Shown here one piece after another: positions 1-64,000 of a DNA stretch of 64,000 nucleotides. The DNA comes from a virus. The stretch is from positions 1-64,000 of the IMG/VR virus record IMGVR_UViG_3300042474_001633. The stretch is one strand, 5' to 3'. The position numbers were made by a program, and so were the translations under genes. Under the pieces are notes generated by a model. The model was not told the DNA's origin, did not search any database, and saw only the letters and a program-made list of their open reading frames with translations. Every line of letters starts with the position of its first letter. The first letter of the stretch is position 1.

Positions 1-710
1 CCATTAACGAACCTAAATCTGTAATAACCAGTAGATGGGACTATGCCACTAGACGTAACCCAACCTTGGTTTTGCCCACGTCCATATGAAACTAAAGTTG
101 AAGTAGCACTAGAGCCATAGTCGTATGAGTTCCCACTCGCAGAAACCTCAACTAAGTATCCGTATGCTTCGTAGTCGTCACCACCACCAGCTGCGGCCCA
201 GTCAAAAGAAATTGATTGATTTGCCGTAGCAGGAAACGGCTCGGTCCATATTTCTGGTCCAAACGCCGAACCGTATGTTCCATGATTATTACAAGTATTG
301 GCATAGGAAATAGTGCCAGAAGAGAAGAGACGAATTACTCCACTACGTCCACCATATGCTTCTCCTGTAGATGTTGAGTAGGACAGGTTCTGGGTAGTCG
401 CTTCTTGGCCTTCGTACAACTGCTGTTCTCGCGTGTAGTTCTTGTCGGTTACATAGGAGTAGGAATCGCCAGAGGTGGTATCGGTGCCGGTCATTGTGTA
501 TGGCCCAATGCCCTGCTTGTCTAGAGCCGCACATTGGGTTCGGCTTGCCAACGAACCTAGGGTTACTTTTGCCGCCGCAGTTGACTCAAAAACAGGCGAC
601 AATGCCCTGACTGGAGCAGAAAAACCAAAAATCGACACTAGTAAAAGGAATACCGAAGGTACAGCCATGATGGCTGCGGGCTTGTTTATGCGACGTCTAC
701 CACCGAACAT
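1..710 (-). CDS. Secreted or surface protein, N-terminal part (cut by window edge)
   Basis: An open minus-strand frame of 236 codons runs off the left edge. ATG is at 708-710, with a strong Shine-Dalgarno (GGAGGT) 4 nt upstream. The product begins with a basic stretch (MFGGRRRINK), a hydrophobic core (VPSVFLLLVSIFGFSA) and an Ala-X-Ala-like end near residue 36 (SAPVRA), which reads as a Sec signal peptide. The rest is rich in Ser, Thr, Gly and Tyr, with runs such as SFDWAAAGGGDDYEAYGY typical of beta-sandwich extracellular proteins. Two Cys (about residues 59 and 142) could form a disulfide. I do not recognise the family. A signal peptide is unusual for a virion protein and suggests export by the host or an acquired host surface protein. 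Confidence 0.75.
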   Translation of the reverse strand, partial: MFGGRRRINKPAAIMAVPSVFLLLVSIFGFSAPVRALSPVFESTAAAKVTLGSLASRTQCAALDKQGIGPYTMTGTDTTSGDSYSYVTDKNYTREQQLYEGQEATTQNLSYSTSTGEAYGGRSGVIRLFSSGTISYANTCNNHGTYGSAFGPEIWTEPFPATANQSISFDWAAAGGGDDYEAYGYLVEVSASGNSYDYGSSATSTLVSYGRGQNQGWVTSSGIVPSTGYYRFRFVN

Positions 711-775
711 CTGACCTCCAGAAAAAATACCTCTAATTCTAGCATTTTTTGGAGTTTAAAAATAAGTGAACAATT

Positions 776-2050
776 TTAAATAGCTCTGTCTGCTATGTTC
801 CTTTGTTCAACAGCTACTAGCTTGCCTTCGTGTTTTGCCTGCACGTCTTTTCTAACCCACGTCATTCCGTATGTTGTACTCAATGTCTCTGGACCCTCTC
901 TACGCAATAATCTTTCTGCCATTGACTGAAAGGTCGGGTCATCGCTGAGGTTGAGATAGGCATTGTGCGACCATGGCAGGTCATAAAAGGCAGGGGCATT
1001 TACCAAAAGCGCTCCTGCAGTATTCCAGTGTTCTTCTATTCTTGGGTTCTCATTTACGATTGCTCCGGATAGGCAGTAAGCCGGAACGTCCACACCCACT
1101 AATGGCCTATTTACTTCGAGCATTTTCTCAATAGCGTTGCTATCAAGAGACATGTCGGAATCTATATAAAGTATTGCAGAGTAGTTAACTACGCCGTAAT
1201 TCAATTCGGTACAATCTTCACCCCAGTGATGACCGCTCGTAACCCTGTGTCTTTGGGCAAATTCCCTAATTAGATTTCTGCCAGTCTCTATTCGAATCCA
1301 TCTATTTCCTGAATCGACCTTGGCTTGCATATCGTTTATTGAGTATGTCCAGTAATCCCCGTTTATCTCACGCAGGGCTTCAATCACTTCTGCAAAAGGC
1401 TCTATCCCTCTGTTGTCAACCTCGAATGCAGAAAACCATTTCACATTTGGGAACTTTCGACATATCTCAACTCTGTCTGACAGCCAGTTCAAGTGTTCTT
1501 TAGCGTCACATTTCCAGGCAACAAGCGGTGTTCCAATTACGAAATGTTTGTCATAGTCAATTGGCTTGAATACTGGAGCATCAGGTATCTTGATTTGTGG
1601 TTTATTTAACATCCCAACAAAGTCTGAACAAACACCTGAAAAACCTATTTTCCAATTTGAATCAATTTCCCACCATGAGCGCTCTGGCAGAACATTTATA
1701 CATCTGTCAGATGTTGATTTTTTCCCAGGATAAGCCCAAACATAACCCCTGCTTGTAATTGTGTAGTCGTCTGTATTGTGAAAAAAACAATGCAGCTGAT
1801 AATGTAGTGAAAAGCTAAGAGCCTCTGGATTTTTGCAATGGACCCATAACTGATGCGTCCTATCGATAAGCCATTCTTTAGGCACTGAGTATTGAGGGCC
1901 ATCGTGGCCAAGAAATATCCCAGACTCGTTAACCCAAAGGTCTACTTCTACGTCAAAACCATTTGCTATTGCTTCCTCCACATAGTCTGGACGATTCTCA
2001 AATTCTGGTTTTGGACCTGTTGTGTTTCCTCTGTGAGATATGTAAATCAT
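776..2050 (-). CDS. GDPD-like phosphodiesterase domain fused to GT-A glycosyltransferase
   Basis: 424 residues in two parts. Residues 1-145 resemble the TIM-barrel glycerophosphodiester phosphodiesterase/PI-PLC-like superfamily. The catalytic set is visible: H6 in SHRG, E35 and D37 in EVDLW, H49 in LGHDG. The C-terminal half (about 175-424) looks like a GT-A glycosyltransferase, with a DxD-type motif in ILYIDSDMSL and a downstream acidic/aromatic region. It is the last gene of the minus operon and overlaps the upstream methyltransferase by 4 nt (ATGA). The family normally hydrolyses glycerophosphodiesters. Here it could trim or transfer a phospho-polyol while the GT half adds a sugar, but the substrate cannot be read from sequence. 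The two-domain reading is my inference from motifs. Confidence 0.7.
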   Translation of the reverse strand: MIYISHRGNTTGPKPEFENRPDYVEEAIANGFDVEVDLWVNESGIFLGHDGPQYSVPKEWLIDRTHQLWVHCKNPEALSFSLHYQLHCFFHNTDDYTITSRGYVWAYPGKKSTSDRCINVLPERSWWEIDSNWKIGFSGVCSDFVGMLNKPQIKIPDAPVFKPIDYDKHFVIGTPLVAWKCDAKEHLNWLSDRVEICRKFPNVKWFSAFEVDNRGIEPFAEVIEALREINGDYWTYSINDMQAKVDSGNRWIRIETGRNLIREFAQRHRVTSGHHWGEDCTELNYGVVNYSAILYIDSDMSLDSNAIEKMLEVNRPLVGVDVPAYCLSGAIVNENPRIEEHWNTAGALLVNAPAFYDLPWSHNAYLNLSDDPTFQSMAERLLRREGPETLSTTYGMTWVRKDVQAKHEGKLVAVEQRNIADRAI

Positions 2051-2754
2051 TTTTCAACCTGAACCCATATCCAGTTCTTGTGGTTATCACCAGGGCCAGT
2101 TGGCCTAATGTCGTATTTAAAGTTCGTGAAACCAATTTTGCCAACCAGGTCATCAAAAAGTGTTTGCTCATCCTGGATGCTTACATCCGAGTGACCATTA
2201 GTGCTTCCGGCGTCATAGTTGTTGTCGTAATAGCCAGCAGTCGGTATTTCACCTTTCCCGCCGTACCCCATCTGAAAACACAACTTTCCGCCTGGCTTCA
2301 AGACTCTGAAGATATCCTTCAGAATATTGAATCTGATTTCATGCACGCAAATATGCTGAAAACAAATAACTGCAAAAACAACATCGTAAATGTCGTCCTC
2401 AATTGCTGAAAGATTATCTCCGCTGGTTACATAAAGATTTGGTTCTGAAATATTGTTTGCTTTTGTATTGATTCTGGCTTTTTCTATATTTACATCAGAT
2501 ATATCAATTCCGTCAACTCGAGCAAATCTGTCTGCAAACTTGACCAAGTTTCTTCCGGGTCCGCATCCATATTCAAGTGCTACAAGACCATTTGTATCAA
2601 AGTCCTTGAATAAAAAATTGTCATAGTCTGACCAGTTATTGTGTGCGTCGTATGAGCCGACAACTGGGTCTCTGAAATCAAGTGACCACTTTGATGCATA
2701 TTCGTCATAATATGAATTCTGCATATCCAGATAATCTTTTTTGTTCTTGCTCAT
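2047..2754 (-). CDS. Class I SAM-dependent methyltransferase
   Basis: 235 residues. The SAM-binding motif I (LEYGCGPGRNL) lies near residues 59-69, followed by the acidic strand-2 end (VDGIDIS) and a later GDNLSAIEDDIYDVVF region, the usual class I order. Near the end is the aromatic run KNWIWVQVEK. It resembles small-molecule or sugar methyltransferases of capsule and glycan clusters rather than DNA methyltransferases, since no NPPY/DPPY motif is present. It starts with an ATGA overlap with the next upstream gene and a GGAG Shine-Dalgarno, so it is translationally coupled. The likely substrate is a sugar in the product of this operon, by context only. Confidence 0.85.
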   Translation of the reverse strand: MSKNKKDYLDMQNSYYDEYASKWSLDFRDPVVGSYDAHNNWSDYDNFLFKDFDTNGLVALEYGCGPGRNLVKFADRFARVDGIDISDVNIEKARINTKANNISEPNLYVTSGDNLSAIEDDIYDVVFAVICFQHICVHEIRFNILKDIFRVLKPGGKLCFQMGYGGKGEIPTAGYYDNNYDAGSTNGHSDVSIQDEQTLFDDLVGKIGFTNFKYDIRPTGPGDNHKNWIWVQVEK

Positions 2755-3362
2755 TTGTTGTTCTCCATATTGTAAATAACTGCCGTCATTGATAGTGGTG
2801 CATCTCGGCTGCCTCGATAGAAAACCTCAACAACATCAGCATTTTTTTGAATATATTCTGCTTCATCAGGTAGTGAATATTTTGAAGCCCATCCATTTTT
2901 GTCTATATTTTCCAACAGATTTACAGTTGCTTCCTCGTCTTCGTTTTTGTAACCAAGCCACCACGCATGAAGGTCTTCTATTATGTAAATCTTTGAATAC
3001 TTGAATAAAAAAGAAAAAGACGTTTCCATCAATTCGGGCGTATGTCCACCGTCGTCAACTATCACATCATATATTTGCCCATTTATTGCGGATTCAATTT
3101 GTTCCCTATTTCCTTGGTCAACTTTTAGTACCGAGCATCCTTCTATTTGGGGTATGTCGTCTATATCCCACCCGTGGACCGATGAATCTTCTGGAAGCCA
3201 TTCCCTCCAAGCCCTGAGAGAATAACCCCCTTGTACTCCAATCTCGAGCAGACGTTTAACAGATTCTCTTTTGATATGTCTCTCGTAGACATCCATGTAT
3301 AGGTGTTGTGATTTGTCTGTCCCATGCTTCAGCCCCAAGCTATGAAGCAATCCGCCGCTCAT
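2751..3362 (-). CDS. TylF/CmcI-like SAM-dependent methyltransferase
   Basis: 203 residues from the ATG at 3362, chosen because it gives an ATGA overlap with the upstream gene and has GGAG 8 nt before it. A longer frame to 3413 would overlap more. Motifs fit the macrocin/cephalosporin O-methyltransferase group: KHGTDKSQH at the N-terminus, LLEIGVQGGYSLRAW for SAM binding, YDVIVDDGGHTPE and IYIIEDLHAWW for metal and cofactor contacts. Family members methylate sugar hydroxyls on macrolides and surface glycans. In this operon a sugar O-methylation role is the simplest inference. A second protein of the same general group is at 24159-24809. Confidence 0.82.
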   Translation of the reverse strand: MSGGLLHSLGLKHGTDKSQHLYMDVYERHIKRESVKRLLEIGVQGGYSLRAWREWLPEDSSVHGWDIDDIPQIEGCSVLKVDQGNREQIESAINGQIYDVIVDDGGHTPELMETSFSFLFKYSKIYIIEDLHAWWLGYKNEDEEATVNLLENIDKNGWASKYSLPDEAEYIQKNADVVEVFYRGSRDAPLSMTAVIYNMENNK

Positions 3363-4732
3363 TTGTTGTTCTCCAAGTAGTAATTTAGGTCTTCTGGTGT
3401 TCCGATTCCCCACATCTTTGGTACTTCCTTAATCCGAATCTTTTTCCCATCTTCAATTGCTTCATTGAACACCGGGCAGACGTAGAACTCATTATTTGTT
3501 CTTATGTTTTTTTCAATCATCTGGTTTGCATATTTAACATAGTCAGAGCCGTGCTTCCAGTAGTAAATGCCAACAGTAGCGTTATCTGAGATTGGGTTCT
3601 TTTCTGCAACTTCATTTACAAGACCATCGTCACCGAGCTTTGCGTACGACCACTTTGGATGGGTCGCCTTGAATGTCAGAATCCCACCATCAACACCTTC
3701 TGCTCCAAATGCGTACAAGCACTCGTTGCTGTTCCAATCCACTATTTGGTCGGAGTTTGCCATTAACAATGGTTCGTCATTGTCTATTAGGCCAGATGCC
3801 AAAAGCGTCGTGCATGCAGCACCTTCAGTCATTCCATCAACTAAAACAATGTCGCATTCTGGTTTGATGAGTCCCAAGACTTGTTTTAGGTTGTATTTTT
3901 CGTAGTGTTCTTTTTGAACAAGGAATATGAAGTGAGCATCAATATTCAAGTTCTCAACAACAACCTGAATCATTGGCTTCCCGTTGACTTCGATTAGTGG
4001 TTTTGGAAACGTATATCCAGCCTGTGCAAATCGCGAACCAGCTCCAGCCATTGGTATTAAAACATTCATTTTTTCGTTCCTCCACGCAACAGGCTTCTTG
4101 CCTCTTGTCTCTATTTCATCAACAAAGCGCATTAAACGTTCTTTGCTTAAGTCGCTGGCGTTCTTTATTGCATGTAGGTTTGCCCCAGAACTAAGCGCAC
4201 CTTCCCTGCCGATATGGGAATCCTCAATAATTATAGTGTTTGCAGGTGATGCATCAAGGGAGACCATGCATTGCCAATACATTTCAGGATGAGGTTTGTG
4301 GTTCCTTACATCTTCATTGCTCATTATGTAACTGACATATTTGAGTACGCCAATTGCATCTAGTGCTGTAATTACAGTGTCTCTTACAGCGTTTGACGCA
4401 ACAGCTATTCGCCAACCCTTTTCTTTAAGGGTCTGCATTATGTCAATGGCTATATAGTTTTTGGGAAAACCTGAAAGTATTTGAAGAGTAGCTTTTTGCT
4501 TGTCTTCCCAGACTTGCTGATGTGCTGACTCTGGTAAACCCTTTTCCTCGGTGAGCATCTTTAGTTTTGTTGTTGTTCCAAGACCGTCGTATTTGGATAG
4601 ATGTTCTTCCTTGGAAATTACATACTCTTGCCCGATTCGACTGAGAGCGATATTTAGAGAGTCATAGTGGACATCGCGCGATTCAATAAGAACGCCGTCA
4701 AGGTCAAAGATGACAAGAAAGTTACTTTTCAT
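3359..4732 (-). CDS. HAD phosphatase fused to sugar-phosphate nucleotidyltransferase
   Basis: About 457 residues from ATG 4732; a TTG 45 nt upstream would extend the frame but is less likely. The N-terminal part has all HAD motifs: FDLDGVL (D10/D12), ASN near 120, HKPHPEMYW (Lys) and IIEDSHIGREGA, like beta-phosphoglucomutase or phosphoglycolate phosphatase relatives. At about residue 221 a second domain begins with MNVLIPMAGAGSRF and FPKPLIEV, the G-X-G-X-R and PKPL signatures of NTP:sugar-1-phosphate transferases. The fusion would make or remove a phosphate and activate the product as an NDP derivative. With the downstream GDPD-like/GT protein it suggests a pathway for an activated sugar or polyol. 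It overlaps the upstream glycosyltransferase by 11 nt. Confidence 0.88.
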   Translation of the reverse strand: MKSNFLVIFDLDGVLIESRDVHYDSLNIALSRIGQEYVISKEEHLSKYDGLGTTTKLKMLTEEKGLPESAHQQVWEDKQKATLQILSGFPKNYIAIDIMQTLKEKGWRIAVASNAVRDTVITALDAIGVLKYVSYIMSNEDVRNHKPHPEMYWQCMVSLDASPANTIIIEDSHIGREGALSSGANLHAIKNASDLSKERLMRFVDEIETRGKKPVAWRNEKMNVLIPMAGAGSRFAQAGYTFPKPLIEVNGKPMIQVVVENLNIDAHFIFLVQKEHYEKYNLKQVLGLIKPECDIVLVDGMTEGAACTTLLASGLIDNDEPLLMANSDQIVDWNSNECLYAFGAEGVDGGILTFKATHPKWSYAKLGDDGLVNEVAEKNPISDNATVGIYYWKHGSDYVKYANQMIEKNIRTNNEFYVCPVFNEAIEDGKKIRIKEVPKMWGIGTPEDLNYYLENNK

Positions 4733-5378
4733 TTGGATTAGGCCCTGCGTGTCGATGCCACTTGTTGTGACGGACAATGCTGTTTCCGTTGCACTTCATT
4801 ACATATTTATTGCGTACACGCATTGACCATTCAACATCTTCTTCTTCGTTCCATCCGCGCGATTCATCAAGAGGCTCTTCAATCATGACGTGCTTTTTAA
4901 TCATGAAGAATCCACCAGATATGTACATGTATTGAGTCTGCGTCCAGTCGTTGTAGTTAAGGGACCACGCGCGTCCATGTCCAGGCTTATCCCAGAGAGA
5001 CCAATCCATTGGATTTCTCGCACCATTGATTAGGTATTGTGGGCATGAGCAGATTTCCCAGTCGGTGCCAAACTTTTTAAATTCTTCGTACCATCCAGTT
5101 TCAAAAATATGATAATCGTGCATTAAAACGATATTCTCGTACTTAGCGTTTTGAACGAGTATGTTCTTTTTTTTAGTAATCCATCTTGGTTTAATTGATT
5201 CATCAAAATCAATCTTTGAAATGTCAACACCTTCAATTTCGCTTGAATCACCGCCACCAACGAGCAGTATTTCGTACTCTGGAATCCCAAGAGCGCGGAT
5301 ACTCTCTATTATCTGTTTCAATCTATTTATGTCTTCATAAACAGTTATGATTCCAAAGGTAAAGGCGATGTCATTCAT
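4722..5378 (-). CDS. GT-A family glycosyltransferase (GT2-like)
   Basis: 218 residues. The N-terminus FTFGIITVYEDINRL and a mid motif NIVLMHDYHIF (DxD-like metal/nucleotide site) fit the GT-A fold. The C-terminal GWNEEEDVEWSMRVR corresponds to the ED acid segment of GT2 enzymes. There are no membrane segments, so it is probably cytoplasmic. It sits in the minus operon between a GT-B enzyme (13 nt gap) and the HAD-nucleotidyltransferase (11 nt overlap). It would transfer a nucleotide-activated sugar; donor and acceptor are unknown. Confidence 0.85.
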   Translation of the reverse strand: MNDIAFTFGIITVYEDINRLKQIIESIRALGIPEYEILLVGGGDSSEIEGVDISKIDFDESIKPRWITKKKNILVQNAKYENIVLMHDYHIFETGWYEEFKKFGTDWEICSCPQYLINGARNPMDWSLWDKPGHGRAWSLNYNDWTQTQYMYISGGFFMIKKHVMIEEPLDESRGWNEEEDVEWSMRVRNKYVMKCNGNSIVRHNKWHRHAGPNPNEK

Positions 5379-5391
5379 GATTTTGTTTCAT

Positions 5392-6498
5392 CTACACAGT
5401 TTCTAATATTTGCTTAAAAGCCATGTCCCATTCAATTCCTCGCACCTGCATTGAAAAAGCATTCAAAATTTCTTTGTTTTTTTCTCTTTCAAAAATTCTT
5501 ATTTTTGGGTCTAAAAGTGAATCTAGGTGTTCCTGCCACTCTGAATCGGATGTTGCAACTTTCCCTATTCCGCAATCAGCGAGATACTGGTACTCGGGGG
5601 AGTATGAAGAGACAAAGGGGATTCCTGCCGCCGCGTACTCCAGACCTTTAATAAACGATTTTGCATGATTGAAAGGCACGTCACTTAAAGGCACAATTCC
5701 AATGTCAAAAAACTTAAAAAGTTGCGGGTATTCAAGAATTGGAGCGAGACCACAAGACCTAAAATGTTTTTTGTTTATTTTTAATAGGTCAAAAACGTTT
5801 GGACTTGACGCACAATGCCCAGAGTGATGGAAGGTGAATTTATGTCTTGCCATATAGTCGCCCATCCATGGCGCGAGCTGCTCAAGGTCATGAGAGCGCC
5901 AATTTGTCGCCCCCACCCAACCTATTGTTGTTCTGTGTTTGGCAGAGTTTCGTGGAGGAAGTGTCCAGCGGTTAGCGGTGCCAATGTCTATGCCATTCCT
6001 GACCAGATATACGTTTTTTCTTTTCGATGAATAATAATCGTAAAGAAATGGCGTACTAACAGTGATTGCAAAAGCGCGATTAATTATTTCCGCGTAAATT
6101 TCCCTGTTGCTGTTTGGGTTATTTTTGGGGTCCGTCGTTTTAAAGGCATGGTTTGACTCTGGCAAACCCTCATACCAATCGTCTACATCTACAACAACTT
6201 TTTGCCCAATGGATTCCGCATAGTCCATCCCCTCCAAGACTTCTCGCTGCATTAAAAGCTTCATAACCACAATGTCCCATCCGTGCACAATTTGCCCTTC
6301 TTGGACTATGAGACCAAAACCTTTTTCCTTGCTAAATCCAGGAAACCCTATTCCGGTAATCCATCCGCGTTTTCCTAGTTCTTCCATGGGGAGCTTGCAG
6401 CGATACCAGGCGCATCCATTTGGTTGTAGCGGCTCAGTACCCCAAGACCAGTCTCCGGTTATATAGCAAATCGTCGGTTTCTTTTTTTGGGTAGGCAT
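5392..6498 (-). CDS. GT-B family glycosyltransferase (GT4-like)
   Basis: 368 residues from ATG 6498, which overlaps the upstream stop as TGATG; the preceding TTG codon is not needed. Motifs: NGCAWYRC near the N-terminus, VVVDVDDWYEGLP, RNGIDIG (interdomain), GWVGATNWRSHD, IGIVPLSDVPFN and the C-terminal sugar-nucleotide site KGLEYAAAGIPFV. A clear paralogue lies at 32051-33163, sharing WYRC, the VVD-DDW block, TTDP and KGLEYAAAGIPFV. It probably uses a nucleotide sugar in the cytoplasm. The two copies flank the fibre array, suggesting duplication with divergent acceptors. Confidence 0.88.
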   Translation of the reverse strand: MPTQKKKPTICYITGDWSWGTEPLQPNGCAWYRCKLPMEELGKRGWITGIGFPGFSKEKGFGLIVQEGQIVHGWDIVVMKLLMQREVLEGMDYAESIGQKVVVDVDDWYEGLPESNHAFKTTDPKNNPNSNREIYAEIINRAFAITVSTPFLYDYYSSKRKNVYLVRNGIDIGTANRWTLPPRNSAKHRTTIGWVGATNWRSHDLEQLAPWMGDYMARHKFTFHHSGHCASSPNVFDLLKINKKHFRSCGLAPILEYPQLFKFFDIGIVPLSDVPFNHAKSFIKGLEYAAAGIPFVSSYSPEYQYLADCGIGKVATSDSEWQEHLDSLLDPKIRIFEREKNKEILNAFSMQVRGIEWDMAFKQILETV

Positions 6499-6908
6499 CA
6501 AAACTCGGTCTGCTTTCGGGGAAAAAATATCGGCTGCGTCATTTGATAATAGTCGGTGCGCTCTATCGATTCAGTACTATGCCTGTTTGCCAATATTCTT
6601 GACTCAAAGCCAGAAACTATATGTTTATATTCCGTAGATTCAGCTGTTAAGAAAGAATTTTTTTTACAAAAATCATCTAAAGCGTCATTTGGGTTATCGC
6701 CTAGACCAAAGCTTTTCGCTTCCTCGCTGGACCAAAAGTCAAGAGCATCACAGTCGTCTCCTTCGAGATAATCAAAGTATGCATCCGGCAGGGGGGCCCT
6801 TCCTGAATAGCAAAAGAAATGCCCGCCCTCATAGACGCCGCCATAACGCGACTGCTGAACAACTAAGGGGTAGTGCTCGCTCGGTATCTCGTATCCATTA
6901 ATTTTCAT
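6498..6908 (-). CDS. Unknown protein at the head of the glycan operon
   Basis: 136 residues, not recognised. It is acidic in the middle (FDYLEGDDCDALDF) with two Cys, no membrane segment and no signal peptide. It is the first gene of the minus operon. There is no Shine-Dalgarno; the upstream sequence is TAATAT then 6 nt then ATG, compatible with a leaderless or near-leaderless transcript. It is translationally coupled to the glycosyltransferase by TGATG. It could be a small accessory or regulatory protein of the operon; nothing in the sequence shows a function. Confidence 0.7.
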   Translation of the reverse strand: MKINGYEIPSEHYPLVVQQSRYGGVYEGGHFFCYSGRAPLPDAYFDYLEGDDCDALDFWSSEEAKSFGLGDNPNDALDDFCKKNSFLTAESTEYKHIVSGFESRILANRHSTESIERTDYYQMTQPIFFPRKQTEF

Positions 6909-7032
6909 TAAAAAATATTACCCCAATAATTCAAAGAATTAATTTACGGTGTAAACAATTAAGTGACTGTATTCATTCAGCGGGCAAGAATTGGTGATAC
7001 TCTTGTGTTGGTCAACAAACACAGGAGGACCT
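6909..7032. promoter_or_regulatory. Divergent promoter region between glycan operon and holin
   Basis: 124 nt between two divergent genes. Leftward: TAATAT at 6915-6920 lies 6 nt before the ATG at 6908, a good -10 for a very short or absent leader. Rightward: TACTCT at 6998-7003 is a possible -10 about 30 nt before the holin start, with a weak -35. A 13-nt palindrome AATTCAAAGAATT (6928-6940) lies between and could be an operator. These are visual calls without experimental support. Confidence 0.4.
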
Positions 7033-7248
7033 ATGAGCACTAAATTTATCAAAGACACCGTCGAAAGAGCAGTAATGGCTTTTTTGACCGGCTGGCTGGG
7101 TGCGGCAATGGCAAGTGGGTTAGATTTTGACTCACTTTCGAACACTGACAACCTGAAAATTGGAGTTTCCGCCTTGGCGCTAACAATCGCTGCGGCGCTT
7201 GGGCTCAAGAAGGTTGGACCAAACAAGGACAGTGGTTCGGTTCTTTAA
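7033..7248 (+). CDS. Holin, r1t-like
   Basis: 71 residues from the ATG at 7033, selected because AGGAGG sits 6 nt upstream; an earlier in-frame ATG at 6991 lacks a site. Two hydrophobic segments (AVMAFLTGWLGAAMASGL, about 13-30, and LKIGVSALALTIAAALGL, about 40-57) are joined by a short polar turn, and the tail is Lys-rich (KKVGPNKD). Size, two-segment layout and the N-terminal FIKDTVERA match r1t-type holins of phages of Gram-positive bacteria, which open the membrane for endolysin release. No endolysin lies next to it; the nearest cell-wall hydrolase domain in the window is in the tape measure. Confidence 0.82.
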   Translation: MSTKFIKDTVERAVMAFLTGWLGAAMASGLDFDSLSNTDNLKIGVSALALTIAAALGLKKVGPNKDSGSVL

Positions 7249-7316
7249 GGCGTATTGCCGACCAGGTCGGCGCTTTCTAATCTACAATCTTATAGGTCGA
7301 TGATTGGAGAAAAGCC

Positions 7317-7733
7317 GTGTCAATGGTAGCGGGTAGATACAGAATGGTTTGTGAGCAAGGGTCGACTTTTGATATTCAGTTGACTTTGCAATATTCAAAT
7401 CCTGACTACCCAGCGAATTGTGCCGACCCCGATGATTGTCCTGAATTTTTGCCATGGGATTTGACTGGGTATACAGCAAGAATGCAAGTTAGGAAATATG
7501 TTGAATCAGCAACAACAATTGCTGAATTAACAACTGAAAATGCATCAACTTTTAGAATTACCCTTGGCGACCCAGACCCATCAGACGGTAAGATAACACT
7601 ATTTATTCGACCCGAGGATACGAGAGCTATGCCAACATCTGGCGTTTATGACATCAAGATAACTTCTCCGACAAATGAGGTCGACAGAATAATAGAAGGT
7701 GAATTTATTCTTTCCCCGGAGGTAACACGGTGA
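7317..7733 (+). CDS. Small virion/baseplate-type protein
   Basis: 138 residues from GTG 7317 (GGAGA 6 nt upstream; an ATG two codons later is the alternative but poorly spaced). The pattern CEQGSTFDIQLTLQYSNPD, LTGYTARMQVRK, GKITLFIRPEDTRAM, GVYDIKITS and EGEFILSPEVTR is the beta-sandwich fold of a phage family often found near tail fibres and resembling the N-terminal domain of BppU-like baseplate proteins. An internal Cys pair (NCADPDDC) is an extra feature. It overlaps the next gene as GTGA, so both are probably translated together as tail accessory proteins. Confidence 0.7.
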   Translation: MSMVAGRYRMVCEQGSTFDIQLTLQYSNPDYPANCADPDDCPEFLPWDLTGYTARMQVRKYVESATTIAELTTENASTFRITLGDPDPSDGKITLFIRPEDTRAMPTSGVYDIKITSPTNEVDRIIEGEFILSPEVTR

Positions 7734-8158
7734 CGTCAGAAAACACAGTAGATGCCGTATCTCGCAATAGAGTGATAGTAACTACCACGCGTTCTCCTGG
7801 CGTACAGCAGTTTACCTATCAAGTTCAGATTTTCACCGTTCCAGGCACGCTTAGTAGCGGAGTGGGCCGTTCGAAGTTCTTCATCCCCGGACCGATAAAC
7901 ATAGGAAACGTTAGAGCCTCGGTCGGAACTGCCCCAACTGGCGCTGACCTCATAATTGATGTCAATAAAAACGGAACGACAATATTCACAACCCAGATAA
8001 GTAGGCCAAAAATCTTCGCCGGACAAACGACGGTATCCAATAGCACGCCGCAAATAACCCAGTTGACAACAGGAGATTTTTTAACCGTTGACATCGACCA
8101 AGTCGGTTCGTTAAATCCTGGAGCCGACCTAACAGTTCAAATAGAATTCACCCCTTAG
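7730..8158 (+). CDS. Virion-associated beta protein
   Basis: 142 residues from GTG 7730, overlapping the previous stop as GTGA, with GGAGGT 7 nt upstream. The segment IFTVPGTLSSGVGRSKFF, NVRASVGTAPTGADLIIDV and NKNGTTIFT is a recurrent module in phage tail and fibre proteins (a jelly-roll-like unit). It could cap or decorate a fibre. The whole protein is about one such domain, with no signal peptide or membrane span. Function within the virion is inferred from position before the fibre genes. Confidence 0.68.
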   Translation: MTSENTVDAVSRNRVIVTTTRSPGVQQFTYQVQIFTVPGTLSSGVGRSKFFIPGPINIGNVRASVGTAPTGADLIIDVNKNGTTIFTTQISRPKIFAGQTTVSNSTPQITQLTTGDFLTVDIDQVGSLNPGADLTVQIEFTP

Positions 8159-8213
8159 GTGATATTCTAGTAGCAAGCGGTGTTAACCGGCCCCTAGCAC
8201 AAAGGTATCAATC

Positions 8214-8582
8214 ATGACAATTTCAAACTTTCTAGAAAACGAACTACTCGATACCTTGGATGGTTCGAGTTCTGCATACTCGGCTTCTGCTACTTATCTC
8301 AAGCTTCATACTGGAGACCCGGGCGAAGCCGGAACATCAAACGCAGCAGCGGAAACAACTCGCAAAGAAGTTGAGTTCAACGTTGCATCTTCTGGCTCAA
8401 AGACATCAACAGCAACCGTTGAGTGGACAAACGTTTCCACAACTGAAACATACTCACACTGGTCTTTGTGGGACAGCTCAACGGCTGGCAACTGCCTCTG
8501 GTACGGTGCTCTTTCGGCAAACGCTGCAGTTACCGCAGGTGACACTTTCGAGATTACCTCTCTTACACTGACACTCGACTAA
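8214..8582 (+). CDS. Phage tail-fibre-associated protein
   Basis: 122 residues from ATG 8214. The Shine-Dalgarno is weak (AAAGG). Motifs YLKLHTGDPGEAGTSNAA, VEWTNVSTTETYSHWSLWD and GALSANAAVTAGDTFEI belong to a widespread phage family encoded beside fibre and baseplate genes, especially in actinophages and environmental phages. It is entirely beta-strand-like with conserved aromatic positions. The role is probably a small adhesin or fibre-tip component. It ends 22 nt before the giant repeat protein, so the two are probably co-transcribed. Confidence 0.75.
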   Translation: MTISNFLENELLDTLDGSSSAYSASATYLKLHTGDPGEAGTSNAAAETTRKEVEFNVASSGSKTSTATVEWTNVSTTETYSHWSLWDSSTAGNCLWYGALSANAAVTAGDTFEITSLTLTLD

Positions 8583-8588
8583 TCCACA

Positions 8589-8603
8589 AGGGGAGTAGCC
8601 CCT
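8589..8603 (+). promoter_or_regulatory. Hairpin enclosing the ribosome binding site of the repeat-protein gene
   Basis: AGGGG (8589-8593), loop AGTAG (8594-8598), CCCCT (8599-8603): a perfect 5-bp stem 1 nt before ATG 8605. The stem and loop contain the only Shine-Dalgarno-like sequence (GGGGAG), so folding would hide it. A similar arrangement precedes 24878. Confidence 0.5.
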
Positions 8604-8604
8604 C

Positions 8605-11600
8605 ATGGATGAACAAGAGATAATTGGTTTCTCGGAGCCATTCCGAGGGACGTCGTCGTTCTATGTAGGATTCAAAACTGTATCGGAGACTGCCTCCGCT
8701 ACAGCAAGTGGTTCTTCGTCCGTATCTCAACTTTATACGGCGATAAGAAATGCTTCAACATCTGCTACATCTGGACACTTCATTGTCTCAGTTCGCGTTT
8801 CTCTACGAGGGGCCACTGGCTCTGGTTCTGCCACAGCAGGAGACCAAGCAATTGGTCTACATATATCTCCGAGACAAGCATCTTCTTCGGCCAACGGAGA
8901 TAGCAGCGTTGTTGTTCTACACGCAGCCCTACGAAGTGCAACAGGGAGCGGAACCGGCTCTTCAAGCAACCTGAGTGAAGTAATAACATTCCTTAGAGCT
9001 GCAAGTGCATCAGGTGGTGCAACCGCAGGCGACGAATCAATTGGCCTTCATACGGCTCCTAGAGGGGCAACTGGTTCTGGTCAGTCCAGTGAATCGTCAA
9101 CTAGAGTTAGAACGGCTGTTGTTTCAGCTACTGGCTCTGCTATCAGCGGTTCTACTGCGATTGGCCTACACACTGCTTCAAGAACGGCTTCTGCCTCTGG
9201 ACAGTCAAACGAATCTGCAGTACGACTTATTGTTTCCCCAAGAAGTGTTACTGGTTCAGGAAATGGCGATTCTCTTGTTCTCGCCCTTCACACACATTTA
9301 CGAACTGCATCTGCTGGTGGTTCTGGAACTTCAAATAACTCTATTCTTTACTCAAACCTTAGAACCGCTCAAGGTTCAGGTTCAGCAACAGCTGGCGATA
9401 CAGCACTAGTTCTCCATTCACATCTAAGAGCCGCAAATGCATCCGGAAACGGCTCAGAGAATTCATCATCGTTCAAGACACCGCTGAGAACTATAAATGA
9501 TTCTGGACAAGGCTCTGAATCTGCAAATGGTCTGCATACATCTCCAAGAACGGCAACAGGTTCTGGTTCTGGAAATTCATCATCATCGATAGTAACTACG
9601 TTTATCAGAACGGCTTCTGCTGCTGGTAATGGAACATCAAACAACTCAATAGTTCATTCAAACCTACGAACAGCCCAGGGCTCTGGTTCTGCAACGGCAG
9701 GAGATGAAGCAACAATACTTCATTCAAGTCTTAGAATCGCAAGTGCTTCTGGAAATGGTTCTGAAAATTCATCATCATTCAAGACTCCGCTCAGAATGGC
9801 TTCTGCGGCAGGACAATCTTCTGATTCTTCAACCGGTCTGCATACTGCACTAAGAACGGCAAGCACTTCTGCAACTGGAAATTCATCATCTTCAATAGTT
9901 ACTACATTTATCAGAACAGCTTCTGCTGCTGGTAATGGCTCATCAAACAACTCAGTCCTGTATTCAAATATCAGAACGGCTCAAGGCTCTGGCTCTGCAA
10001 CCGCTGGCGATGAAGCAACAATTCTTCACTCATCACTCAGAACTGCATCTGCTAGTGGAACTGGTTCAGAAAGTTCTGAAGAAAAGAACACATTCCTTAG
10101 AACAGCTTCCGAAAATGGAATCGGCTCTTCAACCTCCAATGAGCTGCGCAGTGTTTACAGAACTGGCTCGGCCATTGGCTCTGGTTCATCAAACAACTCA
10201 GTCCTCTACTCAAACCTCAGAACCGCTCAAGGCTCTGGTTCGGCAACAGCAAATGACGAAGCAACAATTCTTCATTCTTCACTTAGGGCAGCATTTGCAA
10301 GCGGATTGGGTTCAGAGAACTCGGAAGAGAAGAGCACATTCGTTAGAACTGTTTCAGATAATGGAAGTGGTTCTTCAATCTCGGAAGAATTGCGCACAAT
10401 TCACAGAAACGCCTCAGCAGCAGGACAGTCTGGTTCGCTTGTTTCAGTTAGGTATGGAATACTAAGAACTGCATTTGCATCTGGCGGAGCAACGGCCAAC
10501 GATGAAGCTCTCATCCGTCACACCTCAATAAGAACAGCCAGTGCTGGTGGTGATGGTTCTTCGTCATCAAACGGTCTACATACTGCACCAAGAGATGCAA
10601 GCGGTTCAGGTCTCGGCGATTCAGTAGCTTCTATTGTTACAACATTCATTAGAACTGCATCTGGTTCCGGTGCTGGCTCATCAAACAACTCTGTTCTGTA
10701 TTCAAATATCAGAACAGCCCAAGGTTCTGGCTCGGCGACTGCTGGAGATGAAGCGCTAACACTTCATTCAAGTCTCAGAGCTGCAAGTGGTTCTGGTGAC
10801 GGTTCCTCGTTTAACTCGTCATTCAAAACGCCAGTAAGAACCGCAAGTGCGAATGGTGATGGTTCTTCAACATCATCTGCGTTCAAAATTTCAAGAAGGA
10901 CTGCAAACGCTTCTGGTCAGGGTTCTGAAGTTTCAATTGGATTGCATATTGCACCAAGGACTGCAAGTGGAAGCGGTTCTGGAAGTTCATCTGTATTAAT
11001 AGTCACTACATTCCTCAGAACTGCATCTGCATCAGGAGTTGGTTCATCAAACAACTCTGTTCTGTACTCAAATATCAGAACGGCTCAGGGTTCGGGTTCA
11101 GCGACTGCTGGAGACGAAGCACTCATTCTCCATACGCACATCAGGGCGGCGTTGGCTTCAGGCGATGGTACATCTAGTGCTCAGTCGTTCAAAACTCCGT
11201 GCAGAAGTGCTAGCGCGTCAGGTGCTGGTTCCGAATCATCAGAAGGACTACATACTGCACCACGAGAAGCTACTGGGTCTGGTTTGGGCGCTGCCTCGAC
11301 TTCAATTATTACGACCTTCATTAGAAATGCTTTCGCTGCTGGAACGGGAAGTTCAAATAACTCTGTTCTATATTCAAACATTAGAACAGCTCAGGGCTCT
11401 GGTTCGGCAACTGCAGGAGATTCTGCAATCGGTTTGCACACTCACCTTCGCTCTGCAACCGGTGAAGGAACTGGCGGTTCTAGCAATACAACTCTCCAAA
11501 GTAATATTCGTTCAGCAAGCGCCTCGGGTGGTGCAACTGCAGGAGATGCGGCAACGGGTCTACACACTGCCCCTAGAGCTGCAGACGGCAATGGAACCAG

Positions 11601-13110
11601 TAACTCAACGGCATCAATTGTAACTACATTCATCAGAACGGCATCTGGTTCTGGTGCTGGTTCGTCAAACAACTCAATTCTTTATTCAAATCTAAGAACA
11701 GCTCAGGGTTCAGGTTCTGCAACAGCTGGCGACGAAGCAGTTGGGTTGCATTCACATCTCCGAAATGCAAATGGTTCAGGTGCTGGAAACTCATTTGTTT
11801 CTCAACTGTTCACACACCTTAGAATAGCATCAACTTCTGGTCAAGGCTCTGAATCTGCAAATGGACTACATACAGCACCAAGAGATGCTGATGGTAATGG
11901 AAATGGTGACTCGACAACATCAATTGTAACTACATTCATCAGAACAGCATCTGGTTCTGGTGCTGGTTCGTCGAACAACTCAATAGTTCACTCCAACCTC
12001 AGAACGGCCCAAGGTTCAGGTTCAGCAACAGCTGAAGATGAAGCCATTGGATTGCACACCGCACCTCGAACGGCAACTGGCGAAGGGACTGGTGGCTCTA
12101 GTGCCTCAATCCTTTATACCAATCTTCGTTCCGCAAGTGCATCAGGTGGAGCGACAGCTGGAGACGAAGCAGTTGGCCTACACACAGCTCCAAGAAACGC
12201 AACTGGTTCTGGCTCTGGCACGGAGAGCACGAATGAATTCAAGATTCTTTATAGAACATCTGTATCTGCTGGAACATCAAGTCAAACAGCAACTGGTCTA
12301 CACGTTGTACCAAGAGCTGCTACTGGTTCTGGTTCTGCCACAGCTGGAGATACTGCAGTTGGCCTGCATACAGCACCAAGAACTGCAACCGGCAATGGAA
12401 TAAGCGGTTCAAGCAATGCGACTCTACAAAGCAATCTTCGTTCAGCAACTGCTTCTGGCGGTGCGACTGCAGGCGATACAGCAAATGGTCTTCATATTGC
12501 ACCAAGAACCGCAGATGGAAATGGAACTGGAGATTCGGCGACATCAATCGTCACAACATTTATCAGAACGGCATCTGGTTCTGGTTTTGGAAATTCAAAC
12601 AACACCATCTTGTACTCAAACCTCAGGACAGCTTTGGGTACTGGTTCTGCAACAGCTGGCGACGAAGCAGTTGGGTTGCATTCACATCTCCGAAATGCAA
12701 ATGGTTCCGGAACAAGCGGTTCATTTGCCTCAAGTCTTCACAGCAATCTCCGTCAGGCAACAGCATTTGGTGGGGCCGCGGCTGGCGATGAAGCGAACGG
12801 CCTGCATACTGCACCAAGAGGCGCAAGTGGAAATGGAACTGGTTCATCATCATTAGCTCAATTGCTAACGATTATCAGAACCGCATCAGTAAGTGGTCAG
12901 AGTTCTCAATCAGCAACGCAATTAATAACAACACCGCTTACTGCAACTGGTCAAGGTGGAGCAACCGCAGGAGACACTGCAGTTGGATTGCACACCGCAC
13001 CAAGAACCGCGAGTGGAACAGGCCATTCAAGCGAAACAGCAAGTTACGACACAGACCCAATCCAGGGAATTACAGCTGGATACTGGGGTATTCAGGCCCT
13101 TGTCAGCTGA
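8605..13110 (+). CDS. Giant repeat fibre protein (20/22-residue units)
   Basis: 1501 residues. After about 25 N-terminal residues (IIGFSEPFRGTSSFYVGF) the protein is an almost unbroken series of short units that start with R-T/N/D/G-A and carry a Gly-X-Gly-Ser turn. Units are mostly 20 residues (RTASENGIGSSTSNELRSVY) with a 22-residue variant around SATAGDEA (RTAQGSG...). I estimate about 70 units. The end (DTDPIQGITAGYWGIQALVS) is unique. It is dominated by Ser, Gly, Ala and Thr, nearly free of Cys and Lys, and has no coiled coil. This fits a beta-solenoid or other extended fibre shaft. Neighbours are tail proteins, so a long tail fibre or whisker is the likely role. The repeats also appear in the DNA, so length variation by recombination is expected. 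Confidence 0.8.
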   Translation: MDEQEIIGFSEPFRGTSSFYVGFKTVSETASATASGSSSVSQLYTAIRNASTSATSGHFIVSVRVSLRGATGSGSATAGDQAIGLHISPRQASSSANGDSSVVVLHAALRSATGSGTGSSSNLSEVITFLRAASASGGATAGDESIGLHTAPRGATGSGQSSESSTRVRTAVVSATGSAISGSTAIGLHTASRTASASGQSNESAVRLIVSPRSVTGSGNGDSLVLALHTHLRTASAGGSGTSNNSILYSNLRTAQGSGSATAGDTALVLHSHLRAANASGNGSENSSSFKTPLRTINDSGQGSESANGLHTSPRTATGSGSGNSSSSIVTTFIRTASAAGNGTSNNSIVHSNLRTAQGSGSATAGDEATILHSSLRIASASGNGSENSSSFKTPLRMASAAGQSSDSSTGLHTALRTASTSATGNSSSSIVTTFIRTASAAGNGSSNNSVLYSNIRTAQGSGSATAGDEATILHSSLRTASASGTGSESSEEKNTFLRTASENGIGSSTSNELRSVYRTGSAIGSGSSNNSVLYSNLRTAQGSGSATANDEATILHSSLRAAFASGLGSENSEEKSTFVRTVSDNGSGSSISEELRTIHRNASAAGQSGSLVSVRYGILRTAFASGGATANDEALIRHTSIRTASAGGDGSSSSNGLHTAPRDASGSGLGDSVASIVTTFIRTASGSGAGSSNNSVLYSNIRTAQGSGSATAGDEALTLHSSLRAASGSGDGSSFNSSFKTPVRTASANGDGSSTSSAFKISRRTANASGQGSEVSIGLHIAPRTASGSGSGSSSVLIVTTFLRTASASGVGSSNNSVLYSNIRTAQGSGSATAGDEALILHTHIRAALASGDGTSSAQSFKTPCRSASASGAGSESSEGLHTAPREATGSGLGAASTSIITTFIRNAFAAGTGSSNNSVLYSNIRTAQGSGSATAGDSAIGLHTHLRSATGEGTGGSSNTTLQSNIRSASASGGATAGDAATGLHTAPRAADGNGTSNSTASIVTTFIRTASGSGAGSSNNSILYSNLRTAQGSGSATAGDEAVGLHSHLRNANGSGAGNSFVSQLFTHLRIASTSGQGSESANGLHTAPRDADGNGNGDSTTSIVTTFIRTASGSGAGSSNNSIVHSNLRTAQGSGSATAEDEAIGLHTAPRTATGEGTGGSSASILYTNLRSASASGGATAGDEAVGLHTAPRNATGSGSGTESTNEFKILYRTSVSAGTSSQTATGLHVVPRAATGSGSATAGDTAVGLHTAPRTATGNGISGSSNATLQSNLRSATASGGATAGDTANGLHIAPRTADGNGTGDSATSIVTTFIRTASGSGFGNSNNTILYSNLRTALGTGSATAGDEAVGLHSHLRNANGSGTSGSFASSLHSNLRQATAFGGAAAGDEANGLHTAPRGASGNGTGSSSLAQLLTIIRTASVSGQSSQSATQLITTPLTATGQGGATAGDTAVGLHTAPRTASGTGHSSETASYDTDPIQGITAGYWGIQALVS
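8680..13050 (+). repeat. In-frame 60/66-nt tandem repeat array
   Basis: The coding DNA of the 1501-residue protein consists of diverged 60-nt units with interspersed 66-nt units. The most conserved blocks encode SNNSILYSNLRTAQGSGSAT and AGDEAVGLHTAPRTA and recur many times with mainly synonymous differences. Boundaries are approximate. Confidence 0.8.
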
Positions 13111-13133
13111 TATGGGGTAAACTAGGAGTAATC

Positions 13134-13766
13134 ATGGCAGCATATACACGCAAACAATATTCGGGCGCGGCTCGCAATACGTTAACGACGACACTCTTGA
13201 CGAATGTTGGAACAACTGTTGACATTGCGGCGACCACTGGGTGGCCATCCGTTGCTGGCATCCCTTTTTACGTCGTAATTCAGCCGGCTTCAATCCATGA
13301 AGAAAAGTGCCTTGCAACCATCTCTGATTCAACACTTACCTTAACAAGAGCCCAAGATGACACGACTGCATCTGAGCACCCAATTGGTTCGGTCATTTAC
13401 CCGGTATTTACTGCAAATGATGCTGACGAAGCTAATGAACTCGTAAGCAAACTTACTACTAAAGGCGACCTGCTCACTACTGATGGAACAAATCTCCTGC
13501 GACTTGGAGTTGGTCCAAACGGATACTTTCTAAAAGCAAGCACTTCGGCATCTGCCGGCGTTGAGTGGGCATCGATACCGACAATCAACAGCCTTAATGA
13601 CATTGGTGATGTAATCCTTGTCAGTGCCAGCATTGGGCAGGTTTTGACATATGACGGAACAAACTGGGTTAATCAAAACTCCAGTATTGGTAGTGGTAAT
13701 CTTGATGGTGGTAGTGCCGTGTCTAACTACGGAACAATTACCGCGCTAGACGGAGGTTCGGCATAA
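13134..13766 (+). CDS. Tail fibre protein with short linker repeats
   Basis: 210 residues from ATG 13134 (AGGAG 6 nt upstream). The N-terminal part (AAYTRKQYSGAARNTLTTTL) and IDIAATTGWP-like strands resemble a phage domain that often precedes fibre shafts. It then has TKGDLLTTDGTNLLRLGVGP and NSLNDIGDV, short units that recur in the next protein (LDDIGDVSA). The C-terminus is Gly/Ser-rich. Stop and next start overlap as TAATG, so it is translationally coupled to the 1605-residue fibre and may form its base. Confidence 0.75.
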   Translation: MAAYTRKQYSGAARNTLTTTLLTNVGTTVDIAATTGWPSVAGIPFYVVIQPASIHEEKCLATISDSTLTLTRAQDDTTASEHPIGSVIYPVFTANDADEANELVSKLTTKGDLLTTDGTNLLRLGVGPNGYFLKASTSASAGVEWASIPTINSLNDIGDVILVSASIGQVLTYDGTNWVNQNSSIGSGNLDGGSAVSNYGTITALDGGSA

Positions 13767-16700
13767 TGGCTGTGAGAATTCAGATAAGACGCGATACGGC
13801 CAGCAACTGGACCTCTACTAATACCGTTCTTGCTGATGGTGAAATTGGTCTCGAAACAAACACCAGCAAAATCAAAATTGGTAATGGCTCTACTGCTTGG
13901 AACTCTCTTTCCTACTTTGTCGGCCATCTGCCCGGAGCAACACTCGATGCGCTCGGCGACGTAAATATAACGAGTGTTTCGAATGGCGATTTTCTTCGTT
14001 ACAGCAGTTCTGCTTCAGCCTGGATTAATGACCCAGTAAACCTTTCAACCGACACGGTCGGAGACTATGTCCAGAGTCTGGTTGCTGGAACTGGCGTCAC
14101 CGTAACAAACAACTCTGGGGAAGGAACAACGCCGACAGTTGCTATCGGTCAGGCTGTTGGAACTTCTGCTTCTGTAACTTTTGCAAATGTAACAGCAGAC
14201 CTTGTCGGAGATGTTACTGGAAATTCCTCTACGGCAACGACACTTGAGACATCGCGAACAATCTCGCTTACTGGCGATGTGTCTGGTTCCGTATCATTCA
14301 ACGGCTCTTCTGACGCAAGCATTACTGCAACGATTCAGCCAAACTCTGTCACCCTCGGCACCGACACAACAGGGAACTATGTAAACGATGTAACCGCTGG
14401 AACTGGCGTTTCGGTTACACACACCCCTGGTGAGGGTTCAAGCCCAACCATCGCAATTGGTCAGGCAGTTGGAACTTCATCATCAGTGCAATTTGCTGCA
14501 GTTACTGCGCCGTTGGTTGGTAATGCCTCTACCGCAACCACCCTGGAAAATGCACGAACAATCTCTTTGGGTGGAGATGTCAGCGGCTCTGTTTCATTCA
14601 ATGGCTCTTCCGATGTGACGATTAACGCAACCGTACAGCCAAACGCTGTCACTCTCGGTACAGACACCACTGGAGATTATGTTTCATCCCTGGTTGCAGG
14701 AACTGGCGTAGCCCTCACCAATAATACTGGAGAGTCAGCAACCCCTACCGTCGCAATTGGTCAGGATGTTGGGACTTCTGCTTCGGTCACATTTGCCCAT
14801 GTCTCTGCTCCAATCACTGGAAATGTAACTGGAAATGTTACTGGAAGTTCAGGTTCTACCACTGGAAACGCTGCGACTGCAACCGCCCTACAAAACGCAC
14901 GCACCATATCACTTTCTGGTGATGTATCAGGTTCGGTTTCGTTTGACGGAACCAGCAACGTTTCAATTAGCGCAACAGTTGAGCCAAACTCGGTTGCGCT
15001 CGGTACCGATACAACTGGAAACTATGTCAATGACCTGACAGCCGGTACTGGTGTTTCGATAACCCACACACCCTCAGAGGGCTCAAGCCCAACCGTAGCC
15101 ATTGGTCAATCGGTAGCAACTAGCGCATCTGTAACTTTTGCAAAAGTTGATACAACTGGCGACATTACCGTTGGCGGAAACCTGACAGTAAACGGAACCA
15201 CAACCACTCTTAACACAGAGACGCTGGCGATTGAGGACAACATTGTTGTTCTGAACAGCAATGTCACTGGCTCACCAGCAACCAATGCTGGTATCGAAGT
15301 AGAGCGAGGCGACTCTGCAAATGTTGTTCTGCGCTGGAACGAGTCGACCGATAAGTGGGAAACCACCAATGATGGTTCTGCATATTCCGTAATTGCAACG
15401 AACGGAAACATTGCTCTAGGAACAGACACGACTGGCAACTATGTTAATGATTTGACCGCTGGAACGGGCGTTACTGTAACGCACACTCCTGGCGAAGGTT
15501 CTTCTCCAACGGTAGCAATCGGACAGGCTGTAGGAACCTCATCGTCGGTACAATTCGCTGCAGTTACCGCTCCATTAATTGGCAATGCCTCTACGGCTAC
15601 AACTCTTGCTACTTCACGAACAATTGAACTAACTGGCGATGTGTCTGGCTCTGTATCGTTTAACGGTTCCGCAGATGCAAGCATCTCGGCGACAATTCAA
15701 CCGAATTCGGTATCACTTGGCACCGACACAACTGGCAACTATGTTAATGATTTGACCGCTGGAACCGGCGTCACCGTAACTCATACACCTGGGGAAGGCT
15801 CAAGTCCGACCGTAGCAATTGGTCAGGATGTATCAGCATCGGTTGCTCCAACATTTGCTGGTTTGAATCTAAACGGAAGCATTGTTTTTGAAGGAGCAAC
15901 TGCCAACGAGTTTGAAACAACTCTTTCAGTCACTGACCCAACCGCAGACAGAACTATTACCTTGCCTGATGCATCAACGACTTTGGTTGGAACAGACACC
16001 ACTCAAACTCTTTCTAATAAAACACTTACTACTCCAACCATAAATGGACCAGAAATCACGGCTACTGGTGGGACTCCGAGAATTCATGGTATCTATCTTC
16101 CAGAACCACATTTCATTACATTTGAGGGTGCAACAACAGATGAGTTTGAAACAGTACTCACCGTTGTTAACCCAACTGCCGATAGAACCGTAAGCCTTCC
16201 CGATGCAAGCGGAACAGTTGCACTGAGTGGAACTATTGCTCTTGGAACGGACACCACTGGAAACTATGTAAACGACCTGACAGCGGGCACGGGCGTTACC
16301 GTAACGCACACACCAGGAGAAGGCTCCAGCCCGACCGTGGCTATTGGTCAGTCGGTAGCCACGAGCGCGTCCGTAACATTCGCTCATGTTTCGGCACCAG
16401 TAACTGGAAACGTTACCGGTGATGTTTCTGGAAATGCAGGAACCGCTACAGCACTACAAAACCCACGCGCGATTAGTCTTGGTGGTGACCTCAGTGGGTC
16501 AGTATCATTCAATGGAACATCCGATGTAACTATCACCGCAACAGTTCAACCAAATTCAGTAGCACTTGGGACCGACACATCTGGAGATTACGTTCAGTCG
16601 CTTGTCGCTGGTACTGGCGTAACACTTACCAACAACTCTGGTGAAACTTCTACCCCAACGGTAGCCATTGGACAAGCCGTTGGGACAAGCGCCTCGGTTA

Positions 16701-18583
16701 CATTTGCCAAAGTTGATACAACTGGCGATGTAGTTGTCGGTGGAAACCTTACGGTGAACGGAACAACGACCACGCTCAATACAGAAACACTCGCCGTTGA
16801 GGACAACATCATTGTTCTTAATAACGGCGTTACTGGCTCGCCGACAACAAATGCTGGGATTGAAGTTGAGCGCGGAACATCTGCAAATGTCGCTCTTCGC
16901 TGGAATGAGACATCGGATAAGTGGGAACTCACTGAAGATGGAGCCACATACAATGAAATCGCAACCAACGATGAGGTAAGTGCAATAACCATCTCCATAC
17001 TTGATGACATTGGTGATGTGTCTGCATCAGCAGCGGCTTCTGGCGACTTCCTCAAGTACAATGGCGCTGCGTGGGTCAACGACCCAATCAACCTAGGAAC
17101 AGACACTGTTGGAAACTATGTCGCTGATGTTGTTTCAGGTACGGGAATCACCATCTCGCACACCCCTGGAGAAGGTTCATCGGCATCTGTTGCCCTTAAC
17201 GCGACGCTGGATGACCTCAGCAATGTCACTGCTCCATCACCATCTGACGGAAACTTCCTCAAGTATGTTTCTGCTTCATCTGCATGGGTTCCTGCATCAA
17301 TTCCGACCATCAACGCTCTTGACGATATTGGCGATGTCTCTGCTGCAGCGCCGACAACTGGACACTTCTTGCAGTGGAACGGTACTGCATGGATTCCTGC
17401 TGCTGCTGGTGGGGCACTTACTACGACATCTATTACGACAACTTCTGCAACTGAAATTTTTTCATTCGACCCAACTTTACATGGAACCGCAGAAGTAACA
17501 TTACAAATTAAACAAGGTGCTAAAAAAACTTCATCTCGTGCATTGGTGAATCATGACGGTTCATCAACCGCCCTATTGACACAGTATGCAAAATTGGAAC
17601 ATGGTTCTCCAGTAATTCCAGTAACGCTTGCGGCAAATTACGATACACAAGGGTCTTGGACTACACGTACCTCAAACTTTGGCAATACACACATCGACTC
17701 CGTGGCTTACGGCAACAACCTCTGGGTTGCCGGTGGAAACTATGGTCAACTTCGCACCTCCACTAACGCAACAACTTGGACTACAAGAACGTCAAACTTT
17801 GGTAATACAGACATCAACTCCATCGCGTACGGCAACAACCTGTGGGTTGCTGCTGGAGACGCTGGTCAACTCCGTACATCCACAGACGCAATTACGTGGA
17901 CCACACGCACATCAGACTTTACGAATCAGTACGGTCCTACGAACATCTTCGCCGTTGCCTACGGAAACAGCCTTTGGGTCGCTGGTGGAGATTATGGTAA
18001 ACTTCGCACTTCAACCGACGCTATTACTTGGGATGAGCAAACCTCAAACTTTGGTAATACAGCCATCTTATCCGTCGCCTACGGGAACAATCTTTGGGTT
18101 GCTGGTGGCAATGATGGTCAACTTCGCACCTCGACCGACGCTATTACTTGGGTAACACGAACCTCAAACTTTGGCGTTTATACAATTACGTCCGTCGGTT
18201 ACGACAGCAACCTCTGGGTTGCTGGTGGTACTGCTGGTCTAATTCGTACCTCAACAGACGGTACAACTTGGACAACCAGAACATCTAACTTCCTTTTTAG
18301 CATCAAATCTATTGACTACGGCAACAACCTTTGGGTGGCTGCGGGGTATTACGGAGACATGCGTACCTCAACAGATGCAATAACTTGGGTAACACAAACT
18401 TCAAACTTTACTTCAACAATCCGCTCCGTCGCCTACGGCAACAGCCTCTGGGTTGCTGCTGGATATAGCGGTCAACTCAGAACATCTGTAGATTCAGATA
18501 AAGTTATAGTTACTGCAACTATTACAGACGCAAACGTAACTACTGCAACAAGTAAAGCAACTATCGTGTTGACGGAGGAATAG
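13766..18583 (+). CDS. Long tail fibre with Mtd-like N-terminus and C-terminal seven-bladed propeller
   Basis: 1605 residues. Residues 1-50 (IQIRRDTASNW, ADGEIGLETNTSKIKIGNGS) match the N-terminal domain of major tropism determinant-type fibres. The middle is about a dozen copies of a 70-90-residue module with LGTDTTGNYV, AGTGVTVTHTPGEGSSPT, VAIGQAVGTSASVTFA and SLSGDVSGSVSFNGSSD, common in environmental phage fibres. TTTTLNTETLAIEDNIVVLN occurs twice. The C-terminal 310 residues hold seven copies of a ~40-residue blade (WTTRTSNFGNT...YGNNLWVAGG...GQLRTSTDA). The blades lie between NHDGSSTALLTQYAKLEHG...IPVTLAAN and VIVTATITDANV, so the propeller looks inserted in a small fibre domain. Probable receptor-binding protein. 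Confidence 0.85.
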   Translation: MAVRIQIRRDTASNWTSTNTVLADGEIGLETNTSKIKIGNGSTAWNSLSYFVGHLPGATLDALGDVNITSVSNGDFLRYSSSASAWINDPVNLSTDTVGDYVQSLVAGTGVTVTNNSGEGTTPTVAIGQAVGTSASVTFANVTADLVGDVTGNSSTATTLETSRTISLTGDVSGSVSFNGSSDASITATIQPNSVTLGTDTTGNYVNDVTAGTGVSVTHTPGEGSSPTIAIGQAVGTSSSVQFAAVTAPLVGNASTATTLENARTISLGGDVSGSVSFNGSSDVTINATVQPNAVTLGTDTTGDYVSSLVAGTGVALTNNTGESATPTVAIGQDVGTSASVTFAHVSAPITGNVTGNVTGSSGSTTGNAATATALQNARTISLSGDVSGSVSFDGTSNVSISATVEPNSVALGTDTTGNYVNDLTAGTGVSITHTPSEGSSPTVAIGQSVATSASVTFAKVDTTGDITVGGNLTVNGTTTTLNTETLAIEDNIVVLNSNVTGSPATNAGIEVERGDSANVVLRWNESTDKWETTNDGSAYSVIATNGNIALGTDTTGNYVNDLTAGTGVTVTHTPGEGSSPTVAIGQAVGTSSSVQFAAVTAPLIGNASTATTLATSRTIELTGDVSGSVSFNGSADASISATIQPNSVSLGTDTTGNYVNDLTAGTGVTVTHTPGEGSSPTVAIGQDVSASVAPTFAGLNLNGSIVFEGATANEFETTLSVTDPTADRTITLPDASTTLVGTDTTQTLSNKTLTTPTINGPEITATGGTPRIHGIYLPEPHFITFEGATTDEFETVLTVVNPTADRTVSLPDASGTVALSGTIALGTDTTGNYVNDLTAGTGVTVTHTPGEGSSPTVAIGQSVATSASVTFAHVSAPVTGNVTGDVSGNAGTATALQNPRAISLGGDLSGSVSFNGTSDVTITATVQPNSVALGTDTSGDYVQSLVAGTGVTLTNNSGETSTPTVAIGQAVGTSASVTFAKVDTTGDVVVGGNLTVNGTTTTLNTETLAVEDNIIVLNNGVTGSPTTNAGIEVERGTSANVALRWNETSDKWELTEDGATYNEIATNDEVSAITISILDDIGDVSASAAASGDFLKYNGAAWVNDPINLGTDTVGNYVADVVSGTGITISHTPGEGSSASVALNATLDDLSNVTAPSPSDGNFLKYVSASSAWVPASIPTINALDDIGDVSAAAPTTGHFLQWNGTAWIPAAAGGALTTTSITTTSATEIFSFDPTLHGTAEVTLQIKQGAKKTSSRALVNHDGSSTALLTQYAKLEHGSPVIPVTLAANYDTQGSWTTRTSNFGNTHIDSVAYGNNLWVAGGNYGQLRTSTNATTWTTRTSNFGNTDINSIAYGNNLWVAAGDAGQLRTSTDAITWTTRTSDFTNQYGPTNIFAVAYGNSLWVAGGDYGKLRTSTDAITWDEQTSNFGNTAILSVAYGNNLWVAGGNDGQLRTSTDAITWVTRTSNFGVYTITSVGYDSNLWVAGGTAGLIRTSTDGTTWTTRTSNFLFSIKSIDYGNNLWVAAGYYGDMRTSTDAITWVTQTSNFTSTIRSVAYGNSLWVAAGYSGQLRTSVDSDKVIVTATITDANVTTATSKATIVLTEE
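17650..18490 (+). repeat. Seven beta-propeller blade repeats (about 120 nt each)
   Basis: Seven in-frame units starting at WTTRTSNF or close variants, each encoding a variable 4-8 residue segment, then VAYGNNLWVAGG and GQLRTSTDAIT. Invariant parts are similar at DNA level to the blades of the five other propeller genes in the window. Boundaries are approximate. Confidence 0.85.
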
Positions 18584-18585
18584 AC

Positions 18586-19812
18586 ATGGCCTTATCAAAT
18601 TTTGTAGTTAGTGAAAATGTTATTGCGGACAATTTGCCCTCATTTGACGAGGTCGCAGTTTCGGCATCTACAGTAACAACCATTTCATCTTTTAATAAAG
18701 ATGTTGCAGACAATGTTGAATTCACCGTAAAAGTCACACAGGGTATCCGCAGGTATTCATCGAAGTCCCTTGCGCTGCACGATGGTTCAACTGTTGATTT
18801 GGCTCAGTATGGGGAACTGTCGATTGCTGGCTATAATCCACCTAGCACTTGGACCACCCGAACTTCAAACTTTGGTAATACGACCATCCGCTCCGTCGCA
18901 TACGGAAATAACCTGTGGGTCGCTGCAGGTGGATATAGTCCCGTACTCGCCACATCCACAGACGCGGTCACATGGACCACACGAACATCAAACTTTGGTT
19001 CCTACAACATCAACTCTGTCGCCTACGGAAACTTATGGGTCGCTGGTGGGAACGAAGGTAGACTGCGCACCTCAACGGACGGAACAACTTGGACTACAAG
19101 AACTTCAAACTTTGGTAATACACACATCAAATCCGTCGCTTTTGGCAATAATCTATGGGTTGCGGGTGGATACTATGGTCAACTTCGTACATCAACAGAC
19201 GCAGTAACTTGGACAACCAGAACATCAAACTTTGGTAATACACACATCCTCGCCGTCGCTTATGGCAACAACCTCTGGGTCGCTTCTGGATACTCTGGAC
19301 AAATTCGTACCTCTACAGACGGAACAACCTGGACGACCAGAACATCCAACTTTGGTAATTCACGCATCCTCTCCGTTGCCTACGGAAACAACCTTTGGGT
19401 CGCTGGTGGGGATGGTAGTGAAGTAAGAACCTCAACCGATGCAGTAACTTGGACAACCAGAACATCAACCTTTTCTAGTAACAACAGTATTAAGTCCATT
19501 GCTTTTGGCGCCAGTTTCTGGGTTGCTGCTGGGTACAACAACGGTCAACTGTCTACCTCAAGCGATGCCATTACCTGGACCACACAAACCTCAAACTTTG
19601 GTAATACAAACATCCACTCACTCGCTTACGGCAATAATCTTTGGGTGCTTGGTGGTGGCTACGGTCAAATCCGCACATCAGCCGTAGCATCGATAGCAAT
19701 ACCACTGACACTCTCCGCTGACATTTCTGGTTCAGATGTTCGACTGCGTGCAACTATTACAGACGCGAATACATATGGTGCCACGGTAAAGGTGCTTAAG
19801 ACAGTCCTCTAG
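18586..19812 (+). CDS. Beta-propeller tail protein 2
   Basis: 408 residues from ATG 18586 (GGAGG 8 nt upstream, 2 nt after the previous stop). The N-terminal 85 residues (VVSENVIADNLP, VEFTVKVTQGIRRYSS, SLALHDGSTVDLAQYGELS) form the first half of a small tail domain. Seven blades follow (variable cores TTIR, YNIN, THIK, THIL, SRIL, NSIK, TNIH). The end returns to the small domain (IPLTLSADISGSDVRLRATI...TVKVLKTVL). One blade lacks a residue (YGNLWVAGG). It is probably an alternative or additional receptor-binding protein. There are no catalytic motifs of sialidases (no Asp-box S-X-D-X-G-X-T-W in full form), so binding rather than hydrolysis is inferred. Confidence 0.82.
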   Translation: MALSNFVVSENVIADNLPSFDEVAVSASTVTTISSFNKDVADNVEFTVKVTQGIRRYSSKSLALHDGSTVDLAQYGELSIAGYNPPSTWTTRTSNFGNTTIRSVAYGNNLWVAAGGYSPVLATSTDAVTWTTRTSNFGSYNINSVAYGNLWVAGGNEGRLRTSTDGTTWTTRTSNFGNTHIKSVAFGNNLWVAGGYYGQLRTSTDAVTWTTRTSNFGNTHILAVAYGNNLWVASGYSGQIRTSTDGTTWTTRTSNFGNSRILSVAYGNNLWVAGGDGSEVRTSTDAVTWTTRTSTFSSNNSIKSIAFGASFWVAAGYNNGQLSTSSDAITWTTQTSNFGNTNIHSLAYGNNLWVLGGGYGQIRTSAVASIAIPLTLSADISGSDVRLRATITDANTYGATVKVLKTVL

Positions 19813-19865
19813 TATTAAGTAGTATTATTTATTAAAACCATACACCTCGGGGAGAATGAACTGAG

Positions 19866-21173
19866 ATGGCTGATAAAAACTTCAAGGTAAAAAACGGCTT
19901 AGACATTGGCGACAGTAGGATAGAACCTACGACCACTTCGGTTACTACAAATAACGAAACAACTATTGCGACATTTGATAAATCAACAGCAAAATCCGCA
20001 GAGTTTATTGTCGAGGTCGGTCAAGGCGAACGAGCATATTCTGCAAAGGTTTTTACACTGCACAACGGAACGACTGCTGATTTTACAAAATACGGAGATT
20101 TATCATTTTCTGCTGTTGAATTAGACTTTACCACTGTTGGGATAACATGGACTACGCAACAATCAAACTTTGGAAGCAGCAACATCCGCTCCGTTGCTCA
20201 CGCCAACAACCTCTGGGTTGCTGCTGGAGATAGTGGCGCACTCGGCACATCAACCGATGCAATCACCTGGACCACAAGAACATCAAACTTTGAACCTAAT
20301 GTTATGGGCAACATCTTCTCCGTGGCATACGGCAACAGCCTTTGGGTTGCTGGTGGATACGGAGGTCAAATCCGTACCTCAACTGATGCAATCACCTGGA
20401 CGACGCAAACATCGAACTTTGGTAATACAACCATCCGCTCCGTTGCCTACGGAAATAATCTCTGGGTTGCGGGTGGACGCAGTGGTCAACTCAGAACTTC
20501 AACTGATGCAATTACTTGGACAACAAGAACCTCTAACTTCCCATCCAATTTTACTGGAGATATTTTCACCGTCTCATACGGTAACAACCTGTGGGTCGCT
20601 GGCGGATATTACGGTCAACTTCGTACCTCAACTGACGCAATAACCTGGACCACAAGAACATCAAACTTTGGTAATTACAACGTCCGCTCCGTTGCCTACG
20701 GAAATAATCTCTGGGTTGCTGGTGGAGAGGTTGGTGAACTCCGTACATCCACCGATGCAATCACTTGGACAACACGGACTTCCACCTTTGGTTATAGAAG
20801 AATTATTTCTGTCGCCTACGGCAATAACCTTTGGGTGGCTGCTGGCTACGATGGTCAAATCCGCACCTCAACCGACGCAATCACCTGGACTACTAGAACT
20901 TCAAACTTTGAAACTGATTCTATGGGCAACATCTTCTCCGTCGCCTATGGCAACAACCTTTTTGTTGCTGGTGGGAGATTTGGAAACCTCCGCACCTCTC
21001 TTCCAGGTAGTTCCTCGCGTTATGTCGGCGGTTTAACATCATCTGCATCAGCAACATTCAACGCCGATATATCAGGTTCCGATGTGCGTCTTCGTATTAC
21101 AATTCCTGATGCTGCAACAATGAACGCAACTGTTAATGTTTTGACAACAACCGTAGGAGAATCGCAATCATGA
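19866..21173 (+). CDS. Beta-propeller tail protein 3
   Basis: 435 residues from ATG 19866 (GGGGAG upstream, 12 nt spacing). It begins MADKNFKVKNGLDIGD, the start also used by the proteins at 24878 and 26992 and a motif frequent in environmental phage fibres. The first half of the small domain (EFIVEVGQGERAYSAKVFTL, HNGTTADFTKYGDLS) is followed by seven blades. Three of them have longer variable loops with a GNIF/GDIF core (for example EPNVMGNIFSVAY). The end is FNADISGSDVRLRITIPDA plus ATVNVLTTTV. It overlaps the next gene by 4 nt (ATGA), so both are co-translated. Likely receptor-binding. Confidence 0.82.
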   Translation: MADKNFKVKNGLDIGDSRIEPTTTSVTTNNETTIATFDKSTAKSAEFIVEVGQGERAYSAKVFTLHNGTTADFTKYGDLSFSAVELDFTTVGITWTTQQSNFGSSNIRSVAHANNLWVAAGDSGALGTSTDAITWTTRTSNFEPNVMGNIFSVAYGNSLWVAGGYGGQIRTSTDAITWTTQTSNFGNTTIRSVAYGNNLWVAGGRSGQLRTSTDAITWTTRTSNFPSNFTGDIFTVSYGNNLWVAGGYYGQLRTSTDAITWTTRTSNFGNYNVRSVAYGNNLWVAGGEVGELRTSTDAITWTTRTSTFGYRRIISVAYGNNLWVAAGYDGQIRTSTDAITWTTRTSNFETDSMGNIFSVAYGNNLFVAGGRFGNLRTSLPGSSSRYVGGLTSSASATFNADISGSDVRLRITIPDAATMNATVNVLTTTVGESQS

Positions 21174-22429
21174 CCGAAAAAAACTTTGTTGTTTCTAAAA
21201 ACATTGTGGCGCAGAACACCCCCGTCTTTAACCAAACCACTATCTCAACAGTATCAGAAACAACTATCGCCACATTCAATAGCACTGCCGCGGAATCTGC
21301 GGATTGTATTGTAAAAGTAGAACAAGGCAACCGCCGATTCTCTGGTAAATTACTTGTTGTTCATAATGGAACTACAGCAAATGCTACAAAGTACGGTGAC
21401 TCGTCTATTGCTGAAACAGCAGCGGGCTTGACAATTTGGACTACTAGAACCTCAAACTTTGGCGATACACAGCACCGCGCTGTCGCCTTTGGCAACAATC
21501 TCTGGGTTGCTGGTGGGTACTCGGGTCAAATCCGTACTTCTACCGACTCAATTACTTGGACAACCCGTACCTCAAACTTTGGGTTTGACATTATCCGCTC
21601 CGTTGCCTACGGCAATAACCTTTGGGTTGCTGGAGGTGGTTACGGTCAAATACGTACCTCAACCGACGCAACAACCTGGACTACCAGAACATCAAACTTT
21701 GGTAATACACGCACCCGCACCGTAGCCTTTGGCAACAATCTCTGGGTTGCTGGTGGGTACTCGGGTCAACTCCGTACTTCGACAGATGGCACCACTTGGA
21801 CAACACGGACCTCAAACTTTGGAGCCACAGCCATCCTTTCCGTCGCCTTTGGCAACAACCTGTGGGTTGCTGGTGGTAGTGCTGGTCAACTCCGAACCTC
21901 TACAGACGCTGTAACTTGGACCACAAGGACTTCGAACTTTGGTAATTATGGCATCAACGTCGTAGCCTACGGAAACAATCTTTGGGTTGCTGGTGCTGGT
22001 GGTGGTCGACTTCGGACATCGACTGACGGTACAACTTGGACCACAAGGACTTCGAACTTTGGTAATTATTCCATCGTCTCCGTTGCCTACGGAAACAACA
22101 TTTGGACGGCTGGCGGCAGCAACAATGAAATCCGCACCTCTACCGATGCAATAACTTGGACCACGAGAAACTTCAACGTTACTGGGTCAAATATAATCTG
22201 GTCCATCGCCTACGGCAACGGAGTTTGGGTCGCTGTATCTGGCAATGATATGCGCACCTCTCTTGGAGATAGTGCCGCATATTATGTCGGCGGTTTGACA
22301 TCTGCTCCATCGGTGACATTCAACGCCGATATATCAGGTTCCGATGTGCGCATTCGTATGGCAATTCCCGATGCCGACTCAAACAACGCAACTGTTAATG
22401 TTTTGACAACAACGGTAGCAGAATCGTAA
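21170..22429 (+). CDS. Beta-propeller tail protein 4
   Basis: 419 residues, starting in an ATGA overlap with the previous gene. The N-terminal half-domain (DCIVKVEQGNRRFSGKLLVV, HNGTTANATKYGDSS), seven blades (cores TQHR, DIIR, TRTR, TAIL, YGIN, YSIV, SNIIW) and a C-terminal half-domain (TFNADISGSDVRIRMAIPDA) follow the same plan as the previous protein. The last ~50 residues are nearly the same in both. Most amino-acid differences lie in the 4-6 residues before each AYGNN block, the expected surface loop of each blade. It is followed by 87 nt without a clear terminator, then a convergent gene. Confidence 0.82.
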   Translation: MTEKNFVVSKNIVAQNTPVFNQTTISTVSETTIATFNSTAAESADCIVKVEQGNRRFSGKLLVVHNGTTANATKYGDSSIAETAAGLTIWTTRTSNFGDTQHRAVAFGNNLWVAGGYSGQIRTSTDSITWTTRTSNFGFDIIRSVAYGNNLWVAGGGYGQIRTSTDATTWTTRTSNFGNTRTRTVAFGNNLWVAGGYSGQLRTSTDGTTWTTRTSNFGATAILSVAFGNNLWVAGGSAGQLRTSTDAVTWTTRTSNFGNYGINVVAYGNNLWVAGAGGGRLRTSTDGTTWTTRTSNFGNYSIVSVAYGNNIWTAGGSNNEIRTSTDAITWTTRNFNVTGSNIIWSIAYGNGVWVAVSGNDMRTSLGDSAAYYVGGLTSAPSVTFNADISGSDVRIRMAIPDADSNNATVNVLTTTVAES

Positions 22430-22516
22430 TCACTACTAAAAAAATAAAGGTATCTTGCCTAGATTTGGAATCAACAGCAATTATGAAAAAAGAAACAATA
22501 TTCCAATAGGTTCTTT

Positions 22517-23437
22517 TTAGATATTCTTAATAACCTGTTCCCACTGGTCTACAATTCTGTCCCATGAGTAAAAGTGATTAAAGTATCGTGACTGCTGTTT
22601 AAGCATGGGTTCATAATCCCAGTAGTTATCAATGGCTTGGTTTAGTGCAGAAGCGTATTTTTCTGCAATGCTTTTTTTATCAATCTGAATAGGAACCAGT
22701 GTCGCAAACTCTGCTCCAGTTTCAGCCAACGCCCCAAGATTCTGCCCGATAATTTTGCAACCAGCCGCACCAGCCTCAATCATCGCTAGGCAACAAGTTT
22801 CTTCAAACATGCTTGGGTAGGCAAAGATGTGTGCTTGCTGGAGAGCGGCAGTAACTTCGGTGTTTGGCGCGTACCCCATATAAAACACATTCTTCATGTT
22901 CTTTGCTCGCTCAAAAAGCGCCGTGTATTCACTGCCATGCTTTAGGTCGTAATCGGTGCCATAGACAATGGTTGATGAATAGACATAGAGTTCTACATCG
23001 TCACGGTCAAGCAACTCAAACGAGTCAAGCAATACATCTAGTCCACGGAAAGGCGCAGATGTATAGATGAGGCGAATCTTCTCGCCCTTCTTGCGCTGTT
23101 GGTATTCAACTGGCTCAATGGCGTTCTTAATTACATGTGCATTATCGACTGGGATATGGTACACATAGCGGAACTTCTCGTGCTGCCAGTGAGATACATA
23201 GACATAAGCATCGATGCAGCGGGTGAAGAATTTGTTGGTCATTCCCTGTGTTAGCGGCTCGTTGTAGTTGAGGTGCTGCCAAAGGATGTTCTTTTTGCTC
23301 ATGTCAATCTGGTCTTCAGTGCACCGTGAAAGAATAAGGTTGACATTGTAGTCATCAAAGTTAATCCTCTTACGGAGTCCATCTTCCATGATGTCCGAAC
23401 CTCCCCGTGGAGGAAGTTTGGCGCTCAACTCGGCCAT
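22517..23437 (-). CDS. GT-B glycosyltransferase (GT4-like)
   Basis: 306 residues. Motifs of GT4 enzymes: IYTSAPFRGLDVLLDSFELL at the start of the C-terminal Rossmann domain, VFYMGYAPNTEV, and FEETCCLAMIEAGAAGCKII (the E-X7-E signature, E near 215 and 223). The N-terminal acceptor domain is short compared with the usual 370-residue enzymes. It overlaps the upstream GT-A gene by 13 nt, so the pair is one operon. It is embedded, in opposite orientation, between propeller genes, which suggests its acceptor may be a fibre protein or the host glycan the fibres bind. The acceptor is inference. Confidence 0.85.
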   Translation of the reverse strand: MAELSAKLPPRGGSDIMEDGLRKRINFDDYNVNLILSRCTEDQIDMSKKNILWQHLNYNEPLTQGMTNKFFTRCIDAYVYVSHWQHEKFRYVYHIPVDNAHVIKNAIEPVEYQQRKKGEKIRLIYTSAPFRGLDVLLDSFELLDRDDVELYVYSSTIVYGTDYDLKHGSEYTALFERAKNMKNVFYMGYAPNTEVTAALQQAHIFAYPSMFEETCCLAMIEAGAAGCKIIGQNLGALAETGAEFATLVPIQIDKKSIAEKYASALNQAIDNYWDYEPMLKQQSRYFNHFYSWDRIVDQWEQVIKNI

Positions 23438-24096
23438 CGCAACTTCACTGTCTTTTGATGACCAACACGAACAAGTGGGTCAACCCAGATATCAATTCCC
23501 ATCTGGTGAACCTTTTCGCACCACGACAAGTCTTCTCCCATGAGCGGGAACTTGTACTCATCTTGACCAGTCTCTGGGTTCTGAACTGTCACATGTGTTG
23601 ACGAGAACCATGGGCGCGGAAGGCTCTCAAATACGCCAGAAGCAACTGCCAAGAAACCGAATCCAACTCCACGAGTGGTAAACGGCGCTTTGAGTTTTAA
23701 GATGTCATCTCGATGTAGAGGTGGTCCGAGTGGTACTGGGTAAACAGTGACCTCTTCGCTTTCCATCATGTAGCACCCAGAAATAACTTGCTTGTCTGAA
23801 TTCAGGAGCCTAAAGAAGTCATCTGGCTCCCACTCAATGTCGGAGTCAATCCAGAACAACTTGTCGTATGTCCATTCCCCATTGGCAGGCTTTTGGCATG
23901 TCTTGTCATTGAAGGCACTTCCACCCAGCGTGCGCTCTCTGGCGTCAGCGACATGCGAAGAATACTCCGTCATGAAGTTCCAGGTGATGTTGTTCTGGTT
24001 CATGTAATAGGTGACCTTTAGCAGGCTCCGTACATAAGACGGGGTCATGCTTGAGCCTGGTGTGCAGATAACTACATTGAAGTGTGGGATTGTCAT
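23425..24096 (-). CDS. GT-A-like glycosyltransferase
   Basis: 223 residues from ATG 24096. This start is preferred because TAGAAT lies exactly 7 nt before it and no Shine-Dalgarno is present; ATG 24105 is the alternative. Motifs: FNVVICTPGSSMTPSYVRSL, LFWIDSDIEWEPDDF (DxD), VGFGFLAVASGVFE and GEDLSWCEKVHQMGIDIWVD. It is a clear paralogue of 30499-31179 (PGRSMEAAYVRSL, FWIDSDISWTPSDF, GEDFSWC). There is no membrane segment. It heads the two-gene minus operon and is divergent from the methyltransferase at 24159. Confidence 0.85.
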   Translation of the reverse strand: MTIPHFNVVICTPGSSMTPSYVRSLLKVTYYMNQNNITWNFMTEYSSHVADARERTLGGSAFNDKTCQKPANGEWTYDKLFWIDSDIEWEPDDFFRLLNSDKQVISGCYMMESEEVTVYPVPLGPPLHRDDILKLKAPFTTRGVGFGFLAVASGVFESLPRPWFSSTHVTVQNPETGQDEYKFPLMGEDLSWCEKVHQMGIDIWVDPLVRVGHQKTVKLRWPS

Positions 24097-24103
24097 AAAA
24101 GCC

Positions 24104-24109
24104 ATTCTA
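24104..24109 (-). promoter_or_regulatory. Leaderless-type -10 (TAGAAT)
   Basis: TAGAAT on the minus strand, then GGCTTTT, then ATG 24096. The 7-nt spacer places the expected transcription start on the A of the start codon. Confidence 0.55.
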
Positions 24110-24145
24110 TACAGGATATATTGCAATACGGGCACCGATTTGTGT

Positions 24146-24151
24146 TACAAT
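24146..24151 (+). promoter_or_regulatory. Leaderless-type -10 (TACAAT)
   Basis: TACAAT, then TTGGTCT, then ATG 24159. It has the same 7-nt geometry as the divergent gene 63 bp away, and there is no Shine-Dalgarno between. Confidence 0.6.
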
Positions 24152-24158
24152 TTGGTCT

Positions 24159-24809
24159 ATGAAACTCCACGGAACTTACGCCTTTGATGAGGCTTTCGCA
24201 GCAACAATCTCCACAGCCCTGAATGCTTCGTATTCAGACAAGGCATCTGGTCATGGGTACGACAAGGTATTCGCCCACCTGTTTGAGGGTAAGACTGTGG
24301 ATAACTTTCTTGAAATTGGTTTATTTTTAAACGAACTTCAGCACACCGACCTCAATGCATGGGCTTCGGTATTCCCATCTGCGAACATCTACGGAGCAGA
24401 CAAGAAAGAGTCGCAATTGTTTAATTCTGGGAAAATCAGCACGCATGTTATTGACCAGGAAGTTGCAGCATCATTTGATGCCCTAAAGGCAGCCTTCGCT
24501 GTTGAATTTGATGTAGTCCTTGACGACGCATCGCACATCTACGCCAATACGGTCACTACATTTGAAGCGCTTTTCCCAGCGGTTAAGACTGGCGGAATGT
24601 ATCTGATTGAAGACATTCAAGACGCTGGCGCACACGCTAACGATTGGCAGCAAACGCTTGTCCAACTAGAAGCGTACATGACCGCAGAAGGACACACATA
24701 TGAGGTGTTTCAGTCGGCTGTTCCTCGAAAAGTCATGGACCGCGAAACTATGGAACCAACAGAAGAAGATGCGGTTTCTGATAGTTACATCCTCTGCGTT
24801 TATAAGTAA
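24159..24809 (+). CDS. SAM-dependent methyltransferase, TylF/CmcI-like
   Basis: 216 residues. Motifs SGHGYDKVFAHLFEGK, NFLEIGLFLNE (SAM motif I), IYGADKKES, FDVVLDDASHIYANTV and MYLIEDIQDAGAH match the group of 2751-3362, where the DD and ED acids bind a metal. Sugar hydroxyl methylation is the usual activity. It is transcribed alone on the plus strand between propeller genes, with a leaderless-type promoter. The next gene starts 68 nt downstream behind an RBS hairpin, so read-through into the propeller gene is possible. Confidence 0.8.
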   Translation: MKLHGTYAFDEAFAATISTALNASYSDKASGHGYDKVFAHLFEGKTVDNFLEIGLFLNELQHTDLNAWASVFPSANIYGADKKESQLFNSGKISTHVIDQEVAASFDALKAAFAVEFDVVLDDASHIYANTVTTFEALFPAVKTGGMYLIEDIQDAGAHANDWQQTLVQLEAYMTAEGHTYEVFQSAVPRKVMDRETMEPTEEDAVSDSYILCVYK

Positions 24810-24860
24810 AAAGAGAGTTTTACTATGTTGCTAATTTTAGGCGCGCGATTCAGTCTAGGT

Positions 24861-24877
24861 GAACGGAGTACCCGTTC
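24861..24877 (+). promoter_or_regulatory. Hairpin enclosing the ribosome binding site before propeller gene 5
   Basis: GAACGG (24861-24866), loop AGTAC (24867-24871), CCGTTC (24872-24877): a perfect 6-bp stem ending directly at ATG 24878. The only Shine-Dalgarno-like sequence (CGGAG) lies in the stem and loop. Loop and layout resemble the hairpin at 8589-8603. Confidence 0.5.
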
Positions 24878-26992
24878 ATGGCTGATAAAAACTTCAAGGT
24901 AAAAAACGGACTGAGCATTGGCGACAATGTCGCTACCTATGTCACAAAAGTTACAATTAACTCCAATAGCGAAACAACCCTTGACTCCGTTCTGACTGGG
25001 ACTGTAGAGTCAGTGGACTATTCATTGACCCTGTATCAGGGTGATGGAGCGATATTAAAGAAGTACCTATCAGTAGAAAACGGCTCTTCTGTTTCGGCAC
25101 ATGAATACGCATCTGGCAGTGTTAACAGAAGTGAATACTCTGGTGCATGGAACTGGACTACTCGCACCTCAAACTTTGGCAACACACACATCCGCTCCCT
25201 TGCCTACGGAAATAATTTATGGTCCGCTGGTGGGGAGTATGGCCAACTCCGCACATCCACCGACGGCACAACATGGACTACACAGACCTCAAACTTTGGC
25301 AACGCACCCATTTTGACCCTCGCCTATGGTAATAACCTTTGGGTTGCTGCTGCTACGTCGGGTGGACTCCGCACCTCTACCGATGCCGTTACTTGGACTA
25401 CGAGAACATCAAACTTTGGTGCATCGGGTGTTATTTGGTCAGTTGCAAACGGAAACAGTTTATGGGTTGCTGTTGGTCGATATGGAAATATCCGCACCTC
25501 GACTGATGGAATAACCTGGGTTACACGAACATCGAACTTTTCTAACACTGAAATCTACACCGTAGCCTTCGGAAACAGCCTTTGGGTCGCTGCTGGAAGT
25601 GGTGGCCAACTTCGTTCCTCGACAGATGCAGTAACGTGGACTACAAGAACATCAAACTTTGGTGATACACACATTATGTCCGTCGCATACGGCAACAGCC
25701 TTTGGGTTGCTGGTGGAGAGGCTGGGCAACTCCGCACATCCACCGACGGTACCACTTGGACCACAAGGACTTCAAACTTCGATACTGTAGGGCCTTCACG
25801 CATCCGCTCAATCGCCTACGGAAACAACCTTTGGGTTGCGGGTGGATACTATGGTGAACTCCGAACCTCTACCGATGCAATTGCCTGGACCACAAGCAAG
25901 ACCAACTTTGGAAATACACGAATCCGCGCCGTTGCTTACGGAAATAGCCTTTGGGTCGCTGCTGGGTACTCTGGTCAAATCCGCACCGCTGTCGATTTGA
26001 ACCCATCTGCGGCCGTTCCAGCAACAGTGTCAATAAGCCTGCAACAAACCTGGACAACCCGTACCTCAAACTTTGTTCATAATGTTTTTGGTATACAAAA
26101 CATCCGTTCGGTTGCCTACGGCAGTAACTTTTGGGTCGCTGTTGGAAATTATGGAACACTTCGTACATCAACTGATGCTGTTAGTTGGATTACACGTACA
26201 TCAGGATTTGGCAACACAGCCATTCACTCCGTCGCCTTCGGAAACAATCTTTGGGTTGTTGCTGGCACCAATGGTCTGCTCCGCACCTCGACCGACGAAA
26301 CTAGTTGGACCGCCCGCACATCAAACTTTGGTGCCACAACCCATATCAATTCAGTTGCCTTCGGAAATAGTTTGTGGGTCGCAGGTGGTCAGACTGGCCA
26401 ACTCCGTACATCCACAGATGCAATAACTTGGACCACTCGAACCTCGAACTTTGGTACTACACATATTAACTCCGTAGCCTTCGGAAACAGCCTTTGGGTC
26501 GCTGCTGGCTACAACGGTGAACTAAGAACTTCAACAGATGCTACAACCTGGACTACTAGAACCTCCAATTTTGGCACCACGCGCATCCAGTCCGTAGCCT
26601 TTGGCAACAGTCTGTGGGTTGCTGGTGGATATAATGGTCAACTGCGAACCTCAACGGATGGAACCACCTGGACCACTCGAACTTCAAACTTTGTTTCAAC
26701 AATCCTCTCAGTCACCTACGGCAACAACCTTTGGGTTGCTGGTGGTCGATATGGAAATATCCGTACCTCCACCGATGCAATTACCTGGGTTACACAAACA
26801 TCCAACCTTACAACAACCATCCGCTCCGTCGCCTACGGAAACAGCCTTTGGGTCGCTGCTGGGTACAACGGTCAAATCCGCACCGAAAACCCAGCAGAAA
26901 GAACGCTCAAATTAACGGCAACCGTTACTAGCGCAGGAGTAATTGGTTCTGAAGCAACAGCCATTTTAATTAAGGAAACTGTTGTGGCATAA
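24878..26992 (+). CDS. Double beta-propeller tail protein 5
   Basis: 704 residues. It starts MADKNFKVKNGLSIGDNV. A variant of the small domain (DYSLTLYQGDGAILKKYLSV, ENGSSVSAHEYASGSVNR) is interrupted by a seven-blade propeller (cores THIR, APIL, GVIW, TEIY, THIM, SRIR, TRIR). One strand follows (AAVPATVSISLQQ), then a second seven-blade propeller (QNIR, TAIH, THIN, THIN, TRIQ, STIL, TTIR), then LKLTATVTSAGVIGSEATAI. Two insertions in one host domain give a protein with two tandem discs. The stop overlaps the next ATG as TAATG. Probable receptor-binding protein. Confidence 0.82.
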   Translation: MADKNFKVKNGLSIGDNVATYVTKVTINSNSETTLDSVLTGTVESVDYSLTLYQGDGAILKKYLSVENGSSVSAHEYASGSVNRSEYSGAWNWTTRTSNFGNTHIRSLAYGNNLWSAGGEYGQLRTSTDGTTWTTQTSNFGNAPILTLAYGNNLWVAAATSGGLRTSTDAVTWTTRTSNFGASGVIWSVANGNSLWVAVGRYGNIRTSTDGITWVTRTSNFSNTEIYTVAFGNSLWVAAGSGGQLRSSTDAVTWTTRTSNFGDTHIMSVAYGNSLWVAGGEAGQLRTSTDGTTWTTRTSNFDTVGPSRIRSIAYGNNLWVAGGYYGELRTSTDAIAWTTSKTNFGNTRIRAVAYGNSLWVAAGYSGQIRTAVDLNPSAAVPATVSISLQQTWTTRTSNFVHNVFGIQNIRSVAYGSNFWVAVGNYGTLRTSTDAVSWITRTSGFGNTAIHSVAFGNNLWVVAGTNGLLRTSTDETSWTARTSNFGATTHINSVAFGNSLWVAGGQTGQLRTSTDAITWTTRTSNFGTTHINSVAFGNSLWVAAGYNGELRTSTDATTWTTRTSNFGTTRIQSVAFGNSLWVAGGYNGQLRTSTDGTTWTTRTSNFVSTILSVTYGNNLWVAGGRYGNIRTSTDAITWVTQTSNLTTTIRSVAYGNSLWVAAGYNGQIRTENPAERTLKLTATVTSAGVIGSEATAILIKETVVA

Positions 26993-29124
26993 TGGCTGAT
27001 AAAAACTTTAAAGTAAAAAACGGACTGAGCATTGGCGACAACGTCTCTACATACGTGACCAGTGTTGTAATCAACACTGGCGAAGAAACGACACTTGATT
27101 CTGTACTGACTGGCACAACGGAGTCTAATGATTATTCATTGACGATTTACCAGGGTGCTGGGGTTATCTCAAAAAAGATACTTGCAACGGAAAACGGCGC
27201 AGGAGCATCAACCCATGAGTATGGCTCGGTTTCTGTAAACAGAAGTGAATACTCTGGTGCATGGAACTGGACTACTCGCACCTCAAACTTTGGCATGACA
27301 GAAATCGCTGTACTCGCCTACGGTAACAACCTCTGGGTTGCTGGTGGATATGGCGGTCAACTCCGCACCTCTACCGATGCTACAACCTGGACGACCAGAA
27401 CCTCAAACTTTGGTAATACAGTTATTTACACTATTGCGTTCGGCAACAACCTCTGGGTTGCTGGTGGGTATCAAGGTTTTATTCGAACCTCAACTGATGC
27501 AATAACCTGGACGACACGAACATCGAACTTTATTGACGATGGTGGCAATACCGCCTATGCACGAGTACGCTCACTGGCTTATGCCAATGGCATATGGGTC
27601 GCTGGGGGTTACTACGGTCAACTTCGCACATCGACCGACGGTACCACTTGGACAACAAGAACTTCAAACTTTGGCAATCAACACATAAAATCCGTTGCCT
27701 TTGGCAATAATTTATGGGTTGCTGGTGGAGGTTACTCTCCTGGGCAAATCCGAACCTCCACCGACGGAACCACCTGGACAACACAAACTTCAAACTTCGG
27801 TTCAGGTTTAGCCATTGATACAGTCGCCTACGGTAATAACTTATGGGTTGCTGGTGGGTATGGTGGAGGAATTCGAACCTCAACTGATGCAATAACCTGG
27901 ACGACACGAACATCAAACTTTGGCACTACATTCATCCGCTCCATCTCCTACGGGAATGGTTTGTGGTTCGCAGTTGGAAGCGCTGGTCAAATCCGTAATT
28001 CGACTGACGGAATTACATGGACCACGCGCACCTCAAACTTTGGTGTTACAAACATCAACTCCATTGCTTACGGTAACAGTCTTTGGGTTTCTGGTGGTAT
28101 AACTGGCCAAATCCGTACCGCCAGTGAAATTAATACACCAGCGGCCATCCCAGTGACAACCTCAATTGTTCTAGGGCAAACCTGGACAACCCGCACCTCA
28201 AACTTTGGCAATACGTCAATTGAATCCGTGGCCTTCGGAAACAACCTCTGGGTTGCTGGTGGGTACACGGGCCAAATAAGAACTTCAACCGACGCAGTCA
28301 CCTGGACAACCAGAACCTCAAACTTTGGGAATACCCAAATCAAATCCGTCGCCTACGGCAACAACCTTTGGGTTGGTGTTGGTGGTGCTTTTGGGACTTC
28401 TGGTGAAATTCGTACATCAACTGATGCCGTCACTTGGACCACAAGAACATCCAACTTTGGAACTACGCGCATCCAGTCAGTAGCCTACGGGAACAGCCTT
28501 TGGGTGGCTGGAGGGGACACTGGTCAACTCCGTACTTCAACTGACGGTACAACCTGGACTACAAGAACATCAAACTTTGGTAACAGCGCCATATTCTCCG
28601 TCGCTTACGGCAATAACCTCTGGGTCGCTGGCGGAGACAGTGGTCAACTACGCACCTCAACCGACGGTACAACTTGGACGACACGAACATCAAACTTTGG
28701 CACTACATTCATCCGCTCCATCGCCTATGGCAATAACCTTTGGGTTGCTGGTGGCCATTATGGTCAACTCCGCACCTCCACCGACGGAACCACCTGGACA
28801 ACACAAACTTCAAACTTTGGTGGTACTACTCATATCATCTCCATTGCATACGGAAACAGTTTGTGGGTTGCTGCTGGTAATACTGGTCAACTTCGTACCT
28901 CAACAGACGCAATCACTTGGAACACCACCACTTCAAACTTTACAACAAGTATTCTCTCCGTCGCCTTTGGCAACAGCCTTTGGGTTGCTGCTGGACGAAC
29001 TGGTCAACTCCGCACAGAAAATCCAGCAGAGCGACAACTAAGACTCGCAGCAACCGTTACCAACGGCAATGTGGCTGGTTCGGAAGCAACAGCGATTCTA
29101 AAGAAAAAAACGGTTGTTGCATAA
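26992..29124 (+). CDS. Double beta-propeller tail protein 6
   Basis: 710 residues, coupled to the previous gene by TAATG and near-identical to it in plan. N-terminus MADKNFKVKNGLSIGDNV, first propeller with seven blades (one has a long insert, FIDDGGNTAYARVRSLAY), strand AAIPVTTSIVLGQ, second propeller with seven blades, end LRLAATVTNGNVAGSEATAI. The pair at 24878 and 26992 is a recent tandem duplication with divergence focused in the blade loops. It ends 2 nt before a convergent glycosyltransferase, so there is no room for an intergenic terminator. Confidence 0.82.
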   Translation: MADKNFKVKNGLSIGDNVSTYVTSVVINTGEETTLDSVLTGTTESNDYSLTIYQGAGVISKKILATENGAGASTHEYGSVSVNRSEYSGAWNWTTRTSNFGMTEIAVLAYGNNLWVAGGYGGQLRTSTDATTWTTRTSNFGNTVIYTIAFGNNLWVAGGYQGFIRTSTDAITWTTRTSNFIDDGGNTAYARVRSLAYANGIWVAGGYYGQLRTSTDGTTWTTRTSNFGNQHIKSVAFGNNLWVAGGGYSPGQIRTSTDGTTWTTQTSNFGSGLAIDTVAYGNNLWVAGGYGGGIRTSTDAITWTTRTSNFGTTFIRSISYGNGLWFAVGSAGQIRNSTDGITWTTRTSNFGVTNINSIAYGNSLWVSGGITGQIRTASEINTPAAIPVTTSIVLGQTWTTRTSNFGNTSIESVAFGNNLWVAGGYTGQIRTSTDAVTWTTRTSNFGNTQIKSVAYGNNLWVGVGGAFGTSGEIRTSTDAVTWTTRTSNFGTTRIQSVAYGNSLWVAGGDTGQLRTSTDGTTWTTRTSNFGNSAIFSVAYGNNLWVAGGDSGQLRTSTDGTTWTTRTSNFGTTFIRSIAYGNNLWVAGGHYGQLRTSTDGTTWTTQTSNFGGTTHIISIAYGNSLWVAAGNTGQLRTSTDAITWNTTTSNFTTSILSVAFGNSLWVAAGRTGQLRTENPAERQLRLAATVTNGNVAGSEATAILKKKTVVA

Positions 29125-29126
29125 TT

Positions 29127-29783
29127 TTAGTTAAATAAATCGTTGTCAATTCTTCGCTGCAGGCTGTATTGGCCAGCATCTTTTGCTCCAGGAGAATTAA
29201 ACTTTTCCTGCCAGTATTTATAGTTTGACTCGTTTGTCGAAATATTGCGGCTAAACAGTTCTTGAGTATCCTGAATAGTAGTTGCTGCACCATACGCAAT
29301 GACATTGATGTCTGCGCTTACCGATGAGCCTCTCAATCCGAGCCTGTCCATCCGAGCCTCGTAGTCGTTGTCTTCATAGTATGCAGGGTGGTAGTTCTCA
29401 TCAAAGAGTCCAACGGTTTTTACAATGTTTCTACCGATAGAGAAAGAAGACCACGCCTGAGATGTCTTAATAAGAACATCTGGACTTGATTTATCCGCAA
29501 GTTTTTGTAGTTCTCCTGGAGCGTACTTTATGTCGTTTGAAGCAACAACCCAATATGGCGCAAAAGGGAATGACTTAATCCCGAGGTTCCACGAGCCAGC
29601 AACACCTAGATTCGCTGGCATATTGAGAACAGTTGCCTTGCCGCCGTATAGACCAGAAGGCATCGAGTATTGCCCGCTGTTATCGATTACAAGCAAATGC
29701 TCAACCGCGCAATCAATTGACGAGATGCACTCTTCAAGCAAATCAAACCTATTGAGTACTGGGATTATTACTGCTGGAATCAC
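29127..29783 (-). CDS. GT2-family glycosyltransferase
   Basis: 218 residues. Classic GT-A order: AVIIPVLNRFDLLEECISSI, LVIDNS (strand with Asp), MPANLGVAGSWNLGI, WVVASNDIKY (DxD equivalent) and NYHPAYYEDNDYEARM (ED acid motif). The sequence resembles rhamnosyl/galactosyl-type transferases of surface polysaccharides. No membrane anchor is visible. It overlaps the upstream gene by 4 nt and is last in a minus operon that begins with the sulfotransferase at 32023. Confidence 0.88.
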   Translation of the reverse strand: MIPAVIIPVLNRFDLLEECISSIDCAVEHLLVIDNSGQYSMPSGLYGGKATVLNMPANLGVAGSWNLGIKSFPFAPYWVVASNDIKYAPGELQKLADKSSPDVLIKTSQAWSSFSIGRNIVKTVGLFDENYHPAYYEDNDYEARMDRLGLRGSSVSADINVIAYGAATTIQDTQELFSRNISTNESNYKYWQEKFNSPGAKDAGQYSLQRRIDNDLFN

Positions 29784-30502
29784 TTGTAGGACTTCTTCTT
29801 CCAGAACTGTAGTTGATATGAGCGGATAATTTTAGACTTTAAGGCAAAGCCATTCTTCTTGTTTGCTTCTTCATCAAATTCAACGGTTGAACTTGTCCAG
29901 TCATCTCGGCGGAATGGAATCACCTGACAAATCGGTGTTCCCTTTTCCAGAATGACAACATCCTTTTTGGTGTCAAGAAGCCTAAAAGGAAACTCAACTC
30001 CGAGTTTGTAGGAGTCTGTATCAACAACGCCAGACAGTGTCGCAAACGGCAAGTCAAAGTGGTTGAGCGGGTGTGTGTACAGGCAACTGTACCCAGGAGG
30101 AGTGATTACCCTCCAGCCTGGACTCCACTTGAGAATGCTTGGGCTTGCACCAAATGGCATAGGAAGTCCTGGTGCTTGGTCTGGACCGTGCTGTCCTACA
30201 AAGTTGATGTTGGTTGCCCAACGAAGACCAATCATTCCCTTTTCATTCCTGCGCAACTCCATATCAAATGGGAGAACAAACATGTATCCAGATGTCATTG
30301 CATCAAGAAACGGCATGCATCCTTTTAGCGTTAGGTTGCTGACTGCAACTCCGTCTGGGCTTAGTCCTGTTGTTTTTTCTCCAGGTAGGTGAAGCGGCAT
30401 ATCTCGGTACCATGTCGGAAGGTATTCCGCTGCAGGGCGAGGCTGTTCAAAAAGACTCTGCGCTTCATCTGATGTTGGTTCAAACTGGAGTTTCTTGGTC
30501 AT
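29780..30502 (-). CDS. Unknown protein in glycan operon (DUF6065-like)
   Basis: 240 residues. The start LQFEPTSDEAQSLFEQPRP, then AAEYLPTWYRDMPLHLP, resembles from memory phage and bacterial proteins of the DUF6065 type, which I cannot verify here. Other traits are many Pro and aromatic residues, GYSCLYTHPLNHFDLPF and a late PICQVIPFRRDDW. It looks like a cupin-like or beta-rich globular protein without signal peptide. It overlaps both neighbours by 4 nt, so it is tightly co-translated with two glycosyltransferases. A role in glycan or small-molecule modification is inferred from context only. Confidence 0.7.
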   Translation of the reverse strand: MTKKLQFEPTSDEAQSLFEQPRPAAEYLPTWYRDMPLHLPGEKTTGLSPDGVAVSNLTLKGCMPFLDAMTSGYMFVLPFDMELRRNEKGMIGLRWATNINFVGQHGPDQAPGLPMPFGASPSILKWSPGWRVITPPGYSCLYTHPLNHFDLPFATLSGVVDTDSYKLGVEFPFRLLDTKKDVVILEKGTPICQVIPFRRDDWTSSTVEFDEEANKKNGFALKSKIIRSYQLQFWKKKSYK

Positions 30503-31179
30503 GGCTTTATTACAACTTTCTTATGGTGAGACACATTTACGGTTGGGTCAATATAAATAGAAAAGCCACACTCTCTGGCAGATATGCACCAAGAGAAGTC
30601 TTCTCCGTATGGAACAAACATATCCTTGCCAGTCTGTTCGTCAACAACCTTTTCAAACTTTTCAACAAACCACGGCCTTGGCATATCCTCAAATACGCCC
30701 TGCTTCACACATACAAACCCAAAGCCAACAGCGCCGACTTCTACTGGGTCAAACGTATTCAGCAGTTTTTTGGGGTCTGAACTCTTGTCCAGCGCCGCGA
30801 ACATATGTACGCCCCTATCGCTTAGATATACGCCAGACACAATATTCTTGTCAGATTCATACAGCGCTAGAAAGTCTGATGGAGTCCAAGAGATGTCTGA
30901 ATCTATCCAGAAAATCTTTCCGTACTCAACTTCTCCACGGAGCGGAGCGCGGTTAAATGCATCAAGGTAATCGGAATCCATTGTTGTTGCTTCACGGGCA
31001 GACGCAACTCTTGGAGAGTACCTATTTGAGAATTTCCAAGTAATGCCCTTTTGTTCTAGAACATGGATTGTCTCAACAAGACTCCGCACATAGGCCGCTT
31101 CCATTGAGCGACCTGGAGTAGCAATAACTACATCAACTTTATTAGATTCCACGGTTTCTCCAGAATTCCATATTTGCAT
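30499..31179 (-). CDS. GT-A-like glycosyltransferase, paralogue of 23425-24096
   Basis: 226 residues. Motifs DVVIATPGRSMEAAYVRSL, IFWIDSDISWTPSDFLALY (DxD), VGFGFVCVKQGVFEDMPRPW and GEDFSWCISARECGF. The same blocks, in the same order and spacing, are in the enzyme at 23425-24096. The start overlaps the sulfotransferase end by 38 nt, which is long. Internal starts would cut the Rossmann strand, so the longer form is kept. A sugar-transfer role in surface or fibre glycosylation is likely; the donor is unknown. Confidence 0.84.
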   Translation of the reverse strand: MQIWNSGETVESNKVDVVIATPGRSMEAAYVRSLVETIHVLEQKGITWKFSNRYSPRVASAREATTMDSDYLDAFNRAPLRGEVEYGKIFWIDSDISWTPSDFLALYESDKNIVSGVYLSDRGVHMFAALDKSSDPKKLLNTFDPVEVGAVGFGFVCVKQGVFEDMPRPWFVEKFEKVVDEQTGKDMFVPYGEDFSWCISARECGFSIYIDPTVNVSHHKKVVIKP

Positions 31180-32023
31180 ATTGGAATATTACCGATTGAG
31201 GTAAAACCTTTGCGATGTCTACATTGCTGCGAGAAATATTCTGACCGACATCATGCATTCCCTTGAGGCCATAGATGGCGTCATTTTCATGAAACTTATT
31301 ATGGATTGAAGAAAGGTCATGCTCAAACCTATCCATCTCCAGGAAGTCATAAATCCCATTCATCACTTCTTCTGTGTTGGATACCAGACTGTCGTACTCA
31401 ACGAAATGGAAGAACCTTCTGTTCTCTGGCTGACAGGCAAACATCACGCCATAAAGAGCGTTGTCGATTGGTCCCTGTGGGCGCATCAGGCTTGAACAGC
31501 GCACCTCGTCTGGGTGCTTGTAGAAATGAGCGCTTTTGTGCGCTTCAATTTCTTTGTCAATAAAAGAAACTCTGCCCTCATTCTCATGGACAAGATTAAT
31601 GAAGGATGCAAGTATCTCGACTATTGACCTAACCGTCACGATGATTCGTGGCTCGTATGGCATGTTCCTCTGAAGGAGTTCAAAGTTCTGAGGCATTGCC
31701 CATTCACGATTTTTGTCTATGACGAGTTTGCAGTCGGTGTCTGCGTAGAATGCTTCAAGCACACCTCGCACCACGCCTGGCAGGACATCTGGTTTCGGAT
31801 ACGCGGTCCACGGCTCGCTGACAATGATGCTTTGTTCCAAGTGCCACATCATTCCGCAAATGGGTGAATTAGGACCAGAGTGAACCTCTGGGTTTTGATT
31901 AAGGAGCGACCCTAGTAGGGTGCTTCCAGAGCGTGGCAATCCAGATAGAAATGCATACCGTTTTCCGGCTGTATTTTGTTTTTGGATGGGATTTGGTGTG
32001 CTTCCAGATACGATTATTTCCAT
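31142..32023 (-). CDS. Sulfotransferase (PAPS-dependent family)
   Basis: 293 residues. The 5'-phosphosulfate loop is visible as FLSGLPRSGSTLLGSLL (about 29-45) and the 3'-phosphate site as IIVTVRSIVEILASF (about 130-145), both hallmarks of the sulfotransferase fold. DSLVSNTEEVMNGIYDFLEM fits the conserved C-terminal region. Such enzymes transfer sulfate from PAPS to sugar or protein hydroxyls. No PAPS-forming genes are in the window, so host PAPS would be used. It is the first gene of the minus operon with a leaderless-type promoter (TATACT, 7 nt, ATG). With the glycosyltransferases behind it, a sulfated glycan is a reasonable guess. Confidence 0.87.
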   Translation of the reverse strand: MEIIVSGSTPNPIQKQNTAGKRYAFLSGLPRSGSTLLGSLLNQNPEVHSGPNSPICGMMWHLEQSIIVSEPWTAYPKPDVLPGVVRGVLEAFYADTDCKLVIDKNREWAMPQNFELLQRNMPYEPRIIVTVRSIVEILASFINLVHENEGRVSFIDKEIEAHKSAHFYKHPDEVRCSSLMRPQGPIDNALYGVMFACQPENRRFFHFVEYDSLVSNTEEVMNGIYDFLEMDRFEHDLSSIHNKFHENDAIYGLKGMHDVGQNISRSNVDIAKVLPQSVIFQYANMEFWRNRGI

Positions 32024-32030
32024 GCCTGGT

Positions 32031-32038
32031 AGTATAGT
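32031..32038. promoter_or_regulatory. Overlapping bidirectional -10 element (AGTATAGT)
   Basis: Read leftward it contains TATACT (32031-32036), 7 nt before ATG 32023. Read rightward it contains TATAGT (32033-32038), 12 nt before ATG 32051. One 8-bp element can serve both strands. Confidence 0.5.
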
Positions 32039-32050
32039 CGCATTACGCTT

Positions 32051-33163
32051 ATGGGCGCGTCCAAGTTTTCAGTCGGTTTTGTCTCCCAGGACTGGTCTCG
32101 TGTCAATGAGGTCAATATCCCAAACGGGTGCACGTGGTACCGCTGTGCAGTACCGGCATCAATCCTCAATTCCGCTGGTTACTCTGCGCATGTCGGAATG
32201 GCTTCTTCTACCGAACAGGGCCGTCTTGCCATATATCTAACCCCACCGTTTTACAAGCAACAGGGAATGATTTCTGGACATGACATCATCGTTTTAAAAG
32301 TTGTCATGAACCGTAAAACAAAAGAAATTGTCGAAGCAGAAATGCGGGCTGGTAAAAAAATAGTTGTTGACATTGATGACTGGTTTGACGACCTTCCTGA
32401 TACAAATAGGGCAAAACAGACGACTGACCCCGAAAAAAACCCCGACAATAACCGAGATATTTATTTTGAAATAATCGACATGGCTCATGCCATTATTTGC
32501 TCAACCCAATTTCTATATGACCAGTATTCAGCGCGGTACCCATCAAAGCCCGTCTTTATGGTCAGGAATTCAATCGATATTGCTCGCTGGCCGCAGCGGA
32601 AAATGCAGCCCAAACTCCCAGTCATCGGGTGGTGCGGTGCCACACCGTGGAGAGCAAATGACCTTGAGCAATTGGCGCCATTCATGAATGACTACCTAAA
32701 GTCGCGGCATCTCACATTCCATCATGCAGGGCACATCCAGAACGCGCACAGCGTAGCAGAATTGATGCAGGTTGACCCAAGTATTGTGTGTCTTGAGCCA
32801 ATGCAACCAATAACCAATCTTCCACAAATGTTGCAAAAGATAGACATCGGAATCGTCCCACTGAATGACCTACCATTCAATCACGCCAAGTCGTATCTAA
32901 AGGGTCTTGAATACGCTGCAGCGGGTATCCCTTTTGTTGCTTCTGACCTACCGGAATACAGGTTGCTTGCAAAAAACGGAGTGGGACGAATCGCAACTAC
33001 AGCAGAAGAATGGATTAAACATCTTGATGAACTTCAGGAATACAAATTGCGCTTTGAAGAAGCACAAAATAACTACGGCATTGTTAAAGATAAATACTCA
33101 ATGACTTCAATGAGCAATAAATGGCTTTCTGTATTTCGTGAAATTATGGACATGAAGGTTTAG
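32051..33163 (+). CDS. GT-B glycosyltransferase, paralogue of 5392-6498
   Basis: 370 residues. Shared blocks with the paralogue: NGCTWYRC, IVVDIDDWFDDLP, KQTTDPEKNPDNNRDIY, MVRNSIDI, GWCGATPWRANDLEQLAPFM, IGIVPLNDLPFNHAKS and KGLEYAAAGIPFV. The last holds the conserved acidic nucleotide-sugar site. There is no Shine-Dalgarno before ATG 32051; TATAGT 12 nt upstream implies a very short leader. Alone on the plus strand, it ends 164 nt before the convergent oxygenase cluster. Confidence 0.87.
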   Translation: MGASKFSVGFVSQDWSRVNEVNIPNGCTWYRCAVPASILNSAGYSAHVGMASSTEQGRLAIYLTPPFYKQQGMISGHDIIVLKVVMNRKTKEIVEAEMRAGKKIVVDIDDWFDDLPDTNRAKQTTDPEKNPDNNRDIYFEIIDMAHAIICSTQFLYDQYSARYPSKPVFMVRNSIDIARWPQRKMQPKLPVIGWCGATPWRANDLEQLAPFMNDYLKSRHLTFHHAGHIQNAHSVAELMQVDPSIVCLEPMQPITNLPQMLQKIDIGIVPLNDLPFNHAKSYLKGLEYAAAGIPFVASDLPEYRLLAKNGVGRIATTAEEWIKHLDELQEYKLRFEEAQNNYGIVKDKYSMTSMSNKWLSVFREIMDMKV

Positions 33164-33212
33164 GGGCCAAAAACCGTGGCACTGCGCTACGACGCTTATT
33201 TCAAAAAACTTC

Positions 33213-33228
33213 TCACCCTTTGGGGTGA
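33213..33228 (-). terminator. Rho-independent terminator of the oxygenase operon
   Basis: TCACCC (33213-33218), TTTG loop, GGGTGA (33223-33228). Read leftward the stem is followed by GAAG and a run of six T. It lies about 100 nt beyond the stop of the last oxygenase gene. The rightward side has no U-run. The rest of 33164-33326 shows no gene. Confidence 0.55.
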
Positions 33229-33326
33229 TGGCTGGCATTCGGTTTAAAACATTACATCTAAGAAAAAAACAATGCCACACTCTGCAGAAACAAACGCAGA
33301 CAGGCAAGCCCCCAGAATTGATAAAT

Positions 33327-33935
33327 TCAGCCGACTACTGGGGCCTCTTCTTGACCAAATTCAATAACATAATCCTCCAATTTTTTAAGCCTCTCGTCTA
33401 GTTCTCCGGTTAATGGCTTATTTGTCCATCCGGAGATAATTGAATAACGTGTTGAGCCAGAAACAGGACTCACGCCATGTGAATGCTCGTTTTCCGTTTT
33501 AGCCACATAAATTGAGCCGGTTTTGGGCGTTACAATTTTTCCAAAATCTGGATACAAGGCCTCACCACCATCAAAATCGTCATTCAAAAAAACTACGCTT
33601 TCTGCAACTCGGCCAATTTCTGTTGCGAAATATTTAAACATAGGCTGTTGAGCTCCTGGTTCAATACGCAGAATCGCCATGAATTCTACATTTACATCAT
33701 GGCCAATAAATTTAGAAACATAATCCTGCATTTTACGAAAAATCTGCAAACATAGTCTATGTGATTGAACGGAAGAACAGCGGCGATGTTGAAGCGTGGT
33801 AAAAAAATCTATAATTCTTTCATCAAGAAATGAACCAGGATAATTGTCCCAATCATTTTGGCATTCGGCCATCAAAATTAATAGGTCGCACTCATCAGGG
33901 CTCAGAAAATCTTCTTTTTGTGCAATTGTTTTCAT
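33327..33935 (-). CDS. 2OG-Fe(II) oxygenase-like protein lacking the HxD motif
   Basis: 202 residues. The double-stranded beta-helix pattern is clear: VVFLNDDFDGGEALYPDFG, TPKTGSIYVAKTENEHSHGV (distal His) and TRYSIISGW (2OG-binding Arg). The segment that should carry the proximal H-X-D reads EPGAQQPMFKYFATEIG, with no His. This differs from the four homologues upstream. It may have lost iron binding, use other ligands or act as a partner subunit. It is the last gene of the five-gene oxygenase run. Confidence 0.75.
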   Translation of the reverse strand: MKTIAQKEDFLSPDECDLLILMAECQNDWDNYPGSFLDERIIDFFTTLQHRRCSSVQSHRLCLQIFRKMQDYVSKFIGHDVNVEFMAILRIEPGAQQPMFKYFATEIGRVAESVVFLNDDFDGGEALYPDFGKIVTPKTGSIYVAKTENEHSHGVSPVSGSTRYSIISGWTNKPLTGELDERLKKLEDYVIEFGQEEAPVVG

Positions 33936-33942
33936 TTTATTG

Positions 33943-34587
33943 TTAACCCCGATTAATTATTTGACCCTTTAGGAGACTTCTCCTAAAGCTGCTGTATTCA
34001 TTATTGTAATCAAACATGGTTACCGCAGCATACTTGGTTCCCGTAATCACTGGCAGGCTTGCGTGGGAATAAATAAATGTTGACGGGAAAACAATAACAT
34101 CCCCAGCGGTTGGCTTGAGTTTGAGGTTCAACTTATCGAAAGATAATTCTCCACCTTCGTAATTATCGTTGTAATAAGCGATTGTTGAGATGGTGCACAC
34201 ATAATGATGCGCATGGTCTGAGTGGTAAGAAAAATGAGTTCCCTGTTTGTATTTTACAAAATTTACTGCTTCCATATAATTCATACTTATGCCGTATGAC
34301 CGAGAATAATCTTCAACGCAACCTCTAACTTGACTAATTGTTTCTTCATAAACTGAGACAATTTTGTCCTGCACATATGGGATTTCATTTGTTCCCATTT
34401 TAAAATCTTGACAATTTCTGTAACTTTCGTCTGGTACCTGCTCGTATCCAACAAGCGCAAGCGACCATTTATTGCACGACTGCTCATCGGTAAGGCACTG
34501 ATTTAGTAGTTCTGATGAGTCTGGGCCGAGTGTGGATTTATAAATTCTTATCCCCAGTTCTGGTGGTCCTAGGTTAACAAAGTCCAT
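33943..34587 (-). CDS. 2OG-Fe(II) oxygenase (prolyl-hydroxylase-like)
   Basis: 214 residues from ATG 34587, which overlaps the upstream stop as TGATG; GTG one codon earlier is the alternative. Proximal H-X-D in FSYHSDHAHH, strand block AYYNDNYEGGELSFDK, GDVIVFPSTFIYSHASLPV (distal His) and TKYAAVTMF (the Arg is replaced by Lys in this block, as in some family members). It uses 2-oxoglutarate, O2 and Fe(II) to hydroxylate a substrate, often Pro or Lys in peptides. It is part of the tandem cluster. Confidence 0.82.
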   Translation of the reverse strand: MDFVNLGPPELGIRIYKSTLGPDSSELLNQCLTDEQSCNKWSLALVGYEQVPDESYRNCQDFKMGTNEIPYVQDKIVSVYEETISQVRGCVEDYSRSYGISMNYMEAVNFVKYKQGTHFSYHSDHAHHYVCTISTIAYYNDNYEGGELSFDKLNLKLKPTAGDVIVFPSTFIYSHASLPVITGTKYAAVTMFDYNNEYSSFRRSLLKGQIINRG

Positions 34588-35408
34588 CACATATTCCAGT
34601 TCGGGATTAAATTTCCAGTTTCTTCAACTGCGCCCATCATCCATTTTGATTCTTTGAATTCGCGAGCAAGCCTGTCCTTCTCCATTTCGCCCCAAATATC
34701 TTTGCCGTATTTGGTTTCGTTTGCTTTCCAACTATCGCTACCGTCATACTCGTATCCCCAGAACATGCGTATGAATAACTTACGGCTAGAGAGTGTTTTG
34801 CATACACCGTGGTAATACGGGTGATGTGCCGGGAGAATCAGCATATCGCCTGCCCGAGGTTTGTATTTAAAATGGACAAATGGGTCATTTTCAGAAATGT
34901 TATTTTCATCTGCGAATACCTTAAAAGCTATTTCTCCACCCTGGTAATCATCATTTACATAAAGTAGGCAGGTTATCCAAAATTTATAACCTGGGTTGTG
35001 TGTTTCGGCCATTTTGAAATCCGTGTGATACTGCATAGCAAGCGTTCCGTCTATTGGTTTTGCAGAATGAGTCAGCAAGAATGGGCCATAGTGCGACCAA
35101 TTGGGAATTTCAATTCCATATTTGGATACATACTGATTAGTAGTTTCATAAAAAATTGATGCAGTTTCCATTGCTACTGGGTTATTTGATATTATTGAAT
35201 AATTTGATTCCCATTCGTGTTTTGTTGGAAATGATGTAGAAAAGAAATTTGGATATCCGATAAAGTGGGTTTCTTTGCCGAGATTGTACCAATCGGTCCA
35301 GGGGTGAACATGCGGGGAACCGTCCGCTAATAGCGATTCAAAATTTTTCGAGTCCCCAATTGTGTCACGGAAGACAACTATTTTTGGATAAAGCTCTTCT
35401 TGATTCAC
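34587..35408 (-). CDS. 2OG-Fe(II) oxygenase
   Basis: 273 residues, the longest of the five. Motifs: MQYHTDFKMAE (H-X-D), CLLYVNDDYQGGEIAFKVF, AGDMLILPAHHPYYHGVCK (distal His) and SSRKLFIRMFWGYE (2OG-binding basic residue). The N-terminal 100 residues and the C-terminal WKANETKYGKDIWGEMEKDR extension are unlike its neighbours and could define its substrate. It overlaps the upstream gene by 4 nt and the downstream gene by 1 nt. Confidence 0.82.
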   Translation of the reverse strand: MNQEELYPKIVVFRDTIGDSKNFESLLADGSPHVHPWTDWYNLGKETHFIGYPNFFSTSFPTKHEWESNYSIISNNPVAMETASIFYETTNQYVSKYGIEIPNWSHYGPFLLTHSAKPIDGTLAMQYHTDFKMAETHNPGYKFWITCLLYVNDDYQGGEIAFKVFADENNISENDPFVHFKYKPRAGDMLILPAHHPYYHGVCKTLSSRKLFIRMFWGYEYDGSDSWKANETKYGKDIWGEMEKDRLAREFKESKWMMGAVEETGNLIPNWNM

Positions 35409-35998
35409 AAAACACTCCGAATTCCTGTCACTGTCCAGAACGTGGACACTGTGTATCTTATCCCATCGGTAACCGTATTGACTCCATGGATAAAGTTTAT
35501 GTCGCCGGGGAAAATTATCAGCATGTTTCTGACTGGTTTTGCTGTGAATGATTGAATCGGGAAAAATATTTCTCCTCCTTTGAAATCATTATTGAGATAA
35601 AATACTGACGATAGGTCGTATGTTGGACAACAGTTTTTGCTTCCATCAAGTTCCTGTTTATCGGCATGTGGTGCTTGCTCATCACCAACTTGCCATCTAT
35701 TTAGCTGAGCTCCAGTTGAGTCGGCCAAAATGTCAAACGTAGTTTGAAGTATGTTTTTCGTTTTGATATATAGATTTTCGTAAATGTTCTTCGCTATAGG
35801 CTCAGTAAAATCTCTATGTACCCTGTCGGACCATTGATGATGGCCGTATACGGCAGACCAATCGTCATTACACTTTGCATAGCGAAGCAATTCTGCGAGC
35901 TCATCGGTCGGTAGTAAATTTTCAAAAATGTGTATATTGTCCACAGAATCACCCCAATACCCAGAGGGGGTTAGCTCAATTCTGGTGCTGTAATTCAT
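35405..35998 (-). CDS. 2OG-Fe(II) oxygenase
   Basis: About 197 residues from ATG 35998; an upstream ATG at 36031 is possible and no Shine-Dalgarno decides between them. Motifs: QAPHADKQELDG (H-X-D), SVFYLNNDFKGGEIFFP, NMLIIFPGDINFIHGVNTV (distal His) and GIRYTVSTFW (2OG-binding Arg). The N-terminal HIFENLLPTDELAELLRYA is the usual helix before the catalytic barrel. It overlaps the upstream oxygenase by 23 nt. Confidence 0.8.
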   Translation of the reverse strand: MNYSTRIELTPSGYWGDSVDNIHIFENLLPTDELAELLRYAKCNDDWSAVYGHHQWSDRVHRDFTEPIAKNIYENLYIKTKNILQTTFDILADSTGAQLNRWQVGDEQAPHADKQELDGSKNCCPTYDLSSVFYLNNDFKGGEIFFPIQSFTAKPVRNMLIIFPGDINFIHGVNTVTDGIRYTVSTFWTVTGIRSVL

Positions 35999-36491
35999 AA
36001 TTAACTGATGGGTTTTTTGTTTCGCTGCCATAAACAAAACATGTCAACATATACCTAGTTCCACTAGAAACAGTGCTGACCAGGTGTGGCTCATCACCGG
36101 CATGAACAACCAATTGTGATGCAGATGGTCGCCAAACAGTGTTAAGACGCGGGTACACGAGGTCCCCACCCTCAAAGTTATCATTCAGATATACAACGCA
36201 TCCGAATCTGCATGTCTTCTGATAGTTGTCAGTGTGTTCTCCCATTCCACCACCCTGGGAGATTCTTTGTATTCCACAAAATGGGCTTATAAAATCATAA
36301 TCATCAAAATATAATTTAATTCGCTCATTTAACAAATCAAATATTGGTGATTGAAATGGGAATCTATTGCCAACCCAATATTCCCCACCACCATTTTGTA
36401 TTGACCAATCACTGCTACTCGCAGAATATGCGGTGCAGAGCAACTCAAGTCTTTCGTCTTCAGTTAGAAAAGAGTCGATGTGTAAAAGCAT
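35976..36491 (-). CDS. 2OG-Fe(II) oxygenase
   Basis: 171 residues, a minimal catalytic domain. Motifs: MGEHTDNYQKT (H-X-D), VVYLNDNFEGGDLVYPRL, ASQLVVHAGDEPHLVSTV (distal His) and GTRYMLTCFVYG (2OG-binding Arg). It resembles the small phage prolyl-4-hydroxylase-like proteins often found in marine cyanophages. It is the first of five adjacent oxygenase genes and follows a zinc-binding protein by 21 nt. Confidence 0.82.
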   Translation of the reverse strand: MLLHIDSFLTEDERLELLCTAYSASSSDWSIQNGGGEYWVGNRFPFQSPIFDLLNERIKLYFDDYDFISPFCGIQRISQGGGMGEHTDNYQKTCRFGCVVYLNDNFEGGDLVYPRLNTVWRPSASQLVVHAGDEPHLVSTVSSGTRYMLTCFVYGSETKNPSVNYELQHQN

Positions 36492-36512
36492 GTATGGAAC
36501 CGCATTCCACTA

Positions 36513-36758
36513 TCACCACTTGTTTAGTGGGCAAACTGCAGTATTGAGTTTTGTCTTTAATGACATGAAGCAGCCACACTCTTTGCATTGTTTTGTCAAC
36601 TTAATTAATTTTGGGCACGCTTCGCAAATCTGCATTCTAGTACTGGCAATTTCGTCTGTTGTGTAATTTGACTTATCCAACAAGTCGGTTGGCAATACCT
36701 TTGCCCCATTTTGTAATTGCATTTGTCTTCTTTTTTTGAATTCCTCGTAGGCGGTCAT
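36513..36758 (-). CDS. Small Cys-rich (probable zinc-binding) protein, DUF6171-like
   Basis: 81 residues. Four to five Cys with C-X2-C and C-X-C spacing: ICEACPKL, QCKECGCFM and AVCPLNKW. The arrangement recalls small phage zinc-ribbon proteins that from memory belong to DUF6171. An N-terminal helix (TAYEEFKKRRQMQLQNG) precedes it. The start overlaps the upstream stop as TAATG. Function unknown; it may bind metal and nucleic acid or protein. It is co-transcribed with the GNAT enzyme and the oxygenases. Confidence 0.78.
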   Translation of the reverse strand: MTAYEEFKKRRQMQLQNGAKVLPTDLLDKSNYTTDEIASTRMQICEACPKLIKLTKQCKECGCFMSLKTKLNTAVCPLNKW

Positions 36759-37225
36759 TATGTCACTGCTCCTGGTTCGTTGAATTTTTTAACATATTTA
36801 TTCGCAAAATTAGCGCTTGCCAGTGTCACAGTAGTGTCTGACCATGATTTTTTGTAGTCAAAGTCTTCTGTTTCTTCGTTTTCAAGAATGTAGTCAGCAA
36901 CTTTTGTTCCTATTCCTTGTCGTTGGTGGTCTGGGTGAACATCAAAAATAAAGGGTTTATATATATTTTGTTCTTCGTTATAGTATCTAGCTACTACACA
37001 AAGAAGTTGTCCATCTTCTCCTCGATACAGGAAGGTTTCTACATTTATTTCATTATTGTGACCGAAAATATTGGGGAATCTTGCTGGAAGTATTTGTTTA
37101 GAGAAGCCTGGGGTGCCAAATTCCCCAAATTTTGCTTCAAAGAAAGACCATGTAGTGAAAAAACTTTCCTCTGTTCTTTCTATAGTTGGCAGCAAATCTT
37201 GCCATGATGCATTTTTTTTAATCAT
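36758..37225 (-). CDS. GNAT-family N-acetyltransferase
   Basis: 155 residues. Acetyl-CoA motif A is visible as FIFDVHPDHQRQGIGTKVADYIL (Q/R-X-X-G-X-G, near residues 95-115). The preceding strand LLCVVARYYNEEQNI and the C-terminal TVTLASANFANKYVKKF fit the GNAT fold. The N-terminal region contains many Phe/Trp. It would acetylate an amine of a sugar, peptide or small molecule. Its place at the head of the oxygenase operon suggests a shared modification pathway, by context only. Confidence 0.82.
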   Translation of the reverse strand: MIKKNASWQDLLPTIERTEESFFTTWSFFEAKFGEFGTPGFSKQILPARFPNIFGHNNEINVETFLYRGEDGQLLCVVARYYNEEQNIYKPFIFDVHPDHQRQGIGTKVADYILENEETEDFDYKKSWSDTTVTLASANFANKYVKKFNEPGAVT

Positions 37226-37282
37226 AAGTCAATCATTCGCTCCCATCTTTTTTGTGTCGTATATTTTTATTCACCGACCACA

Positions 37283-37984
37283 TTATAGGCATCCTTCCTC
37301 GCCATTTCCCTTGATGTCAATGCATCCTGAACCGCTGCCACCGCCACAGGAGGCACAGTTGCCGGTCGGTGGAAAACTGGGCGTTGGAAAACTGGGCGTT
37401 GGAAAACTGGGGGTTGGAAAACTGGGGGTTGGTGCCACATAGCCACAGCAACCATTTCTAAGCGCTCCGTAATACCCACCCTCATAACCCGGACAACCTT
37501 GACACCAGTATTCATATGAAGTCTCGCCGGAGCAAGTATATCCGCAGCCATCGCCGTCAACACACCCGGCGTTACCGCCGCAACTCCTCGAGCAGTTGCT
37601 GGATGGCGGGTCTCCGGTTGGATACCCAGGGGGTGGACAGCTTGCTGGCGGGAAGGAAGGCGCTGGCGGGAAAGAAGGAGCTGGCGCCGCCGGTGTGGCC
37701 GAGTTGGATGCAGTTGATACAGCGCTCACCCCGTATCCAGTAACCGTGGTGACCGTAAATGTGTAAGCAGTTCCATTGCTTAAACCAGTCACCGTTATGG
37801 GCGAACTAGAACCACTTCCCGTAAAACCTCCGGGGGATGAAGTTGCCACATAGGTTGCAACACCTTTACCGTCGTATGCTGGAAGAGTAAAAGAAACAGT
37901 TGCTTGACCGTTGCCCGCACTAGCCGAAACAGATGTCGGCGCATCAGAGAACTTTCCCTGACTAGAAGTATTTCCCGGTATCAT
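37283..37984 (-). CDS. Fibronectin type III protein with Cys-rich and PSFP-repeat tail
   Basis: 233 residues. Residues 14-95 form an FN3 domain (APTSVSASAGNGQATVSFTL, ITVTGLSNGTAYTFTVTTV). The rest alternates Pro-Ser-Phe-Pro repeats (APSFPPAPSFPP; four TPSFP-type units near 195-220) with two Cys/Gly-rich blocks (NCSRSCGGNAGCVDGDGCGY and NCASCGGGSGSGCIDIKGNG) that could form disulfides or bind metal. It overlaps the upstream fibre gene by 4 nt (ATGA). It is likely a surface-exposed tail or fibre-tip protein. The Cys content is unusual for a fibre. Confidence 0.72.
   Translation of the reverse strand: MIPGNTSSQGKFSDAPTSVSASAGNGQATVSFTLPAYDGKGVATYVATSSPGGFTGSGSSSPITVTGLSNGTAYTFTVTTVTGYGVSAVSTASNSATPAAPAPSFPPAPSFPPASCPPPGYPTGDPPSSNCSRSCGGNAGCVDGDGCGYTCSGETSYEYWCQGCPGYEGGYYGALRNGCCGYVAPTPSFPTPSFPTPSFPTPSFPPTGNCASCGGGSGSGCIDIKGNGEEGCL
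37368..37430 (-). repeat. 15-nt tandem repeat encoding TPSFP
   Basis: Four consecutive copies of a 15-nt unit (GTTGGAAAACTGGGC/G on the plus strand) inside the FN3 gene, each coding for five residues. The copies are nearly identical, so copy number may vary between phages. Confidence 0.75.
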
Positions 37985-39042
37985 GAAGCACTCAAGTCAC
38001 CCATCAACATCCAGGTGTTCGCCGCGGCGCACTTCAGCAAAGTTGCCGATGAATATTGTGCACGTAAGTAGGCGCCAGGAGTTGAATAAAGTATTACTGA
38101 CCCCGAGGCACCAACAATTTGCGTCTTGCCTGTTCCGTATTGAATAATATGAATCTGTGCGCCTTCAGGGAAGGTAACTGTTGAGTCAAGAGGAACGGTA
38201 ACAGTATTTGCGGTGCTTGTTATGTTCATTTTAATGAACTTGTTCTTGTCTGTGAGTTGAAGTGTGTAGTTTCCTGTTTTGATGTCAATAGTCGCATCAG
38301 CCAATTTACCTAAGCCAATTGCAGCGGTTGTGCTGATGTCTGCATCGACAATGGTTTGATTAGCAATCATTGTTGATGTAACAGTTCCGCTATCTCCAGC
38401 AGTAATTGCTGTTCCAGAAATCTTGGTCTTGTCAATCGCTGCAGATGCATTTATATCTGCGTCGACTATTTTACCTGGCCCAATCTCAACGACGCCAGAA
38501 GAGTCGATTGTCACATCTCCAGAAATTGTTGTATAGGTAGGGGTTCCAGAACTGTTGGCTATTACAACCTGTGCTGCGGTTCCGGAAGCAATCTTACTTA
38601 ATGCTATCGCTGCATTGTTTGCAACGTCAGCATTGGTAATCGTTGAATCAAGAATTGCCACAGAAGTAATTCCAGTTAAAACCCAGTTGTTTGTTTCGCG
38701 CTTAACCAACTGTGCTTTTTGCCATGCAGAAGTCAAAGAGGTTATTCCTCCAGTTGCTTCGATTGTCACTCCAGTGTCACCAAAAATCTGCACCGTTGCA
38801 GAAGAACTGCTAATTATCTCAAGCACATCGCCAAGACTGAAGGCAACGGATGAGTTGGTCGGTATCGTTACGGTCGTTCCACCAGCATTTTGGAACTCAA
38901 GAAGCTGACCACGGTCTTCAAGAACGGCCGTGTATGTCGCCGCGGTAACTATTTTTCTCGTATAGTTAAAATCGCTTGCCTGCAGCGCATTCATTGCGCC
39001 GGCCGTCAACGTCTGTCCAGCTGTAAATTGTTGAATAGCCAT
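37981..39042 (-). CDS. Short tail fibre or collar-type protein
   Basis: 353 residues, ATG 39042 with AGGTGA 4 nt upstream. Two copies of an Ig-like or collar-like module (AATYTAVLEDRGQLLEFQNA...NTWMLMGDL and TGNYTLQLTDKNKFIKMNIT) flank a middle with repeats of the form ITNADVANNAAIALSKIAS and IVDADINASAAIDKTKIS, a known shaft repeat in environmental phage fibres. The N-terminal MAIQQFTAGQTLTAGAMNAL resembles baseplate-attachment peptides. It lies directly downstream of the baseplate module, so it is a probable tail fibre. Confidence 0.78.
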   Translation of the reverse strand: MAIQQFTAGQTLTAGAMNALQASDFNYTRKIVTAATYTAVLEDRGQLLEFQNAGGTTVTIPTNSSVAFSLGDVLEIISSSSATVQIFGDTGVTIEATGGITSLTSAWQKAQLVKRETNNWVLTGITSVAILDSTITNADVANNAAIALSKIASGTAAQVVIANSSGTPTYTTISGDVTIDSSGVVEIGPGKIVDADINASAAIDKTKISGTAITAGDSGTVTSTMIANQTIVDADISTTAAIGLGKLADATIDIKTGNYTLQLTDKNKFIKMNITSTANTVTVPLDSTVTFPEGAQIHIIQYGTGKTQIVGASGSVILYSTPGAYLRAQYSSATLLKCAAANTWMLMGDLSAS

Positions 39043-39096
39043 AAATCACCTGCCAAATATCGTTGATTTAATATTGTACTTCATATAACGCCTTTA

Positions 39097-39345
39097 CTAA
39101 TTTTCCAAATCTTCGTCTTCTGAGCGGTTAAAGTCTCCGGCCATCATCATTTGTTGTGCATACCTTAGCATTCCATCTGCAGCCCACGGAGAAAGACCCT
39201 CTGAAACAGAAACTGAAAGCTCGCTTGTCTCTTCGTCTGCGACCTCGGCAACGATAATAAAATTAGTGACAAGTCTTGACGGCATAATATTTTTCATAAT
39301 CGAATTAAACAAGTTTTGCAGTGTCTGGTCTTCATCTTCCTGCAT
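39097..39345 (-). CDS. Small conserved phage protein
   Basis: 82 residues, with GGAG 8 nt before ATG. Acidic ends (QEDEDQT and SEDEDLEN) flank a mixed core (MPSRLVTNFIIVAEVADEET, GLSPWAADGMLRYAQQM). The core resembles small proteins in other actinophages that I cannot name. There is no membrane segment. It sits between fibre and baseplate genes and may be a chaperone or regulatory protein. Confidence 0.6.
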   Translation of the reverse strand: MQEDEDQTLQNLFNSIMKNIMPSRLVTNFIIVAEVADEETSELSVSVSEGLSPWAADGMLRYAQQMMMAGDFNRSEDEDLEN

Positions 39346-39347
39346 GT

Positions 39348-40592
39348 CTACTCCACGTACTCATGGGTTATTTTCGTGCCAAGTGGTCTTGCGGGTTCGA
39401 TAGATTCAAGAATTATTACCGAAGATTGCCCAATCACCTCAGGACCGATGGCCCCAATGGTCTCGGACCATTTTGTTTGTATATTTATTTCATAAGGCGC
39501 AGTGTCGTAGTCATATGTGACATATACCGTCTTGGTGTTGATTAACTGAAGTTTGGCCGCTTCAGTTAATGCATTTAGAGTTCCCGCATTCTTTCCGTAG
39601 TATCCAGTTTCGAGCTGCCATCTGAGCAACGTCTCTTGAGCATCGATGTCGAGAAGTGGCGGATTAAGCTCGGTAAAACTGGTTAAACGTAATTGGTCTT
39701 CTGAATTCAAGTCGCTACTCCCCAGAATAAATGCATCGGAAACTATCTCTGGAGAAAAATCAAATCTGGTTATCGGCTGTGTTCCGCTAAATTTGCATAG
39801 CCAAATCAATGTTTCGAGTTCCGCGACCGAAGAATCCACAAGGGTGCTTTTTGTCAGCGAGTCAGAAAAAGAAAATCCCTCTTCTGTATCGACATACGCA
39901 AATTCACGTGTTAACTCCAATGATTCCCCAAGACCCAAGGTTGCTATGTCTATTAGTCGCAACATTGCCCTGTCTGGAGTTGTTTCTGCATCCAAATCTG
40001 CTTGAAACATAACGTCCGGCAAGAAAGAAGCAACTAAAGCTACTGACTCGTTCGCCGAAGAAAATTCGTAGGCGGGGTAAACCGCTGGGGTTGTAAAATA
40101 AAATGTTTCGTCAGGGTTGTTCGGCTCAAATATTATATCAATATTTATTGCGGGGAGTTGTTGGTTGCTTTCAAGTTGGAACATGTTGCTTCTAAAGATG
40201 TTCCATTGTGGTGAGAGTATTCCTGGAGCATTAATTACCGCATCCGATTGACTCAAATTCAATGCTGTTGTTGTTGTTGTTCCACTAACTAGGTCAACGT
40301 CGGAAATACTGCAAGTAACCAGTCCCCCAGATGGCATTTTTACAGCAAACAAAAAAACAATATCCTGATTAAAATCTCCCACTTCGAGTTGAATGTCTTC
40401 GTGGAAGAGTGTTCCAGATTGATTGCCGGCTGAAACTTTTAGCGATATTTGTTTGAATTCGGAAAAGCCATCAAACAATTCAGACGAACCGCCTTGCCCA
40501 ATTTCGAGATTTGAAACACTCCAAAAATCTTCATCATAAATATTTTGGAGTTTTGCCAGGGAATTGGTAAGTCGGTTACGAACTCCAACCAT
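39348..40592 (-). CDS. Baseplate/tail protein, gpI-like
   Basis: 414 residues. The C-terminal half (ELETLIWLCKFSGTQPITRF, DIDAQETLLRWQLETGYYGK and NALTEAAKLQLINTKTVYV) matches the pattern of P2 gpI-type proteins, which bridge baseplate and fibres. The N-terminal half is a beta-sandwich (GFSEFKQISLKVSAGNQSG, VFLFAVKMPSGGLVTC) not typical of gpI and could be a carbohydrate-binding-like module. The start abuts the gpJ-like stop. Length is about twice that of P2 gpI. Confidence 0.72.
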   Translation of the reverse strand: MVGVRNRLTNSLAKLQNIYDEDFWSVSNLEIGQGGSSELFDGFSEFKQISLKVSAGNQSGTLFHEDIQLEVGDFNQDIVFLFAVKMPSGGLVTCSISDVDLVSGTTTTTALNLSQSDAVINAPGILSPQWNIFRSNMFQLESNQQLPAINIDIIFEPNNPDETFYFTTPAVYPAYEFSSANESVALVASFLPDVMFQADLDAETTPDRAMLRLIDIATLGLGESLELTREFAYVDTEEGFSFSDSLTKSTLVDSSVAELETLIWLCKFSGTQPITRFDFSPEIVSDAFILGSSDLNSEDQLRLTSFTELNPPLLDIDAQETLLRWQLETGYYGKNAGTLNALTEAAKLQLINTKTVYVTYDYDTAPYEINIQTKWSETIGAIGPEVIGQSSVIILESIEPARPLGTKITHEYVE

Positions 40593-42083
40593 TTAGAGCA
40601 CTACCACTTCTACCGTGGCTCGAGGGAGTACGCCGTAATACCCAATCTCATAGCCAATTATGCTTCCAGCAAGATTAACTTCTGTTCCCAGAAGCTCATT
40701 TCCTGGATACTCCGCCGCAGGATAAGTTGGAACACTGGTTCCAACACTGTAAACATAATCAACGCCGGCAACTTTGCTAGCAGCCACAACAATGTCAAAT
40801 ATTCTTACTGTGGTATTCCAGTTTGGCCATTCTGCGAGAGAAAGCAATGTTTCTATTTCTGACGCTACGGCAGTTGCAACGGAGTTGGCTCCAAACTCTG
40901 GATTGATAGAAATTGTCGCTGTCACCGCTATGTCAAACGGGTAGGCGTCGAGGAGCGAAAATTCTAGACCCGCAGGTATGCGCTCGGCTACCGCTTCAAC
41001 AATCTCTGCTTTTAGGGTGGATGTTAATGGTGAGCCCCCAGAGTCGCACGCATATATCACGAAGTATCCCGGGGAGTCACCTTCGAAGGCATGTTCGATT
41101 GAGTTCATTGAAACAACCGATATTGGTCCAGCGACGCCGCTTGCCGCAGTATTTATATTCGTGAACTCAACACTTGAGCTACCAGAAGATGCACCCTGAT
41201 AAACACCTGTTTTAATTATTGATTGATACGTGGTGTCCCCGTAGTAGTCGGGCGCCAACACCATAAAAAGGTCGGTATTAAAGTCATTGCACAGGTCAAT
41301 GAAATCAGCACTGGTTGAAACGGTGGCCACATCAGATTCGCTGTTGAAACCATTTAAAAATCCCGCGGAAGCAGAGAAATTAACGGCTTTCGAGACGTCA
41401 TAGACCTTGCATCTATACACATCAACAAAGTTGGTAAGAATGTATTTTTCTACTTGGGAACCAGTTGCAAGCACTGAGCTAAGGCTTTCCAAGTGAGACG
41501 TTCCCCTACTGAAATACTCAGTTGTTGTCTCGGCTAGCGAGCCCTGCGAAACATTGCCACTGGTGTGAACATCCAGGATTGCTGCACTTGGTTGAGCCAG
41601 GACAAGCTGTGTCCCAGAAGCAATTGTCGGCAGGACTCCAGCAGTCAGCGACGTTGCGTTGACGGTCACCGTTGTAGAGGCTGAATTAGCAACTACGGTG
41701 CTATCGGTTGAAAATGGATACTGAATAACATCGTCACCACTAACTATTTCATATACCGCCAACGTTTCGGCTGGAACAATACCACCAGCTTCAGACAAGG
41801 TAAATTCCAGCCCGACAGAGCCAAAAGTTGCTTCTTTGCGCAAAATGTCCAGGTACCTAAGAACGCCCTCCATAATTCCATCAGGCAGACGATTTATGTT
41901 TCCAAGATTCAACGAACCTATATAGGCACCCGCCTGAAGTATGGCATCTTCGATTGTCCCTGGTCTTGGCGAAAATTCAGGCATTGCAAGGCGCGCATAA
42001 TCAACAGCCTCGTCATATATGTCACCGGGCTGTTTGTCGTTAATCGTGAGGTCGATGTAGTCTGAAAAATCTGGTGATGGCAT
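40593..42083 (-). CDS. Baseplate J-like protein (gpJ/gp6-like wedge)
   Basis: 496 residues. The start PSPDFSDYIDLTINDKQPGD, EDAILQAGAYIGSLNLGNIN, EGVLRYLDILRKEATFGSVG and EYFSRGTSHLESLSSVLATG follow the baseplate J family, as does the C-terminal region IPAGLEFSLLDAYPFDIAVT. These proteins form the baseplate wedge ring that triggers sheath contraction. Flanking gp25/W-like and gpI-like genes support the call. Confidence 0.85.
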   Translation of the reverse strand: MPSPDFSDYIDLTINDKQPGDIYDEAVDYARLAMPEFSPRPGTIEDAILQAGAYIGSLNLGNINRLPDGIMEGVLRYLDILRKEATFGSVGLEFTLSEAGGIVPAETLAVYEIVSGDDVIQYPFSTDSTVVANSASTTVTVNATSLTAGVLPTIASGTQLVLAQPSAAILDVHTSGNVSQGSLAETTTEYFSRGTSHLESLSSVLATGSQVEKYILTNFVDVYRCKVYDVSKAVNFSASAGFLNGFNSESDVATVSTSADFIDLCNDFNTDLFMVLAPDYYGDTTYQSIIKTGVYQGASSGSSSVEFTNINTAASGVAGPISVVSMNSIEHAFEGDSPGYFVIYACDSGGSPLTSTLKAEIVEAVAERIPAGLEFSLLDAYPFDIAVTATISINPEFGANSVATAVASEIETLLSLAEWPNWNTTVRIFDIVVAASKVAGVDYVYSVGTSVPTYPAAEYPGNELLGTEVNLAGSIIGYEIGYYGVLPRATVEVVVL

Positions 42084-42084
42084 A

Positions 42085-42384
42085 TTAGTTACCTACCACA
42101 AAGTCGATGAGGATTCTTTGCTCGCCAGTATTTTTCGGTTTATCCCTAGCAATAAGGGTAAGCTGTATTTCTGGCCAAAATTGACTAATCGTGTACCTTA
42201 TTTCTGATTCTCTGAGCTGTGCAAAAGTTGGGTCTTTCGTTCCGTAGGTTCTCTCAAGCGGCAATTCCCCACGCTCAATTCTGCAAGCAAGAGCAATTAT
42301 CTGCGAATAGTAAGGACGCGTTCCTTCAGACAGGGTCGCAGCCGTGCCTCGCTCAAATGTCATTGGTAGTTTTAATGTGTCCAT
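42085..42384 (-). CDS. gp25/W-like baseplate protein
   Basis: 99 residues. Motifs PMTFERGTAATLSEGTRPYY, SQIIALACRIERGELPLERTYG and RYTISQFWPEIQLTLIARD fit the T4 gp25/P2 gpW fold, the small wedge component that joins the sheath to the gpJ-like wedge. Its order between spike and gpJ is typical. Confidence 0.75.
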   Translation of the reverse strand: MDTLKLPMTFERGTAATLSEGTRPYYSQIIALACRIERGELPLERTYGTKDPTFAQLRESEIRYTISQFWPEIQLTLIARDKPKNTGEQRILIDFVVGN

Positions 42385-42387
42385 AAA

Positions 42388-42765
42388 TCAGTCAAAATTC
42401 TGGTCGACGTAGTTTTTAAGATTTTGTATCACTAGGTCAACATAGCTTTTATTTGCTGCGTCGCTAGATGCCATTGGCGTGTCGACCTCCTTAATAATTT
42501 TACTAGTAGTTTCCCTTCCAAGAATGACGACTTCTTCAAATCTGTTGTCAAGGAATCCACATAACACTTTTTGCCCAGCAATTGGATACGCAGAAAACAC
42601 AGTGCACGGGCCAAATACCGTTTGAGCTGCGACTTTAGGGATACTTACAAAAACGCCCTGAGCCCCAGCCCTAACAACCGTGCCCAGGTACAGTCCACCT
42701 GGCACGGGTTTTCGAGAAGAGGCTTTTTTTGAATTAGAAAACCTTGAGGTTGGGTCGTAAAGCAT
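42388..42765 (-). CDS. Baseplate spike/assembly protein, gpV/gp5 OB-fold type
   Basis: 125 residues. The strand pattern GLYLGTVVRAGAQGVFVSIP, FGPCTVFSAYPIAGQKVLCG and FLDNRFEEVVILGRE is the OB-like domain of gp5/gpV-type spike or cap proteins. The C-terminal SDAANKSYVDLVIQNLKNYV is a short amphipathic helix common in fibre-attachment tails. There is no lysozyme domain and no long beta-helix, so the spike needle may be another protein. Confidence 0.65.
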   Translation of the reverse strand: MLYDPTSRFSNSKKASSRKPVPGGLYLGTVVRAGAQGVFVSIPKVAAQTVFGPCTVFSAYPIAGQKVLCGFLDNRFEEVVILGRETTSKIIKEVDTPMASSDAANKSYVDLVIQNLKNYVDQNFD

Positions 42766-42767
42766 GA

Positions 42768-44159
42768 CTAAAAGATACCAGGGCTCGAGCCGACCCTAGG
42801 CTTGATTGGTTTGCCTTTTTGGTCTTTGGGTTCTTCCGGAGTACGAAATGATATTCGAGCAGATTCTGGAGAACCCTCACTAAAACTAACCTCCGTTATT
42901 AGGTAGCCCCCAAAAAAATAATTAGGCAAGGGTCCACAAACAGCAGTATGTCCTGGTCTTAAAGCTCCACCCTGTGGCATTAGAACGCTGCAGCTTCCGG
43001 TTGCGGCAAGCGGTTCGTTATCTGATGAATTGAAATCATGCCAAGTTTCTAGTTGAAATAATTCACTAGAGTCTCCGAGCATTGCATTTGCAAATAAATC
43101 TTTTGGGTCTCTGTTCGGATAGAAAAGCAATGGAACAAATTTACGAACACCATTTGCCGGACTGGTCCAGCTAGAACTGCCAAATTTCCACATCAACCAT
43201 TCTTGCGATGCGTAGACCAAAACGCCATCAACCTCAAACACGACAAACTGATTGTCTCCAGCAGTCCTGGTGAGGACGTCCCAGACCGACTCTTCACCGT
43301 CACCGGTTCGAGCTTTAAAAGTTGACTTTGTTTTAGCTGATTTTTGCCCGACAAACTCCAGGCCGAACTTCTTGGCCGCGTTTCCGGCATACTCGTAACC
43401 AGAGCCACCAGTAACCGAATTCGGAAACTTATCGCGTCTCATCTGTTGAAGAGCCTTGTTGCGAGCTTTGATTACTACGGTGGGCGAACCTCCCGGTCCT
43501 GGCTTGGCCGAAACATCGGCTATCTCGTATCTTCTTCCCCTGTATGTAACATCTCGTCTAATAATGAAATAATTTGAATCGAACATTTTGTAATCTTCAT
43601 CAACTATTTCAATAGATATTTCAGGGTTTAGGTCCATGGAATAATTAACCGAAACCGATACAAGATTATTTTTAAAATCTTCAGTAGCAGCACCAAAAAG
43701 GTCTGTTATTTGCAAAATCCCGCCAAGGTTTCTATTCGACGGCTCAATAATCTGGTCAATTGGATACCAGGTCTTTTCGCCAACTAGGTAATCAGGATTA
43801 TTCTTTATTTGTTCTTTGTAACGTTTATTTTCTTGTGCAGACAGGGCCTTGGCATAAGTATTGGCAATTCTCAGAGTGGCAAATTTGCCGAGATGCCTTC
43901 CACTTTTGTTATAAATTAATCTTGCTTCTTTTTCCGGCACAACCACGCCGTCATCGCTAATCGTTGGTATTAAAGAAAAACATAGTTTTCCAGAAATTGT
44001 GTCCTGAATTGTTATTGAGACAAGTGTGGCGATTTGACCATTTTTCAACTTAACAATAGGTCGAAGATTTAAATTTATGTTGCCATATTCAAACACATCG
44101 GCCTCGGACATGCTCAAAGACTGCATGGATGGATATTCTGGCCGTTTTTGTAATGACAT
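42768..44159 (-). CDS. Baseplate hub protein (gpD/gp27-like)
   Basis: 463 residues from ATG 44159; a TTG at 44201 would add 14 residues but has no support. Segments GILQITDLFGAATEDFKNNL, SVSVNYSMDLNPEISIEIVD and FDSNYFIIRRDVTYRGRRYE look like the first hub domain. SVWDVLTRTAGDNQFVVFEV, ASQEWLMWKF and LFYPNRDPKDLFANAML fit the later tube-like hub domains. Position after the tape measure and before the spike supports a hub. An RGD-like or catalytic motif is not apparent. Confidence 0.72.
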   Translation of the reverse strand: MSLQKRPEYPSMQSLSMSEADVFEYGNINLNLRPIVKLKNGQIATLVSITIQDTISGKLCFSLIPTISDDGVVVPEKEARLIYNKSGRHLGKFATLRIANTYAKALSAQENKRYKEQIKNNPDYLVGEKTWYPIDQIIEPSNRNLGGILQITDLFGAATEDFKNNLVSVSVNYSMDLNPEISIEIVDEDYKMFDSNYFIIRRDVTYRGRRYEIADVSAKPGPGGSPTVVIKARNKALQQMRRDKFPNSVTGGSGYEYAGNAAKKFGLEFVGQKSAKTKSTFKARTGDGEESVWDVLTRTAGDNQFVVFEVDGVLVYASQEWLMWKFGSSSWTSPANGVRKFVPLLFYPNRDPKDLFANAMLGDSSELFQLETWHDFNSSDNEPLAATGSCSVLMPQGGALRPGHTAVCGPLPNYFFGGYLITEVSFSEGSPESARISFRTPEEPKDQKGKPIKPRVGSSPGIF

Positions 44160-44181
44160 AATTTCTGCGTTTCTATTATTA

Positions 44182-44931
44182 CTACTTTGAAGCTTCGGCA
44201 AGCTCTAATGCGTAATACTCTATGGCCTTGACATTACCAGCAGCTCTAGCTGCATTTAGCTTTGCTGTAAGCGCCTTGATGTGGTCCGCCCCACCATTCT
44301 CATCATTGCCGGTTGATTTTTTGTTTGCAGGCACAAATTTCCCATGCTTAAAACGCGGCAATAGAATCATCGTTTTCCTACGTGGTATAAACTCGATAAG
44401 CGATAAGCTGACCGTAGCGCTCGTGGTGTTTGCTTGAAGGTTCTGCCTACCATGATTTATCGTGCACTCGTCTATGTACCATTTGGGAATAGCGAGAGCT
44501 GGATGAACATTTATGAACTCAACTGGAATAGCAAAATCTGCAATTGATTGAATAAACCTAAGCTGGTCATCGATTGATTCATAGAAGTCTTGATAAGTCT
44601 GCGAAGAAGGCTTACCGTCTTCCCCTGTAAGGGTGTTAATTCTTTTTGGTGGCGCAACAAGGAACTCGAAAGAACACCGCTCCGCCTTGCCGCTTGTTAT
44701 ATCCACAATCGGCGTCGAATAGGGGCGATTGATTTCGTTGAATGTTGGCCCGTATCCACTGTGGCTAAAAGTCGTCGGAGGAAAATAGAATTCATAAGCA
44801 AGTTCAGGGCCTGCAACTTGGCGCATTTCCCTAATGTCGGAGGTATTACGCAGAACAGTAGCTGATTTTTGAAACTGAAACTTGCCCGAAATTTGACTCG
44901 GTATTTGTTTGCCGATTATTGAAATTGCCAT
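44182..44931 (-). CDS. Tail/baseplate protein following the tape measure
   Basis: 249 residues. The core PELAYEFYFPPTTFSHSGYG, GKAERCSFEFLVAPPKRINT and ALAIPKWYIDECTINHGRQN reads as a beta-barrel tail protein like those at this position in other myophages (P2 gpX/T4 gp53 role). The C-terminal HIKALTAKLNAARAAGNVKA is a basic helix. It starts in the tape measure stop (TAATG), so it is co-translated. No peptidase or LysM motif is visible. Confidence 0.6.
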   Translation of the reverse strand: MAISIIGKQIPSQISGKFQFQKSATVLRNTSDIREMRQVAGPELAYEFYFPPTTFSHSGYGPTFNEINRPYSTPIVDITSGKAERCSFEFLVAPPKRINTLTGEDGKPSSQTYQDFYESIDDQLRFIQSIADFAIPVEFINVHPALAIPKWYIDECTINHGRQNLQANTTSATVSLSLIEFIPRRKTMILLPRFKHGKFVPANKKSTGNDENGGADHIKALTAKLNAARAAGNVKAIEYYALELAEASK

Positions 44932-47900
44932 TATATTCTCTGTTTCACATTTCTTTGAATCTGAAGAATTTCGTTAGCAACTGCACGCGCCGTAACCTGA
45001 GGTGTTGACGATTCATTGACCGTGATGTTAAAAGTGTCCCCGCCACTAGAGCCTCCAGATGGGATTGAGCCCGTCATCTTCGCAAGGATACTCGTGGAGG
45101 TATCTCCCATTGGACCAACAGGGGGAACTACGTGCAAGTGGCGCGCACCACCAGTTCCGTGGAATTCAGCAAACCCGCCAGATGCATTGACTAGTGATGA
45201 ATATTTGCCAAGGTTGTCACCAACCAGGTCGTAAGCATGTCCGGTTGCGTGGTCTGAATTATTTGAACCAAGTGCAAAGTTCCTTAGTGAACTTGTTACC
45301 GTGCGCTTACCGGGAACAGCGCCATCAAACATGCCATGCTTGCCCATTGTCTTACCTAAAACCTTGGGCGTATCGGTGTCACCCATTGGGACAAGTTTGT
45401 CAATTACGCCGTTTTTGAGTTGAACCTCAAATCCATTAGTCCACCAGCTTGGTGCATCATTCCACCACTTAGGTGTGTCTGTTGATTCAAAGAATTCTTG
45501 GCGAACAGCGTTCGTGAACTCCTCTCTCATCAATGCGGCTTCTGCGGTCAGAATATCTTTGTATGGGTCTAGTTCTCCTGACATCTCGGGCTTTAATTTT
45601 GTTCCAAACAGATTATTTCCCAGAGCCCCACTACCTAAAAGTTTTGAACCAATAATTGAAGCTATGGCATCTTGTCCTTTGCCTTGAAACGCGACACCCC
45701 TAGAAAGCATTCCTTCAAGGTCTCTTATCTGAGCGGTTGCGGCCTCATCGCCACCCATTGCCTTTGTTATCAGGGCGTTTATTTGTGTTTGTGCTCCGCT
45801 AAATGCTTTTTCTCCATCCTCAAAGACAAAACCGGCTTCTCCGGCCATAGCCAGAAGTTGTTTTGTCATTTCAGTTGCTGAGCCTGAAGCAGTCTGTTTT
45901 TGCGCCTGACCGATGAGCCCCTTAGCTTCGTCCCCCATAACGACGCCCGAAAGAGGACCTCCTGGACCAAACGCGGAACCTGCGCCCACATTCGCACCAG
46001 TGCCAAAGGCTTGGGCTTGAGCTATCGAATTGAGAAGGGGTGAGTCCGGGGAGATGTAGTTTGAATAATCGAGATATTTTGTGTAGTAATCGAGGAATGC
46101 TTCCGTTGATGTATCTCCACCAGTCAAGTTATCCCCAGAAGCCTGAAGGGCGTCTTTCATGGCTTTGTTTTCGGAGAATCTCTTAAACACGTCCATGGCT
46201 CTAATTTGCACATCCCTAAGAGCATCCGAGAATTGTTTTGAAGTCTTGGTCATCCCGACGCCGAGAGCTTTGGTTGCATCATTGAGTTTAAGAGTGGTGC
46301 TGTAGAGGTCTACATTGCGCTCCATGGCGAGTTTATATATTTCCTCGGAAGTCATTCCTGTTGTTTGTTTCAGGGAATTCATGATTGAATCAAATTGATT
46401 AAAAGCCGGAGTCAATGCCTGGTCCATGTTTTTGGATGTTTTTGCAAGAGCTTTTTGGGCGTCTTCAGCATTGTCTCCAAGCGCAAGGCTGAGTTCATTC
46501 CCGCCAATCACTCCAGCGTCAATGAAAGGTTGCAAAACCTTTTTTCTATCTTCCTTTGTTTCGGCCTTCGTAAAATCGCGAGTCATGTTTCGAGATGCCG
46601 CAAGTACGGCGCGAGCCTCGGTAGTGCTTCCTGCTTGACCACCTTTTGCCGCCGCCGCAGCTATTCCGGATATCTGAGCAAGACCCACCTTGCCCATTGC
46701 CCCTTCTGCCATCTTCTTTTGGTTGCGTTTTGCTGCCAGGAAGCCGAGACCAGCACCAAGCACGCCACCAACTGCTGCTCCAAGTGGACCAGCAATCATT
46801 GCGCCGACTGCTGCACCACTGACTGCACCAGCAATCGCCCCACCTTTTTTGGTCTTGGATGAAAACGCTGTCAAACCAGCACCTACCGCAAGACCAAGCA
46901 TTGGGTTAATGGCCATCAGAGACGCGCCCATTTGCATTCCGCCCTGTGCTTCTTCTGTGCCATATCTGCTAGCCAACGCGCTGGCCCCCATGCCAGCAAT
47001 CATGCCTGCGCCGCTCAAGCTATACTTTGCACCAGCTTTCATCCCTTGAAGCCTGCTGAACTTTGCGTTTGCAGGAATTTGTCCAGCCTTCTTGGCTTCA
47101 TTAAAATTCAATCTTGCGTTTCTGTATCCCTGACCAAAGTTCCCACCCTTTGCGGAATTGTAGGCTCTACCCAATAAGCCATTACCGGGTCCCAACTGCC
47201 CCATTCCGCTTTGGTTTCTGATTGTATCCCTGAATCCTCTATAGCCACCTTCGTTATAAGACTGGCCAAGCAGTGTTCTTCCAGCAAAACCACGAAGACC
47301 ACCTCTTCTGGCGGTGTTGTTGTAATTGTTTGTTCCGGTTCCGGCAGCCTGTTGTCCGGTTATGCCACCCATCCCGCCCATCGCGCCAGAAACAGTTGGG
47401 GTGCCGTTGAGCAAAAAACTGCCATAGCTTTTTGCTCTACCAAGCAATTTTTTCTCAAGTTCAACTACGCCGGGCAGTGCATCAATGCGGCTAGGGATTG
47501 CCGCAAGACGCCCCCTAATGCCTTGTCGAATCGGCCTGCCAGGAAAAAACCCAGACGCCTGGAGGGACTGGTCTGTTCTGTACCTAAACGCAGAATTGTC
47601 CATCAGATTACTATGCGGTCCCTGTGGGGCATTCGGCCTAAGCTTCATCCTCCTCATACGCTCGGAAGCCTGGTATTGCTCACGCGTCATCATTCTCTGA
47701 CCTATGTTTTCATAGTCTGGTGTGACGCCACGTCGTCTACCAAAAATGTTTGTAGAATCTTGGTCTTTGCGGCCGAGAAGGTCTTTTGCTGACCGATTCA
47801 TGCCTAAACTCGGAGCCTTATACCCTCTTTGCTCTAGGGGTAAGTCGGTTACACCTCGATTCCTCGTGACGAATGCATTGACATCGCGCTGGTAGTCTGC

Positions 47901-49877
47901 ATTTGATTGTCCTGGTTTTCTCGCCGGCAATCTTGTGTATCTTCCGGTTGCTCTGTCAACCGCCCCACCACCCATTCCACCACGGAGGGTTCCTCCCATT
48001 GCCGCGCCGGTAATGGCAGCCGCAGCACCCTGAAGAGATGCGCCGGCGGCAGTCAACGCGCTTGCCCCTGGCGCTATAGCAGCACTTGCTGCTGTCCCTG
48101 CTGCCTGTCCGGCGCTAGACATCGCTCCAGCTATCGAGCCGAGCTGGCCTTGATTGGCGGCCCCACCTCCACCAACATTCGTTCCCATTGTTGAGAATTT
48201 ATGGCCAGAGTAGATTGCTTGCTTCGAAGAAAGACCCACGTTGCCAAATTCATCACCCATGCCCCTGCTGCGCTGAAACCTTGCTGCACGACGTCCTTTA
48301 AATGCAAACATTCCCAGTAGCGCAACAATTGCCGAAGAGCCACCGCTTCCAGTCTTGCCGCTAAGCGTATTAATGATGGTTGCAAGAGTTGACATGAGCT
48401 TGCCGAGCGCAGCGACGACCGGGTTTATTATCGGTAGCGCTCTGGCGAACACCTCTCGAAGTGCTCGCATAATTTCGAAAAATCCGACAACTACGCTCTT
48501 CATTGAGTCACCAAATGCAAGGAATAACGGTTCATATTTAACCGCTTGTGCAGCAAGCGCTTGTACGCCAAGCCCAATTTGCTTAAATATTTCAACAATC
48601 GGTTTTCCGAAAGTCTTAATCACTATGGAGCCACCCTCGCGCAGGGGGTCCAAGGCGTCACGAACTTCTCTAAAATAAATTGCAAAGCCCTTAAAAAAAT
48701 CGGTTGTTCTTCTCCAAAAACCCTCTGTCGCAGGAAGAAATTTTCTAAACAAAACGACAGTAAAATCTTCTAGTTTCTCTGTGAACTTCACCAACGAGGA
48801 CAAAAACGGACCCTGTCCAAATGTGACGAGGTCCCCAGAAATTCTTCTAAATGTTCGTTCTAGGCCGAAGTAAATGTCAGACATTGCCTTCTTGATTGGC
48901 TCGAGTACACGAACACCAACATCAGACATTTCTACCAACGCCGAACTCAGATAAGTTCTGAATTGACCAACCAAGGTCCGAGCCATAGTCCCAGATTGCC
49001 CAGAGACTCCAGCGTCTAGGGCTAGCTTCCCGCTTTGAAGGTCTTCCAAGAACTTTCTGTAGTCCTTGTAATTTCCTTTTTTAAATGCTTTTTCAAACTC
49101 CGGACTAATTGCTTTTACTGCTTGAAGAGCTTCGGCAGTAAACTTCTTTTCTTTTTGCAATATTCCCACCAAAGAACCAGCCGCCTGTAGAGCATTTTGG
49201 GGGTCGCCGCTTGATTGCACAAAGTCAGCCATGGCTTTTAGGGCCGCCTTAGAGGCCGGAGTGAAAGCGGAATGCTTATTCACAGCAGCAAAAGCACCAG
49301 CAAGTGCTTGCACACCCATTGAGGCCAACGTGGCATCCTTGTATAAACTTCTTAGCCCAGAGCCAGACTGGTCAAGAGCGGAGCCGAGCTCTTTTGAATC
49401 TTTGTATCTAAATGCATACTGGGCTGCTTGGAATTCCTTAAACGCTGCAGCTGCACCAATCGCCGCAACTCCAACCGCAGCAACGGTCCCAGCCAGGGCT
49501 TGCATTAAATAGTTATATGCCTGCGCAACAATTTTCCCAACAGCAAAAGCAGCGTTAACGCTTGCCAACGCAAGGGCTGAAATACCGAATTCAATTCCCA
49601 AGGCTATGACGCTAAACATGAGTAGGCGGGCCATTTTCAAAAATTTGGCACCAATTTTTTCGACGAGATTCAGCTGCTTGGAAAACTTTGTGACGCCTTT
49701 GCTTGTGGTCGTCATCTGCAGGTTCAGCCTGCCCATAGCACCAGTAAGTCGATTGGTTCTGTTCTCTAAGCGTTTTGATGCAGCATCGAGGGCCGTAAGT
49801 TTTGCCGCGGTAGTAAGTAGCTTATTATCACCTTTGACGTCAACGTCAACATTTAAATTTACGATTTCGTCAGCCAT
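44931..49877 (-). CDS. Tape measure protein with C-terminal M15-like peptidase domain
   Basis: 1648 residues, ATG 49877 with AGGTAGGG 2 nt upstream. The N-terminal 450 residues are helical and Ala-rich with hydrophobic spans (FGISALALASVNAAFAVGKI). The middle is Gly/Arg/Gln-rich. A glycine-zipper region (GGAIAGAVSGAAVGAMIAGP and GAAVGGVLGAGLGFLAAKR) may insert into the host membrane. Near residues 1541-1583 SDHATGHAYDLVG and ARHLHV match the zinc site of D,D-carboxypeptidase-like M15 enzymes. The end FNITVNESSTPQVTA is unusual for a peptidase. It sets tail length and probably opens the cell wall at entry. It follows the frameshifted chaperone by 29 nt. Confidence 0.88.
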   Translation of the reverse strand: MADEIVNLNVDVDVKGDNKLLTTAAKLTALDAASKRLENRTNRLTGAMGRLNLQMTTTSKGVTKFSKQLNLVEKIGAKFLKMARLLMFSVIALGIEFGISALALASVNAAFAVGKIVAQAYNYLMQALAGTVAAVGVAAIGAAAAFKEFQAAQYAFRYKDSKELGSALDQSGSGLRSLYKDATLASMGVQALAGAFAAVNKHSAFTPASKAALKAMADFVQSSGDPQNALQAAGSLVGILQKEKKFTAEALQAVKAISPEFEKAFKKGNYKDYRKFLEDLQSGKLALDAGVSGQSGTMARTLVGQFRTYLSSALVEMSDVGVRVLEPIKKAMSDIYFGLERTFRRISGDLVTFGQGPFLSSLVKFTEKLEDFTVVLFRKFLPATEGFWRRTTDFFKGFAIYFREVRDALDPLREGGSIVIKTFGKPIVEIFKQIGLGVQALAAQAVKYEPLFLAFGDSMKSVVVGFFEIMRALREVFARALPIINPVVAALGKLMSTLATIINTLSGKTGSGGSSAIVALLGMFAFKGRRAARFQRSRGMGDEFGNVGLSSKQAIYSGHKFSTMGTNVGGGGAANQGQLGSIAGAMSSAGQAAGTAASAAIAPGASALTAAGASLQGAAAAITGAAMGGTLRGGMGGGAVDRATGRYTRLPARKPGQSNADYQRDVNAFVTRNRGVTDLPLEQRGYKAPSLGMNRSAKDLLGRKDQDSTNIFGRRRGVTPDYENIGQRMMTREQYQASERMRRMKLRPNAPQGPHSNLMDNSAFRYRTDQSLQASGFFPGRPIRQGIRGRLAAIPSRIDALPGVVELEKKLLGRAKSYGSFLLNGTPTVSGAMGGMGGITGQQAAGTGTNNYNNTARRGGLRGFAGRTLLGQSYNEGGYRGFRDTIRNQSGMGQLGPGNGLLGRAYNSAKGGNFGQGYRNARLNFNEAKKAGQIPANAKFSRLQGMKAGAKYSLSGAGMIAGMGASALASRYGTEEAQGGMQMGASLMAINPMLGLAVGAGLTAFSSKTKKGGAIAGAVSGAAVGAMIAGPLGAAVGGVLGAGLGFLAAKRNQKKMAEGAMGKVGLAQISGIAAAAAKGGQAGSTTEARAVLAASRNMTRDFTKAETKEDRKKVLQPFIDAGVIGGNELSLALGDNAEDAQKALAKTSKNMDQALTPAFNQFDSIMNSLKQTTGMTSEEIYKLAMERNVDLYSTTLKLNDATKALGVGMTKTSKQFSDALRDVQIRAMDVFKRFSENKAMKDALQASGDNLTGGDTSTEAFLDYYTKYLDYSNYISPDSPLLNSIAQAQAFGTGANVGAGSAFGPGGPLSGVVMGDEAKGLIGQAQKQTASGSATEMTKQLLAMAGEAGFVFEDGEKAFSGAQTQINALITKAMGGDEAATAQIRDLEGMLSRGVAFQGKGQDAIASIIGSKLLGSGALGNNLFGTKLKPEMSGELDPYKDILTAEAALMREEFTNAVRQEFFESTDTPKWWNDAPSWWTNGFEVQLKNGVIDKLVPMGDTDTPKVLGKTMGKHGMFDGAVPGKRTVTSSLRNFALGSNNSDHATGHAYDLVGDNLGKYSSLVNASGGFAEFHGTGGARHLHVVPPVGPMGDTSTSILAKMTGSIPSGGSSGGDTFNITVNESSTPQVTARAVANEILQIQRNVKQRI

Positions 49878-49906
49878 GACCCTACCTAGGTAATAAATCT
49901 CATTCG

Positions 49907-50595
49907 CTAATACCCCTGAGACTTACGCTCAGCTGCCTCACGGTCTGCCTCAATAACTTTAGCACACGCAAGGCGTATTATCCATTCTTCGAATGAGCAA
50001 TCTAGAATTCTTATTGGGTCCGTCCCAAACACCTCCCCTAGTCGGGCGGCTGTAACTATTCGACTATCGTCGGTTAATTCGTTGAGGACGGATTCGTAGG
50101 GTTTTCTTGCTGTTCAACCGTATCACCGAAGCCCGCTGCATCAATAATTGTTAACGCTGCTGCCTCTACGTGTGGGTCAAGTCCAAAAAACTTCTGAACT
50201 GCATCCGGTAGTGCTCGCGCTGCACCGGTCATTTTAAGAATTGCCGGAGAAGCAAATCCAAGAGATTTCCCATTCTCTAGAACCTCTTCACTGTTGAAGT
50301 AAATTCCTCTTGTGGTGTGACCAATGACTTGACATGCAAATCTTGTTGCGTCAAGACCAGTCTTTGAATCAGAACCAGCATTCTTTTGCCATGCTTTAAC
50401 TTGCTGCTGCGTGATGTTTGGGCTGATGAGCAGAGTTACGCCTGGTCGCTCTGGGACATTGATGAATACATCAGGTCGCGAAACCTTCTTGCTAATCACG
50501 GCTGTGAGTTGCTCCAGAACGTTGTCTGAATCTTCACCAGACACGCCAGAATCTAAAGAGGAATTTGAGTCTTCTGAGTAAAATGAGTTTGTCAT
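49907..50595 (-). CDS. Tail assembly chaperone, -1 frameshift fusion product
   Basis: The short chaperone frame (ending at 50074) contains A AAC CCT at 50098-50104, a canonical X XXY YYZ slippery heptamer. Slipping back one base gives an open frame to TAG 49907-49909, adding about 63 residues: YESVLNELTDD, RLGEVFGTDPIRILDCSFEE and WIIRLACAKVIEADREAAER. The total is about 229 residues. The added part resembles second chaperone frames of siphophages and myophages. No separate start with a good RBS serves it. Translation by slippage is inferred from motif, frame and position before the tape measure. Confidence 0.8.
50074..50595 (-). CDS. Tail assembly chaperone (unshifted product)
   Basis: 173 residues from ATG 50595. 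No Shine-Dalgarno; TAGTGT lies 7 nt before the ATG, so the transcript may be leaderless. Features: acidic Ser-rich start (SEDSNSSLDSGVSGEDSDN), PDVFINVPERPGVTLLISPN, FACQVIGHTTRGIYFNSEEV, AARALPDAVQKFFGLDPHVE. It is placed between tail tube and tape measure as in many tailed phages. The product stops a few codons after the slippery site. It should act in a fixed ratio with the longer fusion to keep the tape measure soluble. Confidence 0.82.
   Translation of the reverse strand: MTNSFYSEDSNSSLDSGVSGEDSDNVLEQLTAVISKKVSRPDVFINVPERPGVTLLISPNITQQQVKAWQKNAGSDSKTGLDATRFACQVIGHTTRGIYFNSEEVLENGKSLGFASPAILKMTGAARALPDAVQKFFGLDPHVEAAALTIIDAAGFGDTVEQQENPTNPSSTN
50098..50104 (-). other. -1 ribosomal frameshift site (AAACCCT)
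   Basis: In the chaperone frame the codons are GAA AAC CCT ACG. The heptamer A-AAC-CCT allows AAC/CCT tRNAs to re-pair as AAA/CCC. The zero-frame stop TAA is 8 codons downstream of AAC-CCT. I did not find an obvious strong stimulatory hairpin by eye. Confidence 0.78.
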
Positions 50596-50602
50596 GTGGC
50601 AA

Positions 50603-50608
50603 ACACTA
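50603..50608 (-). promoter_or_regulatory. Leaderless-type -10 (TAGTGT) with repeated hexamers
   Basis: On the minus strand TAGTGC TAGTGC TAGTGT precede TTGCCAC and ATG 50595. The last hexamer has the 7-nt spacing seen at other starts in this window. The repeats (50603-50620) could give slipped or variable promoter copies. Confidence 0.5.
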
Positions 50609-50652
50609 GCACTAGCACTAGGCCAGTAGTGGATGTCAATTGGATATTTTGA

Positions 50653-51102
50653 TTATGCCTGAGCGGGAACACCGGAGATTGCAAACGTAAGAGCAATCGT
50701 CGCTGGTGCACCAGATGAGGCATCGCCTTCTGGCTCCGATAGACCAACAAGCAAGGCACCTGCATAAACACGCTCCGACTGAAGATTCTTCAGGTCGCAG
50801 TCAGTGTCGTAAATCTTGATGTCATAGTAAGCACGACCAACAACAGGACGAACCTGGTTGATTAGGACACGCATGTCGGCATCATAATGCTTGGTTAGCG
50901 TGACGTCGCCTACTTCTGATGGGGCGCAAAGAACTTCCGGGAAAGCCTGCCCACCGATGTAAATTTTTTCTACAGCGGCTGTGATTTCTCCACCGGACAC
51001 CTGAGCGAAATACCCAGAAAGGGTCGGCCCAGTAACCGCGCCGCTAACTGGCGTGATTTCTGCGATGATTTGTCGCTGTGCCAATTTTGTGGAAATTGCC
51101 AT
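50653..51102 (-). CDS. Tail tube protein
   Basis: 149 residues, GGAGG 6 nt upstream of ATG 51102. Mixed beta protein (PVSGAVTGPTLSGYFAQVSG, VGDVTLTKHYDADMRVLINQ, RAYYDIKIYDTDCDLKNLQS, GALLVGLSEPEGDASSGAPA) of the size of myophage tail tube subunits. It lies directly downstream of the sheath, as is usual. Subunits would stack as rings in the tail lumen. Confidence 0.82.
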   Translation of the reverse strand: MAISTKLAQRQIIAEITPVSGAVTGPTLSGYFAQVSGGEITAAVEKIYIGGQAFPEVLCAPSEVGDVTLTKHYDADMRVLINQVRPVVGRAYYDIKIYDTDCDLKNLQSERVYAGALLVGLSEPEGDASSGAPATIALTFAISGVPAQA

Positions 51103-51130
51103 AATTCCTCCGTGTCTTTACTTTATTTTC

Positions 51131-52588
51131 TTAGACCAATGTTGAAGTCAGGTTTGACTTTGTAATCTCGACCTCAATCGTGTCACCGATTGAAGAAACT
51201 CGAGCGCCAACCTTGGCCTTGATTACGCCAGTTGCCAACTGAGTAAGCGGGTTGTTTGCATTGTTCACCTGAACTGTGTAGCCAGGGTCAAGCTGCTTAC
51301 CGTTTGCATCAAACGCCTCGTACAGACCGCCAGCCAAACGGATTCTTTCCATGATGGCTGTCAGTGTTGCGCGAACTCGTGAGAATGTCGACTGTCTTCC
51401 GTCGATTGGCAAGAAGAGGAGAGCCTCAAGTGCGCTCTCTGCCTCATAGACAATCTGATTCAGAACCTCGCGAGAGATGATGAATCTAAAGTTTGCTGTG
51501 TCGTCAGAGGCGGAACGAGCTCCGTAGATTCTCGCACTGCCATTGATGATTTTAATCGCGTTGATAAAGTTCTCATCAAGGTTGTCTGAATCTGTCTTTG
51601 AGAGCGATGTCTCAAGGCCAGTCACAAATGTAGCTTCTGTTCTTTCACCTGCATAAGGGTTCCACGGACCGTAAAGATTATGTACGCGTGCTCTCTTGGC
51701 AGCAACATAACCTTCTGGTGGAACCATCATTGTGAGTGTTCCGTTTGGAATCTTTACCCATGGGTAGAAAAACGCACCATATGGCGCATTATCGTCGCCA
51801 GTGTGATTTGCAGCCTCGGAGATTGCTGTAGCAACAGACGTGCCCTCATCGAATGATGTCAAAGCGATTCTGTTATTGGAAGCTGCGTGAGCAAATACCA
51901 AATCTCTCATTGCCTCTGCGTAGAAGCCCGGAGCAGCAACTGCACCTGGTCCAAGATTGTTGGTGAATGTGTCCAACGCATCTTCTAGGTCTGCTGCAAC
52001 TAACGAGCTTCCATTTGTGCCACCAGTAAAGTTTGTTGCGGCAACAACAGCAGGAATATTCGTTGATGCACCAGTCGTGGCCGTTAAGTACAGGGCAGCT
52101 GTTGCGCTGTTATTGATTTCATTAACAGCATTTGCTGGGCTTGTGTGATTTTCTGTCGTGTAAACCAGGGTTCCGTTAACGCGAACTTTAATTCTGAAAT
52201 TCACGCTCGCAGTTGGTTGCTCAACCTGAGCAGTCAATCCACCGCTGTTAGCCCAAGTGCCAGTTCCGGAGGCAAGAAGGTTTATGCATGTTGCAGCAGA
52301 GGAATCGGCAAGAGCAAGGCTTGCCTCATTGGCCGATTCATCAACGACGCGCGAAACATAAGCACGTGCGCCGCCTTCTTCGAAAAATGTTTCAATCGTC
52401 TGGTGTGTGTAACCGGATGATGTGTACCCGCCAAAAATATCTTCGAAATCCGAAAGGCTGGTAACGAGGTGCGAGGTGCCATCTGGCCCCCTCTCCGTTA
52501 CTCCAGCAACAAACAACGTCGCTGTTGGCGCGGTTTGCGTATTGGTTGGACCAGTGCGGACCGCCGTTGTAACAACTATACCTGGCAT
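51131..52588 (-). CDS. Tail sheath protein
   Basis: 485 residues, GGAGG 6 nt upstream of ATG 52588. N-terminus MPGIVVTTAVRTGPTNTQTA, then TLFVAGVTERGPDGTSHLVT, LSDFEDIFGGYTSSGYTHQ and VETFFEEGGARAYVSRVV-type motif (IETFFEEGGARAYVSRVV), the standard start of contractile sheath proteins. The C-terminal part (DENFINAIKIINGSARIYGA, FRFIISREVLNQIVYEAESA, FLPIDGRQSTFSRVRATLTA) is the conserved sheath domain. An insert of about 120 residues (100-220) is likely the exposed domain. It shows the phage is a myovirus. Confidence 0.92.
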   Translation of the reverse strand: MPGIVVTTAVRTGPTNTQTAPTATLFVAGVTERGPDGTSHLVTSLSDFEDIFGGYTSSGYTHQTIETFFEEGGARAYVSRVVDESANEASLALADSSAATCINLLASGTGTWANSGGLTAQVEQPTASVNFRIKVRVNGTLVYTTENHTSPANAVNEINNSATAALYLTATTGASTNIPAVVAATNFTGGTNGSSLVAADLEDALDTFTNNLGPGAVAAPGFYAEAMRDLVFAHAASNNRIALTSFDEGTSVATAISEAANHTGDDNAPYGAFFYPWVKIPNGTLTMMVPPEGYVAAKRARVHNLYGPWNPYAGERTEATFVTGLETSLSKTDSDNLDENFINAIKIINGSARIYGARSASDDTANFRFIISREVLNQIVYEAESALEALLFLPIDGRQSTFSRVRATLTAIMERIRLAGGLYEAFDANGKQLDPGYTVQVNNANNPLTQLATGVIKAKVGARVSSIGDTIEVEITKSNLTSTLV

Positions 52589-52654
52589 TTTTCCTCCGTC
52601 CCATTTCTTTCAGGAACTATTTCGTATGAGACTACTGAAATTATAGGTGGTTAC

Positions 52655-53017
52655 TCAAGGTGTTTGGCGTACGTTTTTGTCTGGACCCTCAAAAAGATGA
52701 CTTAAGTTTTCAAGTACGTGGTCTTGGTGCGCTTCTATTTCTTTTTTGACTTTTTTGCGAGATTTTGGTTTCTCGACATGTTTTACTGCTTTTGCAGCTG
52801 GGGTTTCAACCAGGAGAACCAAACCTTTGTCAATTAAAATTAATACTTTTTCGTTGTCGGCTTTCACCAAAGCAGACGCCCGGCTTAGCAAATAGGCGTC
52901 GTTGGTTACTTTGAGCATTTTTGGGGAAAGGTTTTGAATTTGCATAAATCCTGCATATTCAACAGGTATTTCGTTTATTTTTTCCCCAAGACCAACAAAG
53001 TCGATTTCACCACTCAT
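52655..53017 (-). CDS. Small protein between sheath and neck genes
   Basis: 120 residues, not recognised. The N-terminal half reads as a small alpha/beta domain (ILIDKGLVLLVETPAAKAVK). The C-terminal half is Lys-rich (EKPKSRKKVKKEIEAHQDHV), then acidic, and probably disordered. No signal peptide. It starts 4 nt after the tail terminator gene stop. It may be a sheath-associated or connector accessory protein, judging only by position. Confidence 0.65.
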   Translation of the reverse strand: MSGEIDFVGLGEKINEIPVEYAGFMQIQNLSPKMLKVTNDAYLLSRASALVKADNEKVLILIDKGLVLLVETPAAKAVKHVEKPKSRKKVKKEIEAHQDHVLENLSHLFEGPDKNVRQTP

Positions 53018-53021
53018 GATT

Positions 53022-53657
53022 TTACTCGCCTATTGAAATGCTTGCCGCGTTTGTAAAATTAGAAATAAGTGCAGTTAGTGGGTTTTGACCAACAGTTAAG
53101 CCGAATTCAATAACCTCATCAGCAATATTGTCGCGAGCTATAACTTCGTCAATAGATAAGTCATACCCTATGTAGGCTCCAGCAAGAACTCGGTCGCCCT
53201 TCAACATCGTAAGGTCGGAGAACTCTTCAACCACGGTAGTTTCCTCTATGCGAGCCTCCCTCTCTGCGCCCTCCCGCTGCAGACATGGGTAATCCAAAAG
53301 AGCAGAGCGGACGACGGTGGTGAGTCTGTCTCGCATCTCGGTGGTTTCTTTTGAGCCATCGGTTCTTACCCAAATATATGTTCTCATTGAGTAATTCACT
53401 TTATATACCGGGTCAGCCCCTATACCATACCCGACGCGATTAAACGAGCGCGTAGATATGGCAACAGTAATTATCGTTGGCCAAGAGTCGAGAGCAACTG
53501 GCTCATATGTTAGATACTCTGCCGGGTCTGGAAGTTCATCCTCGGATAGATTCCAACCATTTCTATATCTAATTAATCTGCGCGGAATGTCGTCGGTTAA
53601 ATAGTCGTTTACGAATGACTTTGCAAATTGAGCTCCGTACATTAATTCTGCTGGCAT
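53022..53657 (-). CDS. Tail terminator/completion protein
   Basis: 211 residues, start overlaps the upstream stop (TGATG). DSWPTIITVAISTRSFNRVG, VNYSMRTYIWVRTDGSKETT and MRDRLTTVVRSALLDYPCLQ fit the alpha/beta fold of tail terminators, which cap the sheath and tube. The 60-residue N-terminal extension (QFAKSFVNDYLTDDIPRRL) is longer than usual. Its place between the neck (gpS-like) and sheath genes supports this. Confidence 0.65.
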   Translation of the reverse strand: MPAELMYGAQFAKSFVNDYLTDDIPRRLIRYRNGWNLSEDELPDPAEYLTYEPVALDSWPTIITVAISTRSFNRVGYGIGADPVYKVNYSMRTYIWVRTDGSKETTEMRDRLTTVVRSALLDYPCLQREGAEREARIEETTVVEEFSDLTMLKGDRVLAGAYIGYDLSIDEVIARDNIADEVIEFGLTVGQNPLTALISNFTNAASISIGE

Positions 53658-54118
53658 CAGAACACCTCGCCGTTTGCAATGTATGAAACAGTATCGCCGC
53701 CGAGCTTTTTGGCAAACAGCGGTGGCTCAAATACAATTTTTCTTTTTGGCATTTTTGTAGTTCCATACTGATGAAACTTTGCATATTCCACAGACGTTCC
53801 AGTAGAAAAAGATGTATTCGTCATTGTGTCAATCGAGCCGTTGGCACCAGAAAGAGATGCGAATAATTTTCCAGTCCTTATCATCGGTGGCATACCGGGG
53901 AATCGAGTCATCTTCCACGATGCATATTGAGCATCAAGCGGTCTCCACCCGCCAACCAGGAGACCATTACTTGTAAAGTTTGCAGCATTTGCCATACGCA
54001 CTTCTTGTTTTGCTTTTATCAACACCGGAGTGAGCACTTGAGCGCGAGAATACATGGCCCCAAGCCTGGCAATGGCGGACCCCATTCCCCTGGTACTTAC
54101 GCCTATTTCAATGTCCAT
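53657..54118 (-). CDS. Virion morphogenesis/neck protein (gpS/HK97 gp10-like)
   Basis: 153 residues from ATG 54118, chosen because it overlaps the upstream stop (TAATG). GWRPLDAQYASWKMTRFPGM, PPMIRTGKLFASLSG and GTSVEYAKFHQYGTTKMPKR follow the phage virion morphogenesis family (P2 gpS/Mu gpG), which completes the head-proximal tail end. The YAKFHQYGTTKMPKR block is a family hallmark. Confidence 0.78.
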   Translation of the reverse strand: MDIEIGVSTRGMGSAIARLGAMYSRAQVLTPVLIKAKQEVRMANAANFTSNGLLVGGWRPLDAQYASWKMTRFPGMPPMIRTGKLFASLSGANGSIDTMTNTSFSTGTSVEYAKFHQYGTTKMPKRKIVFEPPLFAKKLGGDTVSYIANGEVF

Positions 54119-54972
54119 TAAATGCGTCGCCTTCTCCACCTACGTAGAGCAAGAAGTTCTCTCTCTGAAAAACCAGTTTCAAGAGGGGCAACATTTCTTG
54201 TCGTTAAGTCTTTAACTCCAACAACGTCATCGTGCATATTTTGCATTTCTCTTGTGGCAGCACGAAGAATAAATAGTTTAAACATCTGAATCGCTTCACC
54301 ATCAAGGCCGCCGGTGTAGACAATTTCAACAACGTCGTTAGGAAAACCTCTGTACAACTCAATTCCGTATCTATGAACTGTGTAGTCGTTTCCGGTTGCA
54401 GTTACGGTTCCGCCAGATACATAAGCGGACAACCCGCTCTGATAACCGCCAACAGAAAAAGTTGTACTTGTTACTGCGGTAATTTCAAATGAAGATTTAT
54501 TGTATGAGTTTGGAGTTACTCCTGTAACAACAACTCTCTGACCCTTCGTGAAAGTATTTGCAGCGCTAAATGTGACCACCGTTCCAGACTGTGATGCACC
54601 GGTTATTGTCGCTGTACGCATCTTTGCTTCGGCCATGAATATTGGCACTTGTGAAAGATTTCCAATCGAAACACTTTTTACGGTTACGACAGGTGTGTTT
54701 CTTAAGCTAAGAACAATCGAAGGCTGAATATAGTTCAATCCACTATCCGTAGTGTCCAGCGATTGGTCGTAGAAAAAAGAAGTGGCTGGAACTCCTTGAA
54801 AATAACTTGGTATTACATGTTGCTCCGTATGCTCGGCAACTTCTACCGGCCTACGCAAAAAAGCCTCAAGCTCACTCTGGAGACCATTCAGCACAAATTC
54901 AGCAGCATCAAGTTGCCGCAAACTGAACTTAACGTCCATATAGATTGCTAAATCAGAAGCCGTAACAAGCAT
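54118..54972 (-). CDS. Head-tail connector protein with inserted beta domain
   Basis: 284 residues, GAGG 7 nt upstream of ATG 54972. Ends match gp6-type connectors: LDAAEFVLNGLQSELEAFLR and RPVEVAEHTEQHVI at the start, EIVYTGGLDGEAIQMFKLFI and LRAATREMQNMHDDVVGVKD at the end. Between about residues 120 and 200 is a repeat-like beta module (ITGASQSGTVVTFSAANTFT, VTGVTPNSYNKSSFEITAVT) found in many environmental phage structural proteins. It could be displayed at the neck. The insertion is visible by sequence, its exposure is inferred. Confidence 0.72.
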   Translation of the reverse strand: MLVTASDLAIYMDVKFSLRQLDAAEFVLNGLQSELEAFLRRPVEVAEHTEQHVIPSYFQGVPATSFFYDQSLDTTDSGLNYIQPSIVLSLRNTPVVTVKSVSIGNLSQVPIFMAEAKMRTATITGASQSGTVVTFSAANTFTKGQRVVVTGVTPNSYNKSSFEITAVTSTTFSVGGYQSGLSAYVSGGTVTATGNDYTVHRYGIELYRGFPNDVVEIVYTGGLDGEAIQMFKLFILRAATREMQNMHDDVVGVKDLTTRNVAPLETGFSERELLALRRWRRRRI

Positions 54973-54979
54973 TAAGACC

Positions 54980-55195
54980 TCACGTAGCTCTTGCCAGATT
55001 CAGCCTTCGTCTTTCCCTCAAAAGCGCTCGACCGGTGCCGGACTGCGTTGTTCTTTGACCAGACACGGCGTCAGCAAGACGATTCAAGCCGTAGGCTGTG
55101 GCCCGACGCCACCATGCAGGACGATTACCTCCGGTTATCGGATTTCTTCTTGTCAATGCACCGATTTCTCTATCTCTGACGGTGTTCTGTTCCAT
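54980..55195 (-). CDS. Small basic protein
   Basis: 71 residues, with AGAGGT 5 nt before ATG 55195. Strongly basic (RRNPITGGNRPAWWRRATA, LLRERRRLNLARAT), one Trp pair, no membrane span. I do not recognise it. It may bind DNA or the portal/neck. It is placed upstream of the connector gene and ends 7 nt before its start. Confidence 0.6.
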   Translation of the reverse strand: MEQNTVRDREIGALTRRNPITGGNRPAWWRRATAYGLNRLADAVSGQRTTQSGTGRALLRERRRLNLARAT

Positions 55196-55247
55196 GGCTA
55201 CCTCTTCAGCGTTTGACTAAAGTTTACACCATTGGATTCTAGGTGTG

Positions 55248-55802
55248 TCAACGGTCCTGATTTGGTGGCTTCTCTAACACGATTTTGTCAGATGATTTTG
55301 CAGGTGCTTCGATTGGAACCCACGCACTCGAGTAGACGTGCTCTTTAACCTTGCGCATTTTAACCAGTGAACCGTCGAGCATCATGTCGGATTCCTGAAC
55401 GGTCATATTGAAAATCTCGTCTAGTTCATCCATCGAATAAACTCTACTTTGATGTATCTTCTTGACAATGTCGGACATCCGTTTTGCAACAACCGAACCG
55501 CGACCTCGATTTATTTGGACGTGAAGAATCATCGCGTCCAAATCTGATACGTCCAATTCGACGCAGGTGATTGATTTTGAGTACCGCTTGGCTAGCGCCT
55601 TGGATTGAGATATTGCAATCACTCTTTGATGGCCATCAATTATCACGTTTGATTTTTTCTGCACAATGATTGGGCTTAAAAGTCCGTATTTTTCGATTGA
55701 AGAAATAAGCACTTTAAGGTCAGGCTTGAGAATATAATTTGCCCTCCATGTAGCCGGCTTCAGCAAAGAAGGATTAATTAAAGATGTTTCTGTGTTATTC
55801 AC
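55248..55802 (-). CDS. ParB/Srx-like nuclease-domain protein
   Basis: 184 residues from GTG 55802, 2 nt after the upstream stop. The ParB-type domain is clear: INPSLLKPATWRANYILKPD, SIEKYGLLSPIIVQKKSNV and IIDGHQRVIAISQSKAL. After it come HVQINRGRGSVVAKRMSDIV and a helical segment like the KorB/ParB linker. ParB-like phage proteins bind DNA or cleave it. No ParA is near, so partition is unlikely. A role in packaging or DNA binding is inferred. Confidence 0.8.
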   Translation of the reverse strand: MNNTETSLINPSLLKPATWRANYILKPDLKVLISSIEKYGLLSPIIVQKKSNVIIDGHQRVIAISQSKALAKRYSKSITCVELDVSDLDAMILHVQINRGRGSVVAKRMSDIVKKIHQSRVYSMDELDEIFNMTVQESDMMLDGSLVKMRKVKEHVYSSAWVPIEAPAKSSDKIVLEKPPNQDR

Positions 55803-55804
55803 TT

Positions 55805-56155
55805 CTAAACCTGGGCGCGGACATTGGCGTTGAGGGTTCGCAAGGCATCAATACTCGTCCTGAGTGAAAGAAGTTTTTCTCGCTTTGCCCTAACTAGTGC
55901 TTCCGCGATTTCGTAATCCTCTTTCATTTGTTCCATCTTGTAATGAGACCATTGCTCTCTGTCGGTGATTGTTCTGTGCCCCTTGCCAGCAGCTCCTAGA
56001 TATTCTTTTGCCCATTCCGCCTTGTACCTGGCGTCTTTTTTTGCAGCGTCCACGGCGAGTATTTCAAAGTTTTCAGTTTCTTTTTCGAGCAGGTCGAGCA
56101 GTCTCATCATTTCTCGTTCAATGTCCACCTGGCTGATTGGTTGACTTCTATTCAT
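55805..56155 (-). CDS. Small helical protein
   Basis: 116 residues, GAAGGGA upstream of ATG 56155, overlapping the RuvC-like gene by 8 nt. Heptad-rich charged sequence (EMMRLLDLLEKETENFEILA, EDYEIAEALVRAKREKLLSL) suggests a coiled coil or antiparallel helical bundle. Family not recognised. Co-translated with the RuvC-like and ParB-like genes, so it may belong to the DNA processing group. Confidence 0.7.
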   Translation of the reverse strand: MNRSQPISQVDIEREMMRLLDLLEKETENFEILAVDAAKKDARYKAEWAKEYLGAAGKGHRTITDREQWSHYKMEQMKEDYEIAEALVRAKREKLLSLRTSIDALRTLNANVRAQV

Positions 56156-56678
56156 TTTCTATCCCTTCGAGTGGGGACCAGTCTATCTTCTCTAGCGCCG
56201 AGAGAGAAATGTTTGACCACTTATATTTTGCATTTCCAATTTTTGCCAAAACCATTTCTTCAAGAACCCACGCATCGCACATATCATCAGCATGCCCCCC
56301 TTTCCAAACTATTCCCGTAATAGCTGATATTGCAGATATGACTTCTGACTTGCCAGCGTTCCCTTTGCCTGTGGCAAATTTTGCTCGACAAGTAGGAGGC
56401 ACGATTATGTATGGAATATCAAGATTTAGCAAGGCAACCCTGACAACACCGCCAAGCTCCCCAATTGAGTGAGCCTGAGAATTTCTTGATGCAAAAGAAT
56501 AACCCTCTATGGCTACCAATTGTATTTTGTTGGAAACCGCAATATTGCCAATTTCGCTGGCTATTTTCCTCAATCTTTCAGCTCCAGATAAATCAAAAGA
56601 AAGATAACCAGCTTCTCCAGCATGGCAATACCCAGTGGATGTAAGTGATAGGTCGAGACCTAGGATGTTCATGGGCAC
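56148..56678 (-). CDS. RuvC-like Holliday junction resolvase
   Basis: 176 residues from GTG 56678 (ATG 56672 also possible; TAGAGT 5 nt upstream of the GTG would give a near-leaderless transcript). RuvC-fold acids are visible: ILGLDLSLTSTGY (first Asp), LVAIEGYSFASRN (Glu), and HADDMCDAWVLEEM (last Asp pair). ELGGVVRVALL is the usual middle helix. It resolves branched DNA before packaging. First gene of the minus-strand morphogenesis region after the noncoding block. Confidence 0.85.
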   Translation of the reverse strand: MPMNILGLDLSLTSTGYCHAGEAGYLSFDLSGAERLRKIASEIGNIAVSNKIQLVAIEGYSFASRNSQAHSIGELGGVVRVALLNLDIPYIIVPPTCRAKFATGKGNAGKSEVISAISAITGIVWKGGHADDMCDAWVLEEMVLAKIGNAKYKWSNISLSALEKIDWSPLEGIENE

Positions 56679-56704
56679 GCAAAACTCTACCCCACAAACA
56701 AAGA

Positions 56705-56728
56705 CCCGCCGGGTGTAATCCCGACGGG
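56705..56728. terminator. Hairpin CCCGCCGGG/CCCGACGGG
   Basis: 9-bp stem (one mismatch) with a 6-nt loop, 56705-56713 and 56720-56728. Each arm is itself almost palindromic. Read leftward it is followed by TCTTTGTTTG, a weak U-rich tail, so a leftward terminator is possible, ahead of the RuvC-like gene. Confidence 0.45.
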
Positions 56729-56900
56729 AATTAACACAGACAGACGTCCATGTCTACTTTGCGTAGTTATTCACCACTAGACCTTGGACCACCTGCCTTT
56801 CTTTTCTCAGAAACGGCTGTAAGACCTTAGAGTACCATTACAAAATTATTAGCTCAGGTAAAGAGATGTTGGCGCGCACATAAAAAAAGAGACGCAAGAA

Positions 56901-56931
56901 CCGGGGGCTGCACGTTGCCCTGTGCCCCCGG
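56901..56931. terminator. Hairpin CCGGGGGC/GCCCCCGG
   Basis: Perfect 8-bp GC stem (56901-56908 and 56924-56931) with a 15-nt loop that can form an inner CAC/GTG pairing. Read leftward a run of seven T starts about 12 nt beyond the stem, so it may terminate the terminase-HNH operon. Alternatively it is part of a structured RNA. Confidence 0.45.
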
Positions 56932-56940
56932 CCCTCGCGC

Positions 56941-56957
56941 CTATAACGGTCCTAAGG
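56941..56957 (+). other. 17-nt identity to conserved 23S rRNA segment (I-CeuI site core)
   Basis: CTATAACGGTCCTAAGG equals, from memory, the conserved large-subunit rRNA sequence that contains the I-CeuI homing endonuclease target. Identity stops on both sides (GCGC before, ATATTAA after), so this is not an rRNA gene. Confidence 0.6.
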
Positions 56958-57009
56958 ATATTAATTCTACAACTGAAATGTCTTTCGTGTTGTAAACGCA
57001 AGTAATGTT

Positions 57010-57312
57010 TTAACGTTCCCAGCCGTGCTTGGCTAAACCTAAATCAAAAGCAAGCTGCGGATAGTTTCCAATTCGATTGTGACATGGCCTGCATACCGCA
57101 AGAAGATTTTCCTCATCGAGTATCGACCCACCCTGAGAGCGTCTAATTATTTCGTGAATGTCGCAACTTCTGTTACGAACATATGTCAACTTCTCGTCAT
57201 GTTCAGCAAATACAGGACACGCTTCGCAAAATGGTTTTTTTGACAAAAGTTTTTCTACGAGCGGGCGCCTCAGCAAATACTCTTCTTGTTTCTTTTTTGA
57301 ACGATATTTCAC
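57010..57312 (-). CDS. HNH endonuclease
   Basis: 100 residues from GTG 57312, overlapping the upstream stop as GTGA. The zinc/HNH layout is visible: FCEACPVF (C-X2-C), SCDIHEIIRRSQGGS (catalytic His), DEENLLAVCRPCHNRIG (N, second C-X2-C, His). Such small HNH proteins near terminase genes often nick DNA for packaging; others are homing enzymes. It borders a noncoding block with a 23S-like motif, so a homing history is possible. I favour the packaging role because it is co-transcribed with terL. Confidence 0.88.
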   Translation of the reverse strand: MKYRSKKKQEEYLLRRPLVEKLLSKKPFCEACPVFAEHDEKLTYVRNRSCDIHEIIRRSQGGSILDEENLLAVCRPCHNRIGNYPQLAFDLGLAKHGWER

Positions 57313-57794
57313 TCAGGAGATGTTACATCGTCGAACTGCCATTTATTTTCTAACGATGCCCACAGGGCGACATCGATGTCGGTTGGCTCCATGTCGAACT
57401 CATCCATTAGTGACTTGTGCTTCAAGATTGCTGACTCAAGGAAATTGGCACGAGAGAGTGCGCCCTCGTCTTCGCCCAAGGAGACAACGTAATCGAGACG
57501 CTTGTTAACAAAGAACCTGAAGCGTTCAATTTTTGCTAGCCTGCCGTCGTAAGATTGCATTGCTTCGGCTAGCAGTACCGTGCCGTCGGAACCCAAATCC
57601 GCGTATCTCTGGGAATCAAGTTCTTTATCGTCTTTGATGTCAGCAATTTGCTCATCAAGGTTCCGCACCAGCGCGAGAAGGGCTCGCTTCCAACGCTCGC
57701 GATTTTGGGGCAAATGAATGTATTCGCTCTGTGTGTCTGATACTCGGTTTTTAACATCCTCTGCAACAAGGCGAGCAAACATATCATCATTCAT
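57309..57794 (-). CDS. Unknown protein in recombination operon
   Basis: 161 residues from ATG 57794, which overlaps the nuclease stop by 8 nt; a longer frame to 57884 would overlap the nuclease by almost 100 nt. Helical and charged (RERWKRALLALVRNLDEQIA, AKIERFRFFVNKRLDYVVSL) with an acidic C-terminus. Similar proteins occur in actinophage DNA-metabolism operons; no function known to me. Coupled to the HNH gene by GTGA. Confidence 0.7.
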   Translation of the reverse strand: MNDDMFARLVAEDVKNRVSDTQSEYIHLPQNRERWKRALLALVRNLDEQIADIKDDKELDSQRYADLGSDGTVLLAEAMQSYDGRLAKIERFRFFVNKRLDYVVSLGEDEGALSRANFLESAILKHKSLMDEFDMEPTDIDVALWASLENKWQFDDVTSPE

Positions 57795-58572
57795 CTTTTG
57801 GGTTCCAATATGTACAGAGATTTGTTTTGAAGTGGCACCAATTGCAGAGGTTTGATGGAATTGCTGTCCATGTTGAATTGTCATATGAATTTACTATCTC
57901 CTTCTTTGTTGTTGTTATTGTATTTCTTGTGCTTACAAAATCATCTGCCGTTGGCAAATGTTTTTTCGCAACACCATCTTTTAGGTATAAAAGCTCCAGA
58001 TTGAATGATTTCTTATTCTCTAGTTCGGCAAGAAGAATCGCGTACAGGCTGAGCTGAAACCATTTATCCGCCATGTACTTGGGTGCTGGGGTTTTCCCCG
58101 TTTTGTAGTCCGTGATTGTCACAACCCCATCGATTTCCGTCCACCTGTCGATGAATCCCTTAATAAGAACGCCATCTATCTCGCCAAGGACTTCGTATTC
58201 AATACCAGAAGGCTGAACCAGAGACGGGTTTTCAAGAAGGAAAATGTTCTCCACGCACCACCATGCGCTCCATCGAAAATCGTTGATTGGCGTTCTCTTC
58301 AGATAAGGGGCAACCCTGTCTGCCCAACCGCCACTGGACCATACGTGAGTACATGCGTGTCGAGCAGACACAACAGTCCTCTCTTCCGGCTGATAGGCGG
58401 CGTAGAAATGCTCCAGCACATCGTGTACGAAATTTCCCAACAATGTCTGCATCGTTGGCGGCTCTTGAATTTTGTCGACACGAGACAGCTTAAACTTCAG
58501 CGGACACTGAATGTACGTTTGAATTGACGAAGCTGAAAGGTGTGCTGGAAGCTCTGGTTTTACATCGCTCAC
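57787..58572 (-). CDS. Cas4/RecB-like PD-(D/E)XK exonuclease
   Basis: 261 residues from GTG 58572, which overlaps the upstream stop as GTGA; a longer frame to 58701 is less likely. Motifs: LSASSIQTYIQCPLKFKLSR (N-terminal Cys), GNFVHDVLEHFY, GEIDGVLIKGFIDRWTEID, VTITDYKTGKTPAPKY (D-X-K of the nuclease), QLSLYAILLAE and C-terminal NLCNWCHFKTNLC. The four Cys match Fe-S cluster Cas4/AddB-type enzymes. Paired with the Rad52-like annealing protein upstream, it would give 5'-end resection for phage recombination. Confidence 0.85.
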   Translation of the reverse strand: MSDVKPELPAHLSASSIQTYIQCPLKFKLSRVDKIQEPPTMQTLLGNFVHDVLEHFYAAYQPEERTVVSARHACTHVWSSGGWADRVAPYLKRTPINDFRWSAWWCVENIFLLENPSLVQPSGIEYEVLGEIDGVLIKGFIDRWTEIDGVVTITDYKTGKTPAPKYMADKWFQLSLYAILLAELENKKSFNLELLYLKDGVAKKHLPTADDFVSTRNTITTTKKEIVNSYDNSTWTAIPSNLCNWCHFKTNLCTYWNPKDE

Positions 58573-59240
58573 TTGGCAGGCGCTTCTATGATTGTCCCAC
58601 CAAATGTTAAACGAGTTGCTTCTGTAAGGAGAAAATTTGCCTGTTCTTCGGTAACGGTGTCTTTTGTGGGTGTTGGCTTGCCGTCGCTCCACTGTGTCCA
58701 CGCAGAACGCAACTGTTCCTTTTGGTCTTTGCTCAAACCCTTACTTACAGACATGAAGCTTTCCCAGGTCATCTTTGATGGCGAGGGTGGCTCCGAGGCA
58801 GTAACCATCTCGGCCTCCATTACCTGTTCGATTTCGATTGCGTCGTCAGTACGAGATAAGTACAAACCGACACCAAGGCTTTGGGCTGCTTTCTTGAACG
58901 CGTTTGACTCTGCGCTCTTGTACGCATCGCCAAGGTCGACAATCTGACCTTGCTTGGTGCGCATAATCTTTGCTGCATCAATTCCATCGCGAGATACGGC
59001 TGGGTGCTCATCCGTTGCAAGCCAAGTAATGCGGACATGAGCCATAATCCAGTCAGTATCAATTGCGTCGCGTTCACACTTGATTACCTTGCGCGACCAC
59101 TTCCCAACACCGAGAACCTTATTGAGACGGTTGGTTACTTCGGTAACTGGGATGTATAGAAGATTCGTTCCACTTTTATTAACTGAACGCACCATCTCTG
59201 GTGGGAACGACTCTGATAGTTGTTGGTATATGTCTGACAT
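58569..59240 (-). CDS. Rad52-like single-strand annealing protein
   Basis: 223 residues, AAAGG upstream of ATG 59240. LLYIPVTEVTNRLNKVLGVG, WIMAHVRITWLATDEHPAVS, DLGDAYKSAESNAFKKAA and SLGVGLYLSRTDDAIEIEQV follow the Rad52/Sak family, including the basic KSAES-FKKAA helix. The C-terminal 80 residues are probably a flexible tail for partner binding. It anneals complementary strands in recombination and replication restart. The GTGA overlap with the nuclease fits a two-part recombination system. Confidence 0.85.
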   Translation of the reverse strand: MSDIYQQLSESFPPEMVRSVNKSGTNLLYIPVTEVTNRLNKVLGVGKWSRKVIKCERDAIDTDWIMAHVRITWLATDEHPAVSRDGIDAAKIMRTKQGQIVDLGDAYKSAESNAFKKAAQSLGVGLYLSRTDDAIEIEQVMEAEMVTASEPPSPSKMTWESFMSVSKGLSKDQKEQLRSAWTQWSDGKPTPTKDTVTEEQANFLLTEATRLTFGGTIIEAPAK

Positions 59241-59241
59241 T

Positions 59242-59760
59242 TTATTTAGCCTTTCGTACGATAATGCTTGTTTTGGATTCGCTCACTTCACAAAAGCTAT
59301 CTGCAGATACTCCAATTTTGGCAAGTTCTTTTATTCGCCAGTATGAAACTGCTGCAAAGTCGAGCATTTTTACCATCATGTCCTGTGGGGTCATGATTAC
59401 CTCTCCAGTATCAAGGTCAACCGCCATGTCATTGATTCGACTAGCAACATTCTTTGCAAGGCCTTCGTGGTCCCACTTCTTCCTGTCAGAACCACCCTTT
59501 TTCTCGATTAAACTTCCGTCGCTAGATGACACTTCTGGGACGTTGGCCATTTTGCCAATCATGGAATGACAAACCGAGTCGTACATAACTGACATTTCTG
59601 CCTTAAGAGCATGAACGCTCACCATTGCATCAGCGACTTCGGAAAGCGGTTCATCGCTCAAACACATTTCCTTGAACAATTTATCCAAAGTCATGAAGTC
59701 CCCTGTCATTTTTGCGACAAGTTCTTTAAACTCGGACGTAGTGATGTTTTCGTTACTCAT
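59242..59760 (-). CDS. Unknown protein between annealing protein and terminase
   Basis: 172 residues, AGGGG 6 nt before ATG 59760. Helical N-terminal half (KELVAKMTGDFMTLDKLFKE, SVHALKAEMSVMYDSVCHSM) and a mixed C-terminal part (LDTGEVIMTPQDMMVKMLDF). Not recognised. It ends 1 nt before the Rad52-like gene start and is probably a recombination or replication accessory protein. Confidence 0.68.
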   Translation of the reverse strand: MSNENITTSEFKELVAKMTGDFMTLDKLFKEMCLSDEPLSEVADAMVSVHALKAEMSVMYDSVCHSMIGKMANVPEVSSSDGSLIEKKGGSDRKKWDHEGLAKNVASRINDMAVDLDTGEVIMTPQDMMVKMLDFAAVSYWRIKELAKIGVSADSFCEVSESKTSIIVRKAK

Positions 59761-59789
59761 ATATACCCCTTGCTCTAGTTGATACTTTG

Positions 59790-61094
59790 TCAGATGATTA
59801 TAGACACCGGACGCCGCTGCGGCAACCCCAAGCCAGCTAAAAATGAAAAAGCTCCAACCGCCGAGTCCACCTGGTCGTCGTGGTCACAGGCCTCAGGGAA
59901 GGATGAAAATTCGTCGAACCAGTCGGTTAGCCATGAGCCTCGCACGACACGGACATTGCCATTTGCAACCGCTGCGGAAAAGGGTCGGGAACGGGTTAGC
60001 TTGTCTCCAGTGGAGCGTATTCCTTGAAAATCATACCCAGGAACGACATATCGGGCATATTGGTCAACTAGAGCCTTTCCAGACGAACCCGGTTCTTGCT
60101 CCATCCTGATTGCAACAGAGTGACCATCTTCATAAGCTGTTTGCGCAATTAGCTGTTCTACTTTTTCGTTTTTAACTCTCTGTCTGCGCACATCCAGAAC
60201 ATAGGCAATGCCCTGGTCGAAAAGCATCAGTGTTCCAACGGTGTAGTCGGGGTTCGGATTGCTAGACGATGGCTCGGTGGCCGCCAAGTCCCAGAATCTC
60301 ACGGCACGTGCAGATGACAACACCTGTGGAACTTCAGAGGAATCAATAACAACAAAATTAGTTCTATCAAAAAGAGTTCCTAAAGTAGTAGCCCACCAGT
60401 CGCCCATCTCGAGCCTTCTGCGCTCAATCGGGTCCAGGGCGGACAGGGCCTGACGATATGAGTCAGCATCGATTCCGGGGTTGTCAGTAAGCATCGACGG
60501 AACGAAAATCCTCCCAGAATCCGCTCCCTCCACGATGAATCTTTGTCTGACCCAGTTGGGTGCTGGGTTTGAAGCCGCCCTCATCCTCAGCGGAACCTTG
60601 GAAAGCTCGCCTGTTGCTGGTCGGCGCAAGCGAGAGAACAGGTATCGATAATCAGATTCCCTGATTTCGGTCACCTCATCCATTCCAATAAATTGAAATT
60701 CCGAACCTTTATATCGAAGGTAGTCATTGGTGTTGTTCAGATACCCGAATGATATTCGAGCCCCAGACGGAAAGGTGGCTACATAGGTGCTGCCATTCCA
60801 ATGGACTTCGTCATAATTTGAAATCCATGAGCGGAATCGGTCCATTAGGGCGCCAGGGAGCGCGAGGTCTGCGTAAGTCTTTCTAAAGAGAATCGCTGAA
60901 TACCCAGGGATGTCAACGTATTGCATGGCCGACATAAGTAGGGCTGAACTCTTGCCTCCGCCAGCAGCCCCACCGAATAATGCCTCTATAGAGTAAGAAC
61001 GCAAAAATACTTTCTGAGTTATGGATGGCGCCTCAGGACAATAAAGCGGTTCCTTCGGTTTTAGATATTCGAGAACTTTGTCCCAATTCGTCAT
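59790..61094 (-). CDS. terL: Terminase large subunit
   Basis: 434 residues. ATPase: LFGGAAGGGKSSALLMSAMQ (Walker A near 40-55), FQFIGMDEVTEIRESDYRYL (Walker B) and RMRAASNPAPNW (motif III). Nuclease: RAVRFWDLAATEPSSSNPNP (first Asp) and CDHDDQVDSAVGAFSFLAG (late Asp pair). It translocates and cuts DNA into the procapsid. No small terminase is recognised in the window; an unknown neighbour or an HNH protein could help. It is transcribed leftward, away from the portal gene. Confidence 0.95.
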   Translation of the reverse strand: MTNWDKVLEYLKPKEPLYCPEAPSITQKVFLRSYSIEALFGGAAGGGKSSALLMSAMQYVDIPGYSAILFRKTYADLALPGALMDRFRSWISNYDEVHWNGSTYVATFPSGARISFGYLNNTNDYLRYKGSEFQFIGMDEVTEIRESDYRYLFSRLRRPATGELSKVPLRMRAASNPAPNWVRQRFIVEGADSGRIFVPSMLTDNPGIDADSYRQALSALDPIERRRLEMGDWWATTLGTLFDRTNFVVIDSSEVPQVLSSARAVRFWDLAATEPSSSNPNPDYTVGTLMLFDQGIAYVLDVRRQRVKNEKVEQLIAQTAYEDGHSVAIRMEQEPGSSGKALVDQYARYVVPGYDFQGIRSTGDKLTRSRPFSAAVANGNVRVVRGSWLTDWFDEFSSFPEACDHDDQVDSAVGAFSFLAGLGLPQRRPVSIII

Positions 61095-61128
61095 TTATAA
61101 GCCTGCTCTCTGCCGAGAATGATAAACC

Positions 61129-61138
61129 ATACTAGTAT
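61129..61138. promoter_or_regulatory. Palindromic bidirectional promoter core (ATACTAGTAT)
   Basis: A perfect 10-bp palindrome holding TAGTAT on both strands. It is almost equidistant from the two divergent starts (ATG 61094 leftward, ATG 61174 rightward). Both genes have a Shine-Dalgarno or near match, so leaders of about 30 nt fit. No clear -35. Confidence 0.45.
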
Positions 61139-61173
61139 TAAATTATGCAATGTTCTGTTTTTGATGAGGAGAC

Positions 61174-61338
61174 ATGAAAATAGTACAATGGTTTACTAGG
61201 GCAAGAGCTGCCAATCTCCTTATGGGGTCATTTATAATTATGACTACAACAGGTGCGTTTATTTTTAGCATTCCGGTCGGATTCTTAGTGGCTGGCGTGT
61301 GCTGTGGGGCTGTTGGCCTGCTGCTCGGACTGGATTAA
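61174..61338 (+). CDS. Small two-span membrane protein
   Basis: 54 residues; GAGGAGAC ends directly before the ATG at 61174, a good ribosome binding site. Two hydrophobic spans: LLMGSFIIMTTTGAFIFSI (about 15-33) and VGFLVAGVCCGAVGLLLG (about 35-52). The N-terminus is basic (KIVQWFTRARA). Similar tiny membrane proteins sit just upstream of portal genes in actinophages; role unknown, possibly lysis control or superinfection. It ends 9 nt before the portal start, so it shares its transcript. Confidence 0.72.
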   Translation: MKIVQWFTRARAANLLMGSFIIMTTTGAFIFSIPVGFLVAGVCCGAVGLLLGLD

Positions 61339-61347
61339 TCATAAAAC

Positions 61348-63636
61348 ATGGCTTGGAACTCAACCAATAACAAATCTGCTTCATCGTCAGGGCAAAAGTC
61401 CGCTATTGGACCTGGCGCCCCAGTTGCATACAACACCGGTCTTCAAGGTAAACCCTATAGGGACTCTTGGGATATCGAACGTGCATACAGAGAGGGAATG
61501 CAGAAGGTCACATGGGTTAATAGGTGTATTGACGCAATAGCAGGGAACCAAGCAAGACTTCCAGCAATACTCCGCGAAGACAATTCTCCAGACGGAAAAA
61601 TTGTAACAAATAACAGAGACCATAAAATTCTCAATTTGCTAAACACTAAAGCAAATATTGGCGAAAACTCTTTTGTATTCAGATACAGGCTTTCTTCTCA
61701 GCTACTCATGTCAACCAGGGGTGCATTTATTGAGAAGGTTAGAGGGAGAAATGGTGGAGTCATAGCGCTACACCTTCTTCCACCGCAACACACATCCCCA
61801 ATTCCAGATGCAAAAAATTTCATTGCAGGTTTTGAAGTGGACATGCGGAACGGCACTAAAGCAATTCTAAAACCGCAAGATGTCATATGGATTCGCAAGC
61901 CTCACCCCCTAGACCCATATCTGTCACTGACTCCACTTGAATCAGCTGGTGTCGCTATTGAAATAGAAAATCTTTCAAAAATTTATAACAGGAATTTCCT
62001 GCTCAACGACGGCAGGCCGGGTGGTTTGCTTGTTGTGCGAGGGGAAATAGATGACGACGACAAAGATGAATTGCGTAGTCGTTTCCGTGGAAATATAAAT
62101 CGCGCCGGTGCAGTGACTGTCGTCTCATCAGACGAAGGTGTCGACTATGTGGATACTGGCTCAAATCCTCGTGACGCCAACTACATCCAGATGCGACAAA
62201 TCACCAAAGAAGAAATTCTTGCTTCCTTCGGAGTTCCAGAGTCAGTCATCGGCAATGCATCAGGAAGAACCTTCAGTAATGCCGCAGAAGAGCATCGAGT
62301 GTTTTGGAATGAAACAATGCTGCCGCACATGGAGCTGATTGGGCGCGGCCTAGATGAGCTAGATGATGAGTACTACATTGACTTTGACACTTCGGAAGTT
62401 CCAATTCTTGTTCTTTACAAGCAAGAAAGAGAACGTTATTTGCTTGATGAATTTCAGAACGGTCTCATTAGTGGAAATGAATACAGAAGAGAAACGGGTC
62501 GAAAGAAAATTGATTCCGACCTAATGCAAGCAATGCTTGCCAATCCAAACCTCACGCCGATTGGATACACCGATAAGAAGTTTGATTCAACACAACAGGC
62601 AGCACAAATGGCGGCTGCGGGTGGCGCGCAGCCGGGAATGCCCGGTGTTGCGGCGGCAGGAATGGTTCCAGATGGACAACCACCAGCACCCGGACAAGAA
62701 CCCACAGGGCAACCAGAACAGCCGGCTGCGCCAGGTGAGATACCTGCTCAATTAGTTAATTTTAATGAAAAACCGAGCACCATGACTGAAGCGCTTGCCG
62801 CAGAAGGACAGGGGCAGCAGCAACCAGTGATGGCTTCGCCGACCGCACTATCAGCGTTTGATAACGGAATGCAGTTCAAGTCTGCCAATAAAGAACTTTC
62901 TGAGTGGGAGCAAAAAGCCGTTGAAAACGCGGACCGATGGGTTGAAATTCTTGATAGAAATGTTGAAAGATTCATGGAGCGACAGCAGCGTGTCGTGATG
63001 GAAAAAGCTTCTGGAGCAAAATCAAAAAAACTAATCACCTCTGGCACCTTGACTGTAGAAAACATCTTTGATGAGCAGGTCTGGAATAAGCAGCTTGAAG
63101 AAGATGTAAAGCCAGTTATCGCAGGTATTTCTGCTGATGCCACGCGATTGGTGAGCGAACAAGCAGGAATGCCCGCGGACGAAAACTCAGAAGAAATGCA
63201 ACAAGATATCGAATCGCAGATGGAGCGAATGAAGAAAATAAATTCAACAACCAAAGATGAAATAGCTTCAGCAATTCTTATCGCTCTTGCTCTTGCAGAT
63301 GACGAGGATAGGGTTGGAATGTTGAAAGCAGCCTTGCTCGCAATATTCATGAACCTGCTTTCGAAGCGCCGCAGGATAATCGCGGAACATGAGTCCCAAA
63401 CTGCCTATAACTCTGGCGTTTATCATGCTGCCAAAGGGATAGGCGCATCGACGAAGACCTGGATTGCAAATAAGGATGCTCAGGTCAGGCCGGAACATAG
63501 ATTGCTCGACGGAAATACAACATCGATTGATTCGGCGTTTAGTGTTTCAGGCAAGGACATTAGATTCCCAGGAGACCCACTGGCTCCGCCGCACCTAACA
63601 ATTAACTGCAGGTGCAGACTGTCGTTCTCAATCTGA
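61348..63636 (+). CDS. Portal protein fused to Mu gpF-like head protein
   Basis: 762 residues. The first 400 are HK97-type portal: VTWVNRCIDAIAGNQARLPA, STRGAFIEKVRGRNGGVIAL, DVIWIRKPHPLDPYLSLTPL, KEEILASFGVPESVIGNAS and RTFSNAAEEHRVFWNETMLP. A Pro/Gln/Ala-rich linker (about 430-500) follows. The C-terminal 250 residues hold a Mu gpF/SPP1 gp7-type domain ending in GDPLAPPHLTINCRCRLSFS, whose NCRC motif is diagnostic. The two usually come from separate genes. The portal forms the dodecameric DNA gate; the gpF-like part is a minor head protein. Confidence 0.9.
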   Translation: MAWNSTNNKSASSSGQKSAIGPGAPVAYNTGLQGKPYRDSWDIERAYREGMQKVTWVNRCIDAIAGNQARLPAILREDNSPDGKIVTNNRDHKILNLLNTKANIGENSFVFRYRLSSQLLMSTRGAFIEKVRGRNGGVIALHLLPPQHTSPIPDAKNFIAGFEVDMRNGTKAILKPQDVIWIRKPHPLDPYLSLTPLESAGVAIEIENLSKIYNRNFLLNDGRPGGLLVVRGEIDDDDKDELRSRFRGNINRAGAVTVVSSDEGVDYVDTGSNPRDANYIQMRQITKEEILASFGVPESVIGNASGRTFSNAAEEHRVFWNETMLPHMELIGRGLDELDDEYYIDFDTSEVPILVLYKQERERYLLDEFQNGLISGNEYRRETGRKKIDSDLMQAMLANPNLTPIGYTDKKFDSTQQAAQMAAAGGAQPGMPGVAAAGMVPDGQPPAPGQEPTGQPEQPAAPGEIPAQLVNFNEKPSTMTEALAAEGQGQQQPVMASPTALSAFDNGMQFKSANKELSEWEQKAVENADRWVEILDRNVERFMERQQRVVMEKASGAKSKKLITSGTLTVENIFDEQVWNKQLEEDVKPVIAGISADATRLVSEQAGMPADENSEEMQQDIESQMERMKKINSTTKDEIASAILIALALADDEDRVGMLKAALLAIFMNLLSKRRRIIAEHESQTAYNSGVYHAAKGIGASTKTWIANKDAQVRPEHRLLDGNTTSIDSAFSVSGKDIRFPGDPLAPPHLTINCRCRLSFSI

Positions 63637-63682
63637 CTTTACTAAAACTCGAGAATAGTTTCGCCAGAACTGTCTCATAATT

Positions 63683-63700
63683 GTTTATCATTGGATAAAC
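63683..63700. repeat. Inverted repeat GTTTATC-ATTG-GATAAAC
   Basis: Perfect 7-bp arms with a 4-nt loop, between the portal stop and the protease start. No U-run follows on either strand. It may be an operator or an RNA hairpin tuning expression of the protease. Confidence 0.45.
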
Positions 63701-63720
63701 ACTATGGAAAGCGCCACAAC

Positions 63721-64000
63721 ATGAGCAATATTGCCAATGACTTTACTGAAACTCAATACAAAGCGATTCCTGGGCAAATCAACACGATTGAATCAAAGGG
63801 AATAGTTGAGTGTTTTGTTGCGGGCATTGGCAATAAGGACAGCGTAGGGGACATATGCCTACCTGGTTGCTTCAATGGCTCTCTTGGACGACGCAAGCCT
63901 CGCGTTGTATGGGGCCACAACTGGAACGAACCAATTGGAAAAGTTCTTGAAATTTACGAAGTTGGACCAAACGACCCACGTCTTCCAGCGAAGATGAAAG
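63721..64000 (+). CDS. Prohead protease, N-terminal part (cut by window edge)
   Basis: 93 codons visible from ATG 63721. GIVECFVAGIGNKDSVGDIC, PGCFNGSLGRRKPRVVWGHN and WNEPIGKVLEIYEVGP match HK97 gp4-like serine proteases (family U35/S78), in which the His of VVWGHNW is catalytic. The Ser would lie further downstream. It cleaves the scaffold or capsid delta domain during head maturation. A weak ribosome binding site (GGAAAG) lies 10 nt upstream. The capsid gene is expected just beyond the window. Confidence 0.82.
   Translation, partial: MSNIANDFTETQYKAIPGQINTIESKGIVECFVAGIGNKDSVGDICLPGCFNGSLGRRKPRVVWGHNWNEPIGKVLEIYEVGPNDPRLPAKMK

Follow-up and report, generated by a model that had tools for sequence, protein, structure and literature searches.

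The six propeller proteins encoded in the window analysed here, a 64,000-nt stretch of viral DNA, are probably modular adhesins in which seven-bladed beta-propellers (discs) are nested within a small tail-fibre domain (the dock), the discs diverging independently of the docks that carry them. The source is probably a large uncultured phage of freshwater actinobacteria. Tail sheath, portal and tail-fibre families are represented in the window, and the protein encoded from position 13766 matches tail-fibre families, with tail sheath and portal genes nearby; judging from the genes, the six proteins would be located in the virion, as small adhesins built as racks. In phage fibres, modules are usually seen to be swapped end to end. 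Here, ring-shaped domains lie inside a small fibre domain, probably in two alternative loops (sites A and B), and carrier and passenger diverge independently. The initial annotation had described a docking domain that accepts interchangeable discs in either loop, and this interpretation is partly supported.

The genes 13766, 18586, 19866, 21170, 24878 and 26992 (+ strand, span 13766-29124) encode 56 blades, which form eight arrays of seven (7, 7, 7, 7, 14 and 14 blades per protein), confirming the eight seven-bladed propellers of the initial annotation. All eight arrays are in the same register, each starting at the W of a WTTRTSNF-type strand and ending past an RTS/RTA/RTE strand, the first of them at 17657. 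Such arrays go far beyond chance; one repeat family among others, D6, has 47 copies of 61 nt, spaced mostly at 120 nt. DSSP of the 18586 model gave the repeated strand sets of a seven-bladed propeller over residues 89-366, and the best 50 of 1761 Foldseek matches are, judging by their names, propellers, including the designed seven-bladed 7big and Ycf48. In Pfam, DUF6242 exceeded its cut-off only in 26992 among the six proteins (41.3 vs 29 bits) and fell slightly under it in 24878 (27.6 bits), and Kelch_1 exceeded its cut-off in four of the six. The Ycf48, BNR and DUF6242 propellers share the blade type of the window discs, Ycf48 being a photosystem assembly factor.

In the single-disc proteins, the flanks correspond to the two halves of a single domain, which other phages carry whole. 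The parts of these proteins are as follows.
17411..17635, + strand: 13766 dock N-half, up to the IPVTLAA strand (propeller-free profile)
17657..18496, + strand: 13766 propeller, seven blades, probable site B (blade calls; identical copy in L009)
18497..18580, + strand: 13766 putative dock C-half (KVIVTATITDANVTT...; pairwise match, hhalign)
18640..18825, + strand: 18586 dock N-half, strands 19-80 (propeller-free profile, pairwise match, model)
18850..19689, + strand: 18586 propeller, seven blades, site A (blade calls, model)
19690..19809, + strand: 18586 dock C-half (IPLTLSADISGSDVRLRATI...; pairwise match to L139)
19926..20132, + strand: 19866 dock N-half (propeller-free profile)
20148..21008, + strand: 19866 propeller, seven blades, site A (blade calls)
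21009..21170, + strand: 19866 dock C-half (propeller-free profile, pairwise match)
21233..21415, + strand: 21170 dock N-half (propeller-free profile)
21437..22270, + strand: 21170 propeller, seven blades, site A (blade calls)
22271..22426, + strand: 21170 dock C-half (propeller-free profile, pairwise match)

A dock profile built solely from 20 propeller-free copies from other phages matched both halves, in order and with the propeller at the junction, in all eight single-disc site-A proteins, 18586, 19866 and 21170 among them, as the initial annotation had placed these three, and nesting at site A is thus firm. The N part ends at model positions 64-72 and the C part begins at 60-67 in these proteins, with the N part of 18586 reaching position 83 and overrunning into the disc; the insertion point falls at one model position in all eight, whereas that of 13766 is one strand further on. 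The C-half of 18586 scored 119 against L139, compared with 34.0+-4.2 for shuffled sequences (0/400 shuffles), and L139 and L137, the close empty-site homologues, both have the Mtd_N start of 13766. In the 18586 model, strands 19-80 and 374-407, either side of the propeller, have pLDDT values mostly of 85-94; these confident strands and the empty-site homologues suggest that the two halves pack together. Apart from three propeller contigs, 35 of the 39 relative loci matched the domain profile, contiguously within the stretch inspected, so that an intact, propeller-free fibre domain corresponding to the flanks does exist. The joined docks alone yielded few matches in Pfam, PHROGs or phage records, S-SRM01 being the sole phage-record match; the dock profile found nothing credible in PDB sequences (best E 0.72), and the Foldseek matches shown, mostly propeller, gave no dock fold. 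The dock is probably a beta-domain, some 100 residues long and predicted to have eight strands, carried either by a long Mtd_N-type fibre or by a short anchor of the KNFxVKNGL type at the N-terminus. At site A, a complete seven-bladed propeller lies in the loop joining predicted strands 5 and 6, and at site B a propeller would take the place of the turn that leads from strand 6 to strand 7.

The 1605-aa product of 13766, which has an N-terminal Mtd_N match (E 1.3e-13), supports site B fairly well. Its residues 1219-1290 match positions 5-73 of the propeller-free profile (E 1.6e-12), and its C-half matches L139 845-860 (score 49 vs 35.0+-3.9, 1/400 shuffles) and L137 197-212 (0/400 shuffles), though the C-half alone was not significant with the profile. 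In hhalign, the middle and C parts together gave P 0.0015 at a probability of 16.8%. The C-flank also scored at 3/400 shuffles at the wrong place in S-SRM01, indicating that scores of such size do arise by chance. The sequence ADISGSDVRLRATI, given at first as the C-terminal half, follows the propeller as a turn, exact in 18586 and in the form ADISGSDVRLRITI in 19866 and ADISGSDVRIRMAI in 21170; the propeller does separate the N- and C-halves of the single-disc proteins, though this turn is present in three of the six proteins only. It is absent from 13766 and both double-disc proteins, where KVIVTATI, LKLTATV or LRLAATV follows the last disc, which is what insertion into the turn itself would give. 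Similarly, the IPLTL/IPVTL strand suggested as a mark of the site is literal in 18586 and 13766, though 19866 and 21170 have SATF/SVTF and the doubles VPATV and IPVTT. The 13766 protein is the one single site-B protein known, and others may exist; in a scan with the joined 13766 flanks, the L009 contig alone was confirmed as such among the at least 599 stretches listed. L009 and the later loci of its contig do not count as a separate virus, their propeller genes being those of the window where compared.

Across 14 proteins, the N- and C-halves of the dock diverged together (Mantel r 0.851, 0/5000), whereas the divergence of docks and discs gave Mantel r values of -0.10 to -0.23; that dock halves co-diverge and docks and discs do not is first shown here. 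Inside the eight single site-A proteins, the N-C correlation was modest (r 0.355, 200/5000). The disc and Mantel tests excluded L023 10455-12650, a locus of the double type with arrays read as 6 and 5+1 blades. Disc identity showed no effect of site (0.662 vs 0.666) and a negative effect of dock class, and discs were slightly more alike within a virus (0.679 vs 0.658, 19/5000). The proposal of a docking domain taking interchangeable discs is borne out as far as the halves co-diverge and no site is preferred, though no actual swap of a disc between docks was seen; interchangeability would thus be an evolutionary reading. The discs are probably passengers, which diverge apart from the dock and are closer to other discs in their own genome than to those that equivalent docks carry in other viruses. 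With synonymous sites almost saturated (pS 0.61 for all blade pairs) and little phylogenetic signal in the propellers (split-half r about 0.30, from 0.10 to 0.48), the decoupling of docks and discs could partly reflect lost signal.

These values also bear on a somewhat unlikely alternative, in which nesting is real and the discs are not exchanged, scaffold constraint and saturated loops making every blade pair about 67% identical. Besides the saturation and the low split-half signal, this explanation would account for mean blade identities of 0.673 inside a disc, 0.668 for different discs of one virus and 0.650 for different viruses, and for the persistence of a weak blade-position signal (0.664 vs 0.655, 0/1000), which indicates that blades are not freely shuffled. 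However, identical DNA runs between blades reach 48 nt, compared with a codon-shuffled expectation of 31.0+-3.0 (0/60), the longest linking the two discs of 26992, and the virus effect, alongside the negative dock-class effect, also speaks against it. These runs, with the independent divergence of the discs and their likeness inside one genome, fit an exchange of blades between the discs of a virus. We raise, tentatively, the possibility of a two-slot display rack, in which each of the two loops could take a whole propeller and eight or more discs (56 blades) exchange sequence, so that some 49 variable surface residues in each disc would be reshuffled while the anchors stay fixed. If true, host range could diversify by recombination among nested discs, with neither a retroelement nor an invertase. 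The nested architecture makes it possible to test directly whether exchange of self-closing discs is a route by which phages vary their host binding.

Variation within the discs is confined to the DA loop, the BC loop and the start of strand A, which by propeller topology form one face. In an alignment of 54 blades, from which two linker-adjacent blades were omitted, there are seven hypervariable positions per blade, and pN/pS is 0.91 in the variable columns and 0.22 in the scaffold. Each disc runs from the outer D strand to strand C, so that it would close on itself and exit the dock domain at the CD-loop side; the hypervariable positions are opposite this side, suggesting that the conserved face rests against the dock while the variable face looks outward. 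The variable loops are probably the elements that bind the host surface, and receptor binding by the discs could be multivalent, with a ligand such as a glycan. It is less probable that the discs are enzymes, with propellers of the sialidase or glycoside-hydrolase type, or structural spacers. The CD loop S-T-D-G-T-T-W resembles the Asp-box, a motif that occurs in sialidases. Propellers also occur in phage endosialidases, according to the available part of one report (PMC4901313). However, no Pfam enzyme family reached its cut-off in the six proteins, the conserved residues look structural, and variability in the loops of one face would be unusual for a conserved active site.

Modular adhesins with nested discs remain the preferred reading for the two double-disc proteins of the window, each of which would carry one disc at site A and one at site B.
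24935..25138, + strand: 24878 dock N-half (propeller-free profile, E 4.8e-6)
25154..25996, + strand: 24878 first propeller, seven blades, site A (blade calls)
25997..26050, + strand: 24878 middle strand AAVPATVSISL between discs (position only)
26051..26899, + strand: 24878 second propeller, seven blades, putative site B (blade calls)
26900..26989, + strand: 24878 C-terminal piece, putative dock C-half (register with other doubles)
27049..27252, + strand: 26992 dock N-half (likeness to 24878; hhalign of five doubles)
27268..28125, + strand: 26992 first propeller, seven blades, site A (blade calls)
28126..28182, + strand: 26992 middle strand AAIPVTTSIVL (position only)
28183..29031, + strand: 26992 second propeller, seven blades, putative site B (blade calls)
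29032..29121, + strand: 26992 C-terminal piece, putative dock C-half (position only)

The use of both sites by these proteins, as initially proposed, agrees with the order of their parts, which points to site B for the second disc, though the middle strands and C-pieces lack a convincing match to the intact domain. Among the six doubles, the propeller-free profile matched four, in the N-half only (E 5.7e-7, 4.8e-6 and 5e-6 in three, with L011 13864 giving a weak domain), and found nothing at E 10 in 26992 or L023 10455. The N-halves of five doubles taken together reached 94% in hhalign; one profile match of the 26992 N-half came from a profile that includes the 26992 sequence. Against the intact domains, the middle strand of 24878 was marginal at best (L137, 17/400 shuffles) and that of 26992 had no significant match; the C-piece of 24878 had no significant pairwise match, and that of 26992 a single marginal one (L137 186-197 of 222, 19/400), one strand too early. 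Jointly, the C-pieces aligned in the right register in hhalign without reaching significance (P 0.06-0.1), so that profile, hhalign and pairwise scores gave no convincing sequence support for dock site B in these proteins. In the AlphaFold model of one double-disc protein, the flanks have pLDDT below 50 and are not folded together. This, the C-pieces and the failure of the profile to find 26992 would suit a linear architecture, with the N-flank as an anchor, the C-flank as an independent cap or trimerisation tail and nothing nested, but in the propeller-free relatives the two halves adjoin within a single domain of about 100 aa and the halves co-diverge (r 0.851 in the 14 proteins), making this architecture quite improbable.

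Generation of the variable loops by a diversity-generating retroelement that acts on the blades, as it does on Mtd, can be rejected as scarcely credible even though 13766 has Mtd_N and only a few columns hold the variable positions, since reverse transcriptase PF00078 was absent at E 1 from the 160,282-bp record (which may be incomplete; the control search was positive in 4 of 14 genomes), and the variation is spread over all 54 blades of the alignment, synonymous changes occurring everywhere in them.

Nested beta-propeller architecture is found in the Vibrio cholerae biofilm adhesins Bap1 and RbmC, in which a prism is inserted into the propeller, whereas in the window proteins the propeller is inserted into a small domain. 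Our literature search (titles and abstract openings, with subscription papers mostly outside it) found no description of a propeller nested in a fibre domain. According to the available part of PMC4901313, the receptor-binding protein (RBP) of Staphylococcus phage phi11 (Gp45) likewise contains a propeller, a five-bladed platform closed by an N-terminal strand and three C-terminal strands; unlike the seven-bladed, nested window discs, it lies linearly after a coiled-coil stem and before tower domains, nesting is not described in that part of the source, and a phi11-type platform was thus rejected for the window proteins. The same source describes gp131 of Pseudomonas phage PhiKZ (4GBF), a suspected receptor binder with a seven-bladed propeller at the baseplate periphery; by this description, with which alone the discs were compared, its propeller differs in being the C-terminal domain.

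A second carrier class of discs (L012/L019/L022/L028/L113), which we had taken to resemble the phage tail collar domain, found no support for that identity: PF07484 was found in 0 of 12 records at E 1, with controls positive in 9 of 14, and its six joined flanks matched no Pfam family at E 1. No propeller-free version of this class occurred among the loci examined. The dock itself corresponds to a domain at the C-terminus of tail-fibre proteins in cyanophages and marine phages, uninterrupted in the propeller-free copies inspected. By profile and pairwise match, the same domain ends QPX48298.1 of S-SRM01 (1540 aa; annotated either as hypothetical or as a baseplate wedge), again without interruption. 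Partial tblastn matches to the dock were found in S-SM2, S-TIM5 and DSL-LC02 (36-75% of the query), positions 409-496 of phrog_967 match the L071 copies of the domain, and the region is named tail fibre in 6 of 11 phage records with a match in one search and in 8 of 16 in another. The dock would be a natural scaffold tolerating insertions of about 280 residues, and a possible handle on host attachment by uncultured viruses, probably of freshwater actinobacteria. Furthermore, the Actinomycetia phage DSL-LC01 has a stand-alone propeller gene (WJZ48562.1; 41.6% identity over 75% of the 18586 query), the disc of which, unlike those of the window proteins, has no dock flanks.

The discs, or seven-bladed propellers, of the window comprised 56 blades of approximately 40 residues each, in eight arrays of seven. 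Six plus-strand genes, named here by start coordinate, encoded them:

13766, plus strand: one disc, after an IPVTL/IPLTL-type strand (site B)
18586, 19866 and 21170, plus strand: one disc each, before the equivalent strand (site A)
24878 and 26992, plus strand: two discs each, with a middle strand between them

The register was identical in all arrays, with the W-T-T-R-T-S-N-F strand first and the R-T-S strand last, and each array had one outer strand at its start and three strands at its end. One strand first and three last is the usual self-closure of a propeller. The receptor-binding protein of phi11 is reported to have an equivalent closure, by one N-terminal and three C-terminal strands (PMC4901313). 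In the AlphaFold model of 18586, repeated strand sets ran across residues 89–366, and Ycf48 and a designed seven-bladed protein were among the matches listed by Foldseek with that model.

The initial annotation proposed that the sequences flanking a disc are halves of an intact fibre domain, here called the dock. Judged by profile and pairwise matching, the flanks of the single-disc proteins are two halves of one domain. Viral contigs were scanned with queries that joined both flanks of each of six single site-A proteins, which yielded 42 loci, three of which (L053–L055) were propeller-bearing contigs. Of the remaining 39, 35 matched the joined-dock profile with no propeller in the printed matched stretch, L074/L075, L084 and L087 over part of the model only; L089, L091, L092 and L094 fell below threshold. 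A search with joined halves had been suggested by the annotation. In Synechococcus phage S-SRM01 a 1540-aa protein terminates in the complete domain, and the best empty-site relatives were L139 (870 aa) and L137 (222 aa). L139, L137 and 13766 share an Mtd_N start; L139 has the C-terminus HDGTTANISEYGVIELGGTRIPLTLSATISGTDVLLQATITDADTTNATVEVVRTAIVL, and L137 ends in similar sequence. Against L139, the N-flank of 18586 scored 118 (shuffles 38.9 ± 4.8, 0/400) and the C-flank 119 (34.0 ± 4.2, 0/400), the N match extending as far as residue 835 and that of the C-flank starting at 832. A propeller-free profile (20 domains only, 103 positions), run on 15 docking proteins, fitted both flanks in two pieces in all eight single site-A proteins, bearing out the proposal for these proteins. 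The N part stopped at model positions 64–72 and the C part began at 60–67, except in 18586, where the N part ran to position 83, extending into the disc. Two joined docks used as Pfam queries returned no family at E 1.

Structure prediction, also suggested by the annotation, gave confident strands on both sides of the disc in 18586 but not in the two-disc protein 24878. The 18586 model, from an alignment with five relatives, had a mean pLDDT of 83.5 and a pTM of 0.73 (the five models spanned 83.5 to 67.3), with strands at 19–25, 31–37, 43–52, 55–65 and 70–80 before the disc and at 374–381, 384–391 and 399–407 after it, mostly at pLDDT 85–94. From this model we infer that the eight flank strands pack together. 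The 24878 model was poor (68.5, pTM 0.49), residues 1–95 and 681–704 lying below 50, and was therefore uninformative on the two-disc proteins.

Two alternative insertion sites had also been proposed; site A stood in all eight single site-A proteins, and the profile placed the disc of 13766 one strand later. With the propeller-free profile, the N part of 13766 reached model position 73, past IPVTLAA, and its disc therefore probably lies at the place of the ISGTD turn of L139. The C-flank of 13766 aligned with L139 residues 845–860 (score 49, shuffles 35.0 ± 3.9, 1/400) and with the equivalent place in L137 (0/400); the middle strand aligned with L139 832–838 at 140/400 and with the equivalent L137 place at 1/400. 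In hhalign, the middle and C pieces together gave P 0.0015 and a probability of 16.8% in the correct register. Against L103 the C-flank fell at the correct place but not significantly (124/400), and against L056 and S-SRM01 it fell at wrong places, the latter at 3/400, so a score that large can arise by chance. The order of pieces suggests that the two-disc proteins occupy both sites. The propeller-free profile found the N-half in three of six (E 5.7e-7 to 5e-6) and only a weak domain in L011 13864; 26992 and L023 10455 had no match at E 10. The pooled N-halves of five two-disc proteins reached 94% in hhalign. Their middle and C pieces gave no hhalign match (P 0.06–0.1, register correct), and the best pairwise values, against L137, were 17/400 and 19/400, the match at 19/400 being out of register.

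Divergence was compared in 19 discs of four viruses (window, L010, L011 and L023), carried by 14 docking proteins, with all 19 arrays reading as seven blades; L023 10455–12650, with arrays read as 6 and 5+1, was excluded. N-half and C-half identities were correlated despite one or two intervening discs (Mantel r 0.851, 0/5000). Dock and disc identities did not vary jointly (r −0.219, −0.100, −0.227 and −0.110), the propeller signal itself being limited (split-half r 0.10–0.48, ten splits) and synonymous sites being close to saturation (pS 0.61). The eight single site-A proteins showed the same, weaker pattern (N–C 0.355, 200/5000; N–disc −0.428; C–disc −0.093). Disc identity was 0.662 within the same site (93 pairs) and 0.666 between sites (78 pairs; null SD 0.009), indicating no site effect, and 0.679 within viruses (47 pairs) versus 0.658 between them (124 pairs; 19/5000). 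The effect of dock class on disc likeness was negative (−0.010, 4701/5000). As read from these identities, the dock as carrier and the disc as passenger evolve separately. A weak blade-position signal (0.664 versus 0.655 with shuffled blade order, 0/1000) indicated that blades are not freely shuffled. The longest identical DNA run among window blades was 48 nt (31.0 ± 3.0 with synonymous codons shuffled within columns, 0/60) and joined both discs of 26992; a 37-nt run joined those of 24878. Of the 12 longest runs, four connected different genes and eight stayed inside one gene, two of the eight linking that gene's two discs; this distribution would fit local blade exchange or duplication.

Propellers are known from phage receptor-binding proteins, with phi11, PhiKZ gp131C and PRD1 P2 named as cases (PMC4901313), and the dock is already known as sequence in cyanophages. 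Searches with tblastn and intact docks gave partial matches (36–75% of the query) in S-SM2, S-TIM5, DSL-LC02, S-CAM7, S-SCSM1 and others, a tail fibre being annotated at the matched place in 6 of 11 records in one search and 8 of 16 in another; domain copies of L071 matched phrog_967, 'baseplate wedge tail fiber protein connector' (positions 409–496). No open-licence title or abstract start listed in the searches described a propeller nested in a fibre domain at two alternative loops together with independent divergence of dock and disc. The new part would be this nesting, with two alternative loops and independent divergence.

Seven columns (17–19, 21, 41, 42 and 44) were strongly variable among 54 aligned blades. 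Mapped on the 18586 model, 17–19 fall in the D–A loop, 21 at the start of strand A, and 41, 42 and 44 in the B–C loop. Beta-propeller topology places the D–A and B–C loops together on one face, opposite the A–B and C–D loops. The pN/pS was 0.91 in variable columns versus 0.22 in the scaffold, with blade synonymous sites near saturation (pS 0.61); columns 19 and 21 exceeded 1, a value that at such saturation does not prove positive selection. The chain passes into and out of the disc on the C–D side, so the conserved face should rest on the dock, with the variable face turned outward. The proteins are most likely tail adhesins, each a rack with one or two discs, whose approximately 49 variable residues per disc would allow multivalent binding of a host-surface ligand; throughout, ligand binding is the function we infer as most likely.

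The window is part (bases 1–64,000) of a 160,282-bp record, and its genes include members of the tail sheath, terminase and portal families. Among the best 15 of 1445 records matching the portal, the nearest phages, including Streptomyces phage Gilgamesh and Gordonia phage GMA6, infect actinobacteria. Given this portal and the tail sheath, the virus probably has a contractile tail and infects an actinobacterium. The named phage nearest by propeller, Actinomycetia phage DSL-LC01 from a lake (three records matched), appears consistent with such a host without proving it. Genes for glycosyltransferases (PF00534, PF00535, PF13692), DUF6065 and a sulfotransferase (PF13469), and a methyltransferase-like gene below the Pfam cut-off, occupy 22517–24809 and 29127–33163. 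Lying among and downstream of the adhesin genes, the glycosyltransferase, sulfotransferase and methyltransferase-like genes suggest, without proving, a glycan-rich interface. Genes of similar appearance, judged by eye, neighbour the propeller genes of L012, L019 and L022 as well as the intact-dock genes of L137 and L139. Immediately before the fibre genes, 8605–13110 encodes a 1501-aa repeat protein with repeats such as SSNNSVLYSNIRTAQGSGSATAGDEA, matching phrog_23524 (function unknown, E 9.5e-170).

Discs also occurred in other settings. DSL-LC01 WJZ48562.1 is a disc without carrier, the 1721-aa product of L013:5823–10985 strings together five seven-bladed propellers (linkers 42–87 residues), and in L103 one virus encodes its intact dock and its propeller proteins in different genes. 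Another short carrier that encloses a disc, found in L012, L019, L022, L028 and L113, reads MNKG...GEV...SPG.GW...DG before the disc and ...W[IV]K after it (flanks of about 48–73 and 18–26 residues). Some copies resemble, in our estimation, a tail-collar domain; PF07484 was found in 0 of 12 records, so that identity was not supported, and no empty version occurred among the loci examined. The baseplate wedge initiator of Synechococcus phage DSL-LC03 (L052) has propeller-like repeats between two GGFGY/PGFGY-type repeats, and that of S-SSM7 was also matched by the model. In an uncultured actinobacterium genome bin, L145:3860–6292 encodes, in this order, an apparent signal peptide, a seven-bladed propeller of the same type (42% identity) and apparent leucine-rich repeats, possibly reflecting a cellular source or a shared ligand type. 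In S-SRM01, close to its intact dock gene, L049:5774–6808 (QPX48300.1) encodes a different kind of repeat protein, DGTLWTWG...GQLGNNTTT, which may be an RCC1-type propeller.
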